Positions 1 to 64,000 of a DNA stretch of 64,000 bases are shown here, piece by piece. Under the pieces are notes generated by a model that ran no database searches, was not told the origin of the DNA, and worked only from the letters and a program-made list of their open reading frames with translations. The stretch is from Antennarius striatus. Taxonomy: Eukaryota > Chordata > Actinopteri > Lophiiformes > Antennariidae. The DNA lies in contig NC_090784.1 of assembly GCF_040054535.1 (NCBI RefSeq), positions 12,831,001-12,895,000 of the forward strand, in the 5' to 3' direction. The position numbers were made by a program, and so were the translations under genes. Position 1 is the first letter of the stretch, and every line of letters begins with the position of its first letter.

Positions 1-127
1 CTTCACATGTAGGTTTCCAGCAGAGGTTTTGTGTAAGATGAGGTTTCAATGGAGGGTGTTGGTTGAAGAATGACACCCTTTCATCGAGAAGTGTACAGTA
101 TTTGACAGTGCCCTTGGTTGTCAGATT

Positions 128-504
128 ATGCTGGAATCAGTCATTAGTTTCCTCTACATGGACATCTTTCCTCCAAGAGCAACATGCTTCACAGTCCCTG
201 GTATGCAGCCTGCAACCTTCTACAACTTCTCTGTCAATGCCCACAATGCAATAGGAGAAGGTGACGATACAGACAACAATGCAGTACTGACCATCACCAC
301 CAAGGGTCAGTTTGGAGTAAACACAGCTTGATGCTAATCTCACAGGCCTGTACAACTGATTTGATGATCTCTAATTACTTAATAGAAACACATCATACAT
401 TCAATTATGGCATGTGAGTTCTGGTATTGTAATTCTCCTTTCTTTCTCTATAGAGAGACCAGAAATACAAGAAATCCCAACAGATGTTGACTCAGTCTTA
501 CAGA
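128..504 (+). CDS. 3' part of a fibronectin type III domain gene (partial)
   Basis: Two exons can be read. The first ends at 305 with donor gtcagt and carries the C-terminal half of an Fn3 domain: ATFYNFSVNAHNAIGEGDD followed by LTITT, the usual F/G strand pattern. The second runs 454-504 (51 bp, phase 1 at both ends) after a tatag acceptor and before a gtgagt donor; it encodes a short acidic linker starting ERPEIQEIP. The start of the first exon is uncertain (128 is only the first ATG in frame), and the gene clearly begins left of the window. The next exon is not identified. A candidate near 811 would add a short hydrophobic tail and stop; another near 2811 would give an open basic stretch. 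Fn3 domains occur in receptors, phosphatases and matrix proteins, so I do not name the gene. A decayed copy is also possible. Confidence 0.5.
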
Positions 505-2058
505 GTGAGTCTTTTATCACAACTGCATGCAAAAGCTCTAAAAGACTTGTGGGAAATTGCTGTTTGCAGAGTGGCTAGCTTCATTTAGTTAAATCATGTT
601 CATGTTATGCACCTCCAAGGCTGTTAATGTTTGCTCTATGAAAACAGCAGTTGTCATAGCACCCACCCACACTTCGCCCTGTTATTCTCTGCTCATTCAA
701 TGAGAGAAAGTGATTGGGTCAGTTTTTATCTTAGCAAATTTCCATATTAAGCTCTCTTTAACATCCATTGTAATGCTATGAGATAATGCATCTAATGTTT
801 TATGAACTAGGGTCAAGCGGACTACCAGCATATTTGACAGTAATGTTCCCTGTGGGTTTTTAAGTCATGCTGGTGTTTAATTCACTGGGATGCTTCTTTG
901 GAGAGAAGTGGAAAAAGAGCCAAGGCCAGGAATATATCACTGTGATGATATATTTTCAACCACAGACATGTTTCATCCATCACTGTCTGTCATTATATTT
1001 CTGACTTCTCAACATAATCCAAAGGACATAATTCTAAAACATGATGCAATTGTCAACTCAGTCTCCTCTCTTCTCATCTCTCCATGTCCCTCATTCTATC
1101 CATCTATGCTCGTGTCTCATCTTCTTGTTCTAATTCTCTAAGCTTCCACCTCTTGTCATATTCATCCTTCAAAGCTGTCAGTATTTCATCCATATCTTTT
1201 CATCCCATCTGCTACCTTTTTTGTCCTTCCCCTATCTCAATGTCTCTTTTTAGTTGTCCTTCACTGTCAGGTTCTCCATTCTCTATCTTTTATTTTTCAT
1301 TCCTCACCTTCCTCTGTCCTCTATTTTGCATGTATTTTCAGTTTACTTGTCTTTAATTCACTTATCCTCTCAGCATTTTTTTTGTTGTTGTGGTGGAGAG
1401 GGGGCAATCAATTTCAGTGTTTGTGAAATGATCTTCTTTTTCTGAAGTTCTAACACCACACAGTTATTTTCCTCATTCTGCTTGCCCTGTAGGTGGTACA
1501 GGGAGCACTGTATTGGATGGGAAGGAAAATGAAAACGAGGGGTAATAACAGTTAGTGAGAATATTTGTTTCATTAAAGCCATTGACACCACAATCCCACA
1601 AAAGACAGACACCATATCATACTTTTTTTTTTACTAAAACATAGTAAGAAAATAATATTTTGCATCTTTGATAGCACATACTGAGGATTAAGAGATAGGA
1701 AATTAATTTCAAAACTTAAATCTAAAGAAAGAATCACATTTGTCCATGTAGGTCCAATCAGTCAACTGTAAGAAACTCCAATAGGTATGAGAGCAGAGAA
1801 AACATAAACAACACAGCACAGCACACTTTTCACAATGTCTATGAGAGCCATGCTATGGAATGACAAAAAAGTCTTCTCTGTCTAAAAAGTTGTGAAGTCA
1901 CAGCTTTTGCCCAAAATAGATACATTAATTAGCCCTTTAGCTGTGCATAGACATGGACCTCACAATTATCATTTGTTTCAGCCAAATCAGTTAAACTAAT
2001 CTACTATTTTATTTTTCTGTGGTCACATCCTCTTCAAGGCAGATAGGTTCAGTTTGAT

Positions 2059-2062
<4 letters not shown>
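505..2062. other. Noncoding, AT-rich, no gene recognised
   Basis: No exon with convincing splice sites and protein similarity is seen, apart from the weak candidate tail exon near 811 noted for the Fn3 gene. The stretch 1050-1360 is a strongly pyrimidine-biased, tct-rich run on the + strand. The short open frames here are low-complexity Ser/Phe/Leu translations of that bias. Confidence 0.5.
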
Positions 2063-2371
<309 letters not shown>

Positions 2372-5300
2372 AGATAATATATAGAATTTCCTGCACCTAA
2401 ATGCAGTGTTGGTAATAGTCACAGCATAGTAAACGGCAACAATTTGTTCTTTAAACAAAACCATAGTTACTGAGCATGCTCCTCAAGACTTTGTTCCCAT
2501 CCATTTCATATTTAATCATCTCTTCTTTTTTGTTATGATTAAACCATTAAGTCTATTACCATGTATTTTATTAAACAGGAGGTAAAAATGTCTGAAACCT
2601 CAGAGGTAGATCAATGAAGGCAAACTTAACCACACCAATCTGAGTGGTTCAATTCTTCTCAAGGCCTGTAGGAAGATAAATGGGGATAGCTACCTGAATT
2701 TACTGCATCATCTTCTGCCTGAATGTAGCACATGTGGAAAAGTCATTTATCTGAAGTTACTCAGGGTCAAAGCTGATCTGATGCCATCTCTTCTGTCTCA
2801 TTCATTTCAGGAAAGGTCCCATTATTATTACCCATCCTGCCTCTCAGCCTACACCCTGAGGAAATACGCAGGCTCTGTGAAAAAATATGGGTCAAATTAA
2901 AAAACAACAACAACAGTTTACACCTCACGCCCACAGACATTAGGCTGTCGAGTCAATTAAGAGTTACTGTACATTTGTCTTTATTCAAACTACTGGCAAA
3001 CAACTGCAATGTGCATGTGTTATTCCTTACCTATGTTTTGTGTGTGCGTTTCTGTGTGCCCTTAAAGACGTCACCTACTGCCCCTGTGGACGCCCACAGC
3101 TATCTGAATGAAGAGACGAGGGTTCGTACCAAGACAGTCTCACTTCCTGTCCCTGTTCCCCTCTGCCCTTGCTTAACCCTGGACTGACTCATCACGGGAA
3201 GGAGTGGAAACCACCTACACTCCATCAGGTCTGTGAGGAGAACCCCAATTGATGAGACGATCAGAGCTCCTATTTGATTCATTTTTCACAAAAGTGTCAA
3301 AATACATCATTGCTTAAGGTGGATGATTTATGGAGTGAAATGTGCAAGCTGGTTCAGGCAGACAACTCGATCTTCACTGCTGTAACACACATATGCGCGA
3401 CATGCCTCATCACCAAAAGACCCTCCACATTTGGCAGTTTATTGAAGGTCCACCAATTTCCAGCTACTCCTTCTGCTTGTCAATGCAGCTATTCCCTCAC
3501 CATCACCCCAACATCCACCTGTAGGCTCTGTCCAGGGGGCTCAGGAAATGTTCTCATCACTCCCTAATATACCGTATTCATATGAACACGTCAGCAGGGA
3601 GTGATGCAGTTGGAGCCTAGACGCCCTGGAGCCTGAACCCAGACATATTCTGCTGCTGTTGTAATAAACCCATGAGTTCTTTTGACTGAAATTCTACATA
3701 ATGCAACTGAGCTGAAATCTGACCCTCAGCAGGTCAACAAACAAGTGAGGGATTTCATGGGTGTTCCACAACCAGGGAGAGACTCTGATCTTCATTTGAA
3801 TTGAGAGAATTAGTTTAGAATGAGAAGAACAGACGAAAAAGTATGTGACTCAAGAGTCACATGCTATCATTACCAGATAGTAAATACATGACTTGAGGAT
3901 TTAAAGCGATATCTAAGCAATATCTTGTTTCCTCTTGAAGTTCAGCTCAAAGCATCAGTGGGTGAGAAAAACTATGCAGTGGTTTTGACTCACTGAGGGT
4001 GGGGAGTTAACAAGAAATAGGTTCAGGAAGAGAGGGTAACGCTGAGTAGCAATCCTTCTGTGGCTACTGCGAAAGAAAAAAAGTATTTTCTTTACTTTGT
4101 GACATTCAAAAAATAGTGTGAGGTGAAGACAGTGACTGCGTTTCATTTCACCAACCACATAACAGTTATAATTTTTATTTATAGAATATTCTCTAACTCA
4201 GAGTCACACAAAACTGGAAATGAAAGAAAAAATTGAGTCAAAGTTAGAACAAAGGTTATTGTAATATGAGATAAAATCAAACCAGTTAAAAACAATAAGG
4301 AGTCTTCAGACAAATTAACAGGTCTGTGAAGCTCTACTAGCGCAGGAGCAATTTGAGCTTAACATTAGTATGCCAATATGCCTGCACTGACAATACTAGC
4401 ACGTTGATACTTAGCAGATGTGTTATTTATTGAGCTTGTTGTCTTAGTTTATTTAACATATTAAAAGGCCTCTTTGAAACATTTGATAATTACCGTTAAA
4501 ACAAAGCACAGCTGAGACTGATGGAATGTTAACAGCTTTACAGATATGTCATGAACCAGTCAGGAGATACATCCTGAGGGGACGTGAAGGTTTTCACAAA
4601 TTCACGTAGCAATCCATTAAGTTATGTCTTCACCCTGTTCCTGCTTCAAGCGTCTGCTTTTCCCTCCAGCACAATTTGTCACATCAGTCTCATGAGTGTA
4701 CACGTAACCTACATCACAAATCACTGACAGCACACACAGTCCAATGAGTCAAAGAAAAACAGGTATAATCTTCAGTCGCCTCAGTAAAAATGCCCTCCTT
4801 CACTTTATTTTATTTTTCAGAAATCCTTCATAATGAATCATTTTCAAAGCATTATTAGCTGTGGAATTATTGAGTTCCATTATGTAAGAGGTGATCACTT
4901 AATCCTGATTTGGTTGTTTTTGACACATTTGTCCACAGAACAGCATTCTATTTCCTAAACAGAGCTTGCCTGACTGCCAGGAGATAAATCTCAATGTTTC
5001 ACTGAGCTGCGTTTCCTCAATTAGGCTCGCTATTCTCCATCATGAGCCGTCAAGGTGTGTTTGTCTCATTACTGAACAATTGTTTAAGTTCCTGTCAAGC
5101 TGACTTGCTGTGTTTAAACCAAAGCCTGTACACGATGTATCTTTCCAGCTCAGGCAGGAATGGTAATCTGCTAAACTGAAGGCTTGACAGCTCTACTCTG
5201 TGTGTCAACTTGCATTTTTCCTCACTCGCCTCACGAACATTTTGATATACCTGTATTGTGCTCAGATGAATCTCAAGGGAGTTGCGGCATACATGCTGCA

Positions 5301-5620
5301 TGGGTGCCTATTAAAGTCAAAAGAGGAATTAATAAGGGAATGCAATTACCTCAACTCGAGGAGTGTTTTCACATCTTTTTTTTTTTAATCTCACCTGAAT
5401 GTCTTAATTTCTTTGAAAAACGCATATGAGACTAAATAAAGCTATTGTCACCTAAACAGATTGTGCTCAGTCGGTGGCAAATTTAACACAAATATCTGCA
5501 AATCATGCCATGCTGTCATTATCCCAAGTTCCCAACATGATCTAAATAATAATACCATCAAAAGAAATAACTCCTTTTACAAATTCAACAAGGCAGTCAG
5601 AGACTGCAAAATCCCGCGAC
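2372..5620. other. Intergenic sequence, no gene recognised
   Basis: I see no exon chain here. One weak possibility is 2811-2890: after a ttcatttcag acceptor an open frame continues in the phase left by the Fn3-linker exon, but it shows no domain and no clear donor. 3060-3680 is slightly more GC-rich but carries no protein signature. The rest is AT-rich with stops in all frames. Confidence 0.4.
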
Positions 5621-5629
5621 TTACCCTGG

Positions 5630-6115
5630 CCTCCTTTCAGGGTAGATCAGGGTACCCTGAAAGTAGTACCTGACTAGTGCAAAGAATAGTGCATATGGAG
5701 AAGGCCAGTGTGAGTGAGACCATAGAACAAAGCTAGTGCATAGATCAAAACAATAGCTTTGATCTAGGGTCTTACTCACACTGGTCTTCTCCCTCGTCTT
5801 TCCGTCTTTATCCGGTTCCTGAGCGTGCAAAAGTTGAAATTTGACCCTGACCTACTTTTCTCAAGGTCAATGTCATCGTCTCAATTTAATCTTCTTTGCT
5901 GACCGAGTAATGTGTTTTTTTGTTTCATCTTTCTATCTGCAACGGTTGCGAAGATATTTGGTGGACAAACGAACGAACGAACACATAAACTCTGACAATT
6001 AGAATACATCACTGCTTTGAAGCGGGATATAATAGCAATTTACTGCCAGTTATTACATCCCGCTTCAAAGCAGTGATGTATTCTAATTATTAGAGTTTGT
6101 GTGTTCGTTCGTCCC
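5630..6115. mobile_element. Hairpin-forming non-autonomous element (MITE-like)
   Basis: Three nested or adjacent inverted repeats lie together. (1) 5636-5667: arms ctttcaggg / ccctgaaag. (2) About 5695-5722 against 5765-5792: arms containing gtgtgagtgagacc and its complement with few mismatches. (3) About 5969-6033 against 6047-6113: arms of about 65 bp built around the 17-mer tgctttgaagcgggata, nearly perfect, and ending in tandem acgaacga repeats on both sides. There is no coding capacity. The arrangement suggests a foldback or MITE-type repeat; the family is not identified. Confidence 0.65.
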
Positions 6116-7860
6116 TCCGTTCGAATGTTTGAATTGCATTAGGGAGTTTGTGATAGTTTTGTTTTTTATGACAGATCATTTGATGGCAAACATACAGCCT
6201 CAGTCATACCACAGAAAATGTCAAGACTTAAAATAATGTTGTATTTCACCACAGAGTAGACATGTATATATAGCTTGGACTGCAAGTTAAACAAGCAGAT
6301 ATTTAGCCTTATTTAGTCTAAAAATGCCACACATTAATGAGCCACACATTTCCCTACCTTAGATTGTAGGCTGAATCCAACACTGCTTTCCTATTTTACC
6401 CAAAGGTATACAATACATTTAAAGCAGCTTTCTCTTTTGAATTCCAGTGAAACCCACACTTTTTTCTTTTTTGTATGTAAGCACATTTGAATTCATACAT
6501 CTACTTTAGCGTCTCATGCATTTAAATGCACACTTCCTCCCACTAAAAGATAGGACGAACATTTTTGCATTCATAAATCATATACAGTGATTCTTAATGA
6601 GACGGGTCACTGCTTTTTAAAGACTATATATGGGCTGTGCCTCCATGTATATACTGCATAACTGCTTACATTCATGCAAAAAAAAAAAAGCCTTATGTGG
6701 GAAGAAAAAAACATATTAAAGTCTAAAATAAAGGAATGCAAAAATAGGAAAGTAAATGTAATATAATATTGTATGATAACAGACTGTTCCTCCACCAATA
6801 AAAGAAATGTTCCTCTGCTAGTGTGCATGAATTTCAGGCTTTTGTCTACTCTAAAATTAAATAATGCTCTGGGTCACAGTGGCACACAGCAATCCTATAT
6901 AACACTAATAAAAACCAAGAATTTAATAGTATGGGAATGTCCCCGTGGCTCTCGTTACTCAGTCCTTGACTTTTGATAACTCTGTTCTCTCCATGTAACC
7001 AGTTCCGGTCTGCTGCCTGGTCACCTACCAGCCCACCTGCCTGCCTCGATGACTTCCCTCCTGCCGACTCACCTACTCAGCCTGGTCATCTGGTCCACCA
7101 TCTAACCATATCTTTTTGTTAAAGAAATATTTTTTCCCGTACCTAGCGTGCTTCGCATTTGGGTCCTACAGTAAACCGTGACAACAGAGAGATTATCAAT
7201 CCCATGATAAACAAGCAGAATTGCATCTTTTGGATTCTTGTTGAAAAGGTTGGTCTTTAAAATAAGAATGTGTATTTTTTCATAAGCATGCCTATGTTGG
7301 AATATCTTTAATTCAGCTTGATTAAAAGAAATAATGAACCTCATCACTAATAACTGGGAAAAATACATAATTACAGCTTTCCTAAGAAATGAAGTTTAAC
7401 TTCCTGCAAATACAGCAACAATTTCTTCCGCCGTGGGCATGCAATTCCTTTTTGTACACAAAGGACAGATGGCTCTATGGACAGAAAAGACAGTGAAATC
7501 AAGCTGCACAGAATGACAGACAGGCAAAAAAATACAATGGAAAGGAGTATACTGTCAGCAATAAGAAAAATAAAGGAGGAATACAAGCCACAGTGCACAG
7601 AGACAGGAAAACTGCAAACGGGGTGAGTGAGACTGAAAAGCTGGAAGCAAAAGAACAAGAAGGAGGAGGCCATGTCACGAGAACGAGTGGGTGAGCGAGA
7701 GACTCCAAGTTCAGACAGTTAGATGAGGAAGTGCAGCTCGTAGCACATGGGTGTGGTCGGTTAGCAGTTACTACATCAGTCTATCGGAAGTGACACACAG
7801 AGGAAGGCACTGCAGATGATGAGACAGTGGATAAATCCCAGGACTGCAGCACCTCACAGG
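6116..7860. other. Upstream region of the FXYD5-like gene
   Basis: No protein-coding signal is seen. The interval 7680-7860, just before the first coding exon, would hold the promoter or 5' untranslated region of the FXYD5-like gene. I could not pick a TATA box or start site with confidence. Confidence 0.35.
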
Positions 7861-14806
<6,946 letters not shown>

Positions 14807-14875
14807 GGACAGAGAGCATGTGTGTGTTTTCAAAGAGAAAAACACTCAACCCACACTTGGCATCGCACGCGCGTG

Positions 14876-14877
14876 TG

Positions 14878-14947
<70 letters not shown>
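14876..14947. repeat. (GT)n microsatellite in the probable FXYD5-like 3' UTR
   Basis: About 35 GT units, broken once by 'at' near 14909, start 70 bp after the FXYD5-like stop codon. A possible polyadenylation signal ATTAAA is at 15201-15206. If that signal is used, the GT tract is transcribed in the 3' UTR. Confidence 0.9.
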
Positions 14948-14948
<1 letters not shown>

Positions 14949-17327
14949 ACCGACTGTTTGTATGCTGCTTAGTAACAGTGTCCAAACATGTATTACAGTG
15001 ACAACTGAAAAATCTGGAACCATGACCTGCTTAGTCTCTGTCAAATATTATTTCGACACTTCACTAAAAGTGTTTATTTATGTTGACACATAACGAAGCA
15101 GTGATTCATGTTTTAATTACACCTACAGCCATGAAGCAGCCTTGCTTCTAATTATCTTTGCATCTGATAATGCAGCCACCATCTCACAACCAGGATTATT
15201 ATTAAAGGTTATTAAGAATAGCATCTCATATTTTATAGTCTGGCACAACACTCGTGGTCTGTCAGGAATCTAAACATGAAGCTGGGTAGCTTTTCTCTTC
15301 CTGATAAATGTGGCACACTCTTCACTCTTTCAGTCTTGACAAAATGTGATGTTTAGTAAAGGGTGTCTAAGCCTCTTAGTGGCTCTGTGCTTGTAAATGA
15401 GTAAAGCTCTAGATTAAACTAGATCCACTGACACATCATCTCTGCATCCATATAGCAGTGAAAAGATGCAGGAACAATCAACAAACTTGTAGGAACCATG
15501 CACATTTTATAACAGATTTAATATTCAGAATCAACAAAATCCAGAGTTCAGCATACCTACATAATATACAATGGTATACTGTGTTCGAGCTGCTTTCACA
15601 ACAATGTGGAGGTCACAGCGCTTGTGCAGATGCCATCAATTCATGATATGCAATTCCTCACTGTAACTCTGAAATATATTATAATATAATACAATACATA
15701 CAGCATGGGTTAATCTGGATACACAAGTGCAGATGAATATAAGCACTCAATATTAAAGTCCAATTGTTTTTTCTGCAATACAACACTTAAAAATATTTTT
15801 CTACAAAATGTGTTTTGACAAATAACTGACTCCCTCATTCCAAAATTGTATACAAATAATTTCCAGTTAAGCAGTGAAGAGAAAGCATCATCTCTTAAAC
15901 CTCATAAAGTATATTTAAAAAAATCTAAAATTCATAACTCAGTAAATTTGTAAGTAAATACAATATAGTTTATATTAAAAAATTTAAATTCAGACAAAAC
16001 CTTTAGTATGGTGGCCCCGATAGCAATACAATAAGGGACATTAAGTGAGAAAAGATGACCAAATGCAGAAAACTCTGTTCTGTTCTGTTGTTTTCTGTAT
16101 TTGATTTCTTGCTTCAAACCTTTATAGTGTTCCCAAGTGGTGTCAGATGGACAATGATGTTTTCTTAACTTGCTCTGCGCTTTCTTCAGGACAAAAAAAG
16201 TTTGGCTTCAAAATGACACAACATTTAATTTTCTTTTTTTTTTACACATATAACATTTGAGGAAGAAACAAAGCTATAAGCAGCTGCATTTTATGTCATT
16301 GAGATCTTTGGTGTCACAGTAGCAATCTTTTACAGGTGGAAATAACAGGGTTCCTCACTGTTGTGGAACATTCCATGTGTACATTTTGAACAGCATTGGT
16401 GTTGTTGGGTTGTTGTTTGTCCACCCATGGTGAACATGGATATGTAGGTTATTACGATATAACAAAAAACTGAAATGTTTTGTACTGGAAGTTTGTCTAA
16501 TTGTCCTCCATTTGAAATGCTGATACATATTGAACCTAATTGGGTAATGCTACATGTTTTTTTCAGAAGTAATACATAGCTTACACAAAGGTGAATGATA
16601 GAACAAATGCACAAAACAACTAAAATAGCTCAACAGAGCTCACCCATCCCTTCATAAAGTTCTCTGCAAATCAGTTCGGCTGATTTGCTTAATTAGGGAA
16701 TATGTCCAAAAACAAGCCCATTAGCAATGCTGGAAAATGTAATAACTGTATCTGTCCATTAATTTGAATCTGCCCCCAAATTTAATAGGATATTTCTGGC
16801 AATATCCCAATCCTTCTATTAAGTTTAATGGAAATCTATAATAATCACATTTGCCAATTTTTTTCAGTTAAATAAATCATCATTTCAACAGACTACAGTC
16901 ACTTTGCAGGCCAAACAAGATGTGACTACACATTTGTTTGTGCTGTGAAATCTGGCTACACTGGAGCAAAGGCCTTCCCCAGCATCAAGAATAACTGCAA
17001 GGGACAGTGACCCAAGTAAGATTCTGCTGTAACAAATCCAGTGTTTAACCTCTTGCAGCACTTTTGTGTTTTTTACTCTGACATATTGTCTTGTCAAACA
17101 CGAACATATTCCCTCGTCCGTCAACCTCTGCTGCAGAAAGTTCTCTTCGCCATAATGGAGCAAATCAGAGCTCCAGTCCTTCTGGTTCTCTGACAGAAAG
17201 CTTTTTTGTATGAAATGAGTGATTTCCATTTAAATTAAAATGGGGAACCCATCATGGATGAAACAAAGGTGTTGTAGGCATTTCACAATCATCTCACGAT
17301 TGTTTTGAAATATGAGAATGCCCCCCC

Positions 17328-17330
<3 letters not shown>
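14948..17330. other. Convergent intergenic region, no gene recognised
   Basis: This lies between the 3' end of the FXYD5-like gene and the 3' end of the minus-strand membrane-protein gene. It is AT-rich (especially 15650-16270). The longest open frame (16885-17229, minus, 114 codons) has no domain, signal peptide or compositional bias that would support a gene. Confidence 0.45.

Positions 17331-17372
<42 letters not shown>
17331..17372. repeat. (CA)n microsatellite after a C run
   Basis: A run of cccccccc at about 17321 leads into cca units and then about 18 CA units. Confidence 0.9.
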
Positions 17373-18161
17373 CTTCCCCCTGCTGGTGAGTTATTAATCC
17401 AAATCTCTACTGCATTCAGAGGGTGATATACACTTGCCAGACTGAGGCATAAGACTTTAAAAATAAAAAATAAAAAAGACGGGGAAAAGTAAACACCATC
17501 ACACATGGTGGTGGTTGATTAATTTGTTGCCTTCCAAAATGTTCTCACTGGCTATTTCCACTGGCTTCATTCTTACAGAGGTGAATTGGGTACAGGTTTT
17601 TATGCACCACTTTCTGTCATTCCTAATGGGCCAGAAAGAGAGGATGTCAGACAAGTGAAGAGGAGACTGGAGTGAGAACTTGGTTGGCTTAGTGTGGATT
17701 AGCTCGGTTTGTCTCGCTCATCAACAATTTCAAACTGACAGGTCTATTCCACATCACAGCAAATCAAACACAAATACAGATTTCACGGCAGAACTGCTGA
17801 GAATAATTTCTTTCAGGTAAAAAAAAAAAAGGGGGGGGGGGCTGTGGCTGTCCTAAATTACTGCTTTTAACAAAAGAAGCTTGGATCCACATTCACTGCG
17901 TTCAAATGGAATTCCTCAAATAGAATCCAATTAGATTGTCTGAAGACATTCCAACTGTCCCAGGCTAAATTACATGTATAGTAAAAAAAAACAAAAAAAT
18001 AACACAAACAAAAAAATAAACTATGTGTGAACTGAATTTCGAGAAGAAAACTCTTGTGGAAACAAATGCTAAATGTCCTGAGATAAGAAGGAGATCACAT
18101 AGTTCCCTGCATTGCTCCTCCTTTGTCTGCATGTTAAGAAGACTGCTTCTCCCACCAGGAA

Positions 18162-21100
18162 CTAAACACCTTTGTGGTTCTGCTCTGTAGGAACTGAGTA
18201 GATCCTGAAGAGAGACAGGAAGGAAATAAAGGAGAGAGGAGGGTTAGGAGAGCGCAAAACTAAAAAGTATGTCATCTTTCAGATATTTTCTGGTTCTTTT
18301 CCATTTTGTTACCAGAAAGACAGAAGTAAAGCACCTCGTGTGACGGAATTGAGGAAATGGCATATCTGCCACAACGCTGCAGGGCTCTGACAGGTGCAAC
18401 GGCGACTGCATCACCCCAAAACACAGCTCATCCCCAGGTGGGGCTTATAAACCTGGCAAAGCACTGTTGATTCAACAAGCCAGAGGTTGCTCTGTGATTA
18501 AGCTTCTTCAGCAGAGCGATCAATCAGCACCAAACACTGCCAGAGCTGACTACAACTTCAGGAGGCAGAAAATAATCCTGCACAGGAATTTAACCCTTGC
18601 AGATAATCCTGGGCATCTGCTCAACAATGTCAGTCCTGCTGCTTACAGATCTCCAGGGACTAATTTTAGTCACACTAACAGCCGACCCATAAATTCTGAC
18701 CCGACCAGCAGGTCACATACTGTATATTACTGCAGCGCAGAACAAAAGAAACCTGATTACTCTGCAGAATGTTGTCCTACAGCCGACTGCCTTTAAATAA
18801 GTATGGAAATGAGGCAAAAAAACTAAAGTGAGAGCAGTTCTCTGTGTAACTGGTTCAGGCTGTTCTGCTGTCCGATTGCTTTTGGCAGATAGTTGTCATG
18901 GCGCCATGACTATGTTTACGATGGTTTTTTTTTTTTATTATTTCGGAGCAGTTGACTCAGGCCTCAGTTCATGAGGTAAGCTTTGCAACAGGTTAGGTCT
19001 TGTCCACACTGATCAGTCATAGGCCCAGTGGCAACGTCTTAGAGCTATTGTTTGATGGAGAAGATGGAAAAGCTGAGCAGTAGGGAGCGTTTGGCAGCAG
19101 CCTCAGACTGTGATACTAATTACTGTTCAAGTCCAGACAGGCTCAGGTGGGTGGATGCTTGTGTTGTTGTGATTCTGATGGTTGGAATGAATTGAGGGAA
19201 ATTGGCAAAGCAGCAAAAAGGCTGTTATCCACCAGACTGGTTTTTTCACCTGCAGGCTGACTTAGCGAAAAATAGAACAAGTTTTTCTTAGTACAACACT
19301 AAGACAGTATAAACAGAAGCCATAGGGCCATATTGTTGAGTGTGAGAATGAAGAACACAGAATATAAGACAGCCTACTTCAAATCTGACATCAGAAGTAC
19401 GAAAATTTGACCTTACCCTTGCTGCCGATTGTTCATGTGACGTCTAACCAACATTATAGCTGCGAGAAAAAGAAATGTAACAAAGATCACTACTGCACAA
19501 TAGAGAAGTTCGTATTTGCTTTAGAATTAACAGCTTTACACGGTACATCGAGACTGCAGTGATTCCTGTCAAGCACTGTAAGGCTTAGAGTATTTGTTAA
19601 CCATACGAATGAAAAAAATTCCGTTTTTCAACATTTTGTCTAAATTGAACACATCATACTTACTGACTATTGCTGCAACTGATAGAGTCAGAGCAGTCAC
19701 AGCTACAATGATGACAATTAGAGTAAACTGATCTGTAAGAAAAAAATCGGATTTTACTTTATAATTTATTCATTTATAAAAGTTTACTGAGTTATCATTG
19801 AGAATTTTAATACATTTGTTGTATATCACTAATTCTAGCAAAAATGTTCATCCCACCTGTCTTGTCTTCTTCCCCTATTTCTGGCAGCGTGTCAGGGCCC
19901 CGTTTGCTCAGAACTACATTCAATATGAAAAAGTTGACACAAGTTATGTTGATTTCAAATGCACTTTACATTTCACCTCCCACACAACTGCTGTACATCT
20001 ACAACGTACAGAAAACAAACTTACAGTCTAAAGATTCCAAAAGAATTTGCTCAGAGTTTTGTGGGCTTAATAGACGATTGGAGTCATCACCTAAAAGCAT
20101 TCTATTATCAAGGAAATATGATCCTCTGCTGTTTTGCAGAGAAGATAATGAGGAGATCAAAATTACTATCTGCATAGTGCTAATAACACCACAAACAGCA
20201 GCCCACTCTGTCTTATTATAAAACCCACCAAACACCACCCCAGCTCATTAAATGCTTATTTCATTTGAGCACAAAATTAAGTTTTTTCCAAGACAAGCTA
20301 ATTTTATGTATAAAACTAACAAGATGTTAGACTAAGCTAAGTGGCTTAGCAGTTTCATATTTACCATATGGGCATGAGAGTTTTATCTTGGCAATCTCCT
20401 CATCAAGCTCTCAGGAGGACATGAATAGTAATAGTTCTACTTGTGTGGTGGCAATCTTTTTGTTTATGTTTGTTATATTGTCAGAATAGTAAAAAAGGCA
20501 ACCAGAGGAACTGTTGAACGATGACAATGAAAAACACTGATTATATTACTGTATAATATGTAATCACTAACATGACATTACTATTTTTTAAATATCATGG
20601 GATGTGACTGTATATAACAATGTCCACACTTAAACAACTAACAATAAATTAATAAATTCGTTTATTTAATTAATAAATAAGCGTGTGTGTGAGCATCTAG
20701 AGGGAAGGAGTGAGACTTCTGAGGAGAAATGCTGCTCTTCTGATCATTGACTGGTCACGGCCCTGCTCTATAAATCTATCAAATATCCATCAAAGTGAAG
20801 ATGAGGAGTGACAGAGAGAGAATGAGAATGCCAATGCTGATTAGTTGACCGGCAGGATGGCAGAGATGTTGACATAGTCGTTGGCCTTTTGGCAGAATCC
20901 ACAGGGCCTTTTCCAGGGAGCTAATTGATTTCATTTAAGGCTTAATGGTTGGGAGGAGGGAGAGCCAAGAGGAGACACAGGCCTTTACACTTCCACTCGA
21001 GCACACTACACAGAATGCTGAATTACTGGTAAATTATTATAAAAGCCATAATCATCCCATTCTCTCTGCTAAACAGATACCAATGATGCGTTTGTGTGTT

Positions 21101-22142
21101 AGCATTTAGAAGCTATAAAATCTTACTACTCCCTCTCAAATCTACATGTGGGAATGGATTTCATAAAGTCACCTTCAGCTTCAGTTAAATCTTCATCATC
21201 CATATCTGAGGGGAAAAAAAGGGAGAAATATATCCTTTAAAAAATAACACAGAATAAACTATTTGTGGATAACCCCTACATAGTGAGAGTAAACCCACAA
21301 ATGAATACAGAATTGTTTAGCATTTGTTTAACATCAGTACAAATATAGAGACAGTTAAGAACCAAAAGTATTAACTATTGCCTTGTTCTTTATTCTACTA
21401 AACATGATATTTGCTACTTCGGGTCAACACATGTTGGGCATGATCCTTGATATTTGATTATTGATTATATCAGGAAGATCAACTAAACTTTAAATTTGCA
21501 ACAAGGACAAGTATTGGCGCTGATAACAAACCAAGACTCATTGATGACTGGATCAAGTGCCAATGAGTCTTATCCAGCAGTATTTTTAACCTGTTAATTT
21601 TTCCTGCTTACCTCCATCTGCTGATCCTTCAATATCCTTTGAAACAGCTTTAAAAAAAAGAAGAAGCAAAAAACAGGATTCGAGTTAGTGCACATTCACA
21701 CAGTAAAAACAATAATTGTGAAAACATCCCTAGTGAAGACCACTATAGTATTCATTGATTGTTAACTGACTGTAAAGCACAAACTTTTGAGCCATAGTAA
21801 GTGTATCACAGTTATGCATGTACTATTATACTATTATACATGTACTATTGTACAATTATTTGGTGACGTCTATAATCTTTTCCGATCCTAGATCACATAA
21901 AAGAAAAGCAGTGGATTCCTGTGAATTGGAGTACGTATTCCTTCCGTATTGACACGTGTTAACTGAAGAGGAAACTGCAAGAGAGTGCTCAAGCATAGGT
22001 CTGTGCAGAAAAAAAAAAACATGCTGGCTCTGTGATGCATAGAACATGATTAGATCCTTATCACCTGAAAGCATCACAGAGATGAGAACGTACCAGTGAT
22101 GGCTGGTAGCAGCAGCAGGCACAGGAACAGCAATCGGATCAT
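18162..22142 (-). CDS. Unrecognised small type I single-pass membrane protein, 8 coding exons
   Basis: Minus-strand coding exons, first to last: 22142-22094, 21647-21612, 21205-21173, 20090-20025, 19913-19857, 19732-19664, 19459-19417, 18204-18162. All have AG acceptors and GT donors, the phases join without error, and the total is 396 bases (131 residues). Order: signal peptide (MIRLLFLCLLLLPAIT); acidic ectodomain (17-82), including MDDEDLTEAEGDD and a dibasic LSKRG at 63-67; one transmembrane helix (about 83-108, TLIVIIVAVTALTLSVAAIV); then a cytoplasmic tail starting RRHMNNRQQ and ending GIYSVPTEQNHKGV. Most introns are phase 1, as is common for modular ectodomains. The tail tyrosine Y120-SVP could be phosphorylated (inference). 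There is no FXYD motif, although it neighbours an FXYD gene. I do not recognise the family; the agreement of eight exons makes a real gene very likely. Confidence 0.78.
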
Positions 22143-22158
22143 TGTAAAATGCTGTGGG
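22094..22158 (-). other. Signal-peptide exon preceded by a splice acceptor (5' noncoding exon implied)
   Basis: On the minus strand 'cttttctttcag' ends just before 22158, followed by 16 untranslated bases and the ATG at 22142. An acceptor immediately before the start codon implies that transcription begins in an upstream noncoding exon. The CpG-rich patch at 27.4-27.8 kb is a candidate: on the minus strand it has a donor-like ATAG|gtaggt near 27535. Confidence 0.5.
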
Positions 22159-22662
22159 CTGAAAGAAAAGTTAAAAATATCTACTATTATTAAAAAGTTA
22201 AAAATATCTGCCTGATATTCAGTGACTGGTGTTTGAGGAAAACTTGGTGTTGTGGTTAAAAATAATGCATGATCCAATTTGTCTATAATTGGGGCTGCAG
22301 TCTAATTAGAGCTTCAGGATCACATACTGCTAGTCAGTGGAAAAATTCCAAGCAAGCATGTCTTTGTGCTGTTTTGACTGGTTTAAAAGCATGCATGCAG
22401 ATAGAGATTGTAATCTGTGGTAGGTGGTAGCAAAAAGGTCAGGGAATGACAACCTCTTTTCCCATAGTGCTCAGCAGAAAAGCTATACCAAGGATTCTGT
22501 CCGTGTCAGCTGGCAAACAATTATTCAGTATTTTCCCTTCCTGATGCAAAGTCTGTGTGCCATGCCAGGTGTTCAGAAAAAAAAAAGAGTGATCAGTGAA
22601 CTTCCACTGGCCTAACAGAATGAAATCAAATATTTTCACACTTATTGCATCCTGCTAGAGCA

Positions 22663-24346
22663 GGGGTATCATAGTCAAATACATGGAGGGCCAAAAACAC
22701 AAATTTTCTACAAGCCAAGGGACGGACTGGTTCAATGTTTATTAAAACATATTGAAATGAACATAGCCTATTGAACCAACACAATGTATATTATTTAATG
22801 ATTAAATTAATACAGCAATATCTTGTTGTTGCTCTGTCCGTAGCTTTAAGGGGAAACCTTTTCAACAGGCAAACAGCAAAAAAGTAAATGAACTTCAAAA
22901 ACAAAATGTGTTTCTTAATATCAAGAGAAATACATAAATAAAATTGCATGCATTATAAACTGAAATTACATTATTGTGCAATCATTATTGCATGAACATT
23001 AATAATATTGTGCATACACAATAATAATGCATCCTTGTGCAAAAAATATTTTTAAAAAAAAAAGATTATTGTGCTGCTCTACAATCCTATCAATCACTGC
23101 TTTCAAATCATTAAAAAAAAATCAATTAAGTTGTGTACTTCATCATGGCTATCTGCAATTTTCCCTGATTCCATTCAACTCAAATAAATATGCATAAATA
23201 AAATAAAATACAAAAATCAATGGCACACAGACAAAGCAATACTTCCTTCAGAGACATCATGTCTTGTAGAAACAAATGTAAAAATTTAACTGAATTTAAA
23301 ACTGAAAATACGTTACTCCTGTGTGATGCTCACTTTTCTGAGGCTGACCCTGGTATTTGATGATGTCTCATCTTCCGTACAAGTTCATGAATGTTCAGGG
23401 TCAGGCTCTGAGCTGAGGAAACCCTCAGGATTGAGTGAAGGTGTTTATCAGTCGGACGGCTCCTCTGTGATGTTTTGTTCAGCTTCATCAGAGAACAATT
23501 GTTCACACAGGTCTGTGCTATGAAACATAGAGAGCGTTCGAGCAACTTGGATGCACAGCTGGGGCATCGTGTCAGGGATGAAACGTGCAAACTCAGCAGA
23601 AGACACACAGGTTTACCTTTTACCTCTCTGAACATAAACTCTGACTCCCACCTGGCTTGAAACCCTCTGCTCTCAGCGTCCACCTTCCCTTTAGCCATTT
23701 TTGAGAAGGGGAGTAGCTAAATTCAACCTCTGCTCTGACTGCTGATAAACATCCATCCATCCATTGTCATGATAGCTTCATCCGCTATCGTAGGTCACGG
23801 GAAGCTGGAGCCTATCCCAGCTGGCTTAGGGCGTCAGGCAGGGGAAACTCTGGGCCAGTGCACCGCAGAGCTACACAGAGACAGACAACCAAGCACACAC
23901 TCATCCCTACGGTCAATTTGGGATCGGTCAATTAACCTGAATCACATGTTTTTGGAGGTGGGAGGAAGCTGGAGAACCCGGAGAGAACCCAAGCAGACAC
24001 GGGGAGAACATGCAAACTCCACATGGACACGGGGAGAACATGCAAACTCCACATGGAGCGTGATGTGAGCCTGGAACCACCTTGCTGAGCGGCGATAGAG
24101 CTACCCACTGCACCACGGTGCTGACCTGCTGATAAACATTGAAACCCAAAGCCTGCTTGCTGCGCTGTACTGACTTCCGCTACTGTTGCATTGTGGGGAA
24201 TGTGGTTTTAGTGGGTGCAAAACACCAACGGGCCAATGTGGCCTGCGGGCCGGTTCTAATAGTAATTAAAAATCATTCGGTGGGCCATAAATAATTCGCC
24301 ACGGGTCAGATCTCACCCGTGGGCCTTGACTTTGCCATATGTGTGC
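22663..24346. mobile_element. hAT-like non-autonomous DNA transposon carrying a SINE
   Basis: The left end reads 'caggggtatcatagtcaaa' followed by 'acatggagggccaaaaac'. The right end reads 'gggccttgactttgccat', the degenerate complement. These match the CAGGGGTGTCAAACTC-type termini of widespread fish hAT elements, as do the internal 'ggttcaatgtttattaaaac' and 'attgaaccaacacaatg'. I see no transposase frame. A SINE at 23750-24125 sits inside it. Confidence 0.7.
23750..24125 (-). repeat. tRNA-headed fish SINE, minus orientation, nested in the hAT-like element
   Basis: Left to right it shows the tail (catccatccatccat), 'ggagcctatcccagctggc', the 'caatttgggatcggtcaatt' body, 'tttttggaggtgggaggaag', 'ggggagaacatgcaaactcc' (present twice in tandem), and the complemented tRNA-like head ending 'ccactgcaccacggtgc'. 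This is the best preserved minus-strand copy in the window. Confidence 0.8.
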
Positions 24347-27045
24347 TCGAATAATGAGTATAGTAAAATTTCAGTCTAGCATGGACTTTATCTTATTCCG
24401 TGTGATAGATTTAAATTGGCTGTGATTCCTTTTTGTAAGTGTGCATTGTTGATGTGAAGGAAATATCTCACAACTTCCTCAAAGCACAGAGTTCTAAACA
24501 AACCCTACCTCCGTTCCCCATTACCACAACTATGTAGATGTGAAATGCAGATGTTCTCAGTCTTCAAAACAAAGCCCCAGCTGTAGCCAACACAATATGA
24601 ATGGGGATATTTTTAAGTGGGAACACATAGTGGGCTCTTTTCCAGTTTAGCTCCCAGATGAAGCCACAGATTAAGCCACTCAGATCTGTTCAAATCCGAA
24701 ATAGGAAGTCATTTACGCAAGGAGTGATACTGTACACAGAGGGAACTCTCCCACTGACCTTTGTGCCAAACGTTATATTATAGAGGGCTCGTCATTGTTA
24801 GCCATGCCTATTGTGTGCATGTTTCCTATTTGGTCAGTGACTACGTGGAAAGAACTGAAATGACCTGTATTGTTAGGAATAGATTATAAAACAGGACTAA
24901 GGAATAGAAGAAAACCTTTTAGATGTGTACTCTCCATCCCCTCCTCCATACAGGAGTTACAACTCACTGTATTCTACTCATGGCTACAATATGAGGAAGT
25001 GGATCATGTCCACCATATGGCGAGTGGATTAAAATGACCATGTATAGTAAACAGAAGTGAAAAGGAGTGTATCCTGGGTATCAATAGACCAGCAAACACC
25101 AGATTATCATTTCAATTTTTTTACAGCTTTATGAAAAACCTCAGCATAGTGTCCAAATATTCTCATTGTAGTAATTAACGTCCAGAAATCATGTGAGACA
25201 AATATCTAACCAGTAGGCCTGCGAGGAACAAGTACAGCTCAGTTCACAATAACGTTATCTTCATGCATTAGCAGAACTGCATTAACAACCGCTTCAGTTG
25301 ACTGTATTGGAAAAAGATATTAATCACACAACTGAGGCTGACTGGAGAAGGAGTGCAGTGTGGGCTGTTCTGGCCAGTTGAATGGCTGCAGTAAATCTCT
25401 GAGCACAAACAACCCAAGAAGCTGCAAATAAAATCTCCCTCTGTATCCAATTTACTTTTCAGAGTCACTTTGGGTGAAATAATAAGATTATCCAATTTGG
25501 AAATATTTATCAACCCAGTCCAGTGCCTTTGTGTCAAAATGGCTCCAGAAGCTTGTATTTTATTTCAAATTGGGTAATATATTCTTATACATTTGAATGC
25601 CGCTCAAATTTGCTCTTTAATACCAAATGCCATTTGTAACTTAGAATGACCAGCAGCTTGCTTAGATAGAAACACTTCTGTTTTTCGAGCTTGACATGCA
25701 AGGATCATTGAAAGTGAGTGCACTATTGTACAGACATGGAAGCTAGAATGCAGCTCTAATAGCAGGTATACTGGCCCATTGCTGAAGGGTGAATGTGTTC
25801 ACTACATTCTTCCACTGACAGCATTAATGTTGACTCCCACACCTGTCTAGCCAGAGCAGTCTAAAGTATACCCAACTTTGGTTTACCAGGAGCCCTTTCC
25901 TTCCAAACATCCCACTAATATCAGCAAAACACACACATAAACACACACCTGTCTGCATGTACACAACAGACGAGGAAGAAACTACTTATCTACTTTCACT
26001 CTTTATGCATCACTAACACAACAGATAATAATCACTAATGTGCAAAGGTATTACAGACACTGTGGCTGAGAGACTTCATGGAGAGAGAAATACAAGTAAG
26101 AAAAATTAAGGGAGAAAAAGAGAGAAGGCAGTGAAGAATCGCAGATAAAATAATCCATAAAAAGAGAATGAGCACGGAAACAAAGAAAGATTAAGGCAGG
26201 GAGAAAGGCAACAAGATCATTAGTTATTCATTGCCATTCAATTTTAGAAAAGTAGTCACTTACTCTAATTCATTGGAGAAGATTTATTGAAATGTTTACT
26301 GATCTCTACATCAGCAGTTATCTTTGTAGAAGATGTTTAAGTGTGGTTGAACACACTCCCTCTCTTTTGCCGCCCTGAACTGCTGAGCTAAGAACCAATT
26401 AAGAAAAAACTTGACAGCACTCAGAGTTAAAATTCCAGGTAGCTCAGGTGATCAATTGCGTCATTATAAATACAAGTAATAGTCCCATTATAGTTTGGCC
26501 CACATAGCAGGAGTTCTTGATCATGAAGAAACTATTGGATTATCACTTACAGGTAGATCCAGATCAAAACTGGATAACTTCTAGATCTAATGTGGATGAC
26601 AGTGTGCAATTTGTACCCATGCGTTACTCATGAGTTTAGAAGAAATCATTTTCAGGAATTGATTCTGGATCCAGATGATGACACAGGTCACAATCAGAAT
26701 GACTTTCTTCTTGGGAAAAGACTAAATCAAATCTATTAACAACTTATTGAATGAACCAAAAGACAAAAATGTTGAGGCTGGTAAAAGCATTACCCCATTG
26801 GAAGAAGTAATATAAATAAATTAAGGCAAAATGCACAATACCTCAGTTGATGTCTGGCTAACCAGTGTGTGATGCACCATCAAATTACAGTGAGTCTAAA
26901 AAGCACACAGTTATTTCCAATAGACTTGGTGAATGAGCTCTGGGTCAACAAGGCCAACAGCAGAACAACTGAGAGGATATGAGAGTGTGTCAAACTATGA
27001 CAAAATGCAGACGCATATCCTGTATTCACCTTCCTCTCTGTGTAT
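24347..27045. other. Intergenic sequence, no gene recognised
   Basis: AT-rich, with stops in all frames. No exon chain, domain or clear repeat family is recognised. Confidence 0.45.
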
Positions 27046-27047
27046 TG

Positions 27048-27048
<1 letters not shown>

Positions 27049-27140
<92 letters not shown>
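27049..27140. repeat. (GT)n microsatellite with a GC-alternating end
   Basis: About 40 GT units, ending in gtgcgcgcgcg near 27130. This is an alternating purine-pyrimidine tract. Confidence 0.95.
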
Positions 27141-27389
27141 GACACATACAGATGTTACTAAGATATGATTCTACAAATAGTAGAAGTTTTAACGTCTGCA
27201 AACGAATAAGCCGACTTAGGGCCAAAAAAAATGACTCATCTCAGACTCATCTTTTATCAGATAGTGATCAAGTGTGTATCCTCAACATCACTTAGACTTA
27301 CAGACCTGTGCCAGGCAGGCACAAGAGAATATACTATGTTTCATTAAAACATAGCATGTTTATTTTAAAAAACAACAACATTTTATTTG

Positions 27390-27790
27390 GCGCCCCTGCT
27401 TCACTTTCCAAAACTCTAGTCGATTGGCTCATCAAGAGAAGAGCAGGGAAGGCGAAATAAACGCAGAACAAACAGAGCAGGACAGAAACAGGTAGTGCAG
27501 ACCGAGGACCGTCATTTTGAATAACAAATAACCTACCTATCGATGAAGCACAGTTATATTTGCAAAATATACAATAGAGTCCGTTTGAGGAAATGAAGGC
27601 TTTAAAATCATATCTTTACATTTAACGAGGCACAGCCGAGCGGCGCGTCGACAGGAGGGCGGTTTGCAGCTGTGCGGCCGCGGTCACGACGCGCTTCCCA
27701 CGTGTGAGCAGGGGATCCACAGCTGTGTCATTTCTCGCCGATACTGTTCCCGTGTTCGTCATTTCATTTCGCTACTGTGGAAATGTACAT
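27390..27790. promoter_or_regulatory. CpG-rich patch, possible promoter
   Basis: In an otherwise AT-rich region, 27640-27700 is dense in CpG (for example gagcggcgcgtcgacagg, a gcggccgc octamer and acgacgcgc), followed by a cacgtg E-box near 27699. Inverted CCAAT (attgg) occurs near 27423. It may be the promoter of the minus-strand membrane-protein gene, whose ATG exon needs an upstream exon, or of an unrecognised gene. Inference from composition only. Confidence 0.4.
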
Positions 27791-30100
27791 GTCGTGTCAG
27801 ACCTGCTCTACGGTTTCAGGATAACTAGTTTAAAATCCCACGATGTGTTTTTGAGCGTTGTTTCCAATAGAAGTAGTAAAAAGTCTATCGCTATTTAATT
27901 CCACTGTTAAAACGGGATTATTAGTGGAACTACTGTAATTGGTGGAACTATTAGTTCCAACAAATGACAGGCTCATAAAAGCATTCCATGCTAAGGTGTG
28001 CTAACAGCCCATCTTTTTATCATTTCATATTTTGTTGGTACTTCATCCATTTTTGCTTTTTCTGAAATAGCCTAGGATATTTGTTTTCAGAATCCTGATA
28101 CTTCAGTTTTTCTTCTCAGTTTTCTTGTTTCACAGCTGTAATTTTCTTCTCTGCCCCTTCAACCCTGTTGACCCGTTAAATGAATTGTGTTATATTTGTA
28201 GGAAATTAAAACAATATTACAAGGTCATGTGCATAAAACTCACTGTACAACCAGAGTAGTAACGGACTTAAAATTCTAATTACTTTGTCCCATTTTGCCT
28301 TCACCCTTCCCCACCTCATTTGCAGCACAGCTTCATCAGGTCATTCCTCTTTTGCCTGCAACACTCAAGTCTCAACAGTTCTGTTGTGTACCTTGAAGGA
28401 TTCTATTTGTTCAGTTTTGAGTGATGCTTTGGGTGGGGTGACCTGCCTGCCAAAGGAACCTCAGAAATCTGTCCACTGTTAGAGGGAATTATGGTCAGTA
28501 ATTAGTTGGTTGGGAAATACGCTGCTGTCTTTGCTCTGAAATGTGATCAGATATTTACATTGTGTGTAGAAATAAATAACACTCATCACATGTTTGCCTT
28601 GATTCTTTGAAGAACTTTAGCTCATGATGAAAAATATCCTATTTTGTTTCATATGAACTCTTGTCATAGTGTTCATACAACTACTTCTTCTAGAAGGTAA
28701 TCAATGCATTGCACATACAACAGTATTATGCAAGTAAGCTCTCATTAATTTAAGACAATGTTGAAAAGGTGAACTTACCGGTACTTTTAGATGGGCTGCT
28801 GCTCAGGGTTGCTTCGATACACTGCTGTTATACTGTTGCTTCCTCGTCAAGAACTTTGTTATCATGGAAACTAGACAGAGTGGTGAAGGTGCACGTTCAT
28901 ACAGGTGTACTCAGTCAGGAACTGGCAGCTATGTTCTTCATTGGCTGCTGAACTAACTGAAACCTGACACCAACAGCCATATCTCTGTTGCACAAGTGGA
29001 CTTTCTGTGCACTCTGGGAACATTGCTCATTGCTCACAATAGATCTTATCATTGCAGTATAAGTGAGTTATTTGCTGTCATAAATTTATCGACTGTTGTC
29101 TGAGGAATCTATTTTACTATGGAAATTGTGCATTTGTTTAAGGTGGATGTGCATTTCCTGAAGTTGTGGTGTGGGGGGATAATGAAATATTTGAATTGAG
29201 TTAAATGTGTAACTCTATTTTATTTTCTACTCTGGAAGGCCTAGAAGGAAGCGTCTGTTGATGTTTCCCCCTCATAGTGACCCAATAGCATATGTTCACT
29301 GAAATTTGGACCTCAGTCATTGTAGAGGTTCTGGGAAGTGTCTGTATACAGCCGACCCTCTCTGCAAGCCAGTCAAAGTCTATTCACCTGGGGCAAGTGA
29401 TCACTCCTCCTCCCTCCTGAGTGTGAAGTCAACAAAGGCCTATTACTGTCCTCATCTCTTTGTGTACACACACTGTTTGCAACCACAAGCTTCTCCATGA
29501 TGTGTCCTCCTTCGGGTCCTGATACTATCCCTTTACTCCTTACTTCCTGAACCACCATGTCATCAGCGAGGTGATGATCAAAAGATCAAACCACATGAAA
29601 TGTACTTTAAAGGCTATACCAACCCCAGGAGTAGGTAGTGCTTTTAAACTGGAGCAACTCCAGCTTGAGCTAAACACAAATGAAGCTGTTGGTGTTGAGG
29701 TCGGTTTTATGTGCTCCAAACACACCATTTGGGGATTCCTTGTTAGATTCTATATTGAAACTAGTGTCTCACAAGTTTTTGTTACATTATCCCTCCCTAG
29801 GTAAACACAGAACTGAGTTCCAGTTTCCTGTTTGCAATGGCTAAAAGCAAAACTGAGGAGATTTCCATCGGAACAAGACAAATGTGTGACAGCCTACAGC
29901 TTGTTTACTTCAAATATTACATAAGCAGCAGCCTTCAACTATAACAGTCCTGCTATCTGTGTATATCTGTTGGACTGAGCCTGTGTGGATTGGAGCGAGC
30001 AAGTTGCTCAGTGTCCTGATGAAGCAATGCCTACCTCTCCTAAACAAGACACTATCTGAGTCCCTTAAACAACTCTATCCAGCAACATATGAAATTTAAT
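27791..30100. other. Intergenic sequence, no gene recognised
   Basis: Short open frames occur at 28285-28482, 28769-28951 and 29306-29500, without a domain, a signal peptide or matching splice partners. 29590-29660 contains a partly self-complementary stretch (ctttaaaggc...gcttttaaac), which explains similar short peptides on both strands. Confidence 0.4.
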
Positions 30101-30104
30101 CACA

Positions 30105-30195
30105 TCCGTCCATTTTCTGCCGCTGTATCCGCCGCAGCGGAGCTGGAGCCTATCCCGGCTGGCATAGGGTGTGAGGCGGGGGACGACTCCAGTGT
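30105..30195 (-). repeat. SINE tail fragment, minus orientation
   Basis: 'ccattttctgccgctgtatccgccgcagcgg' followed by 'agctggagcctatcccggctggc' is the 3' end of the tRNA-headed SINE of this window. The head is missing. Confidence 0.7.
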
Positions 30196-30869
30196 GCCTT
30201 TTATTTCATGTAGGGTATTGTGATCGCCTATAGGATGTATAAATGAAGGACTAATAACAATTACCATTTCTTTCTATTTCAGTTGCTGCTTTCATCAAGG
30301 GTTGCATTGTAGTCTCAAACCAACCTGGTCTCTGACAACTTAAATACATTCTGTATAGGGGTCTTCTATTACTGGACCTTTGAAGGAAGATATTTTATTC
30401 TGTAAGGAAATTATAACTACATTTACAATACGCCAAACTGGATTAAATGCTTAATTTCTACCACATTTCATTAGAGCCAACACATATTCGAATAGTGCCA
30501 CACATATTCATGGTGCAGATTTGCAGCTAGTGTTTTTATATCTTCATAATTGTAGAAGAAAAGACATGTTTGGATAAGCGTACTGAACTTATGTAAATGA
30601 AACCTGCAATATTTGTAACTGTCAAGTGATCATGCAGATTATCTGTCCTTTCATTCAAATTCATAGAACAGTAGAAGAACTGGTCCTTTACCATGTGAGG
30701 AAAGGCATAGTGCAAGAAGAAATGTCTCTACCAACCAAACACAAAGATGGTTATCAGGGCTCCTGTCTCAATTCTAGCATTATAAAGTTTTCAAGCTTCT
30801 GAATGGAGTCCTGAGGCATCACAATGAAGGGCTGGGAGTGTGCATATCTTAAAGAGATCTCATTATACC

Positions 30870-31886
30870 TTTGATGGGTGTAACATTGTTACATTGCATT
30901 GTTCCTGTGCCCAAGCAGAGACGCCCGATAGAGTGCAACGACTATCGACCAGTCGCACGTGACGAAGACCCTGGAGTGACTGGTCATGAAGCGCATGTCC
31001 CCAGGTGTAGGATGCGATGCACCCTCTCCAGTTTGCCTAAAGGCCTCAGGTTAGGGCTGACAACACCTTCCTGTGCCTCCTTCACCGGGCACTCTCCTAC
31101 TTGGATGTGGGGGGTTGTGCAGTCAGGATGCCCTTCTTTGACTTCTCAAGTGGCCTTAACGCCATCCAGCCCCAGCTCCTGTAGGTCGAAACTGTCATCC
31201 ATGGCTGTGGACCCCTAACCCATTAGCTGTATCATGGATTATCTGATGGACAGACCCCAGTACATTCGTATGGGGGACTGTTTGTCATCAATAGTGACCA
31301 GCAGCACAAGGGCTCCACAGGGAACCGTACTTTCCCCCGTTCTCTTCACCCTCTACACGATGGACTTCCAGCACAACTTGGATGCATGCTACATGCAGAA
31401 GTTCTTTGATGACACTGCGATTGTGGCATGTATTAAGGAGGGTGACGAGGGGGAGTACAGGAGAGTGGTGACGGACTTTGTGGGATGGTGTCAGCGGAAA
31501 GAGGTGACACCATCCCACAAAGGAGATGGTGCTGGATCTCTGCCCCCCCATCCCCACAGCCAGTGGTCATTGGGGGGAAAGAAGGTGGATGTTGTGAGGA
31601 CTTATAAGTACCTGGTGCTGCAGCTGGACAACAAACTGGACTCGTCATACAACTTGGACTGTGTGTATAAGGGGGTCCTTGGTGTCAATCCATAGTTCTG
31701 TTCATCCACTTTTTCTGTATTTCTGCCTCTTTAATGTTCTTATGCTTATTTCTATGTTTATTTATGTAATTATGTAACGTCTTTTTGTCTGTGTCATGCT
31801 GCTGTTATGTGTATTTATCTATTTATTGTGAGCAGATGATATACTGAATCTCCTTCAGGATTAATGAAGTATATATCTATCTATCA
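30870..31886 (+). mobile_element. Rex1-like (CR1/L2 group) non-LTR retrotransposon, 5'-truncated, dead
   Basis: The frame near 30895 reads IVPVPKQRRPIECNDYRPVA (reverse transcriptase domain entry). After a break, 31234-31695 reads YLMDRPQYIRMGDC, then STRAPQGTVLSPVLFTLYT, then KFFDDTAIVA, and later TYKYLVLQLDNKLDSSYN. The catalytic F-x-D-D is present as FFDD. Frameshifts and internal loss separate the pieces. The 3' end is 'tctccttcaggattaatgaa' followed by a short (tatc)n tail at 31877-31886, as in fish Rex1-type elements. Clade assignment is from memory of these motifs. Confidence 0.8.
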
Positions 31887-34800
31887 TTGATGTCTGTTGT
31901 AACCCTACTGCCCTTGTTACTTGTCATTGTCCCACCTGAGGGAGCCTGGAAGACAGAACCATGTCAGAATGATGGTTTCTGGTTATTCTATTGAAAAGCC
32001 AAATGAACAGAGTAACAGGGTTATAGTAGGGTCATTTTTTTCTATTGTATATCTACTATACTATTTTATGTCTACAATACCATGTTTTCTCCTTTTGTGG
32101 TGTTGACAAGATTCAGTCTGTTAAGCTAATGCATCTAAGCGCATCTTCATTCTGTGCTGAGCCAAGACAAAGTGAAACCTTACAAGGTTGAACTCTCCAG
32201 TGCGTGAAGACTTACTTCAGCCCTCTCTCGGTGCTCTGATGTTCAAATGCCCAGTATCTACTCTGCTAATCTCTGTATATTGTGTGGGAACTTAATGCAA
32301 TGCAGAAGACGATCTGTCAAGAAACGGGAGCTATAATAAATAAATGGATGCTTTGCAAGAAGCAGTTTAAAAATAACAGGATTTATGTGTCATTACAATT
32401 GTTTTGATTGTGTTATCCGTTATACCTTTACCCTGACCACTGACAGATACATCAGGTTTGTTTCAGGCACAGCACAGTGCAGCATACTACTCACATTTGT
32501 TCAAATGAAACAAAACATCACATCCACAATATGTATTTGGCACACCATGCACTCCGACCTGTTTCATGTAACTCCATGGGTGTTTGGTACTGAAGACAAT
32601 GAAAGTTATCAGAAGTTGCTTTTGTGCTTCAGAGAGATTGGTGATGAAAAAAAATGTGACCCTCAAAATTATTAATCAGTAATGTCAGCTTTATGTCATT
32701 GGTGATGAACGGAAATGAAAAATGACGGAAATTTTATTCAGATTTCCAGACACAAAATATTTGCCTTGATTGTAAGTTGGATGATCTTAACTTTCCATAT
32801 GACATTGCATTGAAGGCTATTTCTATCCAGCTAGACCTCATAACAATACGTCATTCTGACTTACTTACTCACGGTATTGGAAACACGGGGATCATTATTG
32901 CTTATGGGGGTCCTAATCACTTTTGATTGCACAAACACAAACGACAGCCTCGGAAGTGTCATATTTCCATTTTCCCACTCATTGACCTTCTAGAATGAAC
33001 TGTTACTGAGAATAACCATTCATTGTGTGACTATTTAATGGTAACTGAATTGACATCCCATAATAATATGCTCCTGCAGAATCATTTAATGGGTACTACA
33101 GTACTATTCTCTGAACCCATCACCCCTCTGCCTGGGGTCATTCTGTCCAAATGATGTGTGTTTTGAAAATGAAAATTTATATCTAAAGGGAGTAGAAAAT
33201 TTCATGTTTGAGATGGTATTCACTGACATCAGGAGCTGGGTAAGGACAAACCACATGGGTTTATTATCTGAGTAACTTTGTTGTTCACATTTTTGGGTTT
33301 CATTAGTATTATACAGGTGTGTTGTACTGGTGCATTTATATCACACAAGTTTACACACGCATACACACACACACTTGCTAGGATTTTCTAGAGGTAGTTG
33401 GATTCTTTGCAGTTTAGGATTTTTTTTCCCTCTCCTCAGCACTCTTATGCCCTGAACACGTTCAGTACAATATATGGATCAGTGCACACCCTGAATTTTG
33501 TGGTATTTTATCAGCTATCCCTTGCCCGTGGGTCTGTTCTGAAGGAAGTGAATGGGACTCTGGATATATGCAGAGTGAAATAGCTGTGTCGAAGCTGAGA
33601 AAGGTGGGATATTTATATCAAATGTGTTGCCTCGAGTTGCGAATGAATGTGAAGTAGGATGTATATTCTCCTTTAATCATGGCAATAAATGTATGCTTTT
33701 TCTCTGTTTAGTGAGATTCAAGCATATGAATTGACATTACAATCACAGCTCAGTAGGTTTCTGATTGGTCTACAGGGTTACTCACTGTCACTCATGGCAT
33801 GTGTTTCAATTACAAATTTACATCTGACCCCACTGGAGCATCAAGTCTTAAACTGTGCTGCCAAAAGTCAAGCTCAACTATTGACCTACTTTCATTACTC
33901 CATTTGCATGACTCATTAACGTCTTTCCAAACAAACATATGCCTCACCTTTGCGTACAAGGTGAGTAATCATAAAATCCTAACCCTTCAGTTTTTAATTA
34001 TTGTTTGATCCTTGGGTAACAGTTGGGAAATATGCACAAATAGTGACTCAGTGTTCTCTCATACATTACGAGTTATAATGGACTGAAGAATTCTCTAAGC
34101 AGTGTCAATGCAGCTGCCACCATGTGCTGTGAGCTGGGGTCTTGCCCTGAAGGAGTGAGCTGCACCCAATAATACCTGGGGCTGTGCAAGGAAGGTAGGC
34201 CCATCTGGTTTTGCTGGTTTGGAGAACATTTTGCTTATACTGTTTTTTTCATTCAACTGCTCCATGCAACACTAAATGGTCTTGCATTGTTGAATTGAAT
34301 TTTATTTGACTTTGTGGTGTACATGAATTCACAAACAACACAGAAGAGGAAGGTATCATTTTGTGAGGGTTATCTTTTGAACTCACCCGAGGTTAAACCT
34401 TGCCCCCTTTGAAAAAACTTAAATACATAACTCTCCTGTTTGCCTGGGGCTCTGACCATAATTGCACTGCCTGTCAGTTATTAACAATACAGCATTTATA
34501 CTTACAATTTTCCTGATGGAGGCATGAATTATAATTAAATTGTTTCTGCTTCTGTGATCATAACATAATTATATTTGAACATAGTTTCTTTTTTCATATT
34601 TTTTTCATATTCTACCTTAACTACCTGGTAGTTAAGGTAGAATAATAACTTTACCTTTTAGTTTTTCAGCTGATAATTATTAAAAAATTAAGAGAATAGA
34701 GAGGCTTGCAGTGTCCAGAGTCAACGAGATTGTGGAGGATTTGGAGGTGCCTACTTCTACATGAGCTGTTTGAATACCAAGGAAACCACCCAGATTAAAC

Positions 34801-35760
34801 ACATAGAATGAGAATCTATATTTATAGAATGTCCTCCAACAAAACTCCCACTCTTAAAGATGTTTGGGGCAGTGATGGTTCAGATGGTCCAATATATCTT
34901 GAGAAAGTCACTTCACCTCAACTTGCTTTCTGGTCTGCCCACTGCTCCCCAGGGATTTGTTAAATGTAGAGAATACATTTCATGACATTGAATTATGTAT
35001 AACTGTACTGTATGTCACAGTAAAGTCCTGTCCTTATTTTCACGGTGTGATTTAACTGTAAGCAAAATCTCTTCACAAGTGATGAGAAGGAGTTCAAATG
35101 TGTAACTCTACAGTTTGGATTTATCACAGTAGCTTGTTTATGGTTGTGGACACTCGTCTTGGTATCCAAATTAAATAGCGCTTAGTCTCATATTATCGCT
35201 AGTCTATTCCCTAATTATTAGGGCCTAATACAACAGAAGGCAATGATATGTACGGGAATAATCACAGCTTTCAAGAAGATGACCTCAGGACTCTACAGAG
35301 TGAAGCTGTTGATACCACCTCCTTCTACTGGAGAATACCTCATTAGGGAGACGCAGTGTGCAGCACATGGTTGAGATGCTTGCCCACGCTGCTCTGCTGA
35401 GCCACAGAAGAAAAGTGCAGCCAGTCAGTGGATCCCCCTGTCTAAGTGCAATATAGTCACCACAACATTATTTATGTTTATATCCACACCTTCCATTAGT
35501 TCTGCTTTTTTACATTTTTTCCGGATTTCCTCTGCCAAATTTTTAAAGGCAGGTGCCCAAATGCCGAGATCTAGATAATCTGTTACTGAAATTTTACTAA
35601 CTCAATACTTTTCATTTTGAATGAAAAAAGAATTGATTGTTTGGTTGCAAACTTTGTTTTCAACGTTATGCAAAGATGTTCTTGCTCACATGACTATATC
35701 TCAAAGCATTTTAATTAGCCTATTGCTATTGTGCAGTGTATAATCTTGATCACTTTGCTT
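31887..35760. other. Intergenic sequence, no gene recognised
   Basis: AT-rich. It contains a 17-bp-arm perfect hairpin at 34609-34643 (listed separately) and a short (CA)n near 33360. Open frames such as 32385-32675 have no supporting feature. Confidence 0.45.
34609..34643. repeat. Perfect short hairpin
   Basis: Arms attctaccttaactacc and ggtagttaaggtagaat are separated by a single t. There is no coding context, and no T-run terminator context applies in this genome. Confidence 0.9.
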
Positions 35761-35765
35761 TTCAG

Positions 35766-38040
35766 CCATGGCCTACCCTCTAAACAGCCATTACAAGTGC
35801 TGTGGAACAGCTTGCCCCGCCACGTGTCAGGACCTATTCACATCATGATCGTGCTCACTGCCTCTATGGAAACCTGCCAGTATGACCAAGGGTTTCTCCT
35901 GTTTGTGGCACCTGTGTCCCTCTGTTCCAGTGTGGCCACACTCATAATGGCTACCGTTACCATAGAAACCACACCTTCTGTCCTGATGAGAGATTCCCTG
36001 AGCAGCATGATTGTGAACCTCACAGCCCCAGACCAGGTGTGATTTGGATTTGTATAACCCAAACTTGATGCTCATCTTCTCATTAAACAAATGAAACCAG
36101 ACTTCTTTAAAAGTACTTTTAAATGTAACCTCCCATGTTCACTTTCAGATATAATTATGGCACCACCTACAGGTCGATGATGTCAGGAAGTATGCTTAAA
36201 ACATACTGTACACTTACATGTGCACCCACTGGTGCATGTACTTCTTGCCACAAGAGGTAAAATTAACTTTTGACTCTCCAGTAAATATGCTAATGCTACT
36301 TATGTCTCTATGTGTTAACTTCAACTCTGATCCTGCCTATGGCCTTATTGCAAATGATAGGCAAGAGTATCTCAAACCTGAGCATTTTGGAAAGGTCTGC
36401 TGGAGGGGGTATACACTTTGGTGTATGGAGGGCTGTCTAGGACGAAAGTTGTCCAAATTGTTCATCTGAGCATCCTATTCTGTGACCCAGAGGCATGCGT
36501 GAAGATTCTGAAAGTTAATGGACCATTCAGACACTGTCATGGCAAAGTGGACCCTTCCAACTTTTACAAGTATTGCATCAGTGACCTGTGTCTTCACAGA
36601 GGTCTGCAGTCCTCACCGTGTCACTTCCTGACATAGTATACTGCAGTCTGTCTTTCCCACAAGACTGTGCTTTATGCCTGGTAGAGTCTTCTGCTCTGAG
36701 TGTTGATGTGCTCTCAGCTCTGTTGTGTGAATGAATTAAATTATCTTCCACAATCATTATTGTTCTGTTTTCAAGTTAAGCATCATTGCACAACAAATGA
36801 AATATGGAGTGTTTGCAGATGCCACTTCATGTTCAAATTGTTATTGATTGTGTAATGTGAGTAAAAGAGATTATTTGCCTAGAAATCAGATATCTGCCTG
36901 TAGGTTTGTTTTCTTGTGTATTTATTGGAAGAAAATTCAAAATTCTAACAAGTTGCATATTGCAATTCCTAACTCATGCAATAGCTACTAAAGCATCAAC
37001 CTTTCAAGTGCTCTTGGACCACTAGATGGTACTAATGCATCACTAGTCAACCTTAACCTCTACAGCATTTTCCTGTCTTTATGTTCTATGAGCATGATGT
37101 CTCTCTATATCTCTGCAGACCTGTCCTGCCCCTCTTGTAACACTTGTAATATGAGCTCTAGCTGTACTCAGCTCTGCCTTGGCTGCCAGAATAACATAGT
37201 ACATGTGACTCAAAAAACTGGGAGCCGCCCTTGTTCAGCAGTTTTAGTTGACAGAGGACACTTCAGTGTCTCATCGTTTAACCTAGGATCACAACAACAG
37301 ACGTCAAAATGCAAACATGCAAACCCGGATCTCAAAGTGCCACACTGCTCCATTGCACATTTGATGATCATTGATGATCCCATTAACTCTTTTCATGAGA
37401 TCCTACTGTTTTCACAGAAGAATGTTGATGTGTGTCAGAAAAATAAATTTCACTTTATAGATTGAAACCACAGTTGGTTGATCTTATATCAGAGCTACAA
37501 AACTACATTAAGTTCACAAACCCTGACACAAAGCTAACAACCTGTTAACTTTGTAGAGACTGTAATGATAAGTTGTCAGGTGATCTGCAACATATCACGG
37601 TGGCTTTGAACTCAACCAGTATCCTCTGACATGCACTGCAACCTCCTCACCCCTCCCATGGGATCATTTTCATGATGTCATCGTTTAATGTTCCTACCAT
37701 ATTTGAAGGGGCAAGAGGGGTCGTTGACCTCCGCATGATCAACATGGTCTCTCGTAAATCTGACAATTTTTTAACATCATTTAAAGTTTATGTCAGCTGA
37801 ACTTCAAATGATTAAATGCTGTAAGATGTAGAGTTTAAGACAATGTCTGGTGTTATTTTAAGTGTCCTCAATTCAGCCTTAACAGTGTGCCAATGCTTGC
37901 TCCTCTTGCTGTCCTGAGATAAGCCAGATGGTGCAGTGCCCAGACTGTGAGGAAGGTTGCCAGTGTAATACTGGAAATGATTATTATGGCCATGTCTCTA
38001 CCAGCAGAGCAGTGTCTATGTGTACAGCGCAGCAGGAGAT
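35766..38040 (+). pseudogene. Decayed FCGBP/zonadhesin-like exons (TIL, VWD end, C8, TIL)
   Basis: (1) 35766-36041, after a cttttcag acceptor: AYPLNSHYKCCGTACPATC matches the TIL start in the intact gene ([11 protein letters not shown]...). It is broken by a TGA and two frame changes, then resumes as GTCVPLFQCGHTHNGYRYH. (2) About 36330-36635: a VWD end (EHFGKVCW...CMEGC), a stop, then NGPFRHCHGKVDPSNFYKYC and ISDLCLHRG, the centre of a C8 domain. (3) 37115-37190: a Cys-rich piece (SCPSCNTCNMSSSC), doubtful. (4) About 37880-38037: CANACSSCCPEISQMVQC then EEGCQCN, which aligns with the third TIL of the intact gene ([18 protein letters not shown]). The order and strand match the intact gene, which lies 8-10 kb downstream. 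Stops and frame changes make function as a full protein implausible. Confidence 0.8.
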
Positions 38041-39240
38041 TTAAGGTCAGAAATAGGCCGTTTTTTATCCAATCTGATCGGTTTCTTTTTTTTTTCAGTT
38101 GCTCTTATGTTTTTACAAACGTTGGACTATTTCTTTTTTTAAACCTTAATGGAAATTCTTAAATGTCAGAATTGTCTTCTGAAATTAATATCAATATCTA
38201 AGTAAACACAGTCGAGGATTTATACTGACTGGTTGTAATTTTCTATTTTAGATCTGTTAGAGCACAGTGCTAGAAAATTAGTGTTAAATGTACCTGCAGG
38301 CCTCTTGTCTTCTGTGAACACACATGCCCTCCACTGCACAGCAATATACAGTAGTTTCGGATGGAATAATGGGTTGCTGCAAGGACATTGAGCTTTAGAA
38401 ATGATGTTTAATTCACCGATTTTCTCTCAAGAACATGCATTTAATTTTATCTTGAAAAATTTAAAATAAAATTACTCTGCATCACTTAAACCAAAGCAAA
38501 ACCCACATCCGTGTGGGATAAATATGATCAAATGTAACTTGAGCTGCAGATGATGAGTGGGGGTCCTACTTGCTCAGCCAAGGCCACAGAGGAAAGAGTT
38601 GCACATACACACTAAGCATGAATGGGGATACAGTTTGTATAATCTGGAATCACAACCATTGTCAATTGTTTTTTGATTTATTTGCTGTAGATGTGTTGAT
38701 TTTTCATGTGTCAAATATTTACTTTTGATTTGACATCAATACTAATTTTCTACTGGGAAAAGGGGATAAACAAATTACCCAACCACTTAATAGCTTCATG
38801 ATCTTAAACACATCCAGTGGTTTATTGAGCTTAAGTAAGACTTGTTTACCCTTTCTCCTCCTAAGAATTTAATATGCTAAGAATAACCACTGTGACTAGT
38901 GTAAACCTCATTGGCCTGCTGCGTGTCAGTATTGTCTTACTTGTATCTCTGCAGTGTCAGTATTGTCTAAAGTAACAGTATTGTCTAAAGTGCACTGCTG
39001 TACTCTGCTAATTACTTATAAATAAATGGAAATGCATCTTCACAATTGGCAGTATTTTTTTTACTTCCAAAAAGTGTTTATATTTGATAAAACGTTTTTG
39101 CAGCATTAACACTTGGTTAAAGGAGCTATGTGCTTTAAGTAGAGAATACAATGCGCTTTCTGACAATAGAAAACATAGAACAAAGGTTGGCCATACATCA
39201 TTTCTTGTCACATTACCCATTCTAGAGGAGTTTGATCTGT
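38041..39240. other. Intergenic sequence, no gene recognised
   Basis: No further VWD, C8 or TIL remnants are detected by eye. AT-rich. Confidence 0.4.
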
Positions 39241-39244
39241 CTTC

Positions 39245-39440
39245 TACCTAAAAATCTCAATGAAACTGTCTGCAGCCTATATGATTGTGCAAGCTCAGGT
39301 GTGATTGAAATGATAGGATAGAGGGGACCACTACTGCCCCATAGCAAGAACGTACTCGGTTCAAATCCACCTGGACCTTTGTATTTTTTGTGTGTTCTGA
39401 GTCAGCATAGACGCTCCCCAGGTCCTCTAGCCCAAAACCA
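39245..39440 (+). repeat. Degenerate SINE copy
   Basis: A head-like 'ccccatagcaagaacgtactcggttcaaatccacctgg' (near 39336, a decayed B box ggttcaaatcc) is followed by the body 'acgctccccaggtcctctag' and 'tctaaattgactc'. Confidence 0.55.
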
Positions 39441-39754
39441 TGCAATGCAATTGGAACAGTGACTCTAAATTGACTCAGAACTCATATTTACTGACTTATA
39501 TCAAGATAAATACACAAACTGAGAAAACAGACATACTTTTTTTCAATGGAAGAGTAGAGCAATTATGTAAGTAAATTTGTCAGGATGTGGTCTTAAACAA
39601 AATCCGACCAATCCCGTCCTCACAATTATTCAAAATAAATAATTAAAAAATAAATGAAAGGAAATGTCTTTAACCATCACAGTCTAGAGCTGAGACCATA
39701 TTTTATTATGAATATGTAGAAAAATAAATGTGATTAGTTTCATGGACCGGACAA

Positions 39755-41175
39755 AGGGCGCCCCTCCTTGAGTCGTCACCTTATCGTGGTGGAGGGGTCT
39801 GTGTGTCCCAATGATCCTAGGAGCTATGTCGTCTGGGGCTTTCTGCCCCTGGTAGGGTCACCCATGGCAAACAGGTCCTAGTTGAGGGACCGGACAAAGG
39901 ACAGCTCATAGACCCCCTAATGATGAACAAAAACAATGGACCACATTTTCCCTTGCCTGGACGCGGGTCCCCCCTCTGGAGCCAGACCTGGAGGTGGGGC
40001 TCGAAGGTGAGCACCTGGTGGCCGGGCCTGCACCCATGGCGCAGCCCGAAAGGACAATGTGGGTCCCCCTTCCCATGGGCTCACCACCTGTGGGAGGGGC
40101 CATAGGGGTCGGGTGCACTGTGAGCTGGGCGGCGGCCGAAGGCGGGGTACCGAACCCCTTGATAAGGGCTGCTCAGTCCCTGTACAACCGATGTCAGAGT
40201 TTGGTCCGCATTGCCGCCAGTTAATTGAATTTGTTTCAAGTGAGGGTTGGACTCCGCCAAGGCTGCCCTTTGTCACCGATTCTGTTCATAACTTTTATGG
40301 ACAGAATTTCTAGGCGCAGCTAAGGCGTTGAGGGTGTCCGGTTTGGTGGCCTCAGTATTGCGTCTCTGCTTTTTGCAGATGACGTGGTACTGTTGGCTTC
40401 ACCAAGCCGTGATCTCCAACTCTCACTGGAGCGATTTGCAGCCGAGTGTGAAGCGGTTGGGATGAGAATCAGCACCTCCAAATCTGAGACCATGGTCCTC
40501 AGTCGAAAAAGGGTGGAGTGCCCTCTCCAGGTTGGGGATGAGATCCTACCCCAAGTGGAGGAGTTCAAGTATCTCGGGGTCTCGTTCACGAGTGAGGGTA
40601 CGATGGAGCGAGAGATCGACAGGCGGATCGGTGCAGCATCTGCAGTGATGCGGACTCTGTATCGGTCCGTCGTGGTGAAGGAGGAGCTGAGCCAAAAGGC
40701 AAAGCTCTTGATTTACCGGTCAATCTACGTTCCTACTCTCACCTATGGTCACGAGCTGTGGGTCATGACCAAAAGAACGAGATCCCAGATACAAGCAGCC
40801 AAAATGAGTTTCCTTCGCAGGGTGTCTGGGCTCTCCCTTAGAGATAGGGTGGGAAGTTCGGTCAGCCGGGAGGGACTCAGAGTCGAGCCGCTGCTCCTCC
40901 GCATCAAGAGGAGCCAGATGAGGTGGCTCGGGCATCTGGTCAGGATGCCTCCTGGACGCCTCTCTGGTGAGGTGTTCCGGGCATGTCCTACCGGGAGGAG
41001 GCCCCGGGGATGACCCAGGACACGCTGGAGAGACTATGTCTCCCGGCTGGCCTAGGAACGCCTTGGGATTCTCCCTGGAGGAGCTGGACGAAGTGGCTAG
41101 GGAGAGGGAAGTCTGGGCTTCCCTGCTTGAGCTGCTGCCCCCGCGACCTGACCCCAGATAAGCGGAAGGAAAATG
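39755..41175 (+). mobile_element. Rex3 (RTE clade) non-LTR retrotransposon with internal deletion
   Basis: 39770-40160 carries the Rex3 5' region ('ccttgagtcgtcaccttatc', 'tggtggaggggtctgtgtgt', 'gatcctaggagctatgtcgt'). From 40240 the frame enters mid reverse transcriptase (VRVGLRQGCPLSPI), then LLFADDVVLLASPSRDLQ with the catalytic FADD. 40384-41013 continues with ECEAVGMRISTSKSETMVLS, VEEFKYLGVSFTSEG, TLTYGHELWVMTKRTRSQIQ and RWLGHLVRMPPGRLSGEVF, to the C-terminal LLELLPPRPDP in a shifted frame. The endonuclease and first half of the RT are missing, and stops and frameshifts remain. The 3' end is 'agataagcggaaggaaaatg' plus A-run. Confidence 0.9.
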
Positions 41176-42090
41176 AAGGAAAAAAAAAAGTTTCATGTCA
41201 AGTACAAATTGATTATCAGCTTATTTTTTCAGCTATGCTTGTCAGTATATAGTTTGGCGGTGTTATAACAATTTAAAATATGAATGAAAATTCTTCACCG
41301 CTGTAAAGTACTGTATGGACATTTATTGATAGTGTACGGAAATTAATTATATAAGGTAGTGTAGTGGAGTCTCCAGTCCTTCCTGTTGAAAGGTTTTGGA
41401 CATCTGATTAGAATGTCTCCCGGATGTCTCCCTTTGGAGGTTTCCTTGTTCAACTGGTAGACCCAGACCTTGCTGGAGTTCATACTTCGTCTGTTCTGGA
41501 CAAAGAAATGTTGCTGGCAAGAAGACGTTTACAATACCTGTCTTCATCTGAACAAGCTGAAAATTTCCAACTAAAAACATGGACACACCTTTCATCTAAA
41601 TCCATGGTATGAATAGAATAACTTCACCAGGCTTACTGTCGCCCTGCCCAGAGGCCTGTGGCCTTTGTGAAATTTACACTGATTAAATATTTGAGTATTT
41701 TTTTATTAGAAACCTGGGCCCAGTTGTATTTACTTTCTGTCACAAGTGATTTTTGCAATGCTACACTTCATGCAGTTATTCCTGGGTGTCACCCAAAGCA
41801 GCAGCAACCACCCTTTTAACCAAACAACTGCCAGTCAATATTGTTCGAATTTTATTTTATTTAGGACCTGATCAATCAGTAACATTGTCAGTATCCGCCC
41901 ATTATGCAAACTTTACAAGTTTGTATATCTTTGACGCATCAATTTTACAATAATTTTACAACTTTGAAGATCAGAATTTATACACAGTAATGATTCGATA
42001 TGTGCACCGAATGCAGGTCTGGGCAGGATAACTTTAAAATAAAATTTCTGATATAGTTAGTAATTACCTGTTAAACCTGAATTAATTTAA
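41176..42090. other. Intergenic sequence, no gene recognised
   Basis: 41350-41450 contains short relics resembling the Rex3 3' half ('aggttttggacatctgatta', 'gaatgtctcccggatgtctc'), so an additional RTE scrap is likely. The rest is AT-rich. Confidence 0.4.
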
Positions 42091-42094
42091 TTCA

Positions 42095-42370
42095 GTATTG
42101 CTGTTGCCTCACAGCAAGATGGTTCCGGGTTTGAATCTTGCTCTGTGTGGAGATTGTATATTTGGGTTTTCTCCAGGCTCTCCAGTTTCCTAACACCTCT
42201 AAGAATATGCATTTTAGGTGGATTGGTCGGTTCCAAATTGGTTTGAGGGTGTGCATGAATGGTCGTTCGCCTTTAGTGTGGTGGTGCAATGCGCTGGAAA
42301 TGTATCCAGACCATCACCCCGCCTCATGGCCGCAGTCTGCTGGGAGCTGGGATAGGCTCCAGCAACCCCA
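42095..42370 (+). repeat. tRNA-headed SINE copy, 5' end lost
   Basis: 'gttgcctcacagcaagatgg' and the B box-like 'ccgggtttgaatcttgc' are followed by 'ggttttctccaggctctcc', 'ttccaaattggtttgagggtg' and the tail 'agctgggataggctccagc'. Confidence 0.7.
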
Positions 42371-42529
42371 TTATTATATTAAAGGGTCAACATATTATAT
42401 TATATTGAAGTAGTGAAATGTTTACTGCTTTCTGTCATTTTTTAAAATAAGCTCAATACCAAATAAGCAAATAATTACAAGAAAAGAAATTTCCATGGCA
42501 TGGCATTAGCATAAATACATCCTGCAAGA

Positions 42530-43590
42530 CTCTTCTTCTCCTTTCTGCTTTTCCCTTCAGGGGTCACCACAGAGAATCGGTTGCGTCCATCTAACCCTGT
42601 CTTCTGCATCCTCTTCTCTCACACCAACTACCTTCATGTCCTCTTTCACTACATCCATAAACCTCCTCTTTGGTCTTCCTCTAGGCCTCCTGCCTGGCAG
42701 TTCGAAACTCAGCATCCTTCTACCAATATATTCACTATCTCTCCTCTGGACATGTCCAAACCATCTCAGTCTGGCCTCTCTGACTTTATCTCCAAACCTC
42801 TAACATGTGCTGTCCCTCTGATGTACTCATTCCTGATCTTATCCATCCTGGTCACTCCCAAAGAGAACCTCAGCATCTTCATCTCTGCTACCTCCAGCTC
42901 TGTCTCCTGTCTTTTCCTCAGTGACACTCTCGAGACCAAACAACATCACTGGTCTCACCACAGTTTTGTATACCTTTCCTTTCAGTTTAGCTGAAACTCT
43001 TCTATCACACATCACACCTGACACTTTTCTCCACCTGTACCATCCTGCCTGTACACGCTTCTTCACCTCTTTTCTACACTCTCCATTGCCCTGGACTGTT
43101 GACCCTAAGTACTTAAAATCCTCCACCTTCTTGATCTGTTCTCCCCGTAACCTCACTGTTCCACTCGGGTCCCTCTTATTTCACACACATGTAGTATGTC
43201 TTACTGCGGCTAACCTTCATTCCTCCCCTTTGCAGGACAAACCTCCACCTCTCTAGCTTCTCCTCCACCTGTTCCCTGCTCTAGCTACAGATCACAATGT
43301 CATCTGCAAACATCATAGTCCATGGAGATTCCTGTCTAACCTCGTCTGTCAGCCTGTCCATCACCATAGCAAACAAGAAGGGGCTCAGAGCTGATCCCTG
43401 ATGCAGTCCCACCTCCACCTTGAACTCCTCTTTCACACCTACAGCACACCTCACCACTGTCTTACAGTCCTCATACATGTCGTGCACCGCTCTAACATAC
43501 TTCTCTGCCACTCCAGACTTCCTCATACAATACCATAGTTTCTCTCTGGGCACCCTGTCATAAGCTTTTGCCAGATCTACAGGTTTTCTC
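42530..43590 (-). mobile_element. RTE-type LINE fragment (reverse transcriptase), minus strand
   Basis: Minus-strand frames read PREKLWYCMRKSGVAEKYVR, then VEVGLHQGSALSPFLFAMVM, then PWTMMFADDIVICS with the catalytic FADD (43553-43281). After a gap come IKKVEDFKYLGSTVQGNG and VYKTVVRPVMLFGLESV (43156-42839). The 3' part near 42550-42700 gives 'ggaagaccaaagaggaggtt' on the minus strand. Several frameshifts are present. The same family lies in the opposite orientation at 46.8-48.1 kb. Confidence 0.85.
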
Positions 43591-43921
43591 TAGGCTACTG
43601 GTGTGGTGCCACTAGGTTTCTGACCGGACTGTCCAGGACGTGATGCCTTGATACTGGGAGAAAATCTCCCCAGGACACCATCCATTGACTCATCGGGAGC
43701 GTGTTCAGATAATGTTGGATCAGGATATGATTTCAAAGTATGGCCTTGATTTTGATTAATGGATTAGGGATTTTGTTTTCCACTAACTGTTGTTACCTCA
43801 TTTTGTTTTCAACAAATTATGAGATGTGCAGTACATAAATAAAGATTTTCAACTTAAAAAAATTATGCACAATTGCCCGGAAGTTCTGATAAGTACTTTT
43901 GTATATCATAAAACACCAAGT

Positions 43922-44216
<295 letters not shown>

Positions 44217-44335
44217 TATGTGTAAAGCAAAAACAATTTTCCCACCTGAGGAATTAAAATTAATAACAAACTTCCTCTTTGTATGTCAACATAAATATTA
44301 TTACAATACAGTGTAGCTAATTATTTTCTTCATAG

Positions 44336-44540
44336 GGTAGCACAGTGGCAAAGTTGGTAGCACTGTCGACTCTCAACAAGAAGTTTCCGGGTGGCTTCCT
44401 TTCTGTGTGGAGTCAGTATGTTCTCCTCATGTCTGTGTGCATTGTCCAGCTTCCTCCCACCAGCAGAAACATGCAGGTGAACTGATCACTGGCCATAGGT
44501 GTGTGTGTGTGTGTGTGTGTGAATGGTTGTTCGTCTTTCA
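44336..44540 (+). repeat. Degenerate SINE copy with internal GT tract
   Basis: 'gggtagcacagtggcaaag' and 'ggtagcactgtcgactc' resemble the SINE head. 'cttcctcccaccagcagaaacatgcaggt' and 'gaatggttgttcgtctttc' are its body. A (GT)10 tract at 44500-44520 lies inside. Confidence 0.65.
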
Positions 44541-44649
44541 TGTAGCCCCACAATGCCCCATGAAAGATTTTTGTCTTCAAGAAAATTGATGAACAGATTT
44601 TCCTCCTAAAAATATAAATATGTATTCTTGTCTTTTGATAGAATTTACT

Positions 44650-44722
44650 GTGATAATGATGATGCTGACGATGATCATGATGATGATGACGATAATGATT
44701 ATGATGATAATGATGATGATAG
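44650..44722. repeat. Imperfect (GAT)n triplet repeat
   Basis: Mixed gatgat, gacgat and gataat units. Open frames of Met/Ile across it are repeat artefacts. Confidence 0.85.
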
Positions 44723-45285
44723 CAATATTAATACATTTTATATACAGTATATTTTTACATTCCTCAAAATGCAGTATTATCGAATTAGACTTTCTTCTTA
44801 GCGACTCTTGGGTAACTTTCGAGATAAGTTGTGTTTGTGGTCTTATCACTTTTTTTTCCTTGCCCAATCTGAAAAAGATAATATTATTTGGTTACACCAA
44901 AATACACACGTTTCTGTTCAATGATCAAAATTAACCTAGAACTGCCCTGTACAACACATATGTATTTTGGGTTTCATTTTCCCACTAAAAGCTATTTTTT
45001 TAAACAAAACTGTCTTTAATAACTATTTTAATAAAACTCTTACCTACAAATATTTACCTTTAACACAGTTCCAAGTTATTTAGCAGTTCATGTTGGGATC
45101 CTAGGTGTGGCACCTCTAAAACTACATCAATGATTCATCATATACAGTATGTTGTTGGCATTGGTCATAGCACTACTGTCAACATACAGCAGAGAATACT
45201 ATTCATTGCCAAGTTCTGCCTTAATTTGTTTTAGAGGAAGGGAATTGTTTTTTCAAAGCCATACCACATTGTGTTTAAGGTTGTG

Positions 45286-45473
45286 ATTGGTCAGTGCTGC
45301 AGTACATCAGAGTATATTAAAGGATGGAAGTGTAAAAATAAAAGTCTTCATACTAAAGCACCATAGCAGGTAAGCATGATTCAGATATATTGTGTGTTAG
45401 GCCAAATTTATTGTTCAAATGATGTAAATTGCCAATATGTCTGTAAATAAAAAGACGGATTTGTGTCTTTCAG
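45286..45473 (+). promoter_or_regulatory. Likely core promoter and noncoding first exon of the FCGBP-like gene
   Basis: An inverted CCAAT box (attgg, 45286-45290) lies 23 bp before a TATA-like element (tatattaaag, 45313-45322). Transcription would then start near 45343. A donor follows (agcag|gtaagc, exon end 45369), and an acceptor (gtgtctttcag, ending 45473) lies two bases before the ATG. So a roughly 27-base noncoding exon and a 104-bp intron are inferred. The element spacing is as expected for a TATA promoter; the start site is not shown directly. Confidence 0.5.
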
Positions 45474-45475
45474 TC

Positions 45476-48400
45476 ATGAGGACCCTGTTGTTGCTTTGTG
45501 CATTGGGGGCCTCATTCATCTGTAAGCATATTTTTTCATTTTATTCTGTTGTTTGTTTGTTTTGTTTTTTTCTTTAAATTGTGGCAGATCTCACCTGAAT
45601 GTTTTTAATTTCTGCATGACATATATGCTCATCATCTGACTCAATTTGTCATGAAGTTTATTTAACCTGGCTAAAACATAGCAGTAGCAAAGAAACTTCA
45701 TTCTTTACTAACTAAAAAGTCCTGCAAACAATTAACAGCTATTAATTGTTTGCCGCCAAGGTGGCACGGTGGCGCAGTGGTTAGCGCTGCCGCCTCACAA
45801 CACGGCGGACCCGGGTTCGAGTCCCGCAGAGTTCACATGCTCTCCCCGTGTCTGTGTGGGTTCTCTCCAGTTTCTCCGGCTTCCTCCCATCTCCAAAAGC
45901 TTGATTGATTGGTTGATTGGCCATTCCAAATTGCCCGTAGGAGTGAATGTGTGTGTGAGTGGTTGTATGTCTTTGTGTGTGCCTCGCAGTGCACTGGCGT
46001 CGTGCCCGGAGTGTCCCCCGCCTCACGCCCTATGTCACTGGGATAGGCTCCAGCTCCCCCTGACCTGCTGCGGCGGATACAGCGGTGGTGATATGAAAAT
46101 GACTGACTGACTAGCTTACCCCAATTAGTCTCAGCAGCATTCCTTGAAATGTTACTCAGAATTTCTCAGTGGGACATGCAGCCAAGTGACTACCAAATTT
46201 CAAACTGTCAGCATCATCACTTTAGAGAATTATGGTTCAGCCACACCACAGGTTTTTTTTTGTGTGAAGCAGAGTCTTAAACAGATGAATAATGTGAGTG
46301 TACCATGCATAAAGAAAGCCGTTTAATTTTAAATGTCTTTTCTTGGGGATAGTATTTGCTGCTTTCAACAAGGGGCAGCGTAATCTAACTTCCCCAGGTC
46401 TAGAGTGAGCCAAGACAATATTTTTTTCACAGCAGAGGCACATATTGATAGTATTAACAGATATTTATATTTTTTCAATTAAATAATTATATTGTCTGTA
46501 CAAGGAACTTGCTGTCAAGAAAAGCCCAAGTGACTATAATTTTAACCTCTGATGCTAATGCTAGTTATCAAGTTTGAAAGCAATCCAACATTTGTTCCTG
46601 CTTTCTGAACATTGAAACACTCGTATATGTTTTTCTTTGGTGTCGTATTGATTCTTTGTATCATACATGAGGAAGTCTCAATGCCAAGTTCTGTGTTAGC
46701 AGTCTGAGAAGCCTTTATCTGTCTTGAACGTGTTACAGTGAATTTGGAGCGACAATAGCAGAGACTGGGTTAACGACTGCCATTAGTGTTCACCTACAGG
46801 GTGCCAGTGGAAATTGGACTACTATTGGTCGAAGAAGGAGAGGAGGAAAGTGTGTTCATAGGAAGAGAGACAAGAGGAACGCCAAAAGTATAGGGCTTAG
46901 AGTAGGGACGTTGAATTTGGAGCTATGACAGGAAAAGGTAGAGAGTTAGTTGATATGATGCAGAGGAGGAAGGTAGACATACTGTGTGTCCAGGAGACCA
47001 GGTGGAAAGGTAGCAAAGTCAGAAGTTTAGGAGCAGGGTTCAAGTTGTTCTATCATGGTGTAGATAGGAAGAGAAATGGAGTAGGAGTTATCTTGAAGGA
47101 GGAGTTTGTGAGGAATGTCCTGGAGGTAAAAAAGAGTGTCAGATAGAGTGATGAATCTGAAGCTAGAAATCTAAGGTGTGATGTCCAACATTGTTAGTGG
47201 GTATGCTCCACAGGTAAGATGTGAGCTGGAGGAGAAGGAGAAATTCTGGATGGACTTTGATGAAGTGATGCAGAGCATACCTAGAAGTTGTCATTGGTGC
47301 AGACTTCAATGGACATGTTGGTGCAGGAAACAGAGGTGATAAGGAGGTGTTGGGCAGGTTTGGTATCCAGGAGAGGAATGCAGAAGGACAGATGGTGGTT
47401 GACTTTGCAAAAAGGATGGAAATGGCTATAGTGAATACTTTCTTCCAGAAGAGACAGGAATATAGGGTGACCTATAAGGGTGTATGTAGTAGCACCCAAG
47501 TAGACTATATCTTGTGTAGACGGTGTAATCTGAAGGAGTTCAGTGACTGCAAAGTAGTGGTAGGCGAGAGTGTGGCCAAACAGCATAGGATGGTGATGTG
47601 TAGGATGAATCTGGTGGTGAAGAAGAGGAAGAGGGCAAAGGCAGAGCAGAGGATGAAATGGTGGAAGCTGAAAAAGGAAGAGTATTGCATTACTTTTAGG
47701 AAGGAGTTATGACATGCTCTGTGTGGTCAGGTGGTGCAGGATAGAACAGGTAGAGAAAAGTGTCAGGTGTGATAGAAGAGTTTCAGCTAAAATGAAAGGA
47801 AAGTTGTACAAAACTGTGGTGAGACCAGCGATGTTGTTTGGTCTCGAGACAGTGTCACTGAGGAGAAGACAGGAGACAGAGCTGGAGGTAGCAGAGATGA
47901 AGATGCTGAGGTTCCCTTCGGGAGTGACCAGGAAGGATAGGATCAGGAATGAGTACATCAGAGGGACAGCACATGTTAGAGGTTTTGGAGATGAAGTCAG
48001 AGAGGCCAGACTGAGATGGTTTGGACATGTCCAGAGGAGAGATAGTGAATATATTGGTAGAAGTAGCTGAGTTTTGAACTGTCAGTTAGGAGGCCTAGAG
48101 GAAGTCCAAAGAGGAGGTTTATGGATGGAAGTTTTCATGTTCTGCCCTTGTCTGCATAGATTTTCTGATTTTCTCCCACCAAAAACATGTGATTTATGTA
48201 ATACCAAATTGTCTGTACATGTGTATGTTTGTCCTTTGTGTGGCCCAGTGATGGATAGATGGATGGATGGATGGATGGATGGATGGATGGATGGATGGAT
48301 GGATGGATGGATGAATAGTCGTCATAGCAAAAACTAAGTTTGCCAAGAATACATTTTTGGAAGTTTCCAAAACACCAAAAACTCAGCAGGATAAACTATT

Positions 48401-51400
48401 CTTGAGGAGGCATTAAGAAAGGGCAGTTGCAAAGAATGGAACAAGGCACACGCTAGAAAAAAGTTACAATTAATGTAATACATTCACAAATTCATTTTCC
48501 TCTACATTTTTGGAGTTCCTCTGAAATATGGTTTCATAACTCACTACTTCATTTTAAGCACCATGAAGTCATCTTCATTTGACTCTTTGTTTTTCTGTTT
48601 CTCCTTTTCCCCTTCTTCAGGTCCAGCTAGTGCTGGAGTGCTAGGGAGGGAGTTTGTTGTGACATTCATGGAGAATTTTAAGTGGCACTGGCCCTATAGT
48701 GGTTCTCATCTTCAGATATACATCACTGCTGTTCAGGCTAATACAAAAGTGACTGTCCAAGTTCCTCCTTTAAAGTTTAGGAAAGAAAAAACTCTAAATG
48801 TTGGAGAAAGGGTAATCATTGACCTCCCCAAAGAAGTGGAGTTGTCTGGCAGCAAAAAGTCCCCCAACACAGTACACATTGAAGCCTCAGCAGATGTGTC
48901 TGTAAGTTCCTTGAACTTCAAAAAATTCACAGCGGACAACTCATTGGTGTATCCCACATCTGAATGGGGCACAGAATATTTCATCCTTACACCAACTTCC
49001 GGTCCTTTTTCAACTTGTGGAGAGTTTGCTGTGACAAATGGAAAAGAGCGCAATAACGTGGAGATTTTCCCTAAAGGCATAATCAAATTCCAGGGCAGTA
49101 TCTATGGGAATCACAAAAAACTGGTAATAGCCCTGGAGCCATATGAGAGTGTCCAGATTCAGAGCCACTATGATCTATCTGGCACTAGAATTACCTCCCA
49201 GCTCCCTGTTGCTGTTCTAACAGGTCACAGTTGCACCTGGCGCTTCTCAAAATGTAATCACGTCTATGAACAGCTACTGCCAGTAGGCAAGTGGGGCTCC
49301 AAATTCATGGTGCCTCCCCTGAGTTTCCAGACAAAATATGACCTTGTCTTCATTATAGCCTCTCAACCCACTCAAGTGAATGTCAGAAATGGTCCCAGGA
49401 AAGAAGTTATTCATTTGTCCAGGGGAGATGTGAAGGAGTTAAGATACATCAAGCCTCATACATTATACATTGAGTCGAATCATGGCATTCAGGTTATCAT
49501 GCTATTCAATGGACGTACTTATAACATATTCAGATACATTGACCCTTTCATGATGACCATTCTTCCCACGGACCGCTTCTGCACCTCCTATTCACTAGAG
49601 GCTCTGAACGACTTTGAAAACAAAGCCCTTATTGTAGCAAAGACCAACGCAATTGAAAGGTTGCTTATCGATGGTAGGGAGCTGCCCCGTGACATCCGGT
49701 GGAATGCGGTTCCTGAAACAGATTTCTCTTGGGTGGAGATATCCTACACTAAAACATCTGGCAGTAGTAGACATACAATGTCCACATCTGGTCCTCCCTT
49801 TGCTCTCTACGGTGTAGGAGTCAGCCAGATGAATGGCTATGGTTCCCCAGCACAGTGTTTACGGCCAGGTAAGTCCATAAATTCTAGATGTTTAAGAATT
49901 TGAATTATCTTATTCTTGGTGGAGTGTTCTGTTAGAGAGAGGGGAACTGTAATGATTTGTGAATAAGCTGTGTATTTTTCACTTTTTATCAGGAGCTGGT
50001 TCCCCGAACTGCAGCAGCATCACCTGTAGTCCTAATGAGGTGTGTGAGATGAAAGGTGAATACCCCTCCTGTGTCCCCAAACCAGTGGGGGAGAAGCCTG
50101 GCACTTGCTGGGCCATAGGAGATCCACATTATAGTACTTTTGATGGGCGCCGCTATAACTTTATGGGCACCTGCACATATATCATTGCTAAAAACTGCGG
50201 AAAGGATGATCATCTTCAAGATTTTGAGGTCCTTGCCCAAAATGAGAACAGAGGAAATCCCAGGGTGTCATATGTTGGCCTGGTCACCCTAAGGGTGTAT
50301 GGCCTCACAATCACAATAGTTCGGTCAGAAACAGGTCGTGTGAGGGTAAGGTTTTATTTTTCTCTTTGTCAATTTTTTTTTCAAATATCCCAATTTAAAA
50401 AGTAATGTTAAGTTCAGTTGATCAGAAATATCTTTGTATCAATTCAAAAAATTATGACTGATGCACTGTAATATTTCTTTTATCTTTTGTTCAGATTGAC
50501 AACAGCCTGTCAAGTTTGCCTGTGCGCTTGAACAACGAAAAACTGTTTATGTTTCATAGTGGCCGCTCTGTGGTCATTGAGACTGAATTTGGTCTGACCG
50601 TTCGTTATGACTGGGAACATTCTCTTGTGGTGACTCTGTCTGGCAGTTATGCCGGTAAGACTTGTGGGCTCTGTGGTAACTTCAATGGCAACCCCAATGA
50701 TGATTTCACCACACCCTCTGGCACACTGGCCAGTGGGGTTGTAGCCTTTGGGCAGAGCTGGAAGGTACAAGGGATTGTGAAAGATGCTCTGTGCAAAGAT
50801 GACTGTGTGGGTGGTTGTGATAGATGTGAACACAGCCTAATGAAGAAGTGGGAGGGTGAATTGTTTTGCGGGCTCATTACACGTATATTAGATGGACCAT
50901 TCAGAAAATGTCATGCCATCATTGACCCACAAATATATCTGGAGAACTGTAAATATGATGTATGCATGGGAGGAGGTCTTACACTTTTCCTGTGCAGAGC
51001 ACTGGAAGCTTACACTGACGCCTGCCAGATTGCAGGGATTGAGGTCTATGATTGGAGGAAGATTGCTCGATGCCGTAAGTAGTTATTTTATTTGTGTGCT
51101 TTAAATTTATGTTTTTTGTAAAAAACTCTATTTCTTGACAATTTGTGCTTCCAAGCATTTACAAGACATAATTCTTTCTCTTCTCTCTAAAGCTGTTAAA
51201 TGTCCAGCCAACAGCCATTATGAGCATTGTGGCAGTGCCTGTCCTGCTACTTGTTCTGACCCTGATGCTCCATCCAAGTGCAAACATTCATGTGTCCAGA
51301 CTTGCACTTGTGACAATGGCTTTGTTATGAGTGGAAATGAGTGTGTACCTGCCGCTCGGTGTGGTTGTACCCATGACGGTCGATACATCCCTGCTGGAGA

Positions 51401-54400
51401 ATCATTCTGGTCTGACAAAAACTGTCAGAAATGGTGTACATGCAAAGGAGGAAACAGGGCTATAGAGTGCCAAAATAAAGGCTGTGGCAAAGGAATGAAA
51501 TGCCAGGTGGTTCAGGGAATAAGAAAGTGCCAAGCAATCTCTGAAAGCACCTGCCATGCCACAGGTGACCCCCATTATAAGACCTTTGACAAAAAAAGAT
51601 TTGACTTCCAAGGCACATGTGTATACCAACTGGTTGGACTGTGTTCCAAGAGAACAGATTTGGTGCCCTTTCAAGTACTGGTACAAAATGATCACCGGGG
51701 CACAAAGGCAGTTTCCTTCACCAAGTTAGTGCAGATCAAAATTCACTCCATCAATATTATCATTACAACTACTCACAAGGGCATGATCCTGGTAAGAGAA
51801 ATGCATTTATTTATTTTCTTTTGGTCAATTTCATATTCATATATTGTTATATTTGGAATTTGAATATGCTGTTGTTTGCTCTTCTAAAGGTAAATGATGA
51901 GCTGGTCAACCTGCCTTCAGACCTGGATGGACAGATATTTGTACGTAATAGTGGAACATTTGCTGTTGTCACAACAACCTTTGGTCTTAAAGTAGCATTC
52001 AACTGGATCAGTGCTGTGTTTGTAACATTGCCAAGCAATTACATGGAAGCTGTTTGTGGGCTCTGTGGAAACTACAATGGCAATCCCAAGGATGATATGA
52101 TTCCAAAGAATGGTGGTACACCTGTATCCGCTGCAAAATTTGGTTCCAGCTGGCAAGTGGCCAAGATCCCAGGCTGTGTTGAAGGCTGTAAAGGAAAGTG
52201 TCCAGACTGCGACATTAATCAGAAGATTCAGTATGAAAAAGGAGATTTCTGTGGGATCTTAAGTGACTCCAAAGGACCTTTCCGTGACTGCCATGCTAAG
52301 TTGGACCCAGAGGGTTACTTTCAAGACTGTGTCTTTGATGTGTGCCTGTATAAAGGCAGAAGGGATGTGCTGTGTCAGGCTATTACGTCATACACATCTG
52401 CATGCCAGGCTGTGGGGGCCAAAATATACAGCTGGAGAACCCGTGACTTCTGTGGTGAGAAATTCAATCATTCTTATGAAAATATTTACATGAATTGTAA
52501 ATTGAACATAAATTATGTGATGTAGAACTGTGCTGAAGATGTATAATTTTAATCATATACAGAATAAAAAATTGACATTGTCCTCTTGTTTACAGCTCTC
52601 AAGTGTCCAGTCAACAGCCACTATGAAATTTGTCCAGCGTCCTGTCCTGCATCTTGTTCTAGTCTGATCTCTGCTCAAGACTGTCAAGATTATTGTACGG
52701 AGAGCTGCTCTTGTGACGAGGGCTACATCCTCAGTGGAACAGTCTGTGTTTCACTCTCAGAGTGTGGCTGTCTGTATGAAGGCCGTTACTACAACAGTGG
52801 CCAAGTGTTTTATCCCAATCAACAGTGTCAAGAGGAATGCCAGTGTGTCCAAAATGGAGAGGTGAACAGTAATGTTGATAATCACAAAAAACCTTAGTAG
52901 AAAAAATGTTTAAGGATTTTAAAACACTTTCCTTTTGTTTCTCAGGTTGTCTGCAAGCCATTCACATGCGGCCCCAATGAGAAATGTGAAATTCAGAATG
53001 GTTTTCAAAAATGCCAACCTGTTGGTAAGGCTGTGTGCAGGGCCTCTGGGGACCCCCATTACACCTCTTTTGATGGGAGAAAATTTGATTTCCAAGGCAC
53101 CTGCACCTATACATTAACTAAGAGCTGTGGCCTGGACGGCACCCACCTCACGCCCTTTTCGGTACGGGTGGAAAATGTGAAGTGGGACAGGATGCGGGGA
53201 AAAAAAGTGGTTTCTGTCACCAAGCTGGTTGCTGTCCTGGTTTACGACTACACTCTCATCCTGACTAAAAATACGTTTGGAGTTGTGGTAAGCAATGACA
53301 CTTCTTTCGAATAAAGTTTGATATTTGAAACACTTAATTCATTTAATATGTGGAGCTGAATTGTAAAACTAGCTTATGAATCATATTTTTGATGCTCTTA
53401 TCATTATTTATAATTCTTAAAATAATACTTCTGACTCTTTTTCAGGTAAATGGAATATTTAACAATCTTCCTCTGAATCTTAATGATGGTGCAGTGATGG
53501 CCTTCCAAGAAGGCAGGCGTTATGTTATTTCAACAAATTTTGGACTGGTGGTTACATATGACCTGGTTTATGATGTTACAGTCACAGTTCCCGGAAATTA
53601 TCGTGGTAAAGTCTGTGGCCTGTGTGGCAATTATAATGGAAACAAAAATGATGACTTCCAAATGCCCGACAAAAAACTCGCCAAAAATGTCAATACCTTT
53701 GGAAATAAATGGAAGGTCAATATTCCTGGAAGATGTGGAAATGGCTGTGCAGGGCAAAGCTGTCCCAAATGTAAACCAGCTCACACGGCTGTGTTTTCAA
53801 ATTCGGATTACTGTGGCGCTGTTACAGCACCTAAAGGTCCTTTTGCAGACTGCCATAGTAAAGTGAACCCACAGCCATACTTTAATGACTGTGTGTTTGA
53901 TTTGTGTGCTTCCAACGGTGATGAAAAGGTGCTATGTGATAGCTTAGCAGCCTATGCCTTCAGTTGTCACTTGGCAGGAGTAGATGTCAAAAATTGGAGG
54001 ACAGCTTCATTCTGTCGTAAGTGAAATTCCACCAAATTCCACTCTCATTCTCATATTCCATACTGTTTTTATTGTACTGTATTTATTAGTGGCAATAAGA
54101 CCTGTTCCTTGTCTTATAATTTATTTCAGCAATTAAATGCCCAGCCAACAGTCACTATGAGGTGTGTGCAGACATATGTTCCTCATCCTGTGAGGGCCTC
54201 ATAGACATTGTCCAATGTTCCACCAGCTGTACAGAGGGCTGTGAATGTAATGAGGGCTTTGTATTCAATGGACAGTCATGTGTACAAGTGCATGAGTGTG
54301 GCTGCTATGATGGTGGAAGAACTTTTAAGGTACGGTTCAGTATCTCAGTTGATGCACAAATTCCAGCTTGTCAGAATCTCAGTAGTTCATGCAATATCCT

Positions 54401-57400
54401 TAACAACATTCATGCTTACATAAGATTAAGTTGCCAATGAAGGCATGAAATGTGGATATAAGCAGCTTGCTTACATTTATGTTTGTTTTTTTAATAAACT
54501 GAGATAATAGGCAGTAATTTAACTGCAATGTGCCTTGTTTATTTTTTTTCCTTATCTAATGAGCCTGATCTATGTCACAGCCTAATGAAGTGGTGTATGA
54601 GAAAGACTGTAACACCAAATGTACCTGCACTCCAGCAAAAGGTCTTGTCTGTGAAGAGCATTCCTGCCCTGGAGGCACCAAATGCTTGATCAAGAAAGGA
54701 ATTAGGGCATGTTACAGCACAGGCAAGACACAAATACTGTCGATATGTATAAGCTTTAACAATAACATATAATGAATTCTCAAAAATCAAATAAATTCAC
54801 AATTTATTTTTCCTACTGATGTTCCTTTTGTGTTCATTTCATCTAGATCCTTGCAAGGATGCCAATTGCAGAGTGAAAGAGAAGTGCCGTGTTGAGAAGG
54901 GTGAAGCTCTCTGTGTGCCTGAGTACACAGGGATCTGTTGGGCGTGGGGTGACCCCCACTACCACACATTTGATGGTTACAACTTTAACTTCCAAGGCAC
55001 CTGCAAGTATGTCATCTCCAAGACATGTGGAAATCTGGCTGGTCTAGTGCCATTCTCAGTCACTGAAAGGAATGATAACCGGGGAAACACAGTCGTTTCG
55101 TATGTCAGAGAGGTGGATGTGGATGTTTATGGGTACACCATCACAGTCCAAAAGAGCCAAATTGGTCGAGTCATGGTAAGATGTTACTCTATTGACCAGT
55201 CTGTTTGACCTGTATTTCAATTTGCATACTGTAAACATTGTTTGATTACATTCCTTCAGGTGAATGGGGATCTGTTAAATCTTCCTGTGGAACTAGGAGA
55301 GGGTGAAGTGTCAGTGTTTCAGCATGGTCACACTGCAATGATAAAGACAGACTTTGGCCTCATTGTTTCCTATGATTGGAACTGGGAACTGGTCATTAAA
55401 CTGCCGAGCAGCTACTATGGTGCTGTATGTGGTCTGTGTGGGAACTTCAATGGTAACTCTCGTGATGAGCTCCAAAATCCTGAGGGCAAAGCTGTCTCTT
55501 CAGTGATAGAGTGGGGCAAAAGCTGGCAAACACCTGAACAGAATAATGACCATCCTTGCTGGGATACTTGTGAGAAAAATTGTCCTACTTGTGATGGCAT
55601 CCAGAGTAAGATCTATGAGACTGAGGCTTTTTGTGGGGCCCTCACAGCTAAGTCTGGAAACATTTTCAAGAAATGCCATGTAAAATTAGACCCCCAGGCT
55701 TTCATGAACAGTTGTGTATATGATATGTGTATGAATGGGGGAGACAAAAAGATGCTGTGCCAAGCACTGGCATCCTATGATAAGCAATGTCGTGAGCATG
55801 GAATTATCATTCGGGGCTGGAGGAAAAAGTTCAACTGCCGTGAGTGCAAGAAGCATATTTGAATAAAACAATTTTGTCAGATAGGAAAGTATTTGTTTGT
55901 TAATCCTTTTAAATCTAATTTCTATCCAGCAATGAACTGTCAGCGTAACAGCCACTATGAAGACTGTGCCAGCCCATGCCAGCCATCCTGCCCCTTCCCT
56001 CAGAAAAAGGAGATATGCATTGGTGCCTGCGTAGAGACATGTGTTTGTGATAGGGGCTATGTCCTCAGTGCAGGTGTCTGTGTGCCGGCCAAAACATGCG
56101 GTTGTTCCTATCAGGGACACTACTATAAGCCAGGCCAGCACTTCTGGGCCGATGAGGCTTGCAGTCGCCTATGTGTATGTGATACCACTTTGAAGTTGGT
56201 GACGTGCCGCATGGCCTCTTGCGCAGCTAATGAGCAGTGCACCATACTGAATGGTGAGCGAGCCTGCCGAGCAATCAGTCACGCTACATGCTCAGCCTCA
56301 GGTGACCCACACTATCGGACTTTTGATGGCCTCAGGTTTAACTTCCAGGGTACATGTGAATATCAGCTGGTGGGACTATGCTCTCAGCAACCTGGGCTAG
56401 TCCCCTTTAAGGTGACTGTGCAGAATGACAACCGGGGAAGCAAGGCCGTGTCCTACACAAAGACAGTCATCTTTTCCATATATGGCGTTACCCTCACCAT
56501 CAGTAGAGAACATCCTAACAAAGTACTAGTAAGTATGCATGTGGAGGTATGGATAATGTGATTTGATTAGAGATTCAATAGGTAATATAACACCGTTTTC
56601 ACATGTCATTTTGCAGAGAAAAGTAATAGGGCACTGTATGTAGCTACAGCATTAAAAATAAATACATGAAAGAAGAGCCACATTCAAATGAGTGCATGAT
56701 AACACCTTCTTTCATTATGCTTAATTTGAAATTCCCCTTTCTCTTCTACATATATATTTAATTGCATATTAAAATTTTGATCCGGGAAGACATAATTAAA
56801 CTAAGCTTTTACTGCACATTGGAGTGGATTAGCAAGGGCAGCAGATTTATTAAATCTATAATCTCCTAAAAATATTCTTTACTCCCTCATTTTCTGTTCA
56901 TCAGGTCAACGGACAGCTTGCCTGGTTACCAATGGTTTACAGTGCAGATCTAGTAGTTTTACTCAGTGGTAGGACAGCTGTAGTGGACACTGCCGCTGGT
57001 ATTAAAGTGACCTATGACTGGCGGAGTACTGTGACTGTTACTCTGCCCAGCAACTACCAGGGTGTCGTCTGCGGTCTGTGTGGCAACTACAACAGCAAAG
57101 CTCAGGATGACCTGGCCATGCCAAACGGACAGCTCGCTAAAAATGGAGACAAGCTGGGGGACAGCTGGCAGGTGGCTGTGACACCAGGCTGTTCATCAGT
57201 CTGCCAGGGGCCATGGTGCCAGATCTGTTCAGAGTCTCAGAGGAAAGAGTTTGAAGCCCAGAGGCACTGTGGTATTATTGTTAACAAGCTGGGGCCTTTC
57301 AGAGATTGTCACAAGCATGTGGACCCTGCTCCTTACATGGAAGACTGCGTGTATGACGCATGTCAGTACCTAGGCCACCAAGGTACAGTCTGTGATGCAG

Positions 57401-60400
57401 TGGGAGTCTATGCCCAAGCCTGTCAGAGCCGGGGTATCAAAATTTACTCGTGGAGGCGAGAAGACTTCTGTCGTGAGTTTGTTTTCTTTGAGTCACTTGT
57501 TTTGTTTTCTTCATTTTATTTTATTTATTTATTCAATTTATTTTTCTTCTTTCCAGACATTTTATTACAACATATTTCACTTTCATCAGTATTGAAACAT
57601 CATCAACAACATCCGAAAAGAAAAAAAAACGGGGTTAACGGGTAGAAGCCATTGGCTTGTAAGATTCCCGTCCCCTAAATTATCAACAAAACATCTCTCT
57701 CATTAGAATATGTAATCAACAAACTCAGACATTAAAAGTCTTCAACCAGCTCATATATTGAATTTTGACAGATGTTCATACCCTTATCCACTTCCAAATA
57801 TTAGCCTTTTACCCTAGAGTATAACCATGTTTACATTCTTCATAGGAACACAAGGTTTGTGAACATCATGGATAGTCAAAACAAGAAGTTGACCTTGCCA
57901 GTGTTCTCCATAAGAATATAATGATCATATTGACCTCTTTCAGCAGACATTGTTTATACAAGAATTAACCAGTTTGTTGCAGACACTTTAACAGTTTCAC
58001 ATGGTATTATATTGTCAAAAGACATCAACATGCTCTTTAAAGTCTCAAAGTTAATGTTATCCCATGTTATCACAAATACATGTTTTTGTTTTTGTTTTTT
58101 TTGTTCATTAGTCCATGTTTCTGACATCAATGATGTTGATTTTTTTGGACTGTTCCATGAAATGCTTGACGTGTTTAAAATTGTAGAGGTCCAAATATTG
58201 AAGTGACTCTGTTGTACAGATCTTTGCTGTAGTAACAATTCTTGTCCGTCTTTATTGCTCATATTTCACCAACTCCCCTGCACTCCTGATCATCATTGTT
58301 TTCATCTGATGGCATGACTGAATTTTATCAGCATTGCAGGTGGTCTCCTACCTCTAGATGGTAATGGGTAACATGTCTCAATCTGGTCCGGATCTAGTTA
58401 TCTCCACATCCCTCAGTTGAGAACTCACTTGTTGCTCCATAGATTCGATGTCAGCGCTAGCCACAGCATTTCTGTAATTCCTCGGCTTGATTTTGATTCC
58501 AGTGATGATCACATAATTTATGGGAATGCTTTGTTCCAAATAATCCATTCTTTGTTGTCCCTGTTCCAAGACAACAATTTTTCGGTCTTTTTCATCCATG
58601 TCTTTCTGCATTTTCTTCATTTTGTCCTTCATTTCTTCCAAGGCGTCTAGCAGCGGTTTTAGCTTTTCTGACCAACTTTTTATCAAAGTCACTCCCTAAC
58701 TTATCAAAGTTGCTCTTTAACTCACTCTTTAATTCTTTCATAGAGACCATCTGGTCTTTAGTATCCTCCGATTTTCCTTTTGGTTTCGTCATTTTACAGA
58801 GAATAAGTGAGAGTCAGTCTGGGTATGAATTAGAGAGATAGCGACAACAGGAGACAGAAGAAAGACGTCTGCTCCCATTGACTTAACCATTCTCTTGTTT
58901 TTGTGTCCATCTTCCCATGCTATCCTACAGCAATGGCTTGTCCAGCTAACAGTCATTACACCCTGTGTGCCATTGGTTGTCTTCCCACCTGTGCCACTTT
59001 AACTGACCTGACCAAATGCAACAGGCCCTGTGCAGAAGGTTGTGAATGTGACCAAGGATATCTGCTGAGTGGGGGTACCTGTGTGCCCGTGAGAGACTGT
59101 GGTTGCTCTTATGAAGGTCACTACTACAGGAAAGGAGAGGTCTTCTACCCTGAAAACAAGTGTGTTGAAAAATGCACCTGTGGGGTCAATGGTGCAGTGT
59201 CTTGCAAAAAAACCAGGTGTCGTCCAGGAGAGACCTGTAAGATTATAAAAGGAGTGCAAGGCTGCCACCCTGAGGGATATGGCAAGTGTGTGGCCTCTGG
59301 TGATCCTCACTATATTTCCTTTGATGGAAGGAGGTTTGATTTTCAGGGTACCTGTGTCTATGTATTGGCCAAGACCTGTAATGAAGGTGATCTGATTCCA
59401 TTCACTATAACTCAGGGCAATGAGAAGTATGGGAATGGAAAAGTTGCTGTTACAAGGTCAATAGCAGTGACAGTTTATGGCTACATCATTTATATCCAAC
59501 AGAGAATGCCGTGGAAAGTCATTGTGAGTTTAACTTCTAAAAACTTTCAACAGTTTAGTTTGAATATGTATAATGATTTTTCTTAAAATGGTTCTGGTCT
59601 CATTCTACAACTGCCCAGGTGAATGATGAGCTTGTCACCCTGCCTCTTTCCCTGGATGATGGGCGTCTTAAAGTCACCCAGGAAGGTCGCAACATAATTG
59701 TCCGAACAGATTTTGGACTGACAGTCCTGTATGACACCGTCTATTATGTTGAGGTGATTGTGCCATCATCATACCAGGATAAAATGTGTGGTCTTTGTGG
59801 TAACTACAACAAGAAAACGATTGATGACTTCAGACTGCCCAGTGGCAGAGCAGAGAAAGTTGTTGAAAATTTTGGGAAGGCTTGGGTGGTGGACCTTCCT
59901 GGGAATGTGTGTGGGGGCTGTGGAGGACAGTGTCCCTTATGTGAGGAGGCCAAGGCCACCTTGTATGGAAAACCAGAACACTGTGGCATCATCAGTGAAC
60001 CTAATGGGCCTTTTAAAGATTGTCACAGTAAAGTTGACCCAGCAGCATATGTGTCTCATTGTGTGTTTGATGTCTGCGCTATGGATGGCAACAAAGACAC
60101 TCTGTGTGACAGTGTCCAGGCCTATGCTCTCGCCTGCCAAAGCGCAGGAGTGCGGATACAGCCATGGAGGAGTAATTCCTTCTGTCGTACGTTACACACA
60201 CTAGCACTGTCCACGTGTTTTATACATTATAGTGCATGTGCACTGTCTTATGAATGTTCTCTTCTCCCGCAGCGGCTTCTTGCCCTCCACACAGTCATTA
60301 TGAAGTGTGCGCAGACACCTGTGGTGGGTCATGTGCTAGCTTTATTTACCCAAATACTTGTTCTAGAAGCTGTTTTGAAGGATGCCAATGTGACGTAGGC

Positions 60401-62186
60401 TTTATTTTTGACGGATTCCAATGTGTTCCCATGGACAAATGTGGGTGTGTGCACGCTGGCAGATATCTGACGGTAAGATTTTACCAAAATTTGTCTTAGC
60501 TATCATGTATGTAACTCACAAGATAACACGCACATTCTCATAGCATTTTCACATTCATGAAGATGTAGGAGATCCAATTTGCACTAATTAGAAGAAATAA
60601 TTTTATGCTTCAACTCATCTATGTTTCCAGGTTGGCGAAACAGTCGTGAGCAATGACTGTAAGTCCAAGTGTGTGTGTCAAGCCTCTGGTCTGGTGAAAT
60701 GTGAAAAGTTTTCCTGTGTCGGTGGAGAAGTTTGTGGTATAAGAGATGGGCTCAGAGATTGCCATGTCAAGCAGGGCCACTGCAGTGTAAATGAAGTCGG
60801 TCATCTCACTACCTTTGATGGCATGACTGGAGCTATAGGCATTAAAGGTGCATTTGAGGTGGCCTCTCTGTGTGATGAGGCCGCAAAGCTGTGGTTCCGT
60901 GTGGTTGTGGATGTCAGAGTCTGCAGGAGAGGTGCACGTCCCGCTGTTGCTACGGTATATGTGTTCTTCAAGGAAACCACCATCGCTGTGAACAGCCAAC
61001 ACGTGGCATGGGTGAGAACAATGGGGAGAATAGAGAGCAACTTAAATGCTTAATCTTGTTAATGCCTTCATGTCGTTTTTTCTAAAAATTCTAATCGTTT
61101 TTTGTTCTTCTCTTCCATTATTCACATCATCCAGGTTAATGGCAGGAAAGTGTCTCTTCCCAGCAAAGTGATGAGTGATCTGACTGTCCATATCTCAGAG
61201 AGGTCTGTGATCATTGAGAGGGCTTCCGCTGTGAGGGTCACTTACTCCATTTCACAAGAAGTTATCATCACCATTGACAGTAGTCTATCTAGTAAAATGT
61301 GTGGCGCCTGTGGAAACTACAACAACAACTCCAAGGATGATATGAAGACTGCAGATGGAACAGTTACCACTGACGTGTCTGTGATTGTTGGCTCTTGGAC
61401 TGCTGGGGACTTTTCTAAGTGGTGAGGATTTGTAGCAGTGTTGAATTTCCTCTGTATAAATTTAACAGGCAAAGATATAAAACTACATTTCAAACATTTA
61501 TTATTTCAATAATAAGTTAAAAAAAAAAAACTCAAATATTTTAATCCTCTATTCTAGATGTAGTGGAAGCTTTAAACTTGAACCCTTTATTATGCAATTT
61601 GCAAACTTAATATAACCACTGAAATAATCAAGTACAGATCAGCATTAGATGGGACGGTGTTGTGACCATTCAACCGCTTATTCTCTTAACAGCAAGAACT
61701 AAACAAGGACTCCACTGAGTCCTTTTAAAGGAAAGAGAGTGTGGTTTTTAATTGCATTTGGTCCAATTTAATTAAGAAATGCCAGAGAATCCCCTATGGT
61801 AATTACTGATTAAAAAGCAGGTGAGGCTGACAGACATGGCCATCAAAAGCTACCAAGCTTGCAATCCAATCACCGCTTGTCATCCAAGGACACTTAAGAC
61901 TCATTGGGGTGCAATATTAATTTGAGCCCTCATCTTTAGTTTTTTTTTCATCCTTAAGTTGATCCCCAAGAGAACCCAGTTTGTGCATCCTTATTGCTCT
62001 CTTCATTCAACATACGTAGAAACACAAGAAATGTACCTAAAGAATACTGGCTATTCCTGTGTGTTTGCAAGTGAATAACATGGCTTTCAGCAGTATTGTT
62101 TGTAATCTCTGAGATGTCTGTGTTAATGTAACTTTATTGCTCTATGACGATATTTTTTTTGTTTTTTTCATTTCAGTGGTCTGTAG
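45476..62186 (+). CDS. fcgbp: FCGBP-like secreted mucus protein (IgGFc-binding domain + 7 VWD), 21 coding exons
   Basis: Exons: 45476-45521, 48621-49868, 49993-50345, 50495-51074, 51193-51791, 51890-52454, 52596-52861, 52946-53287, 53446-54016, 54130-54329, 54581-54722, 54847-55175, 55260-55839, 55930-56528, 56905-57472, 58931-59523, 59619-60186, 60273-60472, 60631-61011, 61135-61421, 62177-62186. The total is 9027 bases, 3008 residues, with every junction in phase. Order: signal peptide ([14 protein letters not shown]); IgGFc-binding N-terminal domain (about 20-430); six VWD-C8-TIL units; a seventh VWD without C8. GDPH at 474, 867, 1254, 1672, 2065 and 2453; CGLCGN in six VWDs and CGACGN in the last. 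Known for the family: FCGBP is secreted by goblet-type epithelia, is cleaved at GD|PH, and associates covalently with mucus. Human FCGBP has 13 VWDs; this protein has about half. Zonadhesin and tectorins share VWD/TIL domains but not the N-terminal domain, so FCGBP-like is preferred; fish carry several such genes, so exact orthology is open. Confidence 0.93.
45754..46115 (+). repeat. Best preserved tRNA-headed SINE, in FCGBP-like intron 1
   Basis: The head 'ggtggcgcagtggttagcgc' gives an A box, and ggttcgagtcc at 45814-45824 is a perfect pol III B box (GGTTCGANTCC). The body has 'ctccccgtgtctgtgtgggt', 'ccattccaaattgcccgtag' and 'gtcactgggataggctccag'. The tail is 'gcggcggatacagcggtgg' ending in (tgac)n at about 46100-46113. 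The head folds like a tRNA but is the SINE promoter, not a functional tRNA gene. Confidence 0.85.
46790..48115 (+). mobile_element. RTE-type LINE with endonuclease remnant, in FCGBP-like intron 1
   Basis: 46925-47146 reads [20 protein letters not shown] then [19 protein letters not shown], the N-terminal part of an apurinic-type endonuclease. 47281-47712 continues (GADFNGHVG in a shifted frame, [20 protein letters not shown]). The RT core is deleted, and 47775-48067 resumes with [20 protein letters not shown] and [16 protein letters not shown]. It is the same family as the minus-strand fragment at 42.5-43.6 kb (for example VYKTVVRP versus LYKTVVRP). Frameshifts make it inactive. Confidence 0.87.
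48120..48245 (+). repeat. SINE body fragment
   Basis: 'gttttcatgttctgcccttg', 'gattttctcccaccaaaaac' and 'aaattgtctgtacatgtgtat' follow the SINE body order. It leads directly into the GGAT tract. Confidence 0.55.
48249..48313. repeat. (GGAT)n microsatellite
   Basis: About 15 tggatgga units, the usual tail repeat of the SINE/RTE elements in this window. It lies 300 bp before exon 2 of the FCGBP-like gene. Confidence 0.95.
48621..49868 (+). CDS. Exon 2: IgGFc-binding N-terminal domain in one 1248-bp exon
   Basis: A single open exon between a ttcttcag acceptor and a gtaagt donor, phase 1 at both ends. It opens with [15 protein letters not shown], the family's typical beginning, and includes [20 protein letters not shown] and [19 protein letters not shown], hallmarks of the domain. 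In mammals this region gave FCGBP its name through reported IgG-Fc binding; whether the fish domain binds any antibody is not shown by the sequence. Encoding the whole domain in one phase 1-1 exon makes it a shuffleable module. Confidence 0.92.
49993..54722 (+). CDS. Block A: VWD1-C8-TIL1, VWD2-C8-TIL2, VWD3-C8-TIL3 (exons 3-11)
   Basis: Exon lengths are 353, 580, 599, 565, 266+342, 571, 200 and 142. VWD halves are split by phase-0 introns just before V/I-N-D/G (for example [18 protein letters not shown]). TIL exons begin in phase 1 with (A/P)xKCPxNSHYE. Motifs: [27 protein letters not shown] and [24 protein letters not shown] or [11 protein letters not shown]8 centres GPFRKCH, GPFRDCH and GPFADCH. 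Exon 11 carries a short Cys-rich linker ([17 protein letters not shown]) and ends at a GC donor. Exons 7 and 8 are one TIL-VWD module interrupted by an 84-bp intron. Confidence 0.92.
54847..60472 (+). CDS. Block B: VWD4-C8-TIL4, VWD5-C8-TIL5, VWD6-C8-TIL6 (exons 12-18)
   Basis: Exon lengths 329, 580, 599, 568, 593, 568 and 200 parallel block A. Exon 12 ([19 protein letters not shown]..., [14 protein letters not shown]) is the counterpart of exon 3 ([18 protein letters not shown]..., [14 protein letters not shown]): both start in phase 1 and carry a Cys-rich lead before the VWD. GDPH occurs in all three VWDs. C8 centres: [22 protein letters not shown]. Intron 15 (57473-58930) is enlarged by a minus-strand LINE fragment. 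Confidence 0.92.
57520..58870 (-). mobile_element. Antisense non-LTR retrotransposon fragment (ORF1 part) in intron 15
   Basis: On the minus strand, 58792-58592 reads [20 protein letters not shown], and 58692-58378 (shifted frame) reads a coiled-coil stretch [20 protein letters not shown], then [19 protein letters not shown]. This is the ORF1-type protein of fish non-LTR elements (coiled coil then nucleic-acid-binding part). About 58.8-58.87 kb would be its 5' leader. 57520-57690 looks like 3' RT/UTR debris ('aagattcccgtccc' complemented). Most of ORF2 is absent. The exact clade is not assigned, and the ends are approximate. Confidence 0.65.
60631..62186 (+). CDS. Terminal VWD7 without C8 (exons 19-21), GDPH lost
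   Basis: Exon 19 holds the Cys-rich lead ([18 protein letters not shown]) and the first VWD half. Where the other units have xxGDPHYxxFDG, it reads [13 protein letters not shown], so GDPH is EVGH (2838-2841). Exon 20 holds the second half, including [16 protein letters not shown]. Exon 20 either stops at once (…DFSKW, TGA 61423-61425) or splices at 61421 with donor gtgagg to exon 21 after tttcatttcag, giving …DFSKCGL and stop TAG at 62184-62186. The spliced form restores the final VWD cysteine and is followed by ATTAAA, so I prefer it. Confidence 0.8.
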
Positions 62187-62275
62187 TGATGGTTGCCCTG
62201 CAGCGATAGGAATCCTCTGGCTGTAGCTGATAAAATAGCTGCACAATGCAGCTTACATTCCTGCATTTTATCCCC

Positions 62276-62281
62276 ATTAAA
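62276..62281 (+). promoter_or_regulatory. Polyadenylation signal (ATTAAA) of the FCGBP-like gene
   Basis: ATTAAA lies 90 bp after the stop codon of the spliced exon 21. It is the common variant of AATAAA. Its position supports exon 21 as the true last exon. Confidence 0.5.
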
Positions 62282-63245
62282 CAGTATGAAGAGTAATTTG
62301 AAGTCATTTGGCTAAAATTGCCTGATTACAGTCGGTTTTACTCATCACAGTTCTTCCACTTAATTGTTGTAGGGTTTGGGTTGTTTCCTGGCATTACATT
62401 CCTCCTTTGTTCAGCAGAAAAATGTCTCATTCTTGACCAACGTCTCCATCTAGAGGACAACGACATTATCGCATCACTTTTACACGGAAACCTATCATGT
62501 CTACAGTTTAAAATGTATACATATTGATACGAGTTACTCGGTATATTATCCTTACTGAGCTCACTAATAAACATACTTGCATGACACTTGTGATATTTAT
62601 TTGTTCTTCTGCAAACCAAAGAGAGCTGCATTCCAGTCCTGATTAAAAAAAGATGATACATGACACCTGGAACCAATACAGCTGTTGACAGAAGACAGAA
62701 GAATAACTCATTTGTTACAGTCATGTTTTAATAAGAAGATCCTGTGTGTGTGTGGGGGGGGGGGGCAAGAAATTCCACAAATAACTAAAGTTAATTAACC
62801 ACAAGAGGGACAAAAGAGATATCCTGATCCGAATCAGCCATCAGAGAGCAGTCCACCCAGTTCTGTCCAAGCACACGGGTTAAATCTGGCAGTGTGGTGT
62901 GGGAGAGACCTTGAGGTGACAGTTTTCACATTGCTGCAAGAAAAACTTCTCAGCGACAGAGACAGACTGCAGCGGCCGTGAAAGTTCAGCAATGGGGGTG
63001 TCTTCACTCCACTGCGTTGAGCAGCGCTCCAGAGCCCAATCAGCTCACTGTGTGATGCTGTCTGTCTCTGTTATATTTGGCTGTGTGTGTGTTTGAGAGA
63101 TGGACGTGGAGATTGAGATGGAGATGGGGTGGTGGGGGTGGAGGTTGGGGGGGGGCTTCAGTTACAGCACATTAGGAAATCATGTTTATTTTAAAGGCTG
63201 GGAGCAGACCAGATCAGACAATTTGCGCTCGCCTCAAATGCCCCC
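62282..63245. other. Downstream region, no gene recognised
   Basis: A G run (tggggggggggg) lies near 62754-62765. The 62820-63060 stretch is moderately GC-rich, but no exon is recognised. Confidence 0.4.
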
Positions 63246-63249
63246 GCCC

Positions 63250-63315
63250 CACACACACACGCACATACGCACACACACAGACACACACACACACACACAC
63301 ACGCACGCACGCACG

Positions 63316-63346
<31 letters not shown>
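63250..63346. repeat. (CA)n microsatellite with CGCA interruptions
   Basis: ACACAC runs with gcacgcac units around 63301-63317. Open frames across it are artefacts. Confidence 0.95.
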
Positions 63347-64000
63347 CGTGTTCCTGAGACGAGACCAAGGAGGCTCAGACACACACGGGATACCCGAGTG
63401 CTGAAGACTTCCACAGAACACAACACTCACCACTTATTTCATTTAATCTATTAATTTTATTTTATTGCTGCAGCGTTTAGAAGACAGTTTTGCATTTCAC
63501 ATCTGTTACCTTAACTGAAGTAAACAAGTTTGTTTTGGGTTTTGTTTTGTTTTTTTTGCTTTATTTTTTTAAGTAGTACTTTCCAAAAGTTCTCCTCATT
63601 GGGCGGAGACACTTAAAGTCACTGTAGAGTTCTCAGGAGGCAGACAGGAGGTAAGTTCATTTCTTTAAAAAGGCAGAAGTGTGTGTGTGTGGAATGAATG
63701 CATTTGTACAAATAAGTTTTCCATATGATTATGATTGGGGATTGTGGTTTAGAAGTCCGCAAGCTGAACTCATCTCGTCGTGCACAGTTTTTTTTTGTCT
63801 GCAGATTTGTTTGTGCCCGTTTCCCAAACACCGCCTCCAACCCCCAACTTAATAATACTCATGAGCCTGCGTTCAGAGTCTTCTGACTATGTTGCTCCTA
63901 CAAATTACGATCCATAAACCCAGCGTGATTTCTTTCTTTTTTTTCTTTTTTTTTTTACATTAAAAGTCAACATTCTGTTTATAGAATGTAGCTTCGGAAG
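63347..64000. other. Right edge, no gene recognised
   Basis: The stretch holds T-rich runs and no supported exon. A gene beginning to the right of the window cannot be excluded. Confidence 0.35.

Follow-up and report, generated by a model that had tools for sequence, protein, structure and literature searches.

Two copies of a three-unit VWD block in the FCGBP gene of the fish Antennarius striatus

Genes composed of many similar VWD units might grow by single units or by whole blocks of units, and which of the two applies is the question raised by a locus of Antennarius striatus (contig C9:12831001-12895000, in a genome of 548 Mb and 42 contigs). This stretch of 64,000 nucleotides, referred to as the window and numbered from its first letter, holds FCGBP, a gene for a large secreted multi-VWD mucus protein, on its forward strand. 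In the gene's layout, an exon for the IgGFc_binding domain is followed by six units of VWD, C8 and TIL and by a bare seventh VWD (VWD7) that lacks C8 and TIL; unit 1 and VWD7 were assigned by Pfam, units 2-6 via alignment. Exon 2 (E2, 48621..49868, 1248 bp), delimited by PF17517 and its splice sites, lies ahead of the VWD units and matches this IgGFc_binding family with 232.8 bits (E 7e-69). Genome-wide, PF17517 matches strongly in the window gene only (220.8 bits), its second match, at C9:24098425, being weak; the genome therefore holds one full FCGBP gene. The exon behind the weaker match (C9:24098104-24099291, E 1.7e-15) has no VWD close by among the matches listed, and the frame that follows it is lectin-like by eye. 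Gel-forming mucins and VWF were ruled out as closest solved relatives by the FCGBP chains 8rde_A, 8r0t_A and 8r0t_C, which outscore the best VWF and mucin chains against the fish sequence. Zonadhesin was likewise rejected, as the exon ahead of the first VWD holds IgGFc_binding only, with no MAM or mucin segment there. Six of the seven fish VWDs carry the motif GDPHY, while VWD7 reads EVGHL. Self-cleavage at GDPH into fragments that remain held together by disulfides is described for FCGBP in the cited sections of two reports (PMC10880436, PMC10206775). By analogy, the fish protein is most likely FCGBP-like in this respect, with its fragments disulfide-held in mucus.

The exons were placed from splice signals and an open joined frame, and the resulting model spans E2-E20, with the frame open across 2989 aa. 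Unit 1 comprises E3 (49993..50345, 353 bp), with a Cys-rich lead and the N half of VWD1, and E4 (50495..51074, 580 bp), with the C half and C8. Unit 2 follows in E5 (51193..51791, 599 bp; TIL1 and VWD2 N half) and E6 (51890..52454, 565 bp; VWD2 C half and C8). TIL2 has an exon of its own, E7 (52596..52861, 266 bp), ahead of unit 3 in E8 (52946..53287, 342 bp; linker and VWD3 N half) and E9 (53446..54016, 571 bp; VWD3 C half and C8). TIL3 is divided between E10 (54130..54329, 200 bp) and E11 (54581..54722, 142 bp), which ends the first block (block I) with a GC donor. Block II starts in unit 4 with E12 (54847..55175, 329 bp), where a second Cys-rich lead, forming a doubled linker, precedes the N half of VWD4, and continues with E13 (55260..55839, 580 bp; VWD4 C half and C8). 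Unit 5 lies in E14 (55930..56528, 599 bp; TIL4 and VWD5 N half) and E15 (56905..57472, 568 bp; VWD5 C half and C8), unit 6 in E16 (58931..59523, 593 bp; TIL5 and VWD6 N half, without an inner intron) and E17 (59619..60186, 568 bp; VWD6 C half and C8). E18 (60273..60472, 200 bp) carries the first part of TIL6, and E19 (60631..61011, 381 bp) its second part together with the N half of VWD7, which is without GDPH. The C half of VWD7 lies in E20 (61135..61421), after which the gene either continues through a splice at 61421 or meets an in-frame stop within a few bases.

Among the 18 introns between E2 and E20, 17 are of the GT-AG type; the remaining one, intron 11 (54723-54846), is GC-AG and lies exactly at the join of the two blocks. 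DNA likeness between introns at matching places was sought at a threshold of 1e-3 and was absent in five of six pairs, the sixth giving a match of 15 bases. Intron 15 (57473-58930) is 1458 bp long, compared to 84-376 bp for the other 17. Open frames on its reverse strand resemble, by eye, the coiled coil of a LINE ORF1; Pfam assigned no family to two of these frames at E 0.01. Upstream of the gene, open frames at 46901-48070 and 40324-43180 of the window likewise look, by eye, like pieces of LINE endonuclease and reverse transcriptase.

A preliminary description of this DNA had proposed that the gene expanded by whole three-unit blocks, arguing from matching exon lengths and phases. The lengths agree with the splice-site exon models and the phases are as described: phase 1 marks the entry to each exon that opens with TIL or a lead, and phase 0 the split between VWD halves. 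The alignment of E3-E10 with E12-E18 holds in order but not exon for exon, since E7 and E8 together answer to the single E16 through the gain or loss of an intron, so that eight exons face seven. The counterpart of E11 is the 5' part of E19, which continues into VWD7. Block I from E3 to E11 measures 3618 bp, or 1206 codons, and runs from phase 1 to phase 1, as would suit the addition of a block without loss of frame. However, single units run from phase 1 to phase 1 as well, and phase therefore cannot tell growth by blocks from growth by single units. Nor can the lengths serve as the deciding evidence that they had been taken for. When all 15 ways of pairing six units are ranked by summed length differences, three of them, 1-4/2-5/3-6, 1-4/2-3/5-6 and 1-4/2-6/3-5, come out level whether A exons, B exons or both combined are used, which shows only that units 1 and 4 belong together. 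Up to this point, units might thus have been added singly, with like exon sizes due to a common fold (the B exons all measure 565-580 bp) and an order blurred by exchange between units.

More importantly, the protein sequences themselves pair the units in the block order, beyond chance, and settle the question. The pairing 1-4/2-5/3-6 ranks first of 15 in all six segment sets compared (whole unit, VWD N half, B exon, VWD C half, C8 and TIL region; four of them disjoint). Over whole units, identity is 46.2, 50.0 and 50.0% for 1-4, 2-5 and 3-6, respectively, compared to an average of 42.1% among the remaining 12 pairs. Individual segments show exceptions. Unit 4 is the closest match of both unit 3 and unit 6 for the VWD N half, and unit 3 that of unit 1 for the VWD C half; for C8, units 2 and 5 lie equally near to one another and to unit 6, and the TIL region of unit 4 is nearest to that of unit 5. 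When the exons were searched against the locus by tblastn (16 loci, E3-E19 with E7 and E8 taken as one), the block partner was the best other match in 12, with E10, E12, E16 and E19 differing. A tree of the six fish units recovers exactly the pairs 1-4, 2-5 and 3-6 (92/91, 91/88 and 98/97), as the preliminary description had predicted, and the opposite pattern, with neighbouring units closest, is absent. VWD7 was left out of this and all further trees. A peculiarity of exon structure follows the same period of three, in that TIL3 and TIL6 alone are split after an exon of 200 bp.

The best evidence is the doubled linker, a scar of the duplication that marks the block border. Measured between the CGC of a TIL and the GDPH of the VWD that follows, the six fish joins are, in order, 68, 67, 92, 68, 67 and 65 residues long and contain 10, 10, 14, 10, 10 and 10 Cys; a doubled linker thus occurs at the join of units 3 and 4 and at no other. 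The additional residues ahead of unit 4 form a second Cys-rich lead, which resembles the one in E3 and ends in CWAWGDPHY where unit 1 has CWAIGDPHY. A copy that starts at the intron before E3 and is placed behind TIL3 accounts for unit 4 alone having a doubled linker. Taken together, the pairing by sequence, the six-unit tree and the linker confirm that the gene holds two copies of a three-unit block, and the claim of growth by whole blocks and not by single domains is upheld. Against all four of these features, the split of TIL3 and TIL6 included, a history of single-unit additions is very improbable.

The same architecture is found in 8rde_A, an FCGBP chain of known structure (2587 aa) with six D units and a terminal VWD. 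We take this chain to be mammalian and, because its D4 differs from chain 8qci, which we take for human D10, to come from a mammal other than human. Most pieces of the fish protein match the unit at the same place in 8rde_A: fish unit 1 scores 337 bits against D1 and 323 against D4, E13 scores 187 against D4 and 157 against D1, and TIL3, whose first part in E10 also has TIL3 of 8rde_A as its best match, scores 101 against TIL3 and 84 against TIL6. Running against orthology by place, D2 is a slightly better match than D5 (92.8 and 87.4) for the N half of fish unit 5. The chains also differ in that unit 6 of 8rde_A reads ANGGLHY where the fish has GDPHY. The linker before unit 4 is doubled in both proteins. 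Before units 2-6 of 8rde_A, the same distances, worked out from alignment coordinates and leaving aside the join to VWD7, are 69, 67, 92, 69 and 68 residues, that is, 92 compared to 67-69 at the four other joins. Moreover, fish E11 and E12 align with the doubled linker of 8rde_A free of gaps over 71 columns, 34 of them identical. With unit number, order and join in common, the duplication is probably no event of the fish lineage, and a single duplication before the two lineages parted accounts for the shared linker.

The alternative is that the block was duplicated separately in the lines of the fish and of 8rde_A, starting from a three-unit ancestor such as the form of the toad, whose FCGBP has 1774 aa in four repeated units, with the last VWD at 1606-1774, according to the cited section of PMC10206775. 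This protein, which looks to us like a one-block form, fits such a history; it could be a loss, a paralogue, an incomplete sequence or the unduplicated state. Overall likeness also leans slightly in this direction: the two fish blocks are 48.7% identical to each other, compared to 47.0% between fish and 8rde_A for block I (46.1% for block II). In a concatenated quartet of two blocks from two species, the tree that pairs orthologous blocks is best under both models; the tree of separate events is 11.8 or 8.2 log units worse, depending on the model, but retains p-AU values of 0.087 and 0.075, whereas the crossed tree is rejected. The informative sites divide into 25 for orthology, 21 for separate events and 9 for the crossed tree. 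By unit, the pair 1/4 supports orthology, while 2/5 and 3/6 favour neither history.

Trees of the individual units favour orthology without proving it (f denotes fish units, m those of 8rde_A). With all 12 rows, f1+m1 (93/91) and f4+m4 (88/84) pair within a 1/4 group (94/92), which is the only one to form a single clade, as m5+m6 (76/95) breaks up 2/5 and 3/6. When 2/5 and 3/6 are each held together, the AU test gives p 0.33 each. After omission of the fast-evolving m6, all three groups become single clades (95/91, 93/91 and 95/91), with f1+m1 at 95/92, f4+m4 at 79/79 and f2+f5 together at 51/31. With five other VWD units added (17 rows), f1+m1 (99/93) and f4+m4 (88/88) pair once more, f2+m2 (45/77) and f5+m5 (43/78) appear, the whole 1/4 group reaches only 69/74, and m6 stands beside a unit of a VWD gene on C21 (38/23). 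Units 3 and 6 are not cleanly placed in the two-species trees, and the grouping f6+m3, which would suit separate duplications, recurs across the tree sets (89/94, 93/92 and 76/90). Other VWD genes of the genome (units on C21 and C13) were tried as a root, but their branches are too long to settle it; in a nine-row tree with three such units, f1 and f4 stand apart. The VWD loci on C18 and C23 were searched but kept out of the trees. In further AU tests, trees constrained to keep units 1 and 2 of both species in one group are disfavoured (p-AU 0.030), as are those with all block I units together (p 0.0017) or with m1+m4 (p 0.041); f1+f4 gives p 0.069 and f3+f6 p 0.054. The recurrent pairs f1+m1 and f4+m4 in three trees, the value for m1+m4 and the doubled linker, of identical length at the identical join, make separate duplications improbable. 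Trees and scar thus suggest that one duplication likely preceded the parting of the lineages of fish and 8rde_A.

The explanation in which we place good confidence overall is that of an FCGBP gene shaped by one old tandem duplication of a three-unit block via exchange in phase 1. The ancestral gene would have encoded the IgGFc domain, a lead, D1-D2-D3-TIL3 and a terminal VWD, and a single tandem duplication would have copied the whole block (1206 codons in its present first copy). Most simply, the phase-1 intron that precedes the lead (today's intron 2) could have undergone unequal exchange with a site immediately after TIL3, which would have placed a second Cys-rich lead behind TIL3; since both ends lie in phase 1, the frame would have been kept. 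The exon layout, the pairing of units, the scar common to both proteins and the number of GDPH sites are direct observations; unequal exchange at phase-1 sites, its date and the function are inferred. A coding remnant of VWD7 in intron 11, which would indicate a break inside an exon, yielded no tblastn match at E 10. A new splice site at the join would fit both the GC donor of E11 and the fact that E19 is undivided. A wider reading, which we put forward only tentatively, is that the three-unit block, bounded in phase 1 at both ends, serves as a module that can be used repeatedly, so that FCGBP would change size in whole steps only (one block in the toad, two in the fish and 8rde_A, four in human). 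The doubled linker before D4 would then preserve the first step as a fixed mark that can be dated, and the fish join may have been respliced within what was once a TIL-VWD exon; the GC donor of E11 and the undivided E19 would be traces of this.

Growth of FCGBP by three-unit blocks is already known from human, and such a pairing from chicken, and the present case is not new in kind. The cited section of PMC10880436 describes nearly identical repeats in human FCGBP, three in number and each made of three D assemblies, that of PMC2588610 a 15.7-kb tandem array with three copies more than 95% alike, and that of PMC10320979 an FCGBP insertion in T2T-CHM13, of 15.8 kb by the coordinates listed. Human and fish genes are alike in growth by whole three-unit blocks; however, the human copies are near-identical and hence recent, whereas the fish blocks, at 46-50% per unit, are old. 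For a chicken FCGBP-like gene, VWD trees give the groups 1/4 (for which that paper shows no data), 2/5 and 3/6, as in the fish, with many nodes poorly supported (PMC1325057, in the section cited). In contrast to the fish gene, the chicken model includes MAM domains, and that section names no block event or join. In the titles and abstracts listed, with few subscription journals covered, no 1-4/2-5/3-6 event is stated for fish FCGBP. The locus documents the exon-intron structure of a two-block FCGBP gene, and the linker of 92 aa and 14 Cys before unit 4 offers a simple mark for dating the first block duplication in other vertebrate genomes. As FCGBP length varies between animals, and as human assemblies differ by a block-sized insertion, the old three-unit step bears on how the protein changes in size.

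Just upstream of FCGBP on the same strand, window positions 33439-38000 contain broken pieces of a second FCGBP/VWD-type gene: TIL pieces at 33439-33621, 35765-36017 (in several frames) and 37886-37993, and a piece of VWD C half and C8 with a stop at 36278-36681, which is most like E6 and whose C8 matches Pfam at E 5.6e-10. These look like a decayed tandem copy. In zebrafish zonadhesin, the copies of a multi-VWD block are identical in exon sizes and bounded in phase 1, much as in the fish FCGBP; as described in the section cited, its block differs in comprising 17 exons with two VWDs and a fragment, in copies that are 85-87% alike, and in a gene with MAM and mucin segments (PMC1325057). A zonadhesin-type gene also lies on the reverse strand of contig C23 of the present genome (C23:13111946-13189955), with MAM and TIL at its 5' side by Pfam and a PT-rich stretch by eye. 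It has eight similar VWD matches about 8-11.5 kb apart, and self-alignment yields stretches as long as 10.8 kb, with identities between about 91% and more than 99%; this block expansion is much more recent than that of FCGBP.
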